A stretch of DNA of 64,000 nucleotides, from assembly GCA_028622995.1 (NCBI GenBank), contig JAJQJQ010000019.1:2914001-2978000 (forward strand). The letters are read 5' to 3'. Shown here one piece after another: positions 1-64,000 of the stretch. Origin of the DNA: Panagrolaimus kolymaensis (Eukaryota; Nematoda; Chromadorea; Rhabditida; Panagrolaimidae). The position numbers and the translations under genes are program-made. Numbering within the stretch: the first letter of the stretch is position 1; each line of letters starts with the position of its first letter. The notes under the pieces were generated by a model, which saw only the letters and a program-made list of their open reading frames with translations, was not told the DNA's origin and did not search any database.

Positions 1-1293
1 GAGGTAAAGGTTTGGAGAAATGACTAAAAAAGAAAAAGTGTCAAAGTCTAAGAATTTTGAATTATGACGTAACCGAATAGAGGGGTTTTTATTACAGAGG
101 AAAATTTATTTAAATCCTAACTATTTCAAACGAAAAGCTATCGGTTGGTGCCAATTTCATATTTTCAGAGATTTCACGCCCAAAAAGGTTATTTTTTAAG
201 CAATTTATCCTCATAACTACTGGTTAAAAAAAACTTGGAAGTTGGAAACGTGTAATATTTCTTTTCAGACCACGAGAAAAGTAAACACTGCTTTATTTCC
301 TTATTAACATAATCCCAAAAGATATATTTTTTAAATTATAGCTAACTATTAACAGTGCCAATTTATGGTTAAACACAAAAAAAATACTCCATCAACAAGT
401 ATTGTTATCATTACTGGTTCCAGAACCTCATGCCTTTATAGCGGGTGTAAGTTTGCATCATAAAACATTCGTTCTCGCTATATTATTAGTTTACAATCCC
501 AACATTTTACATTTATTAGTAAAATAGAAACGAGAATCAAAATGTGATAAAAAAAACTAAAGTTTAACACGATTCATTAAAATCTTTTCCGAAGAAAAAA
601 AAATGTGTGGACGTTCATATCAAAATTTAATTTTAGTCTTATGTATGTTAAAACTAATTTTAAATCCTTTATTTATAACTCTAAACCCCATGAACCCGGA
701 AAATATGTGTACTTTTTCGGTTTCTGTTTAAAAAAACTTATAAGAAACTTGCCAACATAATATTTAAATATCTGATAAATCAATTTTAATTCGGGATTAA
801 GGCGCGAAGAACTTAGAAGAAAAAATATGTAAAAGAAAGCGATAAATATGAAAGACATCGAATAAAAAGTTCAAGTTTGTTCATTTTCCTTTTAAGAAAT
901 TGTAACAAAGAGAAAAAATTAGCTGCAACGCTATCATTAAGTGCGCAGTTAAGTTGCAGGTAGTGCGCAGTTAGTGCATCGTTGCATTACCTGCAAATAC
1001 GCTGCAAAAAATGCAGTATATTTGCAGGTAATTATTTTTGCAGCTTTCGAACCCTGGGGTTAGTTGGAAAATTTTAGGCAAGCAAAAAGTCATACTGTTT
1101 TCGTTTCAAGAATGACGATGAATGGCGCCAAAAAATTTTGATATCATTTCAAAGAAGCCGAAATGAAGTCTTTTTTTTGCCATGTAAAAAATGCGTTTGA
1201 GACGATGCAAATTTTTAGCAGCCATGTTTTTGCTATAAAAGAAACTAATGCACAAAATTTTCTTTCATTTCCAAACGGATTGATTGATTCACG
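1..1293. other. Intergenic DNA, no gene seen
   Basis: AT-rich DNA with scattered stops in all frames. The one 61-codon frame on the minus strand is low-complexity Phe/Ile/Lys and has no recognisable features. The only structure I see is the palindromic stretch near 921-1047. The last ~100 bases should hold the promoter of the Cys-rich gene that starts at 1294, but I see no certain TATA box or trans-splice acceptor. Confidence 0.6.
921..1047. repeat. Short palindromic repeat, possible foldback element
   Basis: An exact 14-bp inverted repeat (986-999 and 1019-1032) flanks a smaller CTGCA/TGCAG palindrome. GTGCGCAGTTA-like words recur just before it. The wider stretch begins AGCTGCAA and ends TTGCAGCT, which would fit short terminal inverted repeats, but no target duplication is clear. 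It could be a small MITE or a relic of one. Confidence 0.4.
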
Positions 1294-1966
1294 ATGGCTG
1301 TCGTCGCTGCTGCTGGTACTCGTCGTCTTATGATTTTGACTTCTGTTCTTTTACTAATTGGTTTTCTTCCTGGTGCTGAAGCTGTTTCTTCAACTTGCAA
1401 CAAGAGAGGAATGTGTTTGGCTTCTGGAAGTTTCAATCATTCTGGTATGTTTACTTTTTTTGCTTTATCTCTTCTTTTCTTATTGATTGCTTTTTTAGAT
1501 TACTTCACTAAACTTGGTGCTGTTAAAGCTGAATCTGTAACCTGCGAAGATGGATGTGCAACATTTTCATGCCGGGTCAAAGACAACAAAATCATGGTTG
1601 GTTCTGGATGCTACAAAAATTTCCGTGATGCTTGTGCTGATGCTCTTTCCAGCAATGCTTCTTCAATCTCAACTAAAACCAATAGATGGCATCTTGATGA
1701 ACAATCATATTTCATCACTTGTGAAAATGGTGAAAATTGTGCTGAAACTCAACTTCCTGGTTTTGTAAGTTTACTTTTTTCTTTTTGATTATATTCATTG
1801 TGGTTTTTAGACATCCTCCAATCTTCCAATTTTCATCAACACTTTCAATTCAAAAGGTAATAAGAATGCTAAAGACGACTGTACTTATAGTGGAACCTTC
1901 AATCATTTTGGCTTCCCTCAAGTTCTCGTCTCCATCTTGATCGCATGGGTTCTCACTAATCTCTAA
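1294..1966 (+). CDS. Small secreted Cys-rich protein with hydrophobic C-terminus
   Basis: I do not recognise the family. Three exons (1294-1444, 1499-1764, 1811-1966) have GT..TTTTTAG introns and give about 190 residues. An N-terminal signal peptide ends near GAEAVSS. The body carries about ten cysteines in short clusters (TCEDGC, SGC, DAC, TCENGENC, DDC), and the last ~17 residues are hydrophobic (FPQVLVSILIAWVLTNL). A signal peptide, disulfide-rich body and hydrophobic tail fit a GPI-anchored or Ly6/uPAR-like surface protein, but that is inference; a secreted protein with a C-terminal membrane anchor is equally possible. A polyadenylation signal AATAAA lies about 45 bp after the stop. The start was chosen because it opens the signal peptide. 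The open frame through the first intron is a shadow. Confidence 0.7.
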
Positions 1967-2233
1967 TAACTTCCTAATCTAACTATGTATATTATATCAT
2001 TTGTAATGAATAAAAATTGACTTTTGTATTTTTTGCTTTGTGTTTATGTTTTTGATTTGTACTTGCCACATCACATGCAGCTTTTACCATAATCTGAAAA
2101 TGGGAATAATTGTAAAAAGCAATTTGCATTTCTTTTCTTTATTTACATTTTCTTCTTCCTTTACTTTTTGTTTTTCTAACATTCGTTCATTTTTAGTGAG
2201 TGCTGCACATTCAAAGTGTTCAAACAGAAAATC

Positions 2234-3422
2234 ATGTCAAAAACCAATTTTTTTGAAAACTTTGTTGCTGGTGGAGTTGGTGGAGCGTGCTGTATCGCAA
2301 CTGGACATCCATTTGACACAATTAAAGTTCGACTTCAAACTATGCCTAAACCTCTTCCTGGTGCCGAACGAATGTACACTGGAGCTTTAGATTGTGTAAA
2401 AAAAACTATCAAAAATGAAGGATTTCGAGTAAGTGTTTTAATTGGTAAACTTTATTGCTTTTACCATTCCATTTTTAGGCATTATATAAAGGAATGGTAA
2501 CACCTCTTGTTGGTTCAACTCCACTTAATGCAATTTTCTTTGGTAGTTGTTCTGTTGGTCGACGGCTTCAAAACACTCATCATGACGAGAAACTTACATT
2601 TATTCAAAATTTTAACGCTGGTGCTTTTGCTGGAATTTGTACAGCTGTCATAGCAATACCTGCTGAACGAATCAAATGCCTTCTTCAAATTCAATCAAAT
2701 GAAAATATGAAAAAGTATGATGGACCTTTGGATGTTGTAAAAAAGCTATACAAAGAAGGCGGAATTCGAAACCTTTATCGTGGATCTGTAGCTACTTTGT
2801 TGAGAGGGAAAAAAGTTTTTTTTTGCTCTCAGCTAAGGTTGTCGAATTCCCCGGGAAATGGGAAAATGGGGAAATTTCCCGGGAAATTTCCCGCTACAAA
2901 CCTTCACAAAGTCTTACAAAGTTTAACAAAGTTATAGCAACTTTTGTAGAACTTTGTTAGACTTTGTAAGGGTTTGTAGCGGGAAATTTCCCAGGAAAAA
3001 TCGGGAAATTCTCGGGAAATCTTTTTTGACAACCCTACTCTCAGCCATTAACCAATATAATTTTAGATATTCCATCTTCTGGACTTTATATTTGTATTTA
3101 TGAATATCTCAAAAATCAATTCTCCATAAACAAAAGTGATACAACATTATCTCCAATAGCATCTTTTTTTGCTGGTGGCTTTGCTGGCGTTATTTCATGT
3201 TCTGCCTGTATTCCCGCTGATGTCATTAAATCTCGTCTTCAAACTGCTCCTATAGGAAAATATCCAAATGGAATTCAAAGCGCCGTTCAAGAAATATTCA
3301 AACAAGATGGATTTCGTGGTTTCTTCAGAGGTTTTGTTCCTGGAATGTTTCGAGCTTTTCCTGCCAATGCTGCATGTTTTTTTGGAATCGAATTAACGTT
3401 TTATATAATAAGGCTATTGTAA
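2234..3422 (+). pseudogene. DIF-1-like mitochondrial carrier, copy 1 (splice donor lost)
   Basis: SLC25 carrier closest to nematode DIF-1 and the carnitine/acylcarnitine carrier SLC25A20 of the inner mitochondrial membrane. Exons are 2234-2428, 2479-2806 and 3067-3422, as in its paralogs. The signatures GHPFDTIK, PAERIK and PADVIK stand in the three repeats, and the frame would be open throughout. However, the intron-2 donor reads AGAG|GG where the paralogs have AGAG|GT. Using the next GT (eight bases on) would shift the frame, so I call it broken unless a non-canonical donor works. Intron 2 also holds a hAT-like MITE. Exon 1 is nearly identical to copy 2 (3596), whereas intron 1, exon 2 and exon 3 are nearly identical to the copy at 12076. 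It therefore looks like a gene-conversion chimera. A likely trans-splice acceptor TTTTTAG ends at 2196. Confidence 0.75.
2834..3037. mobile_element. hAT-like MITE in intron 2 of carrier copy 1
   Basis: About 204 bp with imperfect terminal inverted repeats TAAGGTTGTC / GACAACCCTA and an internal foldback rich in GGGAAATTTCCC words. It is flanked by an 8-bp duplication CTCTCAGC (2826-2833 and 3038-3045). An 8-bp duplication and TAGGG-like ends fit hAT transposons. No coding capacity. The corresponding intron of the copy at 12076 lacks it, so it arrived after the duplication. Confidence 0.8.
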
Positions 3423-3595
3423 AAATAAATTGTTAGAAATAAAATGTTCGTTCTCAAACCGATTCTGGAAGCATCAAAGTTTGCTTTTTTCTTCTGTATT
3501 TTTGTCCCTTTTGTCGTCACGTTTTATTTCTCCACTTTCCAACATCATTTCATTTTTTTCATTTTTTAGTGCTAAAGTGTTCAAACAGAAAATCC

Positions 3596-4577
3596 ATGTC
3601 AAAAACCAATTTTGTTGAAAACTTTGTTGCTGGTGGAGTTGGTGGAGCATGCTGTATCGCAACTGGACATCCATTTGACACAATTAAAGTTCGACTTCAA
3701 ACTATGCCTAAACCTCTTCCTGGTGCCGAACGAATGTATACTGGAGCTTTTGATTGTGCAAGAAAAACTATCAAAAATGAAGGATTTCGTGTAAGTTAAT
3801 TTTGTCTTTTTTGTTCTTTAACGTTTTCTATTATTTTCATTTTTAGGCATTATATAAAGGAATGGCAGCACCTGTGATTGGTTCAGCACCACTTTTTGCA
3901 ATTTTCTTTGGTAGTTGTTCTGTTGGTAAATGGTTGCAACAAACTCATCCAAATCAAAAGCTAACGACTTTTCAAAATTTCAAAGCCGGTGCATTTGCTG
4001 GAATATGTACGGCTGTTATAGCTATTCCTGGTGAACGAATCAAATGTCTTCTTCAAGTTCAATCTTATGGTACTTCAAAAAAATACACTGGTCCCTTGGA
4101 TGCTGTGAAAAAGCTATATAAAGAAGGTGGAATGCGTAATCTTTATCGTGGATCTGTAGCTACTTTGATGAGAGGTTAGAATTTTTTTTTGCCAGCCATT
4201 AACTACCACTGTATTTTTTAGATATACCATCTTCTGGTGTTTATATTTCTGTTTACGAATTACTTAAAACTCACTTCACCGACAAAAGCAATAACTCAAC
4301 GATATCTCCATTAGCTGCTTTATTCTCAGGTGGTTGTGCTGGATTGTCTTCATTTTCTGTCTCCATACCTGCTGATGTCGTTAAATCTCGTCTTCAAACT
4401 GCTCCTAAAGGGAAATATCCAAATGGTTGCCGAAGTGTTATACCAGAAATATGGCAACAAGAAGGAATAAAAGGCTTTTTCCGTGGTTTTACTCCTGTTA
4501 TGTTACGAGCTTTTCCAGCTAATGGTGCTTGCTTCATTGGTATTGAATTAACGTTAGAAATTATTAGGTTTTTGTAA
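3596..4577 (+). CDS. DIF-1-like mitochondrial carrier, copy 2
   Basis: Intact three-exon SLC25 carrier (3596-3790, 3847-4174, 4222-4577), about 292 residues, the normal family length. The three repeats carry GHPFDTIKVRLQ, PGERIKCLLQ and PADVVKSRLQ, each a full PX[DE]XX[KR] signature. The body resembles C. elegans DIF-1 and carnitine/acylcarnitine carriers (motifs LYKGMAAP, SVGKWLQQTHP, AFPAN). Predicted role: exchange of acyl-carnitines or a similar substrate across the inner mitochondrial membrane; the substrate is inferred from the family. The start MSKTNF follows a TTTTTTAG acceptor ending at 3569. Only 174 bp separate it from the stop of copy 1, so shared transcription with trans-splicing is possible. 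Of the three clustered copies this is the only one without an obvious lesion. Confidence 0.9.
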
Positions 4578-4946
4578 TTATGAACATATTTTTTTGCTTA
4601 ATAAAGTTGTTATGATTGTTGTTGTTTATTCTCTATCTCTTTTTTTTAAACATCGGAGTTAGCTTGTTCATTTTTTTCCAACAATAAATAGACTTCATTG
4701 GTTGATAACGAAAAATTTGACAAGTTTCTTATTGATGCTAAAATGATAGAAATCGTGAGATTCAAACTGCTACGGTAGCACCAAATATTCATATTATTAA
4801 ACAATCTTTGATTGAATGCAAATTTCCATCCTTCGATTGGTCAACTAAAAAATTCTTCACATTTTTTTATTGCACCTTTTTTTAGTTTCAAAGAATTTTT
4901 AAAACACCTTCATTTTTAGCGCATCTTTCTCAACAACCTTTCAAAC

Positions 4947-5894
4947 ATGTCAAAAACAAATTTTATTGAAAACTTTATTTCTGGCGGAGTTGGTGGAGTT
5001 TGTTCAGTCATAGCTGGACATCCATTTGATACAGTGAAAGTTCGACTTCAAATTATGTCAAATTTAAATTCAGGAGGAATGTATACTGGAACTTTGGATT
5101 GTGTTAAGAAAACCATCAAAAATGAAGGAATTCGTGTGAGTTTTTTTTCTTCTTATTCCTTTTATCTAACTTCTTTATTTAATTTTTAGGGATTATATAA
5201 AGGTATGGTAACACCTCTCGTTGGTTCAGCTCCAATTTTAGCTATATTCTTTGGTGGTTGTTCTCTTGGACGAAAATTTCAAAATAGTGAACCTGGTGAA
5301 AAATATACATATGCTCAAAATTTTTATGCTGGTGCATTCGCTGGAATATGTACAGCTGTTATAAAAGTTCCAGTAGGACGAATCAAATGTCTTCTTCAAA
5401 TTCAATCAAATGAAAATATAAAAAAATATGATGGACCTTTGGATGCTCTGAAAAAGTTATATAAAGAAGGTGGAATTAGAAACCTTTATCGTGGATCTGT
5501 GGCTACGTTGATAAGAGGTAAAAGGCTTTTAGGCTAATTGCTAATTACTCATACATATGTATTTTTAGATATTCCATCTTCTGGTGTTTACATCTCTGTT
5601 TATGAATTACTTAAAAATATCTTCGCTGATAAAAGTAACAAATCAACGATTTCTCCAATAGCATCTTTATTTGCTGGTGGCTTTGCTGGAATGTCTCAAT
5701 GGTTGATATGTCTTCCTGTAGATGTGATAAAATCTCGCCTTCAAACATCTCATGGAAGCAAATATCCTAATGGTATGAGAAGTGTTGTCCAAGAAATTTT
5801 GCTACATGAAGGACCTAAAGGATTTTTCCGCGGTTTTACTTCTGTGATGCTGAGAGCTTTTCCAACCAATGCCGCACGCAAGTTAAACTGTTAG
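4947..5894 (+). CDS. DIF-1-like mitochondrial carrier, copy 3 (altered C-terminus)
   Basis: Third tandem SLC25 carrier. Exons 4947-5135, 5190-5517 and 5569-5894 give about 280 residues. The first and third signatures are normal (PFDTVK, PVDVIK), but the second reads PVGRIK: the acidic residue of the PX[DE]XX[KR] matrix gate is Gly. A 95-bp foldback element sits in the last exon after NAA, so the paralogs' final ~15 residues (CFLG.ELTL...) are replaced by RKLNC and a stop. The old 3' coding end can still be followed to a stop at 6025. Two independent changes at functional positions suggest a copy that is decaying or has changed function; the rest of the frame is intact and it may still be translated. 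Confidence 0.8.
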
Positions 5895-5971
5895 TAATTG
5901 CGCCTTTGGCATTGAAAAAAACGCCAAAATGCACCTAACTTGGTCTTTAATTACTAACAGTTTAACTTGCG
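5877..5971. mobile_element. Foldback MITE inserted in the last exon of carrier copy 3
   Basis: A 95-bp element with terminal inverted repeats of about 24 bp, starting CGCAAGTTAAACTGTTAG and ending in its complement. The flanks read TGCCGCA on the left and TGCGCA on the right, best explained as a 7-bp target duplication with one base lost. Removing the element plus one copy of the duplication restores the reading of the paralogs at this point (AA then CFLG). Superfamily not certain. Confidence 0.8.
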
Positions 5972-6025
5972 TGCGCATGTTTTCTTGGCACTGAATTAAC
6001 GTTAGATATTCTTAGGCTGTTGTAA

Positions 6026-7740
6026 CAATAAACATATTTTTTGTTTGATTAATAAAGTTATTATTTAACAAATTGCGTTCATTTTTAAATCCGCGTAAAA
6101 ATTCATTAACTTTGATCGTTTTTTGAGACTATGAATTGTGTTTTCTTTTCCAACCTTTATTAATTTGGAGTAAGTTGTTGTAATCCAGCTTTTGAGGAAA
6201 ATAAAAAGTATTATGGACGAACCTCGAATCTCAAAATAAACCCAATAAGCTCACATACTTTATCGCTTCAAGCCTTTTTTTCCATAAAACAAATCTCATT
6301 AAAAATACTTCCATAAAACAACCGATGCCACTTTATTACTTCCAAACTTCTCTCCTATTTTTTTTTTTTCAAACTATGTTTACGTTTATTTATTTTCCTT
6401 AAATGCCAATGTTGTCATTAAAAAAAACTTTTATTATTTTCACATCAGCCATTTTTTTTGTGAGTGTTGAAAATTTGAAAGTTGTCGTCGTCGTCTCAAT
6501 GTCAATCAACTTCGACATACATACATTCGTTCATTTTCATCACAGTCGTGTCTCACATTTTTTTTATGTTTTGCCAAAAACATTTGTCGTCGTTGTTCTT
6601 TTTTTGTTGTTGCTTGTTTCAAACATTTCCACATTTTTCAAATAAAAAAAAAGCTTTTTGTTTCGTTATTTTTTTTTCTTCTTCTTCTCACCTTTCTTGC
6701 TGGCTATTTTTTTTTATTTTTGCAATCATCACATTTACCTTTATTTTATTTTTTCAAAAAAAAACCGATGTAAAAAAGAAGTCAAAAAATTTTTTTATTA
6801 GTAAAGACACGAGTGTCGTTGTTAGTTTTTTATTTGGTTGATGGTCGATCTCCTTTTTTCTTACGTTCTTCTTTTACTCGTCTTTTTTTGTTTGTGGTTT
6901 ATTTAGTCAGTTTTCTCAATCATCTTTTTATCATTTATTTTGACATATTCGACCTAAGTTTGTTAATTACGATTATATTGGAGTAACAATGTTCAGTTTT
7001 CTATTTAAAGATTGAACTTTAATTTTTTTTTGTTATTTTAAAAATTTTTATTGCTGGTCACTAGCACCCTTGTTAATTGGAAGATGAATACAGTTTTTTT
7101 TTGTTTTTTTCCTATTTGCGTTTCCGTCGTCCCTTACTTTCTTTTTACAGTTTTTTTCTTCCAATTTTATTCATTCTCTTTTAAAGTTTACAGTTTTTAC
7201 AGAATTTTCACCATTGAAAAAATTCTGCAATATTTAAATTTTCAAAATAATTATGTGGATTATGATTTGCTTTGGTCGTCGTCGAAACTAATTCTTCGAT
7301 ATTCTTAGTCATCAGTTTTTATCATCTAAAATTTAAAGAATCTATTGCTTTGGTTGAAAAAAAAACATAGAAAACAAAACTATTACAACAAAAAGAGAGA
7401 AGAAGAAAACCTATTATTTAGCTGCTGCTTATTATCGATTAAAAATCTTCGGCAGTTTTTTTTTGTAATATCCTGTTTTTATTCCCATCGCAGTTTTATT
7501 TTATTTTTTACAAAAAGAAAAAAAATTTATTTCAACCAACTTCATTTTTATTTTTTGCCGTATATTTACTTTACAGCTTATTTTTTCTTTTTACAAGCTT
7601 AAAACCTAAACTTTGTCGTTCTTGCTTTATATTTTTGTATGTAAGAAGCTAGTAATAACAAGCAAAAAGTCAAAGAAACAAAAAGAAAATTCAGTTTTTT
7701 GATGTTTATTTATTTTTAAAGAAAGATAGTTGTTGTTACA
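6026..7740. other. Upstream region of the TGF-beta gene
   Basis: No convincing gene. The stretch is rich in T runs and GTCGTCGT-like words. From about 6,650 it is duplicated in inverted orientation at 15.0-16.2 kb. From ~6,985 on, CAGTTTT sites appear on this strand at intervals of tens of bases. It presumably carries the promoter and 5' UTR of the gene starting at 7741. The open frames here are low-complexity Phe/Ser-rich shadows. Confidence 0.5.
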
Positions 7741-10618
7741 ATGCAGTTTTTATTTTCATCAAAAAATTTATTTTTTAATTTTCAATTAATTTTATTTATT
7801 TTAATTAATTATTATTTTACATTATCCCATGCGGCAACAGCATCTGGAGGAGGAGGAGCTTCGACCACCATTTATATTGATGGCGAAAATGATATGTCTG
7901 TACCCGTAATGGTTTCACGGTAAGCAAATTCACCAAAGCGCGCTTGAATACCCAGTTTAATTTTTAAAAAAATTTAAAAAGTTTAGAAATAAAAAAATTT
8001 GTTTAACTTTTTCCAATTTTTTTAATAATGTGCAGTTTTTTTTCTTAAAAATTTCAATCCAAATTTTCATTTCTCTAAAATCCTTGCGAAAAAATGATTT
8101 TTTCCTTTGAAAATAAAAAAACTCCAAAAAATATATCTTAAATCAGTTTAATTTTTTTTTTCAGAGCTCAAATAACCAAAATTCGAAGTCAAATGTTAGA
8201 TGCATTTGGAATTCGTAGCCCTCCATCAAAAAGTCAACAAATTCCTGATAAATTTGTTTCCCGATATATGACAAGTTTATATAAATTTCTTGGACATAAT
8301 AATGAAATTATTTTTAATCCATCCTTTCGGTGAGTTGTTTTTTTATGTGCAAATTTTTTAAAAGAAAATGGTTTCATTTATGCAAAAGTATTCAGAGCCA
8401 GTTTTTTTTTGATCAAGGAAAAAATTATTGCTAAAATCATTTTTTTTTTATTTCTAAAAATTTACAAAATTTACAGTTTTTTCTTTCACCAAAAAAAAAC
8501 GTTTTACAAAGATTGCAGTTATTAATTTTTAATTTCCACAAGGGCAAAAGACTAATTAAAGATTAGCAGTAAAAAGAAAGCTTTCTTTGATTTTTTTGGA
8601 AGCTAGATTATGTAAAGATGCTATAGTTTTATTCAGTTTCAAAAAAAAATTATTAGCTCCTATCTTACATGCTTCCACCGTAAATCAATTTTGCCCTCAG
8701 TTTTAAAATTTAAAATAAATATGTTTTTCTAACACAAATTTTTCATAATGTCCAGTTTAAAAATAAATTTGAGGGTTTTTAATTGCTTCAGAATAGCGAG
8801 AAAAAAGTCCTCTCTCTAATCAGTTATAAAAAAAACCTTTTAGAAACTCATCATAACCTCCTCTTTTTTTTTACAGTTACCTTGACAAAGACACAGGCAC
8901 AGCTGATTTTGATTTCAATAAAATCCTTTCCGATTCGGATGAATTTGATTCCATTGTTGGTTTTGTTCCTGAAAGTATTACATCCAATACAGAAATAGCT
9001 AAAAATTTTGGAAATAATTTAATTGAATATGATTTCACGAATGATGGCGGCGGCGAAGATTCACTTTCGGATGATTCACTTCGTTTAGTTCACGCAGAAT
9101 TATATTTTGCTATTGAAAATGATTCCATTCCACTTAATTCCATAAAAGTATATTTACAAAAAGGTGAAGAATTAAAAGAAATTTATGGTAGTCAAACTAT
9201 TCGAATGAATGATACACAACTTTTGGCTTTAAATGTCACTAAAATAGTTCAAAATTGGATTTTTTATCCAAATTCAGAAAGGAAACTTTATGTTAAAATT
9301 GATAATAGCAATACTGAAGATGGAAATGGAGAAGGAAATGGTGAGTTTTTAAAATATAAAAATAGTGAACTTCTTCGCAGTTTATAAACTTTATTTGATG
9401 GAACACAGTTTTTTTTTATAATTAAAAATTCTTTTATTAAAAATAAAAAAGCATTCCTAAAGCTACCCAGTTTTTTTTTGTTGCGTAAATTTCTTTCTTT
9501 GCCCTCAATTCGTCGTATCAAAAAAAGATTATGTGCGTCTTTGGGACAAAATTACAATTTGATATATTTACCCTAGGTAAATAATAATTATGAATGGCCA
9601 AAGTATAAAAAAGGCTCCTCAGTTTTTAATTTAAAAAGTTATTGTAATTATTTTTTTTGATTATTGCTTATGATTGTGAAAAATTCAAAACAGTTTATTT
9701 TTGAAATTTTTTTGACTTTCAGTTTTTGGTCTAACCTTTTTACAGTTTTTAATTTACTTATTATTAACAAACGAAAGGGAGTTATTAAAATTATTAAAAA
9801 TAATAATAAAGAAAAGCACGATATCAGCTGTGAAAAAAAGTTTCTGATATAAAACCAGAAGAAAAAAAACCATAGCTGTATCTTATTTTCGCACAAATTC
9901 TAAATACTCCAGTTTTCTCAATTTTTTCCACTATAAATTTTCCATTTTTTCAGATTTTTCCAATCCTCTTGAATCCCCTCTTCTTTCTGATATTCATTGC
10001 TTTGGTGTAGGATTTTTTGTTGAAAATGATGATATGATTGATATTGGTTTTCCATTTTCTCCACCAATTAATCGTAATCGAATTCGTCGTGAAGCTGCAG
10101 CTACAGCTACACCTGCATCTGCTTCTGGTGTTACTCCATCAGAAAATGATATAAATAATAATGACAATGATAATGATGATGATGAATCAGAAAATGATGA
10201 AGATAATGAAATCCCTGTATATCCCACAACAACTTCAGATTCTTCAAGTTCAAGCCCAAATAAAAAATCACCCATTATTGATATATTAGCTAAACCTCGA
10301 GTGGATTCCTGCCGAGTTCGAACACTTTTTATTGATTTTAATGCAATTGGATGGGGTGAATTTGTGGTTGCTCCATCGGGATATCGAGCAAATTATTGTG
10401 ATGGTGGATGTCCATTTCCATTGGATATGAAATTTAATCCAAGCAATCATGCCACCGTTCAAACTTTAATTCATTTAATTGATAAAAATAAAACAGGGGA
10501 AGCTTTATGCGCTCCAAGTTTAATGGATAAACCTTTAAGCTTTTTATTTATAGATAATAATCAAGTTAAAATTAAAAAATATTTGGATATGTCTGTTATT
10601 CAATGTGGTTGTCAATAA
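7741..10618 (+). CDS. TGF-beta/BMP-family ligand precursor
   Basis: Secreted growth-factor precursor of about 490 residues in four exons (7741-7919, 8165-8329, 8877-9340, 9954-10618). A signal peptide (residues ~1-31, ending near TLSHA) is followed by a prodomain, a furin-type site RIRR, a long acidic Asn/Asp/Glu linker, and a C-terminal cystine-knot domain of about 105 residues. BMP/Dpp hallmarks are visible: SCRVR, DFNAIGW, YCDGGCPFPL, SNHATVQTL and a terminal CGCQ. The usual CC pair in the fourth loop is a single Cys (EALCAPS), so the cysteine that links the dimer covalently is absent. Known relatives with this loss (GDF9, BMP15, GDF3) form non-covalent dimers; that behaviour here is inference. 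In C. elegans the Dpp-like ligand is DBL-1, but orthology is not proven. The introns are dense in oriented CAGTTTT sites. An inverted copy of exon 2 lies at 15.0 kb. Confidence 0.9.
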
Positions 10619-12075
10619 ATAAATAAATTAATTAAAAGTATAAATAAATAAATAAATTTGTTGGGAAAAAAATTATCCGCTTATGAAACTCAGGAACAGT
10701 TTAAAATTTATTTTTAGAATAATAAATTCCATAAAAATTTAAATGCTTCTAATCCAAGAAACTTACAAGGGAACCTTTTTGGGTGTGAGATCGCTGGGGA
10801 AAATTCACCTAGCCCATCATGTAGTACTCATATATTTAAGACGTTTGGGAGAATATGGCTTCCCCCCGAGGGAGAGAAAAAAAGATATGAATTTTTGAAG
10901 GTAAGAATTAACTATATTTAACTCAACTTTTCTTTCGTTTGTTTGATATTTTGGCGTTTTGTTCTACGAAAAATCGAAAGAAAAAGTTGAGTTAAATATA
11001 GTTAATTCTTACCTTCATAAATACATATCTTTTTTTCTCTCCCTCGGAGGGAAGCCATATTCTCCCAAACGTCTTAAATATATGAGTACTACATGATGGG
11101 CTAGGTGAATTTTCCCAAGCGATCTCACACCCAAAAAGGTTCCCTTGTTAATTCCGTCTGAAACAACTACGTGCAGTTTTTCTTTATTTTTTTATGTCTT
11201 TTTTAAGAATTTTCTGTAAGTAAAAACAGTTTTTTCTATTCCAAAAATTTAAAAACAGTTAATGAAGCTCCAAAAAAATTGTTTATAGTTAAAAACAAAC
11301 ACCTAAAGCAACCTTACGGTAAAAACAAAAATTATTTTCATAAAAAATCATAAAAATAAATAAATATGTTTAATAATATTTTAAAACAAAACCAAAATAT
11401 AGATATAATAATAATATGTAAGTATGGAAACCGTTTGAAATTGTAATTTTTTGTTTGTTTATTAAATAAATATGTTATTGAAGATGACAGTTTTTAAACT
11501 CAAAAATTAAGCATGTAAATCATATGAGTAAAACAAAAATAATTTTAAAAAAATTTTATAGACTAAAACCTGCTAGCAAATGATATAAAATTTACTTGCT
11601 TATAAAATTTATGAATCATATCTTATTTTTTGAAACTGTAAAGTGAAGGATTGTTAAAAAATATAAACAAAATTTCAGAAAAAAAAAAACTCATTTTCAT
11701 AAATCCCCTCCACCCTCATTATTTCTATTAAAAAATTTGGATTTTCTTTCTGTCGTTTTATAAAAAGTAGTATTTAGATCTTTTACATAGTATATAATCA
11801 TTAAAATAAAAAATTTCAATGTTTGTGAATTAGCGCTTCTGGTCGATACATATTTTTAAATGTTTGTGCATCGAAGATTTTTCTATGCAACTTCTCTTTT
11901 TTATCCATCTTGTAAATCGCCGCAAAAAAAAAAAGATGCACGTTTAAAAATTATAATTTTTTTCTTCGTTCAGCTCTTTCATTTTTTTTCGTTCACTTTT
12001 TATTTCTTCAGTTTCAAACTTTTGTTCATTTTTAGTGAGTGCAGTTGCACATTCAAAGTGTTCAAACAGAAAAAC
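10619..12075. other. Intergenic region between TGF-beta gene and carrier copy 4
   Basis: Contains a dispersed repeat (10,683-10,765 continuing at 11,148) with relatives at ~16,990-17,310 and ~21,030-21,130, the Harbinger-like foldback inserted in it, more CAGTTTT sites to ~11.5 kb, and the leader of the carrier gene with a TTTTTAG acceptor near 12,035. No gene seen. Confidence 0.6.
10766..11147. mobile_element. Harbinger-like foldback element (382 bp, TTA duplication)
   Basis: Almost the whole element is a perfect or near-perfect inverted repeat: arms of about 165-170 bp starting CAAGGGAACC, with a short loop rich in GTTTGTTTG. It is flanked by TTA on both sides (10763-10765 and 11148-11150). 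The same host sequence without the element (AAGAAACTTAAT) is present near 17,266 and 21,100, showing the precise unoccupied site. A 3-bp TTA duplication is typical of PIF/Harbinger elements; that assignment is inference. No coding capacity. Confidence 0.85.
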
Positions 12076-13043
12076 ATGTCAAAAACCAATTTTATTGAAA
12101 ACTTTTTTGCTGGTGGAGTTGGTGGAACATGTTGTATTGCAACAGGACATCCTTTTGATACCGTGAAAGTTCGTCTTCAAACTATGTCATCTAATGGAAA
12201 TGGACCAACGTATAGTGGAGCTTGGGATTGTGCAAGAAAAACTATCAAAAATGAAGGATTTCGGGTAAGTGTTTTAAATTTTAAACTTTTTTGCTTTTAC
12301 CATTCCATTTTTAGGCATTATATAAAGGAATGGTAACACCTCTTGTTGGTTCAACTCCACTTAATGCAATTTTCTTTGGTAGTTGTTCTGTTGGTCGACG
12401 GCTTCAAAACACTCATCATGACGAGAAACTTACATTTATTCAAAATTTTAACGCTGGTGCTTTTGCTGGAATTTGTACAGCTGTCATAGCAATACCTGCT
12501 GAACGAATCAAATGCCTTCTTCAAATTCAATCAAACGAAAATATGAAAAAGTATGATGGACCTTTGGATGTTGTAAAAAAGCTATACAAAGAAGGCGGAA
12601 TTCGAAACCTTTATCGTGGATCTGTAGCTACTTTGTTGAGAGGTAAAACCTTGTTTTGTTCTAAACTGTTAACCAATATATTTTTAGATATTCCATCTTC
12701 TGGCCTTTATATTTGTATTTATGAATATCTCAAAGATCAATTCTCCATAAACAAAAGTGATACAACATTATCTCCAATTGCATCCTTTTTCGCTGGTGGC
12801 TTTGCTGGTGTTATTTCATGTTCGGCCTGTATTCCCGCTGATGTCATTAAATCTCGTCTTCAAACAGCTCCAGAAGGACAATATCCAAATGGAATTCAAA
12901 GCGTTGTTCAAGAAATATTCAAACAAGAAGGATTTCGTGGTTTCTTCAGAGGTTTTGTTCCTGGAATGTTTCGAGCTTTCCCTGCCAATGCTGCATGTTT
13001 TCTTGGAATCGAATTAACGTTTTATATAATTAGGCTGTTGTAA
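12076..13043 (+). CDS. DIF-1-like mitochondrial carrier, copy 4
   Basis: Intact SLC25 carrier of 290 residues (exons 12076-12264, 12315-12642, 12688-13043). Signatures are PFDTVK, PAERIK and PADVIK; the last 15 residues (CFLGIELTFYIIRLL) are kept. Resembles DIF-1 and carnitine/acylcarnitine carriers of the mitochondrial inner membrane. Exons 2 and 3 and intron 1 are nearly identical to copy 1 (2234), while exon 1 differs clearly. It stands about 6 kb from the other three copies, separated by the TGF-beta gene. The start MSKTNF is preceded by TTTTTAG, a likely trans-splice acceptor. AATAAA follows the stop within about 25 bp. Confidence 0.92.
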
Positions 13044-13856
13044 CATGGATATAATTTTTTGGTTAATAAAGTTATTCATTTAATAATATTTATTTCTAAA
13101 CCATTTTCTAAACATCGAAATTATTATTTTCCAGCAAGTGAAAAATATCTTTTTATTTGATAGCTATTGATAATCCATTGGTATTGCTTAGGCATAACGG
13201 TTCTTACACAGGCTATTCTAAATATGTAATATTTGTTAATGTTTGATTGTGTAAAAATTATCATAAAACTGTGCACGTTGTTTCATTATAATTGTCTCAT
13301 TTATTTAAAAAAGTTATATCTGTTACATTATATTTAGATACTGTCACAGAAAAAAAAGACTTTCAAAAATTACTACTATTATTTGACATAACTGAGTTAC
13401 TTTAATTCTTTTCTATAGTTCTCAACATCTTTAATTAAATAACGAAGGTTTAACTGCCACCGATTCATATCCATAATTTTAAAATTTGTTTTAAATACAT
13501 ATATTTAACTGTTTCAATAAGTATGAGATGAGGGCTAAAACGTTTAAGAATAAAATCAAGGTATAAGAAAATAATATCTAAAACAAAAAATAAAACTGTA
13601 ATCATGGTATAAATATTTTTTTATTGTGTATGATTTTTTAAAACTATAACCCATGCATGGAGTTTATAGTTAATATGAACAAAAGAATTATTCCATGAAT
13701 GGCTTTATTTTCAATGAAATTCTCATTTTTTAGAACAATCGCAAAATTTTCATTAAATTTTTAACTGATACCTTCCCATAGCATAACTTTAATTTTTTTT
13801 AAATACCTTTAAACTGTTTTTTTTTGTTTGTTTGTATTTGTTTCTGTAACCTAAGG

Positions 13857-14074
13857 ATATAAAGCGTCGAAATATAAAATTTTTTTGCCAGGTTCAAAAT
13901 TTTTCCAGACACTCTGTTTTTTTGTAAAATTTACAAAAAATGCAGTGCTCTTTTTGTAAACTTACGGGGCATTTACAAAAAGAGCACTGCATTTTTTGTA
14001 AATTTTACAAAAAAACAGGGTGTCTGGAAAAATTTTGAACCTGGCAAAAAAATTTTATATTTCGACGCTTTATA
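13857..14074. mobile_element. Foldback MITE with TA-type ends (218 bp)
   Basis: A near-perfect palindrome: arms of about 103 bp starting ATATAAAGCGTCGAAATA, separated by an 11-base loop (13961-13971). The ends read GGATATAAAGCG and CGCTTTATATG, compatible with a TA target duplication and so with a Tc1/mariner-type origin, although the TA could also belong to the repeat. No coding capacity. The arms are almost identical, so the insertion is probably recent. Confidence 0.8.
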
Positions 14075-15015
14075 TGTTAAGAGTATTCAAAAAGTTTTTA
14101 TATAACTGTATTCCCATGAATACCGTAGACATTAGAGCAATAAATTTAAATTATTTTTTATTTTTTTAAACTGTATTCCCAAAATGGTAGTTCTGATTAA
14201 ATATCTTTGTGTTCTTATATATTTTTCTAAAACTATGTGTTATCACAAACTGGTTAAAAAAAAAAACGGATTTATATGGAAATTTTAAACCAACTTGATT
14301 AGGCTTCATTGCCACATTAAACTGAACATCAAAGACATTGAAAATCTTATGACTTTGGTTAATCGGTAAGTTAATAATAAAACTGCTTTTGGATAAAGAT
14401 TATTAACCAAATATTTTTTGAAAGTTCATAGGAAGTAACACAAATTTTTAAATCTAAACAGAAAATCTGAATGTTCAAAGTTTCTGTTAAAATTAAATTC
14501 TAAATTAACTTTACATTAAAATAAAGTTTGCTTCGATCAAAAATTTTAAACTGTAGCTACGGACCACATTCCATTAAGGCTAGAAAATAAATTATATCTA
14601 ATTGTAAAAATTTGAAGTTCATAACTGGCAACACATTAAATTTTGGTATTGGTTTTAATATGCGTTATAAAACTGGAGCAATGTTAACATAGTTCACTGA
14701 AATGCCTTATGGGTGAGATTTCACTTTTCTTCACAGAGATAATTTTTTTTCTTAAATTTTTGTTTATCAAATTTCAAATGGTAATCGATTTTTTCTCAAG
14801 ATTTCATAACCTTCAATGCTTTTATTATCTTCTTTTTGACTCTAAGGAGATAGAATTTAAATTAATTTAACTGGCTCCACACGTAAACCATTGTTTTCCC
14901 TATTTGATAAAGAAAAAAAATCGTGGTTTATTATTTAATTAATGCTCATTCACAAATAAAGAAACATTTAAACTGTGTTTTTATAATATCAATTGCTTTT
15001 TCCATTCTATAAAAA

Positions 15016-16190
15016 ACTCACCGAAAGGATCGATTGAAAATAATTTCATTATTATGTCCAAGAAATTTATATAAACTTGTCATATATCGGGAAACAAATT
15101 TATCAGGAATTTGTTGACTTTTTGATGGAGGGCTTCGTATTCCAAATGCATCCAACATTTGGCTTCAATTTTTTTAAGCTCGAAAAATAAAACTGCGGTA
15201 GTAATAACATTTTTAATGGTTTTTTAATTTTCCATGTAAAAAAGCATTTTTCGGTTTGTTTAACAGAAAATATAAAAACTGCCCCATATATACAACATTT
15301 GGTATGCGAAATAAAATTTTTAATGAAAATATAAACTGCATCGTAGCTATCTTTTATAAAAATACAATAATTGTCAACAAACTGAGTTCTTTTTTATTAA
15401 TTTCTTTGACTTTTTGCTTGTTATTGATATCTTCCTACATACAAAAATCAACAACGGCAACGTTTAAGTTTCAAGCTTGTAAAAAAGAAAAAAATAAGCT
15501 GGAAAGTAAGGGGAAAAAATATTGGTTGAAACAAATTTCTTTTCTTTTTTTGTAATAAAAAATAAAACTGCGACAAAAGAATTTTTTGTTGCAGCAAAAA
15601 TAAAAACTTTAAAATATTTTGAATGGCAGCACAAAACAGGATATTACAAAGAAAAAAACTGTCAATCGATAGCAACCAGCAACTGAATAATGGGTTTTCT
15701 TTTTTAAAATTATAATAGTTTTGTCACTATTTTTTTTAAGAAATAGATTATTATAAAGATAAAAACTGTGAAATAGAAATGTCGGAATCTTAGTTTCGAC
15801 GATGTCCAAAGCTTAATCCATGTGATTACTGTTGTATATTTTAATATCGCAGGATTTCAAATGTGAAAATCCTGTAAAAAAAACATTAATTTAATGCTGC
15901 CAAAATTGATAAAAACTGAGTTATAAAAATCAATCTTTTTGTACCTAAAAACGTAGTAAAAATGTTTAAAAAAACTGACAAAATAAACCACAAAAAAAAG
16001 AAGCGCTTAAAAAAGGTAAGGAAAGGCGTCGATCGACCATCAACCAACTATCAAACTAACAACGACAACACTCGTGTCATTTTTAAAAAAAAAATTTAAC
16101 TTCTTTTCATTCCATAGGTTTTTTTAAATGAATGTAAATGTGACGATTGTAAAAAAAGCAAGCAACAAGAAAGGTGATGAAAAAAAGAAA
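15016..16190 (-). pseudogene. Inverted partial copy of the 5' TGF-beta locus
   Basis: Read on the minus strand, 15,160-15,016 matches 8191-8337 (exon 2 of the TGF-beta gene and its splice donor) with few changes. Upstream of it, ~15,400-15,450 matches ~7,634-7,690, 16,050-16,080 matches ~6,806-6,840, and ~16,090-16,190 matches ~6,660-6,780. So about 1.5 kb of leader, exon 1 region and exon 2 was copied in inverted orientation. The exon-2 acceptor of the original (TTTTCAGAGCTC) is not preserved, I find no signal-peptide exon, and no exons 3-4 follow. It cannot encode a ligand. It may still be transcribed; nothing in the sequence shows this. Confidence 0.8.
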
Positions 16191-16979
16191 CAAATTAAAA
16201 AATCTGATGCACGTATTTTCTGATAAAAATTTTTTTGCACTTTTTTTTTAAATTACTGTTTATTAAAACACATTTATTTGGAACCATTTATTTGGAACTT
16301 TTCGTAAAAATAAAGATGTGTTCAAATTTTTTTTCGTATTGTAAAAGTAACTGTTTTCTTTTGTAATAGCTGTACATGTACATGGGTTTTCACCACTCAA
16401 ATATTACATGTCTTTAAAAAAGTTCATTAAAATTATAAAGGATTTAAAAAAACTGCTTTGTAAATATTTTTAACATTACAAACAATATAATTTAAGAATA
16501 TTTTTGGAATGATTTAAAATTAAAAACTGGTATTTATTTTTAGAATAAAGTCTAGTAGATGAACTTGTATTGTGATTTTTTTTATTTCATTTTACGGATA
16601 AACTATTTTTAGATTATAAAAAACTGTAATCGATCGCTATTAAACTGGGAACTGACCATTGCTTTTTATAATAAAAAAAATATTGTCTGTTAAAAATCAG
16701 TATGAAATAAAAAACTGTAAGTACGATTATAATTTTCATATTTTTTTCTCGTTAAGTTAATAAAAAAATTAAAATTTTTTAGTTCAAAATTTATAAAAAA
16801 AAAGTTTCCATTTTAAATTTCCCATTTTAAATTTTAGTGTTTTTTAGAATGAAAAAAAAAGAAATTTTTTTAGTAGAATTTTTATTTTATAACTGTAAGT
16901 ATTTTTTCAAGTTTGCCATCATGATCTCGGTGCGACATCACTTGATATAATTTGAAGCAGCACTTACTGCGCTAGAAAA

Positions 16980-18070
16980 AAAAAGCTACACTAAGAAAAC
17001 CCAGGAACAATTTAAAATTAATTTTTAGAATTATTAAAGGGACAAGACACTTTGATGCCTTTTTTCAAATTTCATTTTGCCGCAATTACACGTAAGCGGG
17101 AAAATGAAGCGAGCTTTTTTACGTGCAAGTTTACTGTATTACACGTAAAAAAGCTCGCTTCATCTTTCCGCTTACGTGTAATTGCGGCAAAATGAAATTT
17201 GAAAAAAGGCATCAAAGTGTCTTGTCCCTTTAATCCCACAAAATTTGAATGCTTCTAAACCAAGAAACTTAATTTCATCTGAAACAAATACGTTCATTTT
17301 TTCTTTATCTTCTATGTATTTTATTATAATATTATTCCTCACCCTATTCTGCATATAATATTGTATCAAAAATCCTGGGGTGCAGTAGTCACGGAACATA
17401 CTTTTCATCCAAAAACAATAAAATTGGTAGAAAATATGGGTATCATCAGCAAGTAAAAAAAAATTTTTGCTTTCATATGCTTTTTTGCCGCAGCATGCAA
17501 AAAAAGAAAGGAGAAGAAAACATTTTTCGTTGCAATTTTTTTACTACAGAAGGACATATTAAAACCTTAATATCTTAATTTGGAGTTTATTAAAATTTAT
17601 TTTCTCTTTTATCATTAAATTCTCCGTATTTGAAAGTACCTATCCCTCAAATAATATATCAAAACAAAGAAACTTCATTTTTTGCTTGCCGACTTCAAAA
17701 TATAAAACAAAATAATAAAAAAATAGAAGAGAATATAGCTGAGTTGCATGCATTTAGCTACAATACAAAAAAAATTACCATATTTTCAAAACTTTTTACT
17801 TTTTTTTTTGTCATAGCTTTTGGCAAGCAACAAAGAGAGTCGTAAACGTAAACAAGAAAATTTGAAAGAAAAAAAATATTTCTTCGATCTCATTTCAAGT
17901 TGGAAATTTAGAATGCAGTGGATAGTTATAAATTTGATTTTTGTTTTATATTTGCTTCTTTTTTATGTACATATATATTCGCGTTCAACCGAGCCTCGTG
18001 CTGTTTTTTATTTACTATGTATTTTTGCTTTTGCTTACCAAATTACTTTTTTTTACTTTTTTAATTTTCA
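16980..18070. other. Dispersed repeat and leader region before ISCA2
   Basis: 16,985-17,310 is a copy of a dispersed sequence also at 10,683 and 21,030, here carrying the piggyBac-like MITE. 17.3-18.0 kb has no convincing gene; the open frames are Phe/Lys-rich shadows. A TTTTCAG acceptor ending at 18,071 is the probable trans-splice site of the next gene. Confidence 0.5.
17038..17229. mobile_element. piggyBac-like MITE, copy A (192 bp, TTAA)
   Basis: Inverted arms start AGGGACAAGACACTTTGATG and run about 90 bp to a short loop. TTAA stands on both sides (17034-17037 and 17230-17233). The unoccupied equivalent (AGAATTATTAATCACAC) is seen near 21,051. TTAA duplication is the hallmark of piggyBac-type elements. 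A second, more diverged copy of the same length is at 32,393. Confidence 0.88.
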
Positions 18071-18090
18071 GGCAAAAAAATACGCTCAAC

Positions 18091-18575
18091 ATGTCGTCGT
18101 TTCTGCCATCGATGATGATTCAATTTTCTCGTGCCATTCATTTATGTTCTTCTCATCTTCTAAATAATAATACTGCTGCTGCTCCATTAATTTTAATCAC
18201 TCAAAAAGCTATCAATCGTTTCAAAGAAATTGCAAAACCAAATGAACATTTGCGAATTATGGTTGAAGGAGGTGGATGCTCTGGATTTGAATATAAACTT
18301 TCATTGGATGATGAAATAATGGAAGATGATTTATTGGTTGAAAAAGATGGGGCTAAAGTTGTCGTTGATAAAGTGAGTTTATTTACATTGTTTTTAGCTT
18401 TCTCAAATTAATGAATACACATAACTTTCAGATGTCATTAGAATTGGTTGAAGGCTCTACCGTAGATTATGCTGAAGAAATGATGGGTTCAACTTTTCAA
18501 CTCATTGATAATCCGTTAGCTGATAAAGGATGTTCATGTGGATCAAGCTTTTCTGTCAAATCGTGTCAACAATAA
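18091..18575 (+). CDS. isca-2: ISCA2-type iron-sulfur cluster assembly protein
   Basis: A-type Fe-S assembly protein of about 141 residues in two exons (18091-18372, 18432-18575). The three conserved cysteines are present: GGGCSGFEY, then about 65 residues later GCSCGSSF. The wording around them (VVVDK, STFQLIDNP, KGCSCGSSFSVK) is that of ISCA2 rather than ISCA1. Residues 1-30 are basic, hydroxylated and free of acidic residues, as in a mitochondrial presequence. Known role: with ISCA1 and IBA57 it helps make mitochondrial 4Fe-4S clusters. The start was chosen because it opens the presequence and lies 20 bases after a TTTTCAG acceptor; the open frame continues upstream but that part is membrane-like leader noise. 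The name rests on family resemblance. Confidence 0.9.
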
Positions 18576-18940
18576 TAATGTTTATATTGGATTAACATAG
18601 AGATTTATATATGCCATTAATAAATGTACTTATTTATTGTATTCTTTGTTCGGCTTTCTATGTAGTAACAAAGAGATGGAATTCACACTATTTTACTTAT
18701 GTTTTTGTTTTGTTTTGGCTTTTATGGAGTTTGTATTAGTGCTTATTGTTGCTTCATTGATTTTTGAATTGTTTACTATTAGTTTGGTTGATCAAGATTA
18801 TTTGCTTCACAATAGCTTTGAAAGAGTGAATGCCATAATAACAATCTCAAATGAGCCCAGGGTATATTGATTAGTTTGGTTCAACCATATTAGCAATGGT
18901 TTAGTCCGTCTTTCTTTTTTTTCCCAGCGATTTTCTTCGA

Positions 18941-19193
18941 ATGTATTTGAGTGATAGCTTTTTAAGAAAAATGCTCAGCCTATCAACAATAATACAGTAT
19001 ACCAGAGTATTTGGAAGACAACCAACAATTTCCAAGACATATCGAAGAAGCTTATCCACGCAATTTAAGTAAGTTAATTTTTTGAATTCGAATCACTCAG
19101 ATTCGTTAAATTTTCTTTAACTCTTCTTCATTTATTGTTTTTTCCAGCCTTCAAAAAAGCTACCAAGAACAAAATATGGCAAAACTTTTTTAA
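18941..19193 (+). CDS. Possible small protein, unrecognised
   Basis: A weak model: exon 18941-19068 and exon 19148-19193 give about 57 residues. The start is shortly after a good TTTTCCCAG acceptor (ending ~18,927), and the intron has a GTAAGT donor and TTTTCCAG acceptor. The N-terminal half is Ser/Thr/Arg-rich without acidic residues after residue 10, like a mitochondrial presequence, but no domain is visible. A different frame across the same intron is also open for part of its length. An alternative start lies at 18971. It could be a small mitochondrial subunit or not coding at all. Confidence 0.3.
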
Positions 19194-19437
19194 TAATAAA
19201 AGCGAAGGCTTTGATTCGTTCCAAATTCTTTGGACACTTTTATAATTTGTAAAAATGAAAGGAGTTTAACTAATAGTTTATGACAAAAAAATATTAAAAC
19301 AAAATTTATAATTCACTGACAACGTGAACAAGTTGTCAAAAAAAATAACATTTTTCATAAAACAAAATTTGTGAACAATAATAAATTTAAATAAAAACAA
19401 ATAAATAATTGTAAAAAATTAATTTTGATGGCTGAAT

Positions 19438-20293
19438 TCAAATTCCATGATTATAAATTCGGAATGGTGGAACATTGAATTCACAAACAACGTGACATTT
19501 CAAAGAGTGAGTTTGGTTGATTAAACCTTTTTTGAATTTTATTTGAGATTTTTCAGCGGTAAAGTTAATGCAAAACATAGCTTTACAATAAGTTCTAACT
19601 GGTCCATAATTTCTTTTAATAAATTCAGTTAATGGCGAAGCATCAAGAATTCCAGAAATATTAAAAATGTGAAGGAAAAAAAAGTCGATTTTTGATTTAA
19701 ATTTCAAAGAATTAAGCTTTTCAAAAGTTTTTGAAGAAAATATTTCGCATTCGTTTGCATAAAAAATTGATTTGGCTTGAGGAACTTTGGATAAAATATT
19801 ATCGATTGAAACTGGAATTCCTTGAGAATCTCGAATTTTAACTAACCATAAATGTAAATCAATTACTTTTCCACCAGCTAATAATAAATTTATTTCATTC
19901 TAAGTAATTTCTTGGTTTTCGATATTAAGAGTCAAAACATCGCTTCGATAAATGAGTTTCTTTAAATCAAAAAAAGGTTCATTTCCAACATGAGTAAACG
20001 ATGATAAAAGCCAATATTTCATTTTTTCTTTAAAATTTAGGATGGATTTTCTAGAGCTTGATAACCAATAACACAAAGAATTATTTTTTTCCCAAGTAAA
20101 ATTTCCATCGACTAAAACAATTTTATTTTTAGAAAAAAAAATATTTGCAGATTTGTTGAAGTTTTTGAAGTCCTTTGGGTAATTTTGGGTTTTCAGAGAG
20201 ATATGAAATAATTGGAGAAGGAATTGAAAAGTATTGCGGGCGTGGAGAAATAAAAGAATATTTTGAATTTGAAGAAATAGGCAAAGCTTCCAT
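19438..20293 (-). pseudogene. Broken gene of an unrecognised nematode-type family
   Basis: On the minus strand an ATG at 20293 opens a protein of about 285 residues with phrases such as YLSENPKLPKGLQ and LQQICKYFF, followed by several Trp-containing segments. This layout resembles F-box-like families expanded in some nematodes, but I cannot place it. Two lesions break it: a run of nine T near 20,131-20,140 (on the minus strand) shifts the frame just after CKYFF, and an in-frame TAG lies at 19902-19900. The rest is open to a TGA at 19438. A homopolymer sequencing error could explain the first lesion but not the second. Confidence 0.6.
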
Positions 20294-20299
20294 TTTCTT

Positions 20300-22060
20300 T
20301 ATTTCGCTACAAATTAAATTTAAAAAATGGATGATTGGGTTTAGTTTGGATGGAAAAGAGACAGACGATTAAAAAAAGCAAAGTTTATTTACGAGGATTG
20401 GCTTATTTGTTGACCATGAAGCATATGAGTATGTATGCCTCAAAGCAATTTTTGGAAAGTGGGAAGGCTGAATGACATTTTTTCACAGTTTTTGTTTTCT
20501 GCAAAATTCAAACCAAAAAATATTGAGAAACTCCTTTCAGTCTTCACAAAATTAAAAAATAAGCTTTAATACATAAACAATCGATATCTGTAATTCAAGC
20601 TTGTAAAATGCTTAACTATCTTTGTCGCTGTCGACCTTCATGATCACCATTTAATTTATACATACAAAAAATTTACAAACAAACATTTTTACAAAATAAA
20701 AAAATTATTACAATCAGTTAATTTTATTTCATTTAGATGATTTTTTTAATGATTAATATATGGACTTTTTGTTGACGATTATGAGGAAGATGAGATTTCG
20801 AATGCTGTTTACAATGAAAAATAGAAGATGGAAAAAGCAAGTGTAAAGTGTTCGTTTCAAACAAATTTTTTTTATAAAAATGAAAACAGTCGTCGGAAGC
20901 TTTTTTCCATTTCTTTCATCTAATTTTTTTTGTGACAATATTTTCAGGAGCTTCTTATTTATTTTCTTTTGATTCATTGTTAATTTTTTTATAAATATAT
21001 TTGTTAAAATTTTATAATCTTGGAAGATTGTAGCAATTTAAAGTTTATTTTTAGAATTATTAATCACACAAAATTTGAATGATACAAATCCAAGAAACTT
21101 AATTTTATCTGATACAAATGCTCACAGTTTTTTAAAATATGAAACTTTTTTTCACGAAAAACAAAAAAGTAAATAGTTAATAAAAAAATAAGCTTGAAGT
21201 AACTTAAAAAGCTTCATAGCTAAATAAAATGTTTGAACAATCTTGCAAGAAATAACAGTTATTTTCATTATAAAAAAAATAAACTCATTCAATCAACGAT
21301 GTTTAAAAAAATTAAATAACTATGGAAACAGTTTGAAAGTGAAAATATAAATGCCCTACAATTTTTTGATATTGCAGTTTTTTAAACCCAAAAATGTTAA
21401 ATGAGATAGTTAAAATTTAATAAGATATTGCTTAATTGCAGCAACCAAGTTACAGTTTTTTTCTAATATTTTTAAAACATTAAGTTATTGCAATTTGTAT
21501 ATGCCTAGAAGAAAAGCTGATTACAGTTAAAAAAACAATAATTTAAAAATGTCAAATATGTTGAAAACAGTTTTGTTATTGATTTGAATTCAGAAAACTA
21601 AAAAACAATGTCAAAAAAGAGGATATAAGATATACGTACTTCACAGTTTAAAAAAACAAAGATCAAAATCAGCGACAAATTTTCAAGGCATTTTTATTAA
21701 CCAACAATTTTTTTTTGTAAGTTTCATGGTTCACAGTTTTTCATTATTTGTTTTCCAAAAAAAAGTATCATTTAAATTAAATTTATTTAAAATTCTTCAA
21801 AAATTAATATATTCCCACGTTCTTAAAAGAAATGCAGTTTTTTGAAACACCTTTAAATAACAAACAATAAAATAACATTTAAATAATAGTTTCTCAAATG
21901 TAAAAAACAAACGCAGTTAAAATAAATATACCATTTAAAAAAATGTTATTGCAACATACAATTAAGCGACGAAAAAAATGGCAGTGTTCTTTTTAAAAAA
22001 AAATAATTATAATTATTATTAAATTTTAAAGCAAAAAAAAAAAGAAAAATGTTTCTTTTT
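20300..22060. other. Intergenic region, no gene seen
   Basis: AT-rich. It contains the third copy of the dispersed repeat (~21,030-21,130), which shows the unoccupied target sites of the two foldback elements at 10,766 and 17,038. The rest is spaced CAGTTT sites. Downstream similarity to 11.15-11.7 kb suggests both are parts of an older duplication. Confidence 0.55.
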
Positions 22061-24024
22061 TTAATGATTCTTTTTTTCATCAATTGTTTGACGTCTTTTC
22101 CATTCAGGTTTACCAATTAAAACCAAAATCAACATATAATATAAAATCACCGAAAGCACAGAGAAATTATGAATGAAATCAAGATGATTATCGCAGCTTA
22201 AAGTGGCTTCACAACCTGGAGGGTTTCCAGGAATATGAATATAATTATGTCCAATGCAAAGTTGAATCACGGCCAAAGACATTAAAAAGGCTCCAATTTT
22301 AGTATGCCATGGAAGAAACCCTTTTCGAACATTCAATGGAGTTTTGGGAAATCCATAATTAATGAAACCGCCAATAAACTAAAAATAATTTCAAAATTTA
22401 AGTATACCCATGAATTCTAAGTCCTCAGTTTGAAAAATTTATTTTTGCGTGATCGTCGAAATTCTTTTTCGCCTAAGTAACTTTAAAAAAATTCTTTTCA
22501 GTTTAAAACTTAGAAATAAAAATCAGTTTTTTATGGGGGTTTTTTGTCTCCCATTTTAGCTATAGATTGCAGTTTTTTTTAAATTCATTTCTGTCTCATT
22601 ACAACCTTATCCATTTTAAAACAAAAAAAATTTGGAATTAAAAAAACTCGCAAATTCTTTTCGACACAGATTTAATTAAAATTTAAATACCCAACTTAAA
22701 AATGAGTGAATTTTTATTCGACCTTGGAAGACACCAGTTTATAAACCAAAAAATAACTATGACAGTTTTCAAAAACATGTAGATTTTTTTTAAAGGTTTT
22801 CATATTCATTTAGAATAGGTAACTTTTCTTTCGCCAAATGTTTCACAGTATAAAAAAAAAATTAAAGAAAAAAATTATGTTTTCAGTTTTCCAACAAAGT
22901 TTGCCATCATATTTCTCATGCCTTTATTTTTTGATTTTTATAAATACGAAAAATAGTTTTCATCATGAACACTTTAAAAAAAATTCGAATAAAAAAGAGT
23001 AGTAAAAGATTATAAAAAACAATTTTTTGGATTTTTAATGAAAAGATTTGTGGAACAGTTAAATTTTATTTCTAAAAAAATGTCTGTTAAGAAAGTTTTT
23101 TAGATGTGAAGTCCGATCTCAGTTTGCCTTTTTCTCGCAAAATATTGCTTAAATTTTGGGTTTAATTTTAATATTTCAGTTTTTAAACAAAACAAAAAAA
23201 CGAATATTTTGTAATAGACAGTTTTACTCTCTCAAACTACACAAAATGAACCCAGTTTATATAAATACTTGTAAATTTATTTTCTCACCTGAATAATATA
23301 AACTATAATTAATATAGTTCCAATCCATCCATGAAATGAAGTTAAATGTTTGGCGTTGCTTAAAGTTTTATCTCGAATCATTGCAGCTAAACCAAATCCA
23401 CCAAATCCAATGGCGCATAAATGTAAAATGCCATGAATTAATTTGGATAAAAGTTTATATTCATGTCGATGAATTCGATATGAAATTATTGCTAAAATTA
23501 ATTTGAGTTACATACATAAGTAAAGAATTAAAAATATTGAATGTCAGTTTACAACTAACTAACCTTCGCCTTGACAAAAAACAAATGAAATGGTCATAAA
23601 AAATCCATGATAATTTCTTAATCCTCCATTTATTGCTGCTTCGCCATACCAATGAAATCCATTGAAAGCACTTCCAAAAAGAAAACCTATAAAAAAATAT
23701 TTAAAGGAGGTTTCAAAGCCATAAAAAAGGTAGACAGTTAAAATAAGTTTCGCTAATTTTCAAAAATTTTTTTACAATATTTTGTTTGGAAAAAATTCAT
23801 TTTTTGTTTTGAATGCCAGTTAATTTTCCTGCATTGCAAAGATGATGCTTACCACTTAAAGCAACCATAATAATTCCAACTCCATGAGCGATTAAAGCAA
23901 TAAAATCAAAATATTTCATTGATTGTTCATATTTTTTTTGCTCGATTTTTTGATCTTCCATGGGTGGAAGAATTACATCCACTTCATTTGGATATGCTGC
24001 TGCTGCAGCGGCAGTTGAATACAT
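22061..24024 (-). CDS. Cytochrome b561 family transmembrane protein
   Basis: Di-heme electron carrier of the b561 family, about 271 residues, exons (minus) 24024-23853, 23686-23564, 23491-23289 and 22378-22061. Six hydrophobic segments are visible. Four candidate heme-ligating histidines sit in the right helices: NYHGFF, KLIHGILH, SFHGWIG and LPWHTKIG. Family members move electrons from ascorbate across endosomal, vesicle or plasma membranes and act as trans-membrane ferri-reductases; which of these applies is not visible. The N-terminus is short, Ala-rich and without a signal peptide. Acceptor TTTCCAG lies five bases before the ATG, so trans-splicing next to the start is likely. Introns 2 and 3 are short to medium, and intron 3 (910 bp) is full of CAGTTTT sites running antisense to the gene. 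Confidence 0.88.
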
Positions 24025-24998
24025 GGTTTCTGGAAATATTTGTCATAAAATAATCTTTTTTTAATTATAAAATTTTTTGTTTCAAAGGAATTTCGCGAAA
24101 AAGTAAAATTAATTTTACAATAAAATTACGTCGACGTCAAAGCTCAGTTACAACGTTCAAATTTTATGTTTTGAGAGAAGTGGAATTTTTGTTTTACGAT
24201 TGGCGCAAAAAAAAAAGCGGACAAAAACACTCATATTTTTTTTGTTGAGTGAAACAAAAATATTTTTTACGTTAAACCCCAAATGATAAGCTTAATGGAA
24301 CACCAGTTACTATTTATCTTTTTTGTTATATTTATTATTTACATCCTTTCTTTTGCATCAGTTTCAAATGGCTACTACACAGTACACAGTTAATAAGAAA
24401 AAAATTTATAGGGTTTATCGACACAAAAAAATGGTTAGAATCCAAAACTTTTGTCTATACAAAATTTAATCATCGTAAAACAGTTTATTTTTTCCTTTCT
24501 TCAAAGGTTCTCACAGTTTTTGACTCGTCCATTTAAATTAAATGATTTTTTAAAGCAAAAAAAGAGTAACGCAAAGGTACAGTTACAAATAAATTAATAA
24601 ATATATTTTAAAAGAAAAACCCAACCAAAATCTCATGAAGACAGTTTATATATAGTTTTTCTCTCGAAAAAATAAAAGTCAGCAAAAAAATATTACGGCT
24701 TTGTAGTCAACGGCTATTATTTTGCATTTTTTCACGTATTTATTGGTCAAAGTCGAAAAATAATTAAAGCAAGCAGCATAAAAACTTTTTTTTTAACATT
24801 CTTTGAAAAAAGCGAGGGAAATAAGTCTCTTATCACTTTGAGCTCAAAGAAGAAGGAGAAGAGGACATGGAGAAAAAAAAACGATGACACAATATTTTTT
24901 TTTGCATACAAACATGTTCATTAATTTGCGTCCATAATAATAAAAATAATCAAACAAAAAAAGCAAATGAATGATGAGAATAGGAAAAGTAACAAACA

Positions 24999-25359
24999 AT
25001 CAGTATCATATTTAGGCTAAAAGCCAATAAAAGGTGGAAGTTGAGTAATGAAGTCAATAAAAGCATGGAAATTAAAAAAGCGGAAGTCAATAAAAGAAGT
25101 GAAATAGCTCAACTTCGCGGCGGAAATAAGAGTCGTCGTGATTTTTTTTTTTTCAAACGTTCGCATAATTAAATTGTAAAAAAATGTAAGTTTAAAATAA
25201 TGGTAATTAAAACAAAAGGAAAAAACTCTTATTTCCGCCGCGAAGTTGAGCTATTTCACTTCTTTTATTGACTTCCGCTTTTTTAATTTCCATGCTTTTA
25301 TTGACTTCATTACTCAACTTCCACCTTTTATTGGCTTTTAGCCTAAATATGATACTGAT
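24999..25359. mobile_element. Foldback MITE (361 bp)
   Basis: Two inverted arms of 135 bp (24999-25133 and 25225-25359) start ATCAGTATCATATTTAGGC and enclose a 91-base AT-rich middle. The arms contain repeated GTCAATAAAAG words. Arms are almost identical. The target duplication cannot be separated from the repeat ends. No coding capacity. Confidence 0.82.
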
Positions 25360-25917
25360 TTCCCTTCTTTTATTGATCTCGAAGAGATATATTCCAACAA
25401 GATGACATGTTAGAGATAACTGAAAAAAGTAGGCACAATGGGAATAATATGAATCTTTTAAAAAACATTAGTCACCAAAAACTACAATTTTCTGTTTAGA
25501 GAATTTTTTTCTAAATTTGTTTCTCTTCGACTTCACAAGATCCCAAAAAATTTATTAATTTCAAAAACAGTTTACTCTCAAACTCCCAGTCCCTCTTCTA
25601 AAACAATATATCCTTAAAACTAAGAATTCACTCATACCCAACTAAACTCTAATTTATTTTTAGAATTCTCAAAAAAAGTATATGTACATAAAAAGAAATT
25701 TATGTAAAAAAAACATAATTCAAAAAATGCCGAGGGTTTCTTTTTAATACCTAATTTTTATGCAAATTTACAACTAATTAAATTAATTTTAAAAACATTA
25801 ATTTTCAATCAAAAAAACAATTTCCCTTTCAAAAAATCAAGAAATAAAAAAAACTTTCTTTCTTTTCAAAGAGACAACACTCAGGCCTTTTCGCGATAAG
25901 AAAAAAAAAGGGGACAG

Positions 25918-25950
25918 AAAACAAACAAACAAACAAACAAACAAACAAAC
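25918..25950. repeat. (AAAC)n microsatellite
   Basis: About eight uninterrupted AAAC units. Confidence 0.95.
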
Positions 25951-26147
25951 GGACATATTTTTTTTGGACACATTTTTAGTCAAATCTCTAAATTTATAAA
26001 GTTTTTTTTCTGGATTTCTTTACAGATATAATCTATAGATGGTCTCTCATAAGTTTACAAAATTTCAGCTATAATTAATAAACATAAACACATGAATAAG
26101 CTAGTTGAAAAAAAAAAGAGATCTTGCGCTCAGTCAAGGCAAACTCA

Positions 26148-26191
26148 ACTTGGGCCAGCGTTCGCGCTTCGCGCTCACGCTGGCCCCAAGG
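26148..26191. repeat. GC-rich hairpin in AT-rich DNA
   Basis: CTTGGGCCAGCG pairs with CGCTGGCCCCAAG (one bulge) around a TTCGCGCTTCGCGCTCA loop. It is the only strongly GC-rich stretch for kilobases. It could be a fragment of a repeat or a structured RNA; there is no further evidence. Confidence 0.6.
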
Positions 26192-28018
26192 AAGCCCAAA
26201 AACACGGGCAACAAGAAAAAGTGCAATAAAAAATAAGAAAGAAAAAGTTAATTAAATTTAAACTTTTTAGGTTAAATCATTACTACTTCAAAGTGCTCAG
26301 TTTAAGAAAAAAAAGTACACTAATTTAGGCCAAAACAAAATAAAAACAAACTTCTATTTGGAACGCTCGAATTCAGTTTTTAACACCTTATCATTATGGA
26401 GTCCAGTTATAAATAATTTTTGATTCCTAATTAATCCAGCGACCCATCATCCTTTTTGGAAATCAATAATTTAGCTTTTTAACAACCACAAAGTTCATCA
26501 GGTCGCTATGGTTCAAAAACTAGACATCTCCTTTTTTTGGCAGTGAAAAAAGTCTCAAAAAATATTATAAAAATAACTTTCAACAAATTTAGTTAAAATT
26601 AACAAATTTAGAAAAATGAAGGAGCGGCCATGTATGTTTATAAAAAAATTAAGCTTCAACTCTTTTTTTCAGCATACATAAATGGGAAAATTTGGAAGAA
26701 ATAAAAAGGTTTTTGTTTACGCATTTCCAAACCATTAAATGACAGTTAAAACTATATTCAAAAAATTAAGAAAAACTCGGGAATGCCCCATAAAATTTTA
26801 TTGCCAGTTTATAATGAAGATCAAAATACATAAAGAAAATTCATTCCAAATTTTTGTAATACCCGCTCAACTATCTTGAAAGAATATTTAATACGGCAGC
26901 AAACATGCTCAGTTTTTTTACAATACCACAGTTTTTTTGGTTGGATAAATTCCTCCATTACATATTTAGTTTGCTAAATTCACAATAAACAGTTATCCTA
27001 AAAAATTGGGCAATCGTAAACCCATTTCGCAACAACCTATGTACATACATACATATAATCCCACTCACTCATATCACCTTATAATCATCACCAAGCTTAA
27101 CATCCACGTTCCTCAAAAATTTCAGTTATTCATTCATTCATTCAGTAAAGCAGTGGGAAAAAAAATTAATCATCATCATCTCACAAAAAATTTGCCAACG
27201 CCTTGTAAAATAAAAAAAGTAAAAATAAAAATTAGGTGTGTCTCTTTCTTTCTTCCACCGTCGAATAAAAAAAAATATTGTTGTCGTCGTCTCCGGAAAA
27301 GGAAGAAAGAAGGATAGCAGCGCCTTCATTCTTGAGAATGAAAAACAAATACATATAAAGTTTCGAAGAAGAAGCATTAGCAGCAGCAACATCAAAAAAT
27401 CAAATTCAAAAAAAGCAAAAGCAGAGGAGGAGGATTGAAGAAGAAAAAAACAATATAATGACAACACAAAAAAATAAAAAGCATTCATCTCGAGAATGGA
27501 ATTTTTTTAAAGCTTAACACAAACTTTTAGTTTTCATGATTGTCATCGTCGTTAAACAACAACGTTGTTAGCCATCCTATAGTTTTTTTTATGTGAGAAA
27601 ATGCTATGCTTTCTTGCTTCTTGCTGTATTTGGAAGAAGGGAATGAGAGAAGGAATTCAATCAATGAATAATCAATCGGTGATAAAAATAAATTGCAACA
27701 AAAATGATATGGGGAAAAAATTTGGCGGGATGAAGTTGTAAAGTAAAAGTATCGCTATAGCTTTCATTCAAAGCATGCATGCGAAAGATGAAGGATTATC
27801 ATAAACATGTAAGCATAATTGCAACAAAACTGTACAAGATAGAATTCGTAAACCAAGTGTGTCATTTTGCTTCTCATCTTGTATCGCCTCCAGAAAAAAG
27901 AAAATAACATATAAAGGATTAAGATTTATTATTACATAAACATATAAACCTAAATATTACACAATTATTATACAAACAAAAAGAATGTTGTTGTTTTCAT
28001 TTGAAGCATTTCACATCA

Positions 28019-28505
28019 TTATTCAGCAGCAGAAAGTTTGAGAATAACTTCACCAGTGAGATCGGTTTTAGGTGCATTAGCTTCAAAGAAGAGTTTTGGA
28101 TCAGTTGCATCATCAGGAGCTTGATTGAACATTAGGATAAGTTTATCAGCTTTTGGTTTGCCAGCCTAAAATAAAAAAAGGTTGTAAAAATGTAAGAAAA
28201 GATTACAGTGAAAAACATAAAAACAATAGCGAGAGAGCATTCATCGTTAAACCATGAGTATCAGCAGCAAATAAAGTGCTTTACAAAAGCAAATAACTTA
28301 CCTTTCGAGTAATTTCCAAATCAACAGTTTCACCAACACCACAAAAACCAAAAATAGGATTAACACCATAATTTGAATTATTTGATGATTTAACTTTGAA
28401 AGCTAAACGAGCAGAACATTGATTGATAAGCTTATGCTTAGATTTTCCACCAGCAGCTGAGATAGGACAAACTGGTGGTTCAACAGCAAGAGCAGAAGTA
28501 GACAT
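28019..28505 (-). CDS. Sperm-specific MSP-domain protein (SSP class)
   Basis: Single MSP (major sperm protein) domain, 116 residues, two exons (28505-28302 and 28165-28019). Typical phrases: PPVCPISAAGG, HKLINQCSARLAFKVKSSNN, YGVNPIFGF, DLEITRK, KADKLILMF. The length and N-terminus resemble the short SSP-type proteins of nematode sperm rather than full MSP (127 residues). Known MSP-fold proteins polymerise or bind in amoeboid sperm. This is the clearest indication of a nematode. It is divergently placed from the deadenylase gene with about 800 bp between starts. No CAGTTTT sites in the gene or its intron. Confidence 0.92.
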
Positions 28506-29302
28506 GATGATGAAGATTTGATGATTGATTCACAAAAAACAAGACACGAAATACGTTCAAAAGAAGCAGGAGCAGCAACGATTAACAGCAGCGACGACGA
28601 TGATAAAAGAAATCTCTAAGAAACAAAAAATGAAGAGTACTTATATCGATTTTGAAGGTAGTTGTTGAAAAATGGAATATGCAAATTTGGATGCTATCAT
28701 TTTCATGGAACAACAAACAAAAAAATGAAGAAAGTGAAAATGAAGCAGCAAAAATTAGAATTTCATCATTTTCAAGTTGCTTGCGTGTTACGATAATGGC
28801 TTTAATCGTTGCAAGAATGAAATGCTTTTGTGAAAACGTTTTCTTTCGAAATTTAGCTTCTTCTTTTCCATTTTTTTACTCGATAATCATTCCTCTTTTT
28901 TGTTGTTGCTCCAACCTCCTTAGCTATTATTAATTTAATAAGAGACTCATAATACCGTAATATTTCCCATTTATGTATTTTATTAGAAAAATGTGTTTTA
29001 CGATGTCGAGCTTCTTCTCTTTCTTTAGTTATAAAACTTTTTCTTCATCAAAGCTAAACGTGTGTTTTTGGAAAAAATAACTTTTATTTATTTTTCGGGT
29101 ATCCTATTTTTGCCATTATTATAGCAATCTTCCATTAAAGGTTACTTCTTTATCTATGGTAGCAATAATTTTCGTGTTTTTTTGCGTGAATATGCACTTT
29201 GACATCTCGCGTTTTTGCTAATATTAATAGTACAAGTTTTTTTTTTCAGGGAGACATTCAGATCCATCATCCATCACCTTTTGGTGAAAAAAGGAAAAAG
29301 AA
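28506..29302. other. Divergent promoter region (SSP gene / CCF-1 gene)
   Basis: No gene supported. A trans-splice-like acceptor T10CAG ends at 29249, 54 bases before the CCF-1 start. An open frame at 28.65-28.93 kb lacks features. The region is free of CAGTTTT arrays. Confidence 0.5.
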
Positions 29303-30485
29303 ATGGAATCTCTTTTTCTAACAGACAAACCAATGATGGCAATGTTCAATAATCCATCATCACTCCCTCAAGGTGTCGTAATTCATGATGTTTGGAGTGA
29401 AAACCTTGGAGAAGAATTTGAAAGAATTCGTCAACTCGTCAAAGAATATCCATTTGTTGCATTTGATACTGAATTTCCTGGTGTTGTTGCTACTCCAATA
29501 GGTGCATTTGCATCCAAAGAAGAATTTCAATTCAGTCATATTTCATACAATGTTAATATTCTCAAATTGATTCAAGTTGGATTTTGTCTTGTCAATTCGA
29601 AGGGCGAATTACCACCTGGTGGAGATATTTGGCAATTCAACTTTCATTTCTCGCTCACTGAAGATATGTATGCTGTTGATTCTGTTGAACTTTTGAAGAA
29701 AGCCGGTATGAATTTTGAACGACATGCTGTAAGTTTGTGTACTTTTTCTTTGTTTTTACGATGCAATGTTGCTGAAGAAACGAAGCAAGTGGTCATTGCT
29801 CACTTTTTGCTGACACGTGTCAACCAATGCAGCTTTTTCTTACTAGTCGTTGATTTATTAATGCTTTTGTTATTTTTTTAGGATCATGGAATCTTTATTG
29901 AAGACTTTGGTGCATTTTTAACAACATCCAACTTGATTGTCAATGAAAACGTTACATGGTTAACTTTCCATTCATGCTTCGATTTTGGATATCTCATGAA
30001 AGCCATTCTTACTCGTCTTCCTGATACCGAAGCAGAATTCTTCGAAATTCATCGTCATCTTTTTCCATGCACTTATGACATCAAAATGTTAATGAAATAT
30101 CCTGTTATTCAAGCTGCAAAGTTTCCTGGTGGTCTTCAAGGTGTAAGTTGTTATCATTTTTTGGACAAATTTGGAGTTTGTGCCTTATTAATCTTTTAAT
30201 CCATTTCACTTTGCAGGTAGCTGATCAACTATGTATTGAAAGAATTGGAAATCAACATCAAGCTGGCTCAGATGCTCTTCTAACTGCTCGAACTTTCTTT
30301 AGACTTCGTGAAAGATTCTTTGGTATATATTGGAAAGATGTAAGTTGACTTTATCTCTTTACTTTTTCCACTCATTATTGCTTTGTTGTTTTTAGATGGC
30401 ACCTCAACTTCAAGGTCACATGTTTGGTCTTGGCATGTCATTTACAACAAACTTTGATGGATCTCCTGATACAATTTTATTTTAA
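29303..30485 (+). CDS. ccf-1: CCR4-NOT deadenylase subunit CAF1 (CNOT7/8, CCF-1)
   Basis: Catalytic CAF1/Pop2 deadenylase that shortens mRNA poly(A) tails in the CCR4-NOT complex. Four exons (29303-29728, 29882-30142, 30217-30339, 30396-30485) give 299 residues, full family length. The DEDD exonuclease residues are visible: FDTEFPG (Asp and Glu), HSCFDFGYL (Asp) and HQAGSDALLT (His and Asp). Other hallmarks: VWSENL near the start, KLIQVGFCL, WQFNFHF, and RIGNQHQ. The start follows a TTTTCAG acceptor at 29249. Introns are short with good GT..AG sites. The symbol follows the C. elegans gene and is based on family resemblance. Confidence 0.95.
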
Positions 30486-31097
30486 TGTTCTAACTCATCA
30501 TCTTACAATTTTAAAAGTTCTTATGTTCATGAAAATAAAAAGAAAGAAAGAATTTGGATGTTTGCTATATTTGATAATGATTAATGAACTAATTATTTTT
30601 TTTACTTGTTGTAATTATGTATTAATTGATTTGAAATAAACTATTTTTGTTTGGGTTAAATGTTGTTTGGCAGAAATGAATAATTTACATGTCTCCTACT
30701 GTATGTCATGGCAATTGCAGTTGAACATGCACGTTGGATTGGTCAATTATGAGTCATCCGAAAGATGAATAGCTGCAGCTGATATCTAGCAAATCTTAAA
30801 AGCAAAATAAACAATTTGTTTATTTAAAAAACTCCCTTAAAAAGTCAAAAGATCAACAAAAAATGAAATTATTTGAGACCGGATATGTCAAATCAAAAGC
30901 TTGCAATTCGATTCGAAGACAGCTTTGGAAAACAAATAAAAACAAGTCTTTTTGGTTTTTAGCTTTTTTCGTTCTTTTTTTTCGGGGATGATTAAAAAAA
31001 TGAGACTCCGGAAGCAAAAGAAAAATGTATTTAAGCTTCCCAAAAATTGCAAATATTGTATTCAATTTTTTGATTAGTTTCAATTATTTTGGAGAGA
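30486..31097. other. Intergenic region
   Basis: 3' flank of the deadenylase gene (AATAAA at ~30,636) and upstream flank of the Gly/Cys-rich gene. No gene seen. Confidence 0.5.
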
Positions 31098-31927
31098 ATG
31101 AAAGCAGCCACCGTTATTTTTTGCTTTTCCTTTTTGGGAATGGTTTTAACTTCAAAGGTTTGATACTTGGAAACATATTATTTTGAACTTTAATATCGAG
31201 ATATTTTTAGGCGGCTGATTTACAAGCCTTTGATGGTAATACCCCAATAGATGGAAATGGAAATAATGATTATCAAGATGAAGCAGTTCCTAAAATATCT
31301 CCATTGCTTACTTCCATTGTAAAAATTACTCCTTCATCATCCTCTGAACTTTCTCGAGTAAAACGTAATTGTGGAAGCTGTGGAGGAGGATGTGGAGGTG
31401 GATGCGGTGGTGGCTATGGTGGTGGCGGATGTGGTGGTTGTGGAGGAGGCGGATGTGGTGGCGGCGGTTGTGGAGGAGGCGGATGTGGATGTTGTGCTCC
31501 ACGATGCATTCAAATTAGGCCTTGCGGCTGTGGTGGTTGTGGAGGTGGAGGAGGCTGCGGAGGCGGTTGTGGTGGAGGCTGTGGAAGAAGCTGTGGAGGT
31601 GGATGCGGAGGATGTGGTGGTGGCTGTGGAGGAGGATGTGGTGGTGGCTGTGGAGGAGGATGCGGTGGTGGTTGTCGATTATGTGCTACTCCCGTTAATC
31701 TCTATGTTCAACAATGCTCTCCTCGATGCTGTGGATGCGGCGGTGGACAACGATTTGGTGGCGGCGGCTGTGGTGGAGGTTGCGGCGGCGGCGGGGGCGG
31801 GGGAGGTGGATGCGGAGGAGGTTGTGGAGGCGGTGGATGTGGATGGGGCCGTAAACGTCGTGCACTTAACATGCTTCAAAAGGAACTTGCATCTAATCCT
31901 ACCAAATTCTTCACTTCTTCTCAATAA
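31098..31927 (+). CDS. Gly/Cys-rich secreted protein
   Basis: Unrecognised secreted protein of 258 residues in two exons (31098-31157, 31211-31927). A signal peptide ([19 protein letters not shown]) is followed by a 50-residue acidic/Ser-Pro region, a dibasic site RVKR, then about 155 residues built of CGGG, GCGG and GGGC units with a few breaks ([26 protein letters not shown]). A second basic site RKRR precedes a 22-residue tail rich in polar residues. Two furin-type sites suggest a proprotein from which the Gly-Cys core is released. Such repeats are known in structural secreted proteins of cuticle, eggshell or adhesive; which one is inference. The GC content of the repeat is far above its surroundings because Gly and Cys codons dominate. 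Confidence 0.75.
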
Positions 31928-32366
31928 TTTATCCTCCATTAACATTTACAACCTTTTGTTATAATTAATATGTATCGTTTAAATTATAAATCCATAATAA
32001 TAAAATTGTTTCTTGAATATTAAAAATTTTCTATCTAACAAGTAACACCGAAATTTCATAGTAAAACTCTTACTTATTTTTTACGCCTTTGCATCTCAAT
32101 GTCATACATTATAAGCATATTGTTTTCACAGCGTTTTTTTAATACCATTAAAAGTTAAAAAAGGTAGTTATGAAATTGTAATACCTAAATTTCATAAACT
32201 TTTTTCTCAACAAAAAAAAACAACAAAGTTTTTGTTTTCATCCATTCAAAAAGCCGGTCTTGTCTTTTACTTTTACCACGAAAAGTGTAACAGCCTAAAA
32301 ACTTGAATTTTCATTTTTTTTCTCAATCAAACACTTTACTTTTCTTTTGAACGTTTGTGTTTTTTA
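31928..32366. other. Intergenic region
   Basis: AATAAT/AATAAA signals of the Gly/Cys gene near 31.99-32.0 kb, then AT-rich DNA. A TTTTTTAG acceptor at 32,361-32,367 is the nearest good trans-splice site upstream of the SWI/SNF start. Confidence 0.45.
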
Positions 32367-32367
32367 G
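32361..32367 (+). promoter_or_regulatory. Possible trans-splice acceptor of the SWI/SNF gene
   Basis: TTTTTAG preceded by GTTTGTGT. Between it and the ATG at 32593 lies almost only the piggyBac-like MITE, which offers no comparable acceptor, so the mature leader would include the element. Confidence 0.4.
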
Positions 32368-32392
32368 CTCATCGTACAAAAAACATATTTAA

Positions 32393-32584
32393 AGGAACAA
32401 GACTATTTGATGCCTTTTTCAAATTTCGTTTCCGTGTCATAGAAGTTGCGAATGCCAAGCGCGTGTTTGAATTTAACGTGTAATTTTTTTAATGACACGT
32501 TAATTCAAATTGCCGGTTGGCGAAATGAACTTCTATGACCCGTAAAACGAAATTTTGAAAAAGGCATCAAATAGTCTTGTTCCT
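32393..32584. mobile_element. piggyBac-like MITE, copy B (192 bp, TTAA)
   Basis: Inverted ends AGGAACAAGACTATTTGATG... match copy A at 17,038 at both ends; TTAA flanks it (32389-32392 and 32585-32588). The middle differs from copy A, so it is an older or separate sub-family member. It ends eight bases before the SWI/SNF start codon. Confidence 0.85.
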
Positions 32585-32592
32585 TTAACGTA

Positions 32593-35500
32593 ATGGAAAC
32601 AACTATGGAAGAAAATCCAAATGATCTTGTTGCTAGGCTTAAAAGTCTATATCAAAAGTAAGTATTTTTTCATTTTTTGTGCGTGTGATTAAGCTGATAT
32701 TGGCTATTAGCTATATGAAATATGTAGTAATTCTTTTCAATTTTAGACCATCTCTCATCAATCTACAAAGAAAAGTTCGACACGAGGTTCTTCATGCTCT
32801 CAAGATCTCCACTACAGTTGAATTGGGTCTTGATCCTCATGCTTTTCAACGAGTTAAAAATTCTCCTCTTCCTGATGCTCGCTTACCAGAAGAACTTGAA
32901 AAAGAAAAACTACAAAGAAAACGACCTTTGATTTCTGATGAATTCACCGCTCAAGCTGCCAAAGATTCCTCCATCATAAAGAAACGAAAGAAAGATGAAG
33001 ATCGACGAAAAAAAGTAGAAGATAAGAAGGAGAAATTAAGATGGTTGAAGCTCAAGCAAGAAGATGAAGTGGGTTATCGTCAACTCTTGGATGAAAAGAA
33101 AGATAAACGTCTTGTTTATTTACTGGAAAAAACGGATGAATATATTACATCTTTGACGAAGCTTGTCCAACAACATCAACAGAGTGAAAAGCAGCGAAAG
33201 AAGCAAGATCGTGAAGCAACAAGAAGGATTACTGAAAGTGAGTTTTGCTTTTAACTTGAATAACTTATAATAATGATTTTTTAGATGACGATGAAATCCC
33301 TCATACTGTATCAGATTCTGATGACGATGATGGCCTTGTTGAAGAACCTAAAGAAGCTCCAGCTGAAAAAGAAGATGGAGAAATTTTCATGGCATCTAAT
33401 CTTGTTGAACAACCAAATGAAGCTCCAGTGGAAAATGAAGATGGTGACATTCTCATGGCATCTGGCACTATTGAAAAAGAAGATGGAGAAATTCCCATGG
33501 AATCTGGCGTCGTTGAACAACCTAAAGAAGCTTCCGTCGAAAAAGAAGATGGTGAAATTCTTATGGATCTCGTTGAACCACCTCAAGAAGCTCTAGTTGA
33601 AAACGAAGATGGAGAAACTCTTATGGAATCCGACGTCGTTGCTAAAGAAGCTTCAGTTGAAAAAGAAGATGGCGAACTTGTTAGCATCGAAGAAGAACAA
33701 CCAAGTGAAAAGAATCTTGAAAGAAATGAAGGAGATCATCGTAATCAGGTTCCAATGCAATCATATTATGCCATTGCTCATCGAATTACTGAAAAGATTG
33801 TCGAGCAACATTCAACGCTTGGGGCAGCTGATCCTGACTTACAACTAAAACCATATCAATTGAAAGGTTTAGAATGGATGGTCTCTCTTTATAACAATAA
33901 CTTGAATGGTATCTTGGCTGATGAAATGGGTCTTGGTAAAACAATTCAAACGGTCGCTCTCATCACTTATCTAATGGAAATTAAAAAGGTTAATGGACCT
34001 TTTTTGATCATCGTACCGTTGTCAACTATTTCAAATTGGGTATTAGAATTTGATAAATGGGCACCACATGTTCGCATAATCGCTTATAAAGGTGAAAAGG
34101 AAGCACGTAAGCAAATGGATGTTTTGGTAAAGAAAGGAAACTACAATGTTCTTTTAACAACATATGAATACGCCATCAAAGAAAAGAATCTTTTTGGTAA
34201 AATCAAATGGAAATATATGATCATTGATGAAGGACATCGAATGAAAAATCACACTTGTAAACTTACCGTGACTCTCAATGCTTACTTTTCTGTTCAACAT
34301 CGTCTTCTTCTCACTGGTACACCACTTCAAAACAAGCTTCCTGAACTTTGGGCCTTATTGAATTTCTTGCTTCCTTCCATCTTTAGCTCATGTGGTACTT
34401 TTGATCAATGGTTTAATGCTCCATTTGCTCCAACTGGTGAAAAAGTGGAATTGAATCAAGAAGAAACTGTGCTTGTTATTCGTCGTCTTCATAAAGTTCT
34501 TGAACCATTTCTTCTTCGACGTCTCAAAAAAGAAGTTGAATCACAACTTCCTCAAAAGACTGAGCAAGTAATCAAATGTAATATGACATGTCTTCAACGT
34601 CTTCTTTATGAACATATGAAAAATGGTCTCCTTCTTGATAGCTCAGCAAAACGTGGTCGAACTCTTCAAAATACCATCATGCATCTTAGAAAGCTGTGCA
34701 ATCATCCGTTCCTTTTTCAATCTCTTGAACTTGACTGTAGACAATTTTGGGATCGTGAAGTTAATGGAGTGGATTTGTGTCGTGTTGCTGGCAAATTTGA
34801 TTTACTTGATCGAATATTACCTAAACTTCAAGCCACTGGTCATCGTATTCTTTTGTTCTGTCAAATGACAACTCTTATGACTATTCTGGAAGATTATTTC
34901 CTCTCTAAAGGTTTGCTTTTCTATTTCTGGAATGTTTGATCATTAGTTGATTTTAGGCTGGCTATATCTTCGTCTTGATGGTTCAACTAAGCATTTTGTA
35001 CGTGGCGAACTATTAAGAAAATTCAACGCTCCTGATTCTCCATATAATATCTTCATGCTTTCAACACGTGCTGGTGGTCTTGGTCTTAATCTTCAAACAG
35101 CTGATACCGTTATTATATTTGACTCTGATTGGAATCCTCATCAAGATATGCAAGCTCAAGATCGTGCTCATCGTATTGGTCAACTTAAAGAAGTTCGAGT
35201 ACTTCGTCTAATTACTGCTCATTCTGTTGAAGAAAAGATCCTTGCTGCAGCTCGTTACAAACTTGATATCGATGAAAAAGTTATTCAAGCTGGTAAATTT
35301 GATCATCGCTCATCTGATGCTGAACGTCGAAGAATATTGGAAGAAATTATTTCGCGTGAAGATGATAACGATGAAGATGAAGTAAGCTTTCTTTGATTTT
35401 TTGACACTTTTTATCAAAATCTTTTAGGTACCTGATAATGAAACTATCAACATGATGATTGCAAGAGGTGATGAAGAATATGAAATCTTTCAAAAAATGG

Positions 35501-35769
35501 ATCATGATAGAATGAAAGAAGAAAAGGCCCGAAACTTTGAGTGCCTCATCCAAGAACATGAAATTCCTGAAAATCTTATTGAAAGAGCTAGAATTAATAA
35601 TGAAAGAGCTGCTGCTGGTATCGCTAAGAATGCTGATGATTTGGATACAAGTACTGATGTTCGACGGGCTCGTAAAAGCGTTGATTATACGATGGATTTA
35701 ATGAGTGATAGAGAATGGCTCAAAACATTGGATGATAGCCATGATGAAGATGAATATGCTGATAAATAA
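32593..35769 (+). CDS. SWI/SNF-type ATPase (BRM/BRG1-like), short form without bromodomain
   Basis: DNA-dependent ATPase of the Snf2 subfamily that remodels nucleosomes. Five exons (32593-32657, 32747-33237, 33285-34910, 34957-35381, 35428-35769) give 982 residues. Order: a charged helical region like the HSA/post-HSA of BRG1 ([29 protein letters not shown], residues ~130-185); an acidic segment of five to six degenerate ~22-residue repeats around EDGEI (~200-330); helicase lobe 1 with [21 protein letters not shown] and [10 protein letters not shown]; lobe 2 with [23 protein letters not shown] and [11 protein letters not shown]; then an acidic, helical tail of ~150 residues. No bromodomain follows, and BRM/BRG1 and C. 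elegans SWSN-4 are much longer (about 1,470 residues or more). So this is a shortened paralog or derived form. Motifs needed for ATP hydrolysis look intact. Confidence 0.92.
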
Positions 35770-36603
35770 GAAAAATCATTTGAATAGTCTATCTCTTTGT
35801 TTGTTTCTTTGTTTTTATGTATGATTTTTTTTTGTAAAATAAATAACTTATCAATGTTTTTGGCTACTTTTATCTATGGAATGCGTTGTTGTGTTTAGCT
35901 TCATTATTAAATTTGGTTTCTTTTAACGGTAAATCGAAATTAGCAAAGCCTTGACTTTATTGAAGTTTTTCACTTGATTCATTTACAGTTAGTTAGTTGG
36001 TTGTTTGATTAAAGAAATTTGGAATTATTCAGATTTGTATTAGCTTGGTTAAGTTTGAGACTATTAAAGAGACATGTTCTTATGTAAATTTATGAGAAGT
36101 TAAAGCTTGATTTGACGACGACCTGCATGCTTTGTGATTAATAACTTTATTTTGAGGTTATCATTTATTGCAAGTGTTAAACAAGCAAGTGATGGCTATG
36201 TTTATTGTTTTCGAATGGTATCAAGTTAATTTGTTTTTAAGAGATTGTTTCCATCGTTTTCATATGCATAAAAACTTGGCTGGCTGGATAAAGTTGATAC
36301 TAATATCTGTGCTTTTTTTTCTTGGATATTTTAGAAGCATTTTTTCCCCACTAATTTACTCATGTTTTTCTGACATTGCTGAAAAAATTGTTGCAATGTT
36401 TTTTTAGTTTTGTATGAAAGAAGAAGATTATCGAGTGCCGTAAGGCTGTTTACTTGCTCGCCAAAACCTTTAATTATTAGACCCATTTTCTAAAAAGATT
36501 TTTTGAGGCTTTTTTGATTGAATATTTTTGATGGAAGAAAATCCTTTTATTAAGAATAACAAATTTTTTGAATTATGTTAATTTTTAAAATATAAAATAA
36601 TTT
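35770..36603. other. Convergent intergenic region
   Basis: 3' flanks of the SWI/SNF gene (AATAAA at ~35,838) and of the minus-strand Sre gene. A 79-codon open frame at 36,168-36,407 on the + strand is hydrophobic but has no family features. The motif array has not yet started. Confidence 0.45.
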
Positions 36604-38949
36604 TTATTGCCAACTTTTTTTTAATTCTTTGAAATGATGATCTTGTTGACCTTTAATATTAAAAAGCATATTATGTCCTAAAGTTGTTTTTAATTGTTGA
36701 ACCGCGGTGGAAGATTTTTGGCGTGAAATGCATAACTTAAATATACAGCATTCTTTAAATAATTTTAACACATGAATTCTAAAATCTTCATTGTAAAGAA
36801 GAGTAATCGTTGGAACACAAGTTGCATATCTAAAAAAAATTCGCAGGTAAAGTCGCTAATCTTTTTATTTTTGAAAATTGTTTAAACTCAAATAAAAAAA
36901 CTTACACAACTGTATTTAATTCAAATAAAGTAAACATAATATGTGTTTCAAAATCATTTAAATGTAAAGGTTCGATGAGACCCGTTAAAACTAATAAAAC
37001 ATTAAAAATTGTTACGGGAACTGCCATGGATTTAAATACCTACAAAAAAAAAAATAAGCATTGCTAAAGTTTTTAATTTTCGTTAAAAAGTTTCAAAAAA
37101 TATCGAAGTTTTTTGAAAGAAAAAAAACACGTCATAAAATTTTCTGCTCAGGCGAGAGAGAAATTTGCTTTAAAGAAAAATATTGTTTTTTAAAATTTAC
37201 CTTTGCAGCTTTAATATTTTCAGATAATTGAAATCTTTCACTCAGCGACATACTTTTATATTTTTGATATGCTTTTATGTTATTTGTGCTATGGAAATAA
37301 TATCGGCGTAAATCAATTCGTTCACAAATTAAATAAATCTAAAATTCAAAATTCAGTTAAAAATTTGTTATTAAACTCAGTTTTTTTATATATTTTTTCT
37401 GTAAATATTTGTGCAGTTAAAAAATTTATTTGTTATTTCAAAGTTTTGTCAGTTTTAAATTCGGGTTAAAAAAACTTACCATAAAAGCAGTAACATCCAA
37501 AACCAAAATAAAAAGTAAAATGAAAATTTCTTTAACGTCTGCTAAAAAATTTAATTAAAAACCCTCGTTCAAAGAATACAGTTTTTTTTACCTCGATAAT
37601 ATAAATACATTGAAAAGCAACTTAAAGCTAATTCAAGCATAGCAATTATTAAAGGAATATACGGGCGAGAAGTATATTCATAATCTTTAAGTAAAATGGT
37701 TGCAAATACTCTTTCCACAACCATTGAAGGCATACTGTAAGTTGCTAATAGCAAACAAAATCCACGCATGTAAGTCATTAAATAAAATATTTTATTTGTT
37801 GTTAATGAATCTTAAAAATTATGGTTATTTGGTTTGATTCAGTTTTAAATATACTTTTTGTTCGTAATTATTAGTGCTCAAAAAAATGTATCAAAAAAAC
37901 AAGGTTCATGGACCAATAACTTACTTACTCCAGTTTTTTTAATTGAAAAATTTTATCCAAAATTTACTCCGAAATTTTTTTTACTTTTTGATAATATTGA
38001 AAATATTTGTTTTTATGAACGCACAGTTTTTTTTATGAATAATTTTTTAGAAAATTACTATTATTTTTTGATGGAAAAGTAAATCGCCTTAGTTTATAAA
38101 AATTTAATTTCTTTTTGAATTATTTAAAAAAAAGAAGCATGTGAGTGATTCGAACTCAAACACGTCTAAACAGTTAAAAATCAATTATTTTAAATACAGA
38201 ACTCAGTTTTTGAACCTTTTCCCCAAAATATTATTTACAATCTAATCAAGGAACGTTTACAGTTTTTTTTATAGATTTTTTACTGCTGAATTTTTTAATT
38301 TCTACAGTTATTTATGTCTTAAAAATGAGGGACTGTAATTCAATATTCAGTTTTATGAAATCCTCTTTAATTTCATAATTATTACTAAAAGTTTCTCAAC
38401 GCCAACTTTAATTTAAAATTAAAGTTTTTATAAGATCTTTATTTAATGTTTTTGTTTCACAGTTTTTTTGTTTCAAAATTTAAAAAAGATCTCATTAGAT
38501 GATTCTCCGCATCAGTTTATTATATTTATTTTTGTTCCTAAAACCCTTAAAAATCTAAAATTTGATTCATCGAAGCCCATTCATTCCATCCTCGAAGTTT
38601 GATTAATGGAGTTTTTATTTTTTTAACCAATATTTTGCTTTTCCAGTTTCAAAAATTAATAAATGTACGTATGGGACATACCAATTTCATAATAAAATTG
38701 CATGAAAATTATGGCTGCACGAGAAAAAGCAGAAAAGAAATATTGAAATCCGAATAAATAAATCAACCATAACAAATTTTTATGAAATCTTGGAATTTTT
38801 GTGAAAGTATAAAGCGCAAAAAATATTATTCCAACAGCGATAAATGAAAAAATTATTTCTAAAATTGAAATAATTCCAAAAATATTTGTTAAATTTTCTG
38901 CTTCTAGGTAAGTTTTATTCATAATATGAACCAATAGAAATTGTTGCAT
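36604..38949 (-). CDS. Serpentine receptor, Sre-like (7TM GPCR)
   Basis: Nematode chemoreceptor-type seven-helix membrane protein, 348 residues, six exons (minus) 38949-38682, 37810-37592, 37541-37480, 37338-37201, 37039-36906 and 36829-36604. Telling phrases: MVVERVFATILLKDYE at the end of helix 3, LSERFQLSENIKAAK before helix 6, and YATCVPTITLLYNEDFR at helix 7. These are typical of class E (Sre) and the related Srb/Sra families. The length fits Sre (about 350). The ligand is unknown; such receptors act in sensory neurons in C. elegans. Exon 2 needs the acceptor TTTTTAAG at 37,811, which keeps helix 3 complete. Introns carry CAGTTT sites antisense to the gene. Confidence 0.85.
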
Positions 38950-41900
38950 GGTTTATATTTGGGGAAATATCTAAACAGACAAAGTTGAAGACAGTTTAAA
39001 AAAATTAAATAATTACAAGCAAAAAATAGCAGGACAGTTTAAACAAAATAAATTTATGAACTTTTGGTTCCGTTAAACAAACAATACTCCAGTTTTAAAT
39101 ATTATAAAAATAAATGGTGTTTTTAAAAAATAGAGATTTACCAAAGCAATTAACCAATTATAATTATTTTTTATAGCAACTGTAAAACTCTATGGTCGAA
39201 GACCTAATAAAAAATAAGCATGTTAGGAATTTATGCAAATTTTTTTAAAACACGGGAAAATAAAATGGCAGAAATCATGAATTTACATCCGATGGCAGTT
39301 TTTTTTTTCAACATAATTTTAAAATATTTATTGTTGTTTTTAGAAAAGCATAATAATATTCAATTCAGTTTAATAAAAAATATAACATTCATCAAAAAGT
39401 TCTCAGTTTTGAAATAAATAAAAAAAGAATGTCTTAATAATTCATTAAAAAAAGCAGGAGGCCGACGTTTAGCTAAAGAAAAAAAAACTACGAAGAAAGA
39501 AAGAAATGTTCGAGAAAAACAAACTTGGCTTTCTAAGCTTTTTTGTTGCTCTAAATAATTATTAGCTTAATTATAAATAGTCTCATCGAAGACAAACAAC
39601 TCATCATAACAATTTTTTCTTTTATATTTAAATGGGGGTTTTCTTCTATCAGACAGACTTAACTATGCCCAGACGCTAAAAAAATGAACGCAGTTTAATT
39701 TCTTCATAATTATAAAAAAATCTCAAAAGCTAAAGCAAGATATTTTTTTTTCTCATAAGAACTAATTGCTCAACAGTTAATAATTTATTTAAAAAAGATA
39801 GAAAATAATGAGCCAGTTTTGACTTACAAAAAATAAAAAGATTTATAAAATATTTCAAAATGAGAATATTTATTAAATTTTTGGCAAAAAAAATGTTAAA
39901 ATTAAAGAAAGCAAACGAAGCGACAGTTATATTCTCAAAAAAATGAAGCTTTTTTAATGACACGTCCCATCTCAAATTTGACTCCCAGTTTAAATCTAAA
40001 ATTTATTTTACTCCCAAATATTAAAAACCTTTTTTATGAACTACTTTCAGTTTAATTTTGTTTTATTTTAATTTTCCGAAAATTCATGCTTTATTTCAGT
40101 TTAATTTTATAATTGAATAACATAAAAAAACTTATCAAGATAGTTAATTCTTTTTAAAGTTAAATAATTACAAAATAAAAATAAAAGCCTACAGTTTTGA
40201 AAAAAAAGAGTAATTTTTTGCAGCCCAGAAGAAAGCATACAAAACTTTGCTATAGAGAAACAGTTTTTTTTAAATATTATTAACCCTTAAAAACCAAGCA
40301 GCAATTTATTCATTAATCAGAAATGAATTTTTCTAAACAACTTAACTCAAATAACCTAAAAAGATTACACAGAAAAAAAATTCTAATCCGTTATTCTTTA
40401 GACAAAGTATTTGAAAACACAAACAAAATATTTATTTATTTTTAATTTTAGAACCACCCAAAGACGCAGTTTATTTAATAAAACTGCTATGAAGTGCTGT
40501 GATTGTTTCAGCTAAAAATAAATAAAACAAAAAAGGTTGAGTTTTAATAAAATTTATAATAAAAATTTTGCATCGTATTTTTTTTTAACACATGCTTGCT
40601 TTTTATTTGTTTGGCAGAAAATTTATTTTTTACTTTTATTTTTGGGTTAAAGATAGAGAAAAATAACCTTTAAATATCTGACATGGCAGTTTAATAAAAT
40701 TAACAAAACATTTTATGACACAGTTTAAAAAAGCAAAAACAAAAATTTTGTAATTTTTAAAAGACAAAAATTGTGGAAAAAATAAATTTTTCAAATGCTC
40801 GATTTACCATAACACAAATTTGTACAGTTTTGTATTTAAAAAATTCTTCTGATTGAAATTTTTGGACAGCTTTGAATTGAGAAATTAATTTTGCCACACT
40901 ATCGAGATTCAGTTATTCTTGGAAAAAATTTTAAAAAATCCTGGGTTTGATATTTCAGTTTTTAAATAAATTTTTCCATCTTTTCTTTTTTTGAAAATGG
41001 TTCAAATTGAAATTATGAAAGAATAGCTTTTTAACAACTCAAACTCAGCTTACCTAACAAAAATTTATAATGACTAGAAAAAAGCTTGCAATAAAAAAAA
41101 ATTTGAGTCATTTCAATGCGTGATTAATAAAAAATTAGTTTAACTTTGTCCCCTTCTACAAGATTCTAAAAGAAAGGTCAGTTTTTATATATAAAATTTT
41201 TAAAAATGAATAAAAAAATTTCAGTTTTTTGGCGTATATTTTATGGTCGAAAAAGTGCAAAAGCAGTTTTAATAATGAAAATAAAAAATAAAATAAAAGT
41301 CTTTTTAAACTTTAAAAGAAAGATGCCGAAGCAGTTTTTTAATTATAAAAAAACTAATAAATTACTATGTTAGTCAACAAATAAAGTCCTTTAAGAAATT
41401 CTCCCTCCAGTTACAAAAAAAATAATAAGAATCTTTGGAATAATAATAAAAAATAACATTCGCTGCTGCTTTTAAGCTTTTAACTTATTTTTCACCTGTA
41501 TCTTTGTACAATTGTTCTTTTCCTCATCAAATTGCCCAAAAATATAATTTATAATCATAAATCAAGTTCAATTAAAAATTCAAAAAAAAAGAGTAACTTT
41601 ATTTGGCAAAAAAAGGGGGCAATTCAAAGAAGCGAGCGCCAAACAGGTGTTTTATTATTGAAAAAAATGTCAAAGAAAAAAAACTTTTTGTAGTGAAAAA
41701 TAATAAAATTTTATTTTTTTTTCTTACAATAAATATAATATGAATTTCAGTTTTAAAAACCTGTGTTTAAGTTAAGGTATAATTACAGCAATGAAGAAAT
41801 AAATTTTTCAGTTAAATCTACCACACATTTTTAATCTTTTGCACCTTTTTTTAAAATAATTTTGTGAAAACAGCAAAAACATTGACTGCATCGGAGACAG

Positions 41901-42547
41901 TTATGGACCTTAAATAAATAATTATATATGTATTAGTTGGCTGGATTAATTTGAAGTATGTAAAAGAAAGAAAATTCAAAGCTCTTTAAAAAAATTTAGA
42001 ATAAAATAGTTTGCAAAAGAAAAAACCTATCCCAGTTTAAGAATAAAAGAAATTTAAAAAAATAATTCGTGGAAACTCAAAAAATGTGAACTATCGTTTC
42101 GAAATACATTTTACCGAAACGCCATTCTTTCTTCTGAAAAATTCCGACGTAAGTTTAAAATAATTTTTTTTATTTAGTTAAAACTTTTAAAATTTTAACT
42201 ATAAAATGACCAAGCTTTTTTTAACCCAGTTTTTTTTATTATCTAATTTTTATTATTAAATTTATTACACCAAAAGCGAGAGGAGTTTCAGTTTAACCTT
42301 TTTTTTTATTTTTAAAATGATTCATATCCGATATCAAACTACAGTTAAAATTGTAAATTCTTTCTGCTAAGTTATAGCTTATTCAGTTTTTTTTTTAATT
42401 TTTGATGGAAAATACAATATCTAACATCAACCAAATATGGTGCTCCAGTTTTCTTTTATTTAACTTGGATTCACAAAAGGTGAACCCTGTCAGTTTTTTT
42501 TAAATTTTGCTGTCCAAAAATTTCATGTTGTCAGTTTTATTAAAATA
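38950..42547. other. Intergenic DNA filled by the CAGTTTT array
   Basis: No gene supported on either strand; longest frames are low-complexity Phe/Lys/Asn. The stretch consists of array units of block 4. From about 41.7 kb the DNA has a decayed second copy at 48.8 kb. Confidence 0.6.
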
Positions 42548-43495
42548 TTAACAATATTTACATGTTTTAAAACAATTATATTTCATAATTTCAAAATAAA
42601 TGCGATCAGTGCAAAGGAAATTATTTGCCTCACAAAAATTATCATTAAAAATATTTTTGCATTTTGAACTTTTGACATTCAAGGAAAGAGTTGGGCAGCA
42701 TTCATTGTCATCGGCACAAATCATATTTCCTTCACACGTGCCATTTACGCAAGCTGAAAAAATTAAATGACTTATTTGGCAAGGTTAATGGAAAACATGT
42801 TGCAGTTTATAATTAAAAAATAATTTTATGGGTTGTTTTTACTAAAAAACGATGAAATCAACTGAAAGCTTCTGAGAAATTTTCCAGTTTTTTTTATAAA
42901 AAAATGATAAAATAAAATTTTTGCCGGTGGCTGTGATGTGGCAGTTTTACAAATCAAACAAGAGATTTGGTATTCAGTTTTTTATCTTAAATAAAAAATC
43001 AAAGAAATTGCTGTCAACAGTTTATATTTGAAATGAAAATTAAACAACATGATGACTATGACTGGCCGTCAATGGTCAACAGTTAAATAAAATTTTTTTT
43101 TACATTTATGAATTGATTCTTTATTGCTTCGCTTTTTTTATTGAATTTCAGTTAAAAGTACAAAAAAAAAATACTGGTTAAATAATTACCAAAAAAAGTT
43201 ATGTAACAGTTTTTTTATATTTAAATATGATCTTTTCAATCATTGTTATTTCTCTTTAAAAATTCAATCCTATCTTCTAGTACAAAAACAGTTTATATTC
43301 CTCACAAATATTAAATTTGCATCTTGAAAAGGTCGTAAAAATAGTCACAGTTTAAAATTTTTTAATTAAAAGACGTCCTTTTTTTTAAAGTCACTTACGT
43401 CCAGCTGGATTTAAGCATGATGGCGGTTGTTGAGTTAAAACAATAATAAATAAAGCTGCAAAATATATAAATAATAATAAAAATTTTGTTAACAT
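42548..43495 (-). CDS. Small secreted ShKT-domain protein
   Basis: Secreted Cys-rich protein of 100 residues, exons (minus) 43495-43399 and 42753-42548, separated by a 645-bp intron full of array motifs. A signal peptide (MLTKFLLLFIYFAALFIIVL) is followed by a Cys-rich segment with CADDNECC and then a C-terminal ShKT (SXC) domain: NFCEANNFLC, YFEIMKYNC and KTCKYC. ShKT domains are abundant in nematode secreted proteins, alone or joined to enzymes, and are structurally related to sea-anemone channel-blocking peptides; nothing here shows a channel target. The intron has good GT..TTTTTCAG sites in minus orientation. It was too short for a continuous open frame. Confidence 0.85.
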
Positions 43496-46400
43496 TCCTT
43501 TTATTTTTTAGTTTTCGATTGTTGTTGTACCACCACTCCCACGAACAATAACAAACACCTTATGACCTTCCTTTCTTTTACTCCCGCTCGCTTGCTTTTT
43601 ATCAATCAAAAAAATAATTGGCTTTGCTTCCATTTTTATAGTCAGTTTTTATTGCCACGTTTTTCTTTTTATTTTATTGTTGTTATCCTCCCAAAAAAGT
43701 AATTAGTATGGCAGTTAAACAAAAATTAAATTTTAAGAATTTAAATATTTTAATTTTGATTAACATGCTGCCTCAGTTTTTTTAAAACCGCACCGAACTT
43801 TTCTTTTCCTCTGTCAGTTTTAGGCTTCTTTTTTTCTTCTTATTTTTAAGGGTTCAAAAGATCCATGTTTTTTTTAAAACGTAGGAGCTGGAACACGAAT
43901 CAATGTTCTTTTATGATTTTGACTTAAAAAAAAGAATGATAAGATTTTGAGTAAATGAATCACGAGAACATGAATTCAGCTGTTAGGATTCCGCAGTTTT
44001 TTTTTTGTTTTTTACATTTTCCTTCGATTCTTTATCTTTTAAACTTCCGGAAAGGAAAGATGGAATTTAAAGTATTTATTTCTTTGTTGGTTAAATTCAA
44101 CAACAGTTAAAAAATAAGTCTAAAATAAAGAATTTAACTACAGTTTTTATAATTGTTTCCAAAAAAAGTTTTCGGTTTCAGTCTTCTTTTTAAAAATTAG
44201 TAAAAATTAATTCCAGCTGCTATACAGTTTTAAAGGATTATTATTTCTCTAAAATTATGGCTGCTTATATTTGCTCCACAAACACGCCCTGATCCAGTTT
44301 TAAATTAGAAGGGTTTCTTACCGGATTCTATTTCCTGACAGTTTTTTAAACATCATATATGTGAATGGGATATTTTTTTCTAATTATTTCTTAGACAAAT
44401 TTTGCCTGCTTGTCCAATTTTAAAGTCAACTACAAACCATGCAGATTGATTATAACTTTTCGGTTATTATTAATGCCACTGTGCTTGTAATTTATTTCAA
44501 AGCGAAGATTATTCATATAAAGTTTTTTTTAATTATCAAAAATTTACAAAATGTAAAAGTTATTTAAAAATACTTCACAGTTTTTAAAAAATCGTAAAAC
44601 TAGTCAGAATTATGGCAAATGTTTGCTGCTCCACAGATAGATTCTCCAGTTATAATTCTAAACGCTTTTCTAAACAGGTTCAGTTTTAAAGGACAGTTTT
44701 TTTAAATTAAATTATAATGGCACTTTTTATATACCACGCTTGTCAACTACCTGTTTAAATGCTAATACAGTTTTAAATTTAATCATTCTGCAAACCAATC
44801 AAATTGATTATTACCAAACAGTTATTAAAAAATCTTGAAAAATTTGACGCTAAACAACAACTCCAGTTTTTTGTTTATTTGTTTTAGACCGGTGACGTTG
44901 GAAAGCAGTTTTACAAATATTCATTTTGTTGATGCAAATCTTTTCTTTCTTAAGCCATCCCTTCTTCTAAAACAGGTTGTCACAATTCCGTGTCATTTTA
45001 CTTTTTCATTCACAAAAAAAGGAAAAGAGAAAATTTGCATAAACTTTTCTTTCTCATTTACAAAAAAATGAAAGATTGTTTGAGAAACATTTATAAATTT
45101 TCATATTACAACAAATTTATTTCTGCAACACCGTTTTCTATCATAACATAATGAACTATACATTTACTCGCGCGCCGAAGGCGCGCCCCTTTTTACTAGT
45201 TATAATTAAAAGCAATAAAGTTGATAAACAGTTTAAAAAAATATTCAAAAATAAAATTTGCATTTGACCGCGATAGTCTTTTCTTTTTATATTTAGTTTT
45301 AATTTTTTTTTGTAAAATCCCAAGTCTTTTTATGGCATACATATGTCAGTTTTAACTTTGACACACATAAAAAAATTTCACGTATGAAACATAATTTGTT
45401 TGGTTTTCATCTCCCACATTCATCATCTTCAGTTAAAATACTAACAATAAAATTTTTTTTTCTGTTTCAATTGTTGTTTTTTGAAAATCATTATGTTTCT
45501 AAAATTATGAACGGAATATTGTATTTTCAGAAACAGAGGATATCCAGTTTTAAATTAAAAGGGTTTCTCACCGGATTCCTTCTCTACAACAGTTTTTTTA
45601 TTTCCATTATAATGGCCCATTTTTTTATACGTGGTTTTTCAACTATCGATTTAAATGTTATCCAGTTTTTGAAATAAATTTATGCAAACCATTCTGATTG
45701 ATTATTTTTATCAGTTATTTTCAAAGTCATGATTAATTCACCTCTAAATTAAAAATACTATTCCATTTTAACATTTTTTTGTTTGTTTTGTTTGTTTCAA
45801 ACTTACAATGCTGTATCAAACACAGTTATGAATAGGCTTTTACATAACTTTATTACGAAGGAAAAAAAGGTTCTACTCCTAAATTTAAGAAAAAAATCAA
45901 TTTTGTTTGATAATGTGTATTACAGTTTTTATTATAAAGTAACAAAAAAAACATCGTTTATAAATTAACGATAGCTGAAATGATTACAGTTTAAAAAAGT
46001 TAAAAATAAAATTTACAATACCGTAAATAATGATCATCAGTTTTTTTATTTTTTAGTTTAAATGTATTATTATTTAAAAAAATACCCAATCCTTTATCCG
46101 ACACCAGTTTTAATTTTGATAAACTTTAAAAAATCCACAAGGAAATTATGCATAATTTGTATGGTTTTTATCTTCTGCTGCTTCATCAGTTAAATAATAA
46201 AAAAACTTTTTTGCGTGTTTCAGTTAATAAAATTTTTAATTTATTTTGATAAAGATCCGAATTTTTACCAAAAATCCCAACATTAGTTTAGGTTATTCAG
46301 TTTTAATTTTTTAAAGTATAAATTGTGATTACCGCCTGTTTCGCCGTTCTCTTTTTTTTTTTTTTTTTGCATTTTGCTTCGATTCTTTTTTTGTTTACTT

Positions 46401-47998
46401 TCCAGAAAGAAAACATGGAGTTTTAAGTATTTATTTCTTTTTTGGTCACATTGGATTCTAAACAATGAAAAAGTAAAAAATGAACTATGTTGCAGTTTTT
46501 TTTGGTCAAAAATTATTAGAGATTAACAAAAGGTGAAAAGGTCGTAAGAAATGTTTTACAGTTTTAAAGAATCGCAACTTTACCAAACCTACAAGATTTT
46601 ATTCAGTTTTAAAAAATGTTTTTTTAATTATTTGAAATTTACAAAAAGTGAAAGGTCAATTCCTAATGATCAACAGTTTAAAAAACTCGTAAAATTAACT
46701 TAAATTATAGTGGCTGATGTTTGATCCTCCACAAACTGCTTCAGTTTAAAATCAAAGACTTTCGCACCAAATTTATTTCCCAGACAACAGTTTTTTTTAA
46801 AGTCCATTATATATAATGTTAATTTTTTTATTTCTAGCTTCTCACAAAAATGGCTAAACTTTTGAACCAGTTTTAAATTCAACTTCTCTGTTAGCCGCGT
46901 TTATTATTAGCAATCAGTTATTTTCAAAGTGTTTGTAAATTTATTACCACTAAATGACGACCGTGCCCAGTTTTTTTTTGTTTCATTCTTGCGATATGGA
47001 CAGACAACAGTTTGTATAAATTTTTATTTTGAATAAGCTTTTGCAAAAACTTTAATACAAAGTAAAAAAAGTTTTAAACATAAACTTAAAAAGAAAAAAT
47101 CCAATTTTAATTTAAAAATACAGTTTTTTTTATAAGTTCTCCAAAAAAGTTTATATATGAAAAGTGGTAAAAGGATCAACAGTTTACAATATTTAAAAAT
47201 AAAATTATTTTCAATACATAAATTATGCTCAGTTTTCCTTTTTTTATTGTTTAAAAATATTGTGGAAAACCCTAAGTGTTTTTTTGTACCAGTTTTAATT
47301 TCGACAAACTTTAAAGATTTTATAAGGTGAAAGCATAATTTGTCTGATCTCAAAATTCATCTGCAGTTAAAAATTATTTTAAAAAACACTTTTTTTGTGT
47401 TTCAGTTAAAATCTGCTTTTTAATAATTTTAAAAAGGTTTAAATTTTTAAACAATAAAAATTACACTGTACAGTTTTCTAAAGAATTTAGTAATTCTTCA
47501 GTCTTTTTGTAAATAAATTCTTATAACCCAAGAGTCTCGCAAAAAGGAGTGATATCAAAAATAATCAAAATTTTTTACATATATAAAACACCCGTTCGCA
47601 AACATTCTTATCAGTTTAAAATTAAAAAAAATACATGAAAAATAAAAGTTCAAAAAATGATTCTACATAGTCAAACTCAAAAGAATCAATGTCATTCATT
47701 TATTTGGGTGGTTGCAAAAGCAAAAAATAGCAGCGACAGTGAAGTCTTGAACCAATTTATTATTTTCTTTGTTATGCACTTTTCTTGTTTACCAAAAAAA
47801 CGTTTTCTTTACTTCTTCTAAATTTGGAGAAAGGTTAAAGGAAGAATGCGCTAAATAAAAAAATAAAAACCAATTTGGGTTATTTTTTCTTTTTTTCTAT
47901 CTTTGAAAAAAATAAGTTTTCTTATCATTTGCAGTTATATATTAATACAACCCAATTTTGATACTTTTATTCCTTTTTAAATTTAAAAGAAAAGAAAA
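43496..47998. other. Array DNA of duplication unit A, no gene seen
   Basis: Motif array with internal ~1.2-kb repeats (starting near 44.2, 45.5 and 46.6 kb). Relics of short frames appear but differ between copies. A 17-bp GC-rich hairpin is at 45,170. The 300 bases before 47,999 are related to those before 51,494 and presumably hold the promoter of the Tyr/Asn-rich gene. Confidence 0.55.
45170..45186. repeat. Perfect GC hairpin GCGCGCC-GAA-GGCGCGC
   Basis: A 7-bp perfect stem with a GAA loop inside very AT-rich array DNA; followed by CCCTTTTT. It could be a terminator-like or repeat relic; no further support. Confidence 0.7.
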
Positions 47999-48520
47999 AT
48001 GATTCTCAAACTTCAGTTTTGTTCTTATTTATTTTTTATTTCACTTTTTGTTGTTATTGTAAATTCTCAATATTCATATAACAATAATTATTATTATCGA
48101 AATTATGGACCCCAGCAACAACAATCCTATTATCAACAACCTGGAACTTACAATTACCAACAGCAAGGTTACAATAATGGATATGGATATAACAATAATT
48201 ATTATCAACAGCCTATGAATTACAATAATCAAGGAGGTTATTCTGGCTACAATTACCAACAACCCTATAACTACAATAACAATTATTACCAGCAACCATC
48301 ATCAAGCAGCTATTATAATAATGGATATTATCCATCTTCAACTTATTATCCTTATGGCTCATATAATTATGGAAGAAACGTATTTTCTGGACAAACTTCT
48401 CAAGGATATAGTTATTATGATGGAAGAACAAGAATTTGTGCACCTATGACGAAAATATGTATTTTTGGAAGGTGCACAGTTAAATGTGGTGGTGATACTT
48501 TTACCACATTTGGTAATTAA
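47999..48520 (+). CDS. Tyr/Asn/Gln-rich secreted protein, copy 1
   Basis: Single-exon gene, 173 residues, unrecognised. A signal peptide (to about residue 23, ending VVIVNSQ) is followed by about 115 residues of low-complexity Tyr, Asn, Gln, Gly and Pro (units such as NYQQQGYNNGYGY, YYQQP), a more ordinary stretch GRNVFSGQTSQGYSYYDG, and a Cys-containing tail with RICAPMTKICIFGRCTVKCGG (five Cys if written in full, split here as RICAPMTKIC and IFGRCTVKCGG). Tyr/Gln-rich secreted proteins are often structural (cuticle, silk-like, adhesive); that is inference. A TATA-like TATATATT lies upstream (~47,938) and AATAAA follows the stop. A second copy is at 51,494. Confidence 0.7.
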   Translation: MILKLQFCSYLFFISLFVVIVNSQYSYNNNYYYRNYGPQQQQSYYQQPGTYNYQQQGYNNGYGYNNNYYQQPMNYNNQGGYSGYNYQQPYNYNNNYYQQPSSSSYYNNGYYPSSTYYPYGSYNYGRNVFSGQTSQGYSYYDGRTRICAPMTKICIFGRCTVKCGGDTFTTFGN

Positions 48521-51451
48521 ATAAAGAATTTATGATAAAATAATAAGAATTTTTTTAGGTTAAAAATTTTTTTATCAAGTAAGCAGTTAAATTAATGAAA
48601 AATGAGAATATAATGATGTTGAAGTACACAGTTTAAAAAAAAATTTAATTTAATGGAACTTATTTTATTTTTGCTCTGGTTGAATCTCGAAAGTTATTAA
48701 ATTTCGTTGTAAACAGTTTTAAAAATAAATATTTAATTTGTCCCAGTTTTTTCTTCTCAAACAAGTATGGGGAAAATATTACCTACAGTTTATAATTATT
48801 TTTGTACAAAAAAACCTTCCAATACTTTTTATGCTTAAATTAAGCTATAATTTGTAGCAATGTAAAAATAAATCACAGTTAAATAAACACACGCATTAAT
48901 CTTTTGCACATTTTTTTATAATTTTCTAAAAAATAATAAAAACAAGCTTCTCTGAACTCAGTTTTGAATTTAAATTAATTATATACGGTTGGCATAATTT
49001 TGGATGAAAGAAGAGAGAAAATTAAAAAAGCTTTTATAAAAATTAACATAAAATAGTCGCAAAATAAAAGCGTTCAGTTATGGTAAAAGAAATACATCAC
49101 TCCCCAGTTTCAAATATAAAATTATGGAAATTGAAAAAAATGTGAAATTTCGAGTTAACCCAGTTTTAGCTTAAGATCATTTTTTCACAAGTAAATTTCA
49201 ACGACAGTTAAAAATGATTTTTCACGAACTTATTTAGTTTGAAATTTAAAAAGCTTTGCTATAAACCGATAAAGCTTTATTTACGCAGTTTTTAATTATT
49301 TTTTCTTTAATCTTTATTAAATTTATTTCCTCGAAGAAGAAGATAGTGACAGTTTTATTATTTCTAAATCCCTATCTCACTTCCATCCAACGCCAATTAA
49401 AATTGTAAATCCCTTTTACCTACCCATTTAAATTATATCCAGTTTTTTTCTTCTAATTGTTTTTGAAAGCATTCCTCAAACAAACTAGACCACCTCCAGT
49501 TTTCTTCTGTTTTATTTTAAGCTGGAATCAAAACCCATTTTCAGTTTTATTTATTAAAGCATTTTTTAAAAATAAACAATATTCTCAATTTTTAAAATAA
49601 TTAGTTTTCATGGTTTCCAATAAATGCGATTAGTGCAAAGGAGATTATTTGCCTCACAAAAATTATCATTAAAAATATTCTTTCATTTTGAACTTTTAAC
49701 TTTGTCAAAAATTATTAGAAATTAACAAAAAGTAAAAAGGTCTTAACAAATGCTGTACAGTTTTAAAGAATCGCAACTGGGTGAATATTCAGTTTTAAAG
49801 AATCCTCAATCAATTAGACGGGAAAATATGGCTGTTTATTACTTCCGTACACATTCCGTTCCAGTTTTAAAATCAAAGATTTTTTCTAACCATATCCATT
49901 TCTAAAGAACAGCTTTTTTAAAAGTCCATTGGAATGGCATTTTTTACGAATCACTTCTATGCCGAAAGATGATTGTTAAGACAGTTTTAAAATCAATTTC
50001 TTGATCAACATGAAGACAGTTTTTTTTAAATATCTACTGTGATTGTAATTTAATACAAGCCGACGACCACTTATCCAGTTCAGTTTTTTTCATTATTAAA
50101 AATTTACTAAAAGTTAAAGGCTATTTTCGAATGTCAACAGTTAAAAAAACTCGTAAAATTAATTAAAATTATGGCTGATGTTTTTTCGCGTCAACAAGTC
50201 CCTCCAGTTTTAAAATCAAAGGCTTTCTAACCGAATTTATTTCTATCCAACAGTTTTTTTTAAAGTTCATTATAAATATTTTTTATACAGCGCTTCTCAG
50301 CTAACAATTTATATGTTGATTCAGTTTTATATTTAATCTCTCTGCAAACTTTTTGCATTATAGCTAATCGTTTATTTTTTAATACATACTGATGGTAATT
50401 TTTACCTGTAAAGCTAAAATTAATCATGTACAGTTTTTTTTAAATTTCCTAACCTCACAACGTTGATACGCAGTTTTATAAATATAATATTTATTTTTTG
50501 ATGCTTCAACAAAAGCTTTATCATGGCAATAAAAAAAACCTACACATAAAATTTAAAGAAAAATCAATGCGTTCATGAAAATAAATTACAGTTTTTTTTA
50601 AATCACCAAAAAAGCCATTATAAATAAAAGCAATAAAGCTGATAAACAGTTTAAAAAATTATTAAAAAATAAAATTTGAATAGACAATGAAAGTCTTTTC
50701 TTTTTATATTGAGTTTTAAAAAATTCTTTCAAAATTCCAAGTAATTTGCCACGCGCCAGTTTTAATTTTGACATACTTAAAAAAATTGACAAGGAAGAAA
50801 CATAATTTGTTTGATTTGAAACTCCAACAACATCTTCAGTTAAAATACTAATAATGAAAACCATTTTTTCTGTTTTTGTTGTTCAACTTTGTAATTTTAT
50901 TTAAAAGATTATATTTTTACAACAACAAAAAATCGCTGCATCAATTTCCGTATCAGTTTTGATTTTGAAAAATTGTATAAAATTCTAAAAACTCGAAAGA
51001 GTTTATTTTAACTCAGTTTCTTTATTGCAAAAAAAAATCTTATAACCCCGAAGTCTCTCAAAGCAGTGAAACCAATAATGACCACAATTTTCTGCACTTA
51101 TAAAAAAAAACCAAAAAAAAAAATAAAAGTACGAAAAAACAAAAGTTCATAAAAAAGTGGATCTTTCTACGTAGTCAAACACAAAAGAACCCATGTCATT
51201 CATAAATTCGGTTGAATTAGTTCAAAAAGAGCAAGAGCAAAAACGACAAAAGAGCAGTCTTGAATCAATTTTTTTTCTTGATTTTTTGAGTTTGTTGTTA
51301 ACTACAAAAATCCTCCCTCCCCATTTTTTATTCCATCAGTCGAAAGTTTAAAAGAATTCGCTAAATAAAAAAAATAAAAATATACTACGGTATATATTTT
51401 TTTCTAAGAATAAAAAAGGTTTTCGATCGCAGTTATAAATAGCGCTCCATT
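48521..51451. other. Array DNA of duplication unit B
   Basis: Motif array without supported genes apart from the ShKT fragment. Two closely related internal repeats at ~49.79 and ~50.14 kb show aligned CAGTTTT sites. Confidence 0.55.
49619..49703 (-). pseudogene. Fragment of the ShKT gene in unit B
   Basis: On the minus strand, about 85 bp closely match 42,680-42,597, the part of exon 2 that encodes the CEANNF...C segment. The rest of the ShKT gene (signal peptide exon, N-terminal Cys region, final TC..C) is not recognisable nearby. It marks the duplicated unit. Confidence 0.75.
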
Positions 51452-51694
51452 TTGATCATTTTTGTTAGTTTTTTAATCACTCACAAAAAAAGTATGTCTT
51501 CCAAACGCCAATTTTGTATTAATATATTTTTTATTTCACTTTTTGTTGTTGTTGTAAACTCTCAATATTCATATAACAATAATTATTATTATCGAAATTA
51601 TGGACCCCAGCAACAACAATCCTATTATCAACAGCCTATGAATTACAATTACCAACAACAACATGGCTACAGTAATGGATATGGATATGGATAT

Positions 51695-51908
51695 TGTTGT
51701 GTTCATGCGCCATTATTCAAATAGGCGCCACTGCACAACAGTCTAACATTCAGTGACATTCAGTGTTACTGTTGACACCTCGCCAATGTTAGTTTGTCTT
51801 CCTCTGTTTTGTTTTGTTGTTAGTTTCATTATCATAAATTCTCAGCTCTGCTGTCAACTACGTTAAATCTCTCTATTGTGAATTTGTAAGTATCTCGGAT
51901 ACACAACA
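51695..51908 (+). repeat. 5' LTR
   Basis: 214 bp, TGTTG...CAACA. Differs from the 3' LTR at CTCTATTG versus CTCAATTG near its end. Confidence 0.95.
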
Positions 51909-52094
51909 AATTTAGTGGTGACGAAAGATTCTAACCCGCTCCTGTTTCTTGTTGTTCCATCATTGGTCCAACAATCTCTGCTATCTCCGGTGCCGCTGCT
52001 CGTGCTCTTGGTCAAATCTCAAACATTGCCGTTGAACACCTTTGGTTCAACTCAACGCAAATAACACCTGCAACCGACAACTTTGAACTTCAAA

Positions 52095-54335
52095 ATGGTC
52101 AATACTCCTCCAACTACGCCTACTAAGCCTGTTGTTATTGCCGCTGCCGCTGAAGATGCCGCTGAAATTCTTCCTATGATTGATTACAAGGCGCTTGCTC
52201 AAGCTATGTTTGATGTTAAAACCGATGTCAATGCTCAACCTACTGGTAAGTCAACTGTTTCTTTGCCTCGTCTGCCTAAGTTCAACTATGATCCTGCCTG
52301 TGCTGACTCCGCTGCAACTTGGTTTGGTCGTATTGACACTGAATTTGATCTTCGTCCTGGTGCATCTGCGAAACAACAAGTTGGATTGGTTCTCTCTGCT
52401 CTTGATGATACCGATTATCGAAAGGTTGTGAAAGCTTTTCTTCCTCTCACCGTTGCCGATGTCCAATCTGTCGACGAAATCAAAATGGTCATGATCAAAC
52501 TATTTGACCGTTCAGAATCCATCTTCGCAAGACGTTATGCTCGATTTCAAATGGTGTGGAAGGGGCATGATGCCGAACCTATCTCTGAATTCATGTCAAG
52601 AATCCACGAAAGTGCTGATGCCTTTGCTGCTGATTCGTTCTCCATCAATGAACTCAATACCTTGACTCTTCTTATGTCTATGCAAAGCCATGATCTTGCT
52701 CCATTCCGTAAACGTATCCTCGACATGCTTACCGTTGATCCGAAGACCACGCTTGCTAAATGTGAAGAAACTATTCTCAACATGATTCAAACTGAAAGAG
52801 AACAAAAGCTTCCTGAAGCCTTTGCTTTGAACTATGTTATAAACAATCGTAATGGTCAACGAACGAATTCTCGTGGAAAGAATATGCCTAACTATGCCGA
52901 TGAAGATTCTCCTGCCTCTGGTCATGCACAATCCTGTTTCCGATGTGGAGAACCTCATGATCCTGAAAGCTGCCCTCGCAAGAACACAATTTGCTTTTAT
53001 TGTCAATTGCCTGGTCACATTGCAAGTGTTTGTCCAAAGAGAGCCAAAGATAAAAGAAGGAATGCTCGCGTTAACAATGTAAACTTCGCACCTCCTGCCG
53101 GTTACTTCGATGCTCCTCATATTGGAAATGTTCTCGCTCCAAGTGCTCGTGCTCCTGCCGTTGTTTCTAAAGCTGCAAATACTCTTCAACCTGTTCCAAA
53201 ACATGCTGCTGCCATTGATCCTTATATGCCTGATGCTTATGGATACTCTGAATTACCTGGCTTATGTCCCTCTGGTCCTTATGGTACACATGCTCTAGTT
53301 TATGGTCTGACACCTGGTGAATGTGTTGAATTTAAACGTTCAGAAAAAGAAAAAGAAACACAAAAAGGGCTGGGCACAATTCAAGAGATCACCGCCTATG
53401 GGAAATACAAAATCAAGGATTTCACTGTCGACAAGCCATACTATGTGAAAACTGAACAACTCCTTCGCAAGTGGACTCCTCCTGCTGAATACATGGCTCC
53501 TGTGAAAAATGTGCCTATCAAGAATGTTCCTATGGTAAACGCCGTTTCCGTTGCCGCTGCAACGATGTCCACTGCTGATTGTGATATGGGAATTAGATTC
53601 AATTCCGCTGCTTTTGATCAGAACGATGTCTCTGATGCTATGGTCCCTATGAATTTTGCTGATCTGAATGGTACCTCAATTCATAGCCGTGACGCCGCTG
53701 CTCCTGATCGGATTGATCTTGATGCTTTGTTAATGATGAGCTCTGATGATCTGAATGATGCCTCAACTCATGCTCGTGCCGGAGATGCACATGGAAGTGC
53801 CGGAGATGCACATGGAAGTGCCGGAGACGCACATGGAAGTGCCGGAGATGCACATGGAAATGCCAATGTTGCACATGGATGTGCCGATGTTACACATGGA
53901 TGTGTCGAGGCTGTATATGCTAATGGTGAGCGATGCTCCTATGCTCAAGATGAGTCCTGGATGCCAATGTCAAATTGGGAAGAAGATCCTATGCAAGATT
54001 CTCAACTTTTGGGAGGGGAAAGGAACGTTGGTTGCTACTCACAACCGCACCATGCACTTAAAGTTGCTCCGCCTCACCACTGTTCAAATGTTCCTCCATC
54101 CGATGTTATCTCTGCTGGTGAACCGCCTGATCCAACTGGAAACTCAATCTCAACGTATGGTCGCTCAACAAATGTTCCAGAAACCTTGGCTCCTGATCCT
54201 CAAGAACCTCAAGAAGTCATTAAGAAGCTCGACTCCAATGGCTCATCAACAAACTATGCTATGCCTATGCTAAATATTTCCTTAGCCTCTCTAGCCGTTG
54301 TTAGCTTTGTATGTCTTAAGCTTTCTTATAAGTGA
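52095..54335 (+). CDS. Gag-like protein of the LTR element
   Basis: Single open frame of 746 codons; I take the ATG at 52095. Residues ~45-240 are helical and capsid-like (PRLPKFNYDP, AATWFGRIDTEF, as in Ty3/gypsy-type Gag of nematodes). Two zinc knuckles follow at ~280-315: CFRCGEPHDPESC (CX2CX3HX4C, one residue shorter than usual) and CFYCQLPGHIASVC (the standard CX2CX4HX4C). A segment at ~415-460 (PGECVEFKR...KYKIKDF...QLLRKW) looks like the small SH3-like barrel at the end of some integrases, which could be a relic of a deleted pol gene; this is inference. Then come about six 7-residue repeats GDAHGSA (53,778-53,900) and a hydrophobic C-terminus (LNISLASLAVVSFVCL). No protease motif. The frame is fully open, consistent with a recent insertion. 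Confidence 0.85.
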   Translation: MVNTPPTTPTKPVVIAAAAEDAAEILPMIDYKALAQAMFDVKTDVNAQPTGKSTVSLPRLPKFNYDPACADSAATWFGRIDTEFDLRPGASAKQQVGLVLSALDDTDYRKVVKAFLPLTVADVQSVDEIKMVMIKLFDRSESIFARRYARFQMVWKGHDAEPISEFMSRIHESADAFAADSFSINELNTLTLLMSMQSHDLAPFRKRILDMLTVDPKTTLAKCEETILNMIQTEREQKLPEAFALNYVINNRNGQRTNSRGKNMPNYADEDSPASGHAQSCFRCGEPHDPESCPRKNTICFYCQLPGHIASVCPKRAKDKRRNARVNNVNFAPPAGYFDAPHIGNVLAPSARAPAVVSKAANTLQPVPKHAAAIDPYMPDAYGYSELPGLCPSGPYGTHALVYGLTPGECVEFKRSEKEKETQKGLGTIQEITAYGKYKIKDFTVDKPYYVKTEQLLRKWTPPAEYMAPVKNVPIKNVPMVNAVSVAAATMSTADCDMGIRFNSAAFDQNDVSDAMVPMNFADLNGTSIHSRDAAAPDRIDLDALLMMSSDDLNDASTHARAGDAHGSAGDAHGSAGDAHGSAGDAHGNANVAHGCADVTHGCVEAVYANGERCSYAQDESWMPMSNWEEDPMQDSQLLGGERNVGCYSQPHHALKVAPPHHCSNVPPSDVISAGEPPDPTGNSISTYGRSTNVPETLAPDPQEPQEVIKKLDSNGSSTNYAMPMLNISLASLAVVSFVCLKLSYK
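53778..53905 (+). repeat. 21-bp tandem repeats inside the gag-like gene
   Basis: About four near-identical 21-bp units (GCCGGAGATGCACATGGAAG-like) followed by two or three degenerate ones; they encode GDAHGSA and variants. Confidence 0.85.
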
Positions 54336-54342
54336 GGAGGGA

Positions 54343-54556
54343 TGTTGTGTTCATGCGCCATTATTCAAATAGGCGCCACTGCACAACAGTCTAACATTCA
54401 GTGACATTCAGTGTTACTGTTGACACCTCGCCAATGTTAGTTTGTCTTCCTCTGTTTTGTTTTGTTGTTAGTTTCATTATCATAAATTCTCAGCTCTGCT
54501 GTCAACTACGTTAAATCTCTCAATTGTGAATTTGTAAGTATCTCGGATACACAACA
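54343..54556 (+). repeat. 3' LTR
   Basis: 214 bp, TGTTG...CAACA, directly after the purine tract. Confidence 0.95.
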
Positions 54557-54819
54557 GATATAATAATAATTATCAACAGCCCATGACATACCAAGGCTAT
54601 AGGGGATACAACTACCAACAACCATCAAATTATTATAATAATAATGGATATTATCAAGCTTCAAATAGTTATTACTATCCTTATAGCTCTAATGGCTATA
54701 ACAATAATAATTATTATCAACAAAATCAAAATATGTTTTCTGGACAAACATCTCAAGGATATAACTCTTATGATGGAACACGGATGTTTAACTCGATTTT
54801 AAAGGGGTAACAATTTCGT

Positions 54820-54893
54820 ACATTTTTTAATGGCAGGCAGACCTCTTCCATGGGCCGACTTTTTGCGGCCCTTTTTGAATCCCATTAAAAAAA
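54820..54893. repeat. Short foldback at the altered end of copy 2
   Basis: ATTTTTTAATGG at 54,822 pairs with CCCATTAAAAAAAT at ~54,880, enclosing a GGGCCG...CGGCCC hairpin. It lies where the Tyr/Asn-rich gene diverges from copy 1 (which resumes similarity near TACCACATTT at ~54,902), so it is probably a small insertion. Confidence 0.5.
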
Positions 54894-54899
54894 TTTTTG

Positions 54900-57800
54900 C
54901 CTACCACATTTCTTAATTAGATAAAAAGTTTGATAATGACAAAATAATAAAAATATTTTTTTAAGGTTAAATAGATATATCGCTCACAGGCTGCTATTAA
55001 ATTAATGAAAAAAGAGGATAAGATGGTGTTGTTGATGAACGCAATTTAAAAAAAAAAATTGATTTGAATTTTATGGAATTTATTTTATTTTGCTTTGGTA
55101 AAATCTCGAAAGTTCTTCACAGTTATAAAAATAAATATTTAATTTGTCCCAGTTTTTTCTTCTCAAACAAGTATCGAGAAAATAATACCTACAGTTTATA
55201 ATTATTTTTGTACAAAAAAACTTTCCAATATTTTTTAAATGGAAGAATAAAATAATCATCGAAGTATATATATGCAAATGGAACAGGAAATCACAGTTAA
55301 AAAAGATTTTTTATATAAAATTATAAACATTTTGAAAGAAAATAAACAAATTTTATGAGAATCTAAAAATTTGTGAAGCTTAAAAAGAAAGAATAGTATT
55401 TTCGCATGAGCTTAATACAAATGGCAGTTTAAATAAAAAGAAGATATTGTAGCTGAGAATTCCACTTTAATCTGAATATAACATTATTTTGATCCTCAGT
55501 TTGCTTGCTTTTCTCTCGCTTAAATTTCATTTTTTCAGTTTAATAAATTTAATTTATAAATGTCTCAACTCTTGGAATCGAAAAAATAAAAACGTTTCAT
55601 TTTAGCTTTTGAAAGTTGATTAACTTTTTCAGGATTCATAAAAAACAAAATTTTACAGTTTTTAAATACAATAAAAATGCTCCAATTAATTTGCACTAAT
55701 ATTTCTTTTATCCCTTCTAGTCAGTCATTTATTCAGTTTTAAAAAACAAAAAAAACTTTTTTTTGAGTAAAATGTTAATCTCTTTTCGTTTCTTAACTTT
55801 CTTTCGGACGCAGCTCGACCGTGCGCAAACTTAAAAAATAAAGTCAGTCTCCTAATCATCATCTTTGTCCACCCTCTCTTTCTTTCTTCCATTCTATATT
55901 TCTCACTCGCGCGCATGGAAGAATAAACAAAAAAAAATATTTAGAAAAAAAATCCATCTCTCCAAGCAAGTGGTTTCCGTAATCATTAAAGTAAGTACTT
56001 TTTGAACGCTTACACAGCCAAAGTGAAAAAAAGAGAAGCTTTTTGCGAGAAATGAAAAGAAAGTGGACAAACAACAATCGCCAATGAGTCGCTTTTTTGA
56101 CGACAAAAAAAATACCCGGAAGCTAATAAGAAGTGAGAAACAATGATTGTATAATTGATTTTCGTCTTCTTCGTTAAATCAAATTGTAATTATTTTGTTT
56201 CAATTTTTTCGTTTTTTTAAACTGATATCAGAATAATTATTGTAATTTATTTAATTATTTATGATTTTTAGTTTTTTACATTTTCTGGATCAGATAAATT
56301 TTTTCTTTCAACTAATTTTTTAACTGCGAACACTTGGAAATCAAAAAACAACTTTGTCTCATTTTGAGAGATTTTTATGAAGCATTTTGATTTATCAAAA
56401 AAATTATTTTATTATCTAAAACTGTATTTCATTCTGTTTTTTGAGATAAAAGAAGTCTCTTTGCTTTGTTTATTTTTTTATAACTGCGAAAAAACGGTGC
56501 CATTATTTTAATTTATTTTTTTAGATTATTTTTCTGGACTAAATATTGAAATACATAAAAGCATATCTTTTTCAATTAAATAAAAACTGTATACAAAAAA
56601 ATTGAGAAAAATGAGTCAAAACTGTAATACTTTGTGAACACTTTTAAGATGCAATCGATTTTATAACTTTTTCGATCTTTTATTTTCTCAAATTAAAAAC
56701 CTTGCTTTTTTTATTTTTCAATGCTTTTATTATTTTTTTTAGAAACTGTTGCCATAAATTTAAAGTTGTTGATTCGTATATATTTTATTTTTAAAACTGT
56801 TTGTCTTTTCTTTTCGGTGTATCAAAAATCAAAAAATTTAAATTTGTTATTGTTTATTCCTTTATTTCGGCCTTTATCCGAGTTTTTTTGGGGTAAACAA
56901 CAATCTTTTTATTTTTATTATATCCTTTTCCGATCTGATGATCGCTCACCCACCGAGCAAATTATTTATATCTCTGTATCCTTCTCATGGAAAAAATTTA
57001 TTTTGATGGTGTCGGTTTTATTATTTTTTGAAAAAAAATATACATAATAAAATCAGTTAATTTTGATCTCCGCATTTTTGAAAAAAAAGTCAGTCGAAAG
57101 AGAATTTATTGTCGCCGCTGCCGCCAAAAAAAACTTTTCTCCATAAAAAAGAAACAACATCAAAAAATTTTTTTTATATAGTTATTTATATTTTGGCGCT
57201 GCGCAAGCAGGCAGGCATAGGAAGAGAGGAAGATAGGATTGTCCTTGACCGATTCAAAACATCAATTCAATTTGATTTGATTCTCGCATAACGTAACTCT
57301 TTTTTATTTTATTTTTTTCACTTTATTTTTGAATTTTAAAAATAATGACTGATTCTTAAATTTAGTAACTGTATGAGAATTTTTAAAGATTAATTAACTG
57401 TGGGTTAGTTTTGGGCTTAAGCTTCTTTTATTTTAATAAACTGGCCAAGTTCATTTTTATCAATATTTAAAACTGATATTTATATGATTTTTATTTTAAC
57501 TGAATTTTTTTTATTAATGTTGGTTGTATTCATTGTGATAAATTTTTTTCTTCTGGAAAAGAAAGTTTCGCCTCAAATGAAATATGGAATATTTTTTTAA
57601 AACTGTAGGAATTTAGTAATTTTTGTAATCAAAAAAACTGAGTACTTTTTTATATTTTTTTGCATTCCTGTAAACTGATTTTTTTTTTTGCTTTCGTAGC
57701 CTCACTACAAACACATTAAAATAATTATCTGTTTTTCATTTTTTTTAAATTCTTTAAATTGATAAAAACTGCAATTAAATTTTTTTACTAAAAATTAAAC

Positions 57801-58568
57801 TGTATAGTTTTCAAATAAATTTAAGGCAAAAAAAACTGTCTTCCATTATCTTACATTTATTTTTATTATTTAAAATGAAAATTCAATTTTCTTAAAAACT
57901 GTATCACTTTTTTAAGACTTGCAAGGTTTTTAAAATTTTTTAAAACTGACGTTTTCTTTTAATTGTTGAAATCTTTGTTCTTCTTTTCTAATCAAAATAA
58001 TTCATAATTTTTAAAAACTGTATCTGGGTGTTTCTCCATAATCACCAAAGCTTTCAAAAGAATTTTTTTAAAAACTGCCTTCTATTTATTTTATTCCGAA
58101 CCCTTTATTTTTTTTGGGTTATTTTTCCCGTTCAAAAACAGATCTCATAAAAATGTCGAACATTCATTCATTCATTCTTTTTTTCTTCGATAACGACTTC
58201 TTTAATTTCTTTCTTTATTTATTTTTTCTAACGGTTTCTTTCTTTCCGTGTTCCATTCGACCGACTTCCTGCTGATTTTTTATTTTAAACTCCTTCCTTT
58301 ATTTTTTCGAAGAAAATATCCAATGAAAATGACCTTCATTTTTTTTTCTAACTTTATATTTTTCCGGGAAAAAAAGATAGATAGATAGATCGATGCTTTT
58401 GTGAAATTTTTTTTGTTATTTAATACTTTTTTTATAAACTGTAGTTTTCAAACACGTTATTTTTTAGGCATAAATTTTTTTTTGGCGGAATATTTTTTTA
58501 ATGGTGGTATTTATTTAAAAACTGAATATTCTATAGTTAGATTTTAATTTTTTTGGCCCTTCAAAATC
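54900..58568. other. Intergenic region, orientation switch of the array
   Basis: 54.95-55.3 kb is the start of a third duplication unit with CAGTTTT. The last + strand sites are near 55,735. From about 56,220 the motif appears as AAACTG on the + strand. Around 55.75-56.15 kb the array is interrupted by more mixed DNA (Ser/Lys/Arg frames on the minus strand, unsupported). A (GATA)n run of about four units is at 58,375-58,392. No gene supported. Confidence 0.5.
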
Positions 58569-61050
58569 ATGTCAAAATCTTTAATTATTTACTCTCTCAT
58601 TATTTTTGTGGGAATAGTCAAAGCTGAACCAACATGTTTTAATTCGGGTGAATTGGCTGGAGTAATATTTGGATGCATTTTTGGCACCGTTTTAATTACC
58701 ACCGCTTGTTATGCGATATTGGCATTTTTTACATATAAACATAAAAAAGGTAAAAAAAACTGAAATCTTTAAAAGCTTGTTTTATTAAATAATTTTTTTA
58801 GCCCTTAAAAATCAAATCTTTGAACGAGCTCATGGCACTCAAGAAACTGATTCCAGTATTTCAACTTTACATGATTTTTCTGAAAAAGGAATTACCACGG
58901 ATGCAGTGGAATTTAAAAATAAAGTTTCAATGAAAGATAAAGTAAGTTTTTCAAAGCAAAGAAAATTTTTTTTTATAAAAAGATTAAAAAGAAGCGGCGA
59001 AGAACAAAAAAGGCAAAAAACGATTGCCCCCGGTGAGGCTCGAACTCACGGCCTTCAGATTATGAGACTGACGCGCTGCCTACTGCGCTACGGAGGCGGC
59101 GATTTTAAACATTAGAAATAAAAAATTTTAATTGAAAAGAAGTTTAGCTTCACAATTAATTTAAAAACTGAATAAATATTTCTTACTTTTGTATTTTTTA
59201 AAACTGATAAATATTTTGGAGGCTTGAAAATATAAAATTATAAACTGAGCACGTTTGACTTAATTAGCATTTTTTTTATAGGAAACTGAAGTAGCTATGC
59301 CAACTCCATTACCTCGTCGGAAGGGTCCATTAACTCCTAAAGGATCCTTAGACTCATCTCAACGGTCTCAATCATTAAATATCCTTAAATCCGCTGATGA
59401 TAATCGACGAGAAAATCAAGAACGTGCATTATCGAATTTTGGATTTAGTATTGGCGGAAATGAATATGAAGGAATTTTTATTGATAAAGTTTTGCCTGGA
59501 ACTCCGGCAGAGTTATCAGGAAATATATTTCCTGGAGATAAAATTAAAACTTTAACTATTGGCTTTGATGAAATGTCGTATGATGAAGCGTTGGCTATTT
59601 TAGCTTTAGTCACAGAACACACAATTCGATTGGATTTAGAGCGAATAATAAAATTGGATGAAGAAACTCAAACTGAAGGAGGCTCAATAAAAGCTGATAT
59701 GAGATTACCCTTAAATTTGCTAAAATCATTTTCAATGAATACCATTCGCCGAAAATTGGAAACTTGCCCACATCGAAATTTTGGTTCCCTTGAACATTTG
59801 GATCCTCAAATTCCAGCTTTACCAAAGAAGAAAAAATCAAGCAACAAAAATATTCCCCTTCCATCTTGCAAACATTGTTTTGAAGAAGAAAGAATAATCA
59901 AAGTTGTGAGACATTTGGGTGGAAAAATTAAATCCAATCTTACTGTAACTTCTGAAGAATCATCCGAAGATGAATCAAAAAAACAAAAACAAAAAAATAA
60001 AATTCCTCCTGGGCATGGATTAATAAGAGCTGAAGAATTTGATAAAAGAATAAAAAATTCATTAAATATTGAAAGTCAAGCATTGAAAATTTCTTCTTTC
60101 ATCACTCCATCATCAAGTGGAGCATCATCACAAAGTTCAGAAGAGGAAAGCTTAATGGCGGGAGAAATGGGAAAAGTAAGTGCTTTATTAATAAATTTAT
60201 AACCGTGCACAAGGAAGCCGCTGCGGCAACTTTCTTTTGATGTAGCAGAGAAAATGTAAACAAACAAATAAAAATTAATAAACAAAAAAAACTGAGGAAT
60301 GTTATTCTAAGCTGAAAAAAGTTACTTCTTTTTTTTCTTTTCTTCATGGCAAGCAGTAACTTGTTGTTGGGCTTCTTATTTAATTATTGTATAAAAAAAC
60401 TGTATTCTTCAAATATAAATTTAAGTTTTTATTTTACCACCTAAAACTGTTGATAACTGAGAATAATTTTTATAAAAAAACTAAAAAAAATTTTGGGATA
60501 ACAACCCTTGTTCTTTCTCTCGGCTTTGTAATTTTTGTTGTTATTAAAACTGAGTACGAAAATAGAAAATTATATGAATTGCTTTTTTAATAACTGTAAA
60601 GAACAAGAAAAATTTTTTAATTTGGTTAAGTTTTTGTGGCCATTCACATGCTTTTTTTTTACATTTTTTGTTTGTTTAAACTGTACTTGAATTCCATTTA
60701 AAGTCATTAAACCCTTTTTGAATAAATCCAATAGTTTTGAAACAAAAAATTTAAGATTTTTTTTATATTTGTTTTTAACTGTGAAAAGTAATATCTTTTT
60801 TGGAGCTTTTCAAAACTGAGTCAAAACTTTACCATTGCGAATCAAAGAATTCATAAAAGATCAAAAATAAATCTTTGCTCACAAAAATAAAAATCGTTTA
60901 ATAAACTTTTAATAAATTTTTAATTTTAAACTGGATACTGACGCGCTTATTGCAATTCACGCGATAAAATAAGAAAAATATGATAAAAACACGAAAAGTG
61001 CTGTTCGCGTCTTTACCAAAGACAGGCTTCAATATTTTAATAAAACTGAA
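56220..61050 (-). repeat. AAAACTG array, block 5 (motif on - strand)
   Basis: AAACTG on the + strand at intervals of about 30-75 bp; example positions of the C: 57769, 57800, 57836, 57899, 57946, 58018, 58075. The A/T-only run lies before the motif and the mixed segment after it (for example after 58018: TATCTGGGTGTTTCTCC). It covers the upstream region and the introns of the PDZ gene, in which it is sense-strand AAACTG, i.e. opposite to the relation in the TGF-beta gene. Confidence 0.8.
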
Positions 61051-61909
61051 TAAAATTGTTGATGATCACTTTCAGCCAAAATCCGCAGTAATTTTGACGA
61101 CAGAAGCTTCAATACAAATTTCATCTGAAACTCAAATCCATTTGGAATCAATGGAAATTTCATTGCCTCCACGAATTGTTGAAGAATCTCCAACACCCGT
61201 GCCTCAACCTATTGCTTATCAAGTTCCATCTCCACCGCCAACAATAATAATGCCTCCGCCACCGCCGCCTCCATCAACATCTTCCTCAGAGGATGTTTCC
61301 GAACCAGCACCTTCTCAACCATCACCAGAAAGTGCAATCGAATCTTTACCATCATCGCCGGAACTTAAAATTGAAATTGATTCTTCAATGCAATTAGCAA
61401 TTACTTCACCCAAAATGCTTGCAGCTTCGTTAACCCCAGATTTCATTGAAGTTCGAGCGCAAAAAATTCGTGGGAAAGATGATGATGAAAAAATTATGGA
61501 TCGTAAACTACCAGAAATTCCTTCCACAGCTTTGAGGAAAAATAAAGGGGTAAACCGACTAATTAAATTTGAATGATTTTAGTCCATTGTAAACTTTTTT
61601 TTTCAGGGCAAACAAAATGTCGGACAAATGTATCTCAAAGTTCGAAATGGGCTCAGAGAAGTTTACACCACTGATAACCTCGATAATAATAAAGCTGCGT
61701 AAGTTTTAAACTTAAAATTACTGTAACTAACTAATATACATGGTTGCTAATCTCGATTTACCTATGCTAAATTTCTTTTCATTAGCAATGTTTCATATTA
61801 ACTATAAAAAATTTTTAGTCTCTCAATGGAGCAATATAATACCCTTGAAACAAATCGACGAAAACTTGAAGCTGAAAGACAACAATTACGTGAACTTGGA
61901 ATTATGTAA
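58569..61909 (+). CDS. Single-pass membrane protein with a PDZ domain
   Basis: Six exons (58569-58749, 58802-58941, 59282-60175, 61076-61549, 61607-61698, 61819-61909) give 623 residues. Order: signal peptide ending VGIVKA, a very short extracellular stretch with one Cys, one transmembrane helix (residues ~28-54), basic stop-transfer KHKKG, a cytoplasmic part with a PDZ domain at ~150-235 (FGFSIGGNEYEGIFIDKVLPG split as FGFSIGGNEY and GIFIDKVLPG; then PGDKIKTLTI), a Lys/Ser region, a Pro-rich segment with PPPPPPP, and a C-terminal coiled-coil-like end (NTLETNRRKLEAERQQLREL). PDZ domains bind C-terminal peptides, and poly-Pro can bind SH3/WW/EVH1 domains, so it is probably a membrane-tied scaffold. 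I do not recognise an ortholog. A tRNA gene lies in intron 2 on the other strand. It converges on the AAA-ATPase gene with ~250 bp between stops. Confidence 0.78.
59025..59097 (-). tRNA. tRNA-Met (CAU), elongator type
   Basis: Minus strand, 73 nt. Acceptor stem GCCTCCG/CGGGGGC with one U-G pair and discriminator A; D arm TAGCGCAGTAGGCAGCG; anticodon loop CTCATAA giving CAU; T arm GTGAGTTCGAGCCTCAC. No intron. The A and B boxes are intact. It sits antisense in intron 2 of the PDZ gene. Confidence 0.95.
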
Positions 61910-62162
61910 CTCCCATAAATACAATTATTTAATCAATGACATAAAAAAGCTTACCAAAAATTTTGCCTATATTTTTTTCCCAGGGATACGGTTCATTATT
62001 ATTATTTTATAAAGAATAACCATAAATAAATGTTTTCTTATTTCAAAATTAAAACAAAAGTAATTAAATAAAAGTGCTTTGTTACTGTTCATAACAACAA
62101 TAATGTAAATCACAACAAACAAAAAACCTTATAAATAACAAGATGAATACATATAATTAACC
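61910..62162. other. Short convergent 3' region
   Basis: About 250 bp between two stops; AATAAA-type signals for both strands (ATAAATG near 62,027 on the + strand; TTTATT-like words on the other). Confidence 0.5.
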
Positions 62163-64000
62163 TTAACATGAATGACTACCAAATTTCTTATCCCATTCAA
62201 GATATGAATCCAATTCAGATTTGAGTACGGTAGGTTTAACAGTAGATAGAACATTCGTGAAATCTTTGAATTGGATTGCACGAATATTGTCTTCAAGGAC
62301 ATTTTCAATATCAGTTATGACATCTCTTAATGGGCCATACGCAGCTTCTTTAGCAAAATGAAATATATCTGCACCTGAAAAACCTTCAGTCATATCACCA
62401 AGTTTTGAATAATCTGATTCTTTGAGCTCGTTTGAATTATGCTTCATATGTCGTTGTATCATTCCTTTGCGGGCTTCAAAATCAGGTAAGGAAATGTAAA
62501 GGCGCTTAGGAAATCGACGACGGGCTGCATCATCAATGTCATCAGGTCTAAACAAGATAAGAGAAAGATTAGGCCATATGATTCGTCAAAGATAAACTAA
62601 CTTATTCGTTGCACCTAAAACCAATAATCTTTCATCAGAATTTGTTGCAATACCATCCATTTGAATTAAAAATTCTGTTTTTACTCTTCTTGAAGACTCA
62701 TGTTCCCCATCTTTTCGAGAGGATAATAATGCATCAATCTTAAACAAAGAATAATTAAAGAGCTACTATAATCATAAAAGTGTAAAAAAATACTTCATCA
62801 ATAAAGATAATACTTGGTAATTTCAATCGTGCAATTTCAAATAATGCTCGGACAACTTTTTCACCTTCTCCAACCCCTAAGTAAGTTATTATTAATCTTG
62901 CTCTTAAACAATGTAAGAGTAAATCAAACATACATTTAGACATAACAGTTGAAACACTAACATTGAAGAAAGTTGCTTTTGCTTGATTTGCAACACATCG
63001 AGCGATCAAAGTTTTACCAGTACCAGGTGGGCCAAAAAGCAAAACACCTTTTGATGGAGCTCGTAAACCTTTGAATAAATCTGGACGTAAAAAGGGAAAA
63101 ACAACAATTTCCCTAAGTGTCTTCTTTGCTTGTTCAAGTCCAGCAACAGCATCCCAATTCACATTGTTATTTGATGTAAGGATTTCAGCTTGAATATGTT
63201 GAATGATGTGTTTCTCGATATGTTTAAGTGATTCATGATTTACAAGATCATCCGGTTCGTTGGGTTTTGGTGCTATAAGAGGTTTGAATGAAGAGGACGG
63301 AAGTGGCTGCGAATGAGAGTTATTATATACCTGTAAAAGATACCTCAATGAAAAATAATCACTTTCTATATACATACTATACAACAAACATTCGAACCAA
63401 ATAAAGTTATTACCTTAGTATTCAATGGAGTAACACTTTTAAATTCTTTAACAAGTTCTGTTGAACCATTAGCCATACGAAAGCCACCCAATTCTTTACT
63501 TTTAGCATCTATATTTTTCGAGGATGATGTTGTTTGAGATGCTCGTTTCTTAGCATTAAACTTTTCAACTTTATTATAATCTTTCTCAGGAGCAGTTGGT
63601 TTTTCAGATGGTTTAAAAAGTTTACATATGTTTGATGAAAGATTCTTTGGTGAAGTTTCTGGTGAATTTAATGCTGTAACAGAATTCTTATCTTTCGATC
63701 TTTTAGGTGAACTATCAGCAGAAGAATTCCGGCTAAGCGGTTTTCGATTAACTGTTGTTAAAATAGTATGATTTGCTGCTGCAGTTTTTGGAGAAAGCTT
63801 TGACTTCTTTCGTTGTGGTTCATCACTCTTTTTTGAAAAACTTGGTTGTCGAGTATTATTGTGGGCATTTTCAATTGCATTAACGTTGTTATCGTGCATG
63901 GAATCATGCACGGAAAGTATTTGAATGTCATCATCAGAGGGCATTTTTGATGATTCTTGTTCTTCAGGAGATTGAGTATCAATAAAAAAATTTGTATTGA
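62163..64000 (-). CDS. Spastin/fidgetin-type AAA ATPase (5' end outside the window)
   Basis: Microtubule-severing-type AAA ATPase. Exons (minus): from beyond 64000 to 63414, 63330-62934, 62876-62794, 62738-62602 and 62547-62163. The visible ~400 residues hold a Ser/Lys-rich linker and then one AAA module: [15 protein letters not shown], Walker [18 protein letters not shown], Walker [23 protein letters not shown], sensor-1 region LGATNKPDDID with arginine finger run [18 protein letters not shown], and a Vps4-type C-terminus ending EWDKKFG. The C-terminus and the IDALLSSR...HESSRR wording fit FIGL-1 and spastin about equally. An ATG at 63944 is possible, but the frame is open to the window edge, so the start is undecided. 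C-terminal extension after KKFG is only four residues. Confidence 0.9.

Follow-up and report, generated by a model that had tools for sequence, protein, structure and literature searches.

Oriented AAACTG arrays with fast-evolving 20-nt bodies in Panagrolaimus kolymaensis, candidate small-RNA genes of a Clade IV nematode

Background

In C. elegans, the type-I 21U-RNA (piRNA) loci fill multi-Mb domains with tiny units by the thousand, each made of a short conserved promoter motif and a poorly conserved guide, beyond which the DNA turns AT-rich. The step from GC-rich to AT-rich DNA at the RNA 3' end is a pausing signature, a YRNT initiator stands at a fixed distance from the motif, and the products are germline 21-nt 5'-U RNAs that go with the PIWI-clade Argonaute PRG-1. 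Their promoter element, the Ruby motif CTGTTTCA (core GTTTC), lies about 40 nt upstream. According to PMC6436959 these loci occupy two 3-Mb regions. Both PIWI and piRNAs have been reported lost in Clade IV (PMC6436959, PMC4323106), with Panagrellus redivivus among the nematodes for which piRNAs are reported absent (PMC4323106). Within the same clade, the 21-22U RNAs of Strongyloides ratti, which carry a 5'-U monophosphate and target transposons, come from partly transposon-derived same-strand loci with AT-rich upstream sequence that form clusters measuring 1 and 2.7 Mb, and the account in PMC9203780 reports neither PIWI genes nor an upstream motif for this species. Globodera pallida, also of Clade IV, is reported to have 5'-G RNAs of 22-26 nt (PMC4323106).

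The control of transposons without piRNAs in nematodes outside Clade V has been only partly answered, and the array described here bears on it. We analyzed a window, the whole 64,000-nucleotide stretch of contig JAJQJQ010000019.1, from Panagrolaimus kolymaensis, a triploid parthenogenetic nematode. Meloidogyne, a genus of AT-rich, polyploid nematodes, was considered as the source and rejected: a search of the genome for a published M. incognita miRNA precursor came back empty, which by itself shows little, and the best BRM matches were 74-87% identical, with Globodera pallida (74%), Ascaris suum (70%) and Plectus sambesii (77%) among the nematodes named. Visible from sequence alone, the array is a concrete candidate for a system as large as that of the piRNAs, mapped in a lineage for which piRNA loss is reported. 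It shares with the S. ratti loci the Clade IV host, Mb-size same-strand clusters, AT-rich upstream DNA and a predicted product of 21-22 nt, but it differs in having a strong AAACTG motif.

Array structure in the 64-kb window

In the window, CAGTTTT occurs 132 times on the plus strand and 41 times on the minus strand, a total of 173 against the 28.3 expected on both strands from dinucleotide frequencies, and the highest z-scores belong to CAGTTT among 6-mers and to CAGTTTT among 7-mers. Between 36.5 and 51.1 kb, CAGTTTT was found 88 times and AAAACTG once, while 200 first-order Markov simulations averaged 4.4 and 2.6 and peaked at 11 and 8, respectively. Altogether 307 WWAACTG sites were annotated, with 293 in the dominant orientation of their block, four in the opposite orientation and ten outside blocks. 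The oriented CAGTTTT/AAACTG array is therefore confirmed as real, and the single orientation per block claimed in a preliminary description is borne out. Six one-orientation blocks, whose limits were drawn after inspection of the site map, are as follows:

Array block 1: 6888..11494, minus strand, 32 WWAACTG units in a single orientation
Array block 2: 13265..16915, plus strand, 30 units in a single orientation
Array block 3: 20466..27129, minus strand, 39 units in the dominant orientation and 2 opposite
Array block 4, the block of the preliminary description: 37334..50960, minus strand, 146 dominant units and 1 opposite, 10.7 per kb
Array block 5a: 55100..55740, minus strand, 8 units
Array block 5b: 56218..61068, plus strand, 38 dominant units and 1 opposite

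The blocks had been located correctly before, except that the last one divides into two of opposite orientation (55.1-55.7 kb, minus; 56.2-61.1 kb, plus), and the sampled motif positions 42,233, 42,295, 42,348, 42,390, 42,452, 42,497 and 42,538 were right. Block 1 overlaps a TGF-beta-ligand exon on the plus strand (TGF_beta domain match), and block 3 surrounds a cytochrome-b561-like exon.

Anatomy of the units

The two-part unit recognized earlier can be sharpened to a W tract, AAACTG and a 20-nt body at +7..+26. Bodies have a higher GC content than the strongly AT-rich flanks (0.286 vs 0.225), and GC steps down at the body end from 0.33 at +26 to 0.22-0.25 at +27..+29, a feature of composition only; the other strand likewise ends in an AT tract. 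Weak preferences for T, T and G were noted at +24, +25 and +26, respectively, and +27..+60 is characterized by AT-richness with no conserved element. EM motif discovery for a second motif downstream returned only more AAACTG copies, which also appeared in the far-downstream control. The expected spacing of about 30-75 bp holds for 197 of 390 gaps (30-74 nt), although the median gap is 71 nt. Units rarely overlap (the 5th percentile of spacing is 32 nt), and AACTG is depleted within bodies.

Genome-wide distribution

A three-unit pattern matched the genome 73 times and its reversed control never, with 67 matches on two homoeologous contig sets (C3, C18, C40, C42 and C5, C20, C23). Of the remaining six, five fall on small contigs, the listed ones resembling the main sets, and one on C7 lies in another repeat. 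Another pattern counted 243 matches vs 3, and among the 100 places listed 99 are on C3, C5 and C18 and one is on C8. A looser two-unit pattern was hardly commoner than its reverse (599 vs 539); among the places listed, four are on C1 and C2 and all later ones on C3. The array domains are thus multi-Mb stretches on homoeologous contigs, clustered on the Mb scale as are the 21U loci of C. elegans, and they contain several thousand units per haploid copy, with 8,000 as a very rough estimate.

Divergence between homoeologs

The body is a 20-nt segment with sharp evolutionary edges that changes faster than its surroundings. In all six homoeolog pairs, divergence at +7..+26 was 1.45 to 2 times that of a circular-shift null (z 5.8-11.5), although pairs within one contig set are not independent of each other. 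Body divergence and null were 0.163 vs 0.088 for C18-C3 (211 units), 0.219 vs 0.116 for C18-C40 (135 units), 0.206 vs 0.142 for C3-C40 (84 units), 0.158 vs 0.078 for C20-C23 (78 units), 0.188 vs 0.094 for C20-C5 (52 units) and 0.222 vs 0.111 for C23-C5 (65 units); in the first three pairs the observed value was reached by none of 1000 shifts. For the motif, on the other hand, divergence fell short of the null in every pair (z -1.4 to -4.8). Segments below 75% or above 97% identity and non-dominant strands were dropped from the divergence and zone analyses, with tracts above 97% identity reported separately and a 72% floor used in one part of the pair comparison.

Divergence within the body is zoned: in five of six pairs it is highest at +7..+14, dips at +15..+18 and climbs again at +19..+26. 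C20-C23 lacks the central trough, and the last five body nucleotides are not significantly fast in this pair or in C3-C40 (z 1.1 in each). In C18-C3, the pair for which this was analyzed, each of the four bases changes faster at +7..+15. When only A<->T exchanges are counted (21-76 events per pair), +7..+14 is again faster in every one of the six pairs. Within block 4, paralogous copies agree with this, with divergences of 0.33-0.37 in the body and 0.25-0.28 in the flanks across 68 shared, aligned sites taken from 19 overlapping alignments. A paired test in its simplest form, restricted to 49 units with a shared motif and no gaps, was only suggestive (p 0.07 and 0.095), and on 58 units it gave p 0.08 and 0.03. 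A further comparison at 79-97% identity kept the 85 of 209 units with a shared motif and an ungapped body.

Some bodies have been rewritten at 7-11 of 20 positions while their flanks remained nearly unchanged. Three example units come from a unit-by-unit homoeolog comparison in which 87 units were kept under much the same rules:

38493..38519, minus strand: TAAACTG + 20-nt body; against the C3 homoeolog, body changed at 11 of 20 positions, motif at 0; 1 change in 30 nt upstream, 2 substitutions and 2 gaps in 33 nt downstream
7293..7319, minus strand: AAAACTG + 20-nt body; body changed at 10 of 20 positions, motif at 0; 1 change in 30 nt upstream, 1 in 33 nt downstream
39346..39372, minus strand: body changed at 6 of 20 positions, motif at 0; 2 changes in 30 nt upstream, 0 in 33 nt downstream

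Candidate small-RNA genes

The units are probably thousands of autonomous single-unit small-RNA genes that would work like C. elegans type-I loci without belonging to them. The conserved motif, the sharp-edged 20-nt body and the multi-Mb domains all favor the earlier suggestion that AAAACTG is a promoter beside a short transcribed sequence. The AT-rich tract and AAACTG would form a core promoter or initiator; transcription would head away from the W tract, starting at or beside the T or G of CTG, and would end where the DNA becomes AT-rich again. TG is a YR initiator. The product would be a guide RNA some 21-22 nt long with its 20 variable nucleotides at +7..+26, and the fast, slow and fast zones are as might be expected of a ~21-nt guide that starts at this T or G. 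In units gathered in multi-Mb domains, selection would have diversified the guide region beyond the rate of its surroundings, above all at the expected place of an Argonaute seed, with the promoter conserved. Because PIWI is absent according to the literature, an Argonaute of the AGO or WAGO type would take up these guides.

The likeness to C. elegans piRNA loci, also raised earlier, holds as an analogy, whereas membership does not. In the window the Ruby motif CTGTTTCA was found twice on the plus strand and never on the minus strand (CTGTTTC seven and three times); AAACTG, the motif of this array, abuts the body, in contrast to the upstream position of the Ruby motif. YRNT has a frequency of 0.04-0.12 across +7..+99 of 348 sites with no peak, and the host belongs to a clade for which PIWI is reported absent. 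If it began at the G of CTG, a guide would closely resemble a 22G-RNA of the WAGO siRNA system; however, RdRP makes 22G-RNAs by copying targets, while the guides proposed here would be genome-encoded one by one. With such a possible 5' G, the guides would have been classed among the 22G-RNAs made by RdRP or overlooked in 5'-U screens. If the units are guide genes, there are thousands that earlier surveys could have missed.

More tentatively, and with rather less than even confidence, the array may constitute a PIWI-independent, genome-encoded guide-RNA repertoire with its own AAACTG promoter and a guide that outpaces neutral DNA, first of all in a seed-like zone, which would amount to an inherited, adaptively diversified RNA immunity. 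A 20-nt body that outruns its flanks offers a natural test for diversifying selection on guide repertoires.

Alternative explanations

One explanation, unlikely although it overlaps with the preferred one, holds that the bodies evolve neutrally and that constraint acts on everything else in the array, as AT-rich promoter and pausing tracts. The units would then remain small-RNA genes, whose guides would drift without acceleration. Strong AT-richness of the flanks suits this explanation, divergence was compared with flanks and non-block stretches that are no clean neutral yardstick, and Caenorhabditis piRNA sequences are described in PMC9683057 as under little selective pressure, in contrast to the guide here, which outpaces its flanks. 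However, divergence is 7.8% in columns classed as distant from every unit, similar to that of unit flanks (8.0-9.6%), and 2.3-3.9% in stretches mostly outside blocks, exons and homogenised tracts included. The A<->T changes, which preserve AT-richness, are also faster in the body, and the two bodies with 10-11 changes stand beside 30 nt upstream with a single change.

Quite unlikely are small-RNA genes on the opposite strand that start at the far body edge and end in CAG-UUUU, with CAGTTTT as a terminator or processing signal. This possibility counts against the preferred reading inasmuch as the other strand reads body-CAG-TTTT, in fixed order, and could yield a transcript with a U-run end; the weakly favored T, T and G at +24..+26 would also give a start of C, A, A, with an initiator-like CA. 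Nevertheless, such genes would be left with no conserved upstream element, as +27..+60 is AT-rich only, and it is less common for a terminator to be conserved where no promoter is.

An array bound by protein (for chromatin, pairing or replication) is improbable. AAACTG would be a binding site with no RNA product, and either the bound protein or polymerase stalling would make the next 20 bp a mutational hotspot, in agreement with a conserved, oriented motif and a fast zone that abuts it. The fast zone, however, is one-sided, 20 nt long and internally dipped, and its spectrum is broad, with transition shares of 0.33-0.52 in body zones vs 0.33-0.42 in flanks. Tracts only 1-2% diverged have no body excess (1/460 vs 60/3743, Fisher p 0.012, from 23 units only), which argues against plain hypermutation. 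Helical phase is also lacking: the earlier claim of spacings near multiples of a helical turn fails at periods of 10 to 12 bp (p 0.057-0.46; 10.5 bp, p 0.27) among seven periods tried on 354 gaps with uncorrected p values.

Finally, the periodic An/Tn clusters or nucleosome-positioning code considered in the preliminary description are very improbable, since recurring AT tracts and a best period of 9.5 bp (p about 0.007, uncorrected) are set against the failure of the 10-12 bp periods and an A/T-tract autocorrelation with no peak near 10 bp, as judged by inspection, and such a code predicts neither the orientation nor the hypervariable 20-mer. The array resembles the PATCs of C. elegans in its AT-rich non-coding DNA but differs in having an oriented motif and a variable 20-mer instead of a 10-bp periodicity.

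Further readings of the units, targets and Argonautes

Three further ideas gained no support. Cassette conversion between units would require donors, and rewritten bodies had no close donor, save one homoeolog and one paralog, among the 826 bodies searched, which are a minority of the genome's units; the best donor distances of 46 alleles were mostly 5-9 of 20, slightly below those of 300 shuffled bodies. Constant body length under rewriting did not hold, as gapped windows are as frequent in bodies (90/207) as in flanks (89 and 83). Units are mostly common to homoeologs with the motif intact in 155 of 207, contrary to a mobile-element reading, and many of those without an intact shared motif differ by one or two motif letters.

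Comparison of 285 22-mers with the window and non-homoeologous loci gave little beyond shuffles, and one 22-mer searched genome-wide at up to three mismatches matched itself and one three-mismatch place; both searches for targets had little power. Piwi-domain matches number 143 in the genome, and pieces from the best 30 formed 11 groups, with L031 and L034 among those that appear to be translations in the wrong frame. When one member from each of four of these 11 groups was searched for Argonaute type, L036 was ambiguous (plant Ago10 33.5 bits, QDE-2 32.7, Siwi 32.4, human AGO2 30.3), while L014, L027 and L012 scored best on AGO proteins.

Organization of the array

The unit consists of an A/T tract, the motif AAACTG (CAGTTT on the other strand) and a 20-nt body at +7..+26, where the G of CTG is +6. 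Units fall into six one-orientation blocks, whose limits were drawn after the site map had been seen:
6888..11494 (-), block 1
13265..16915 (+)
20466..27129 (-)
37334..50960 (-), block 4, the largest
55100..55740 (-)
56218..61068 (+)

The oriented CAGTTTT array claimed in the preliminary description is indeed present. CAGTTTT has the top z-score among all heptamers of the 64-kb window (173 occurrences on both strands vs 28.3 expected), and at 36.5-51.1 kb it occurs 88 times vs once on the opposite strand. Among 307 WWAACTG sites in the window, 293 follow the dominant orientation of the six blocks, four are opposite and ten lie outside. The described spacing of ~30-75 bp applies to about half of neighbor gaps (197/390 at 30-74 nt; over all gaps, 5th percentile 32, median 71); the spacings had also been thought to approach multiples of a helical turn, but no helical phase was found in them.

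GC content is 0.085 at -5..+1, in the A/T tract upstream of the motif, and 0.286 in the body vs 0.225-0.227 in the flanks. Within the body, GC content is high in two zones, +8..+13 and +22..+26, and lowest at +14..+17; past +26 it steps down. Position +8 is depleted of T, and +22..+26 are enriched in G.

Divergence between homoeologs

In alignments of homoeologs, the related copies in this triploid genome, a conserved motif is followed by a fast-changing body. The null was a circular shift of site positions along the alignments.

Body divergence vs circular-shift null in pairs of homoeologous contigs (C18 holds the window); pairs inside one contig set are non-independent.
C18-C3: 0.163 vs 0.088, z 10.7
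C18-C40: 0.219 vs 0.116, z 11.5
C3-C40: 0.206 vs 0.142, z 5.8
C20-C23: 0.158 vs 0.078, z 5.9
C20-C5: 0.188 vs 0.094, z 6.5
C23-C5: 0.222 vs 0.111, z 8.6

The immediate flanks depart little from the null (z -2.2 to 2.5). All four bases contribute to the body excess, and when A<->T changes are counted by themselves, +7..+14 is again faster in 6/6 pairs. Eight other WWAANNN words taken as control sites (10-21 sites each) gave no consistent effect, and diverged paralogs within block 4 agree with the homoeolog result. Bodies with at least four changes occur in 23 of 87 ungapped shared-motif pairs. Where no more than 3 changes fall in 60 flanking nt (66 C18-C3 units), the body mean is 1.52 per 20 vs 0.44, with over-dispersion; a plain paired test gave a weaker result (49 ungapped units, p 0.07 and 0.095).

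Changes in individual units (body; 30 nt upstream; 33 nt downstream).
38,519: 11; 1; 2 plus two gaps
7,319: 10; 1; 1
59,200: 7; 1; 3
50,763: 7; 0 substitutions plus one gap; 2

The pooled C3/C18/C40 profile (420 unit comparisons) gives divergences of 0.17-0.24 at +7..+14, 0.11-0.17 at +15..+18 and 0.15-0.22 at +19..+26. This fast-slow-fast order recurs in 5/6 pairs, C20-C23 lacking the trough. For a guide starting at the G of CTG (+6), these zones would correspond to nt 2-9, 10-13 and 14-21, and under that start we interpret them as resembling the seed, the center and the 3' region of a guide carried by an Argonaute.

Interpretation of the array

Judged from the sequence, the observations are best explained by a candidate array of small-RNA genes read from the AAACTG strand, and we consider this fairly probable. 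Guides starting with G, if true, could be hidden among 22G-RNAs. That the bodies are neutral and the remainder of the array constrained seems rather unlikely; this reading overlaps the best one, being also a small-RNA array. Small-RNA genes on the opposite strand are unlikely. In two tracts 1-2% diverged, a small sample that may be recent conversions, the bodies of 23 in-block units changed in 1/460 columns vs 60/3743 for the rest (Fisher p 0.012); this lack of body excess argues against standing hypermutation, which predicts the reverse. Substitution types are broad and not deaminase-like. A protein-bound mutational hotspot appears quite improbable. At 11148-15546, identity to C3 climbs from 80-89% to 98-99% within short distances, which suggests recent conversion or homogenization between subgenomes.

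The preliminary comparison with C. elegans piRNA loci holds in part: the array may work like type-I piRNA clusters, but their defining sequence features, as given in PMC6436959, are not found here. The closest functional relative of the array, itself known from sequence alone, appears to be the 21-22U RNAs of Strongyloides ratti (Clade IV), whose loci share a strand within clusters of 1 and 2.7 Mb and have AT-rich DNA upstream; PMC9203780 reports no PIWI genes in that species and no motif at those loci, in contrast to AAACTG here. With predicted miRNAs set aside, no class biased to 5'-U was detected outside Clade V in an earlier survey (PMC4323106). Among the matches listed in open-licence PMC, we found no earlier report of such arrays in Panagrolaimus.

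Piwi-domain matches in the genome number 143, and pieces from the best 30 form 11 groups, some apparently wrong-frame. We compared one member from each of four groups with proteins of solved structure. AGO proteins are the closest for three of them, whereas the fourth, L036, gives an ambiguous result (plant Ago10 33.5 bits, QDE-2 32.7, Siwi 32.4, human AGO2 30.3). The absence of PIWI here is taken from the literature, which reports it for Clade IV (PMC6436959, PMC4323106 and PMC9203780).

Genome-wide distribution

We searched 265,843,910 bases in 807 contigs, the window being C18:2,914,001-2,978,000; the Panagrolaimus kolymaensis assembly is reported as triploid, with 856 contigs, 266 Mb and 49 contigs identified as mitochondrial (PMC10374039). 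A strict three-unit pattern has 73 matches vs 0 for the reversed control: C3 14, C5 9, C18 7, C20 14, C23 15, C40 2, C42 6, five small contigs 5 and C7 1. The C7 match (3393266-3393349) is a GCTCCGCTCCAGTAAAACTG-bearing repeat that looks unrelated, with similar sequence at C2:9754654. C3, C18 and C40 carry homoeologous copies of one region, and C5, C20 and C23 those of a second; the two may be linked, since among the matches listed one towards the low end of C18 is similar to one on C5. When the three-unit pattern is loosened, there are 243 matches vs 3, and among 100 places listed C3, C5 and C18 hold 99 and C8 one. Two units alone are inconspicuous against the control (599 vs 539). TAAAACTG occurs 30,042 times vs 25,728 for its reversal; scaled by the 54 per 307 WWAACTG in the window, this excess suggests ~8,000 units per haploid copy, a very rough figure that assumes equal backgrounds.

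Neighboring genes

Other features of the window are as follows, the SLC25-like genes being assigned by eye except for one piece checked (Mito_carr):
2000-5900, apparently three tandem SLC25-like mitochondrial carrier genes, with a fourth at 12100-13050, beyond block 1
31211-31927, open frame made up almost entirely of Gly-Cys repeats, GC 0.46 in that kb, above its surroundings
33260-34939, exon of a BRM/SNF2-type ATPase, containing an acidic internal repeat
~42570-43450 (-), small spliced gene, recognized by eye within the largest block and coding for a Cys-rich ShKT-like secreted peptide; its main exon is without any unit
47987-48520, 51443-51724 and 54538-54810, pieces of Tyr/Asn/Gln-rich secreted-protein frames that resemble one another
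52065-54335, gag-like open frame of 756 aa, its matches to DUF7083 and the zinc knuckle weak and under Pfam's cut-offs

The gag-like frame lies between the secreted-protein pieces and looks like an insertion into one such copy. Copies of the BRM/SNF2-type exon, whose homologs are in keeping with a nematode source, occur on C3 (~100%) and on C759, C386, C227, C728 and C42 (98%), with diverged copies (84%) on C3, C40 and C80.
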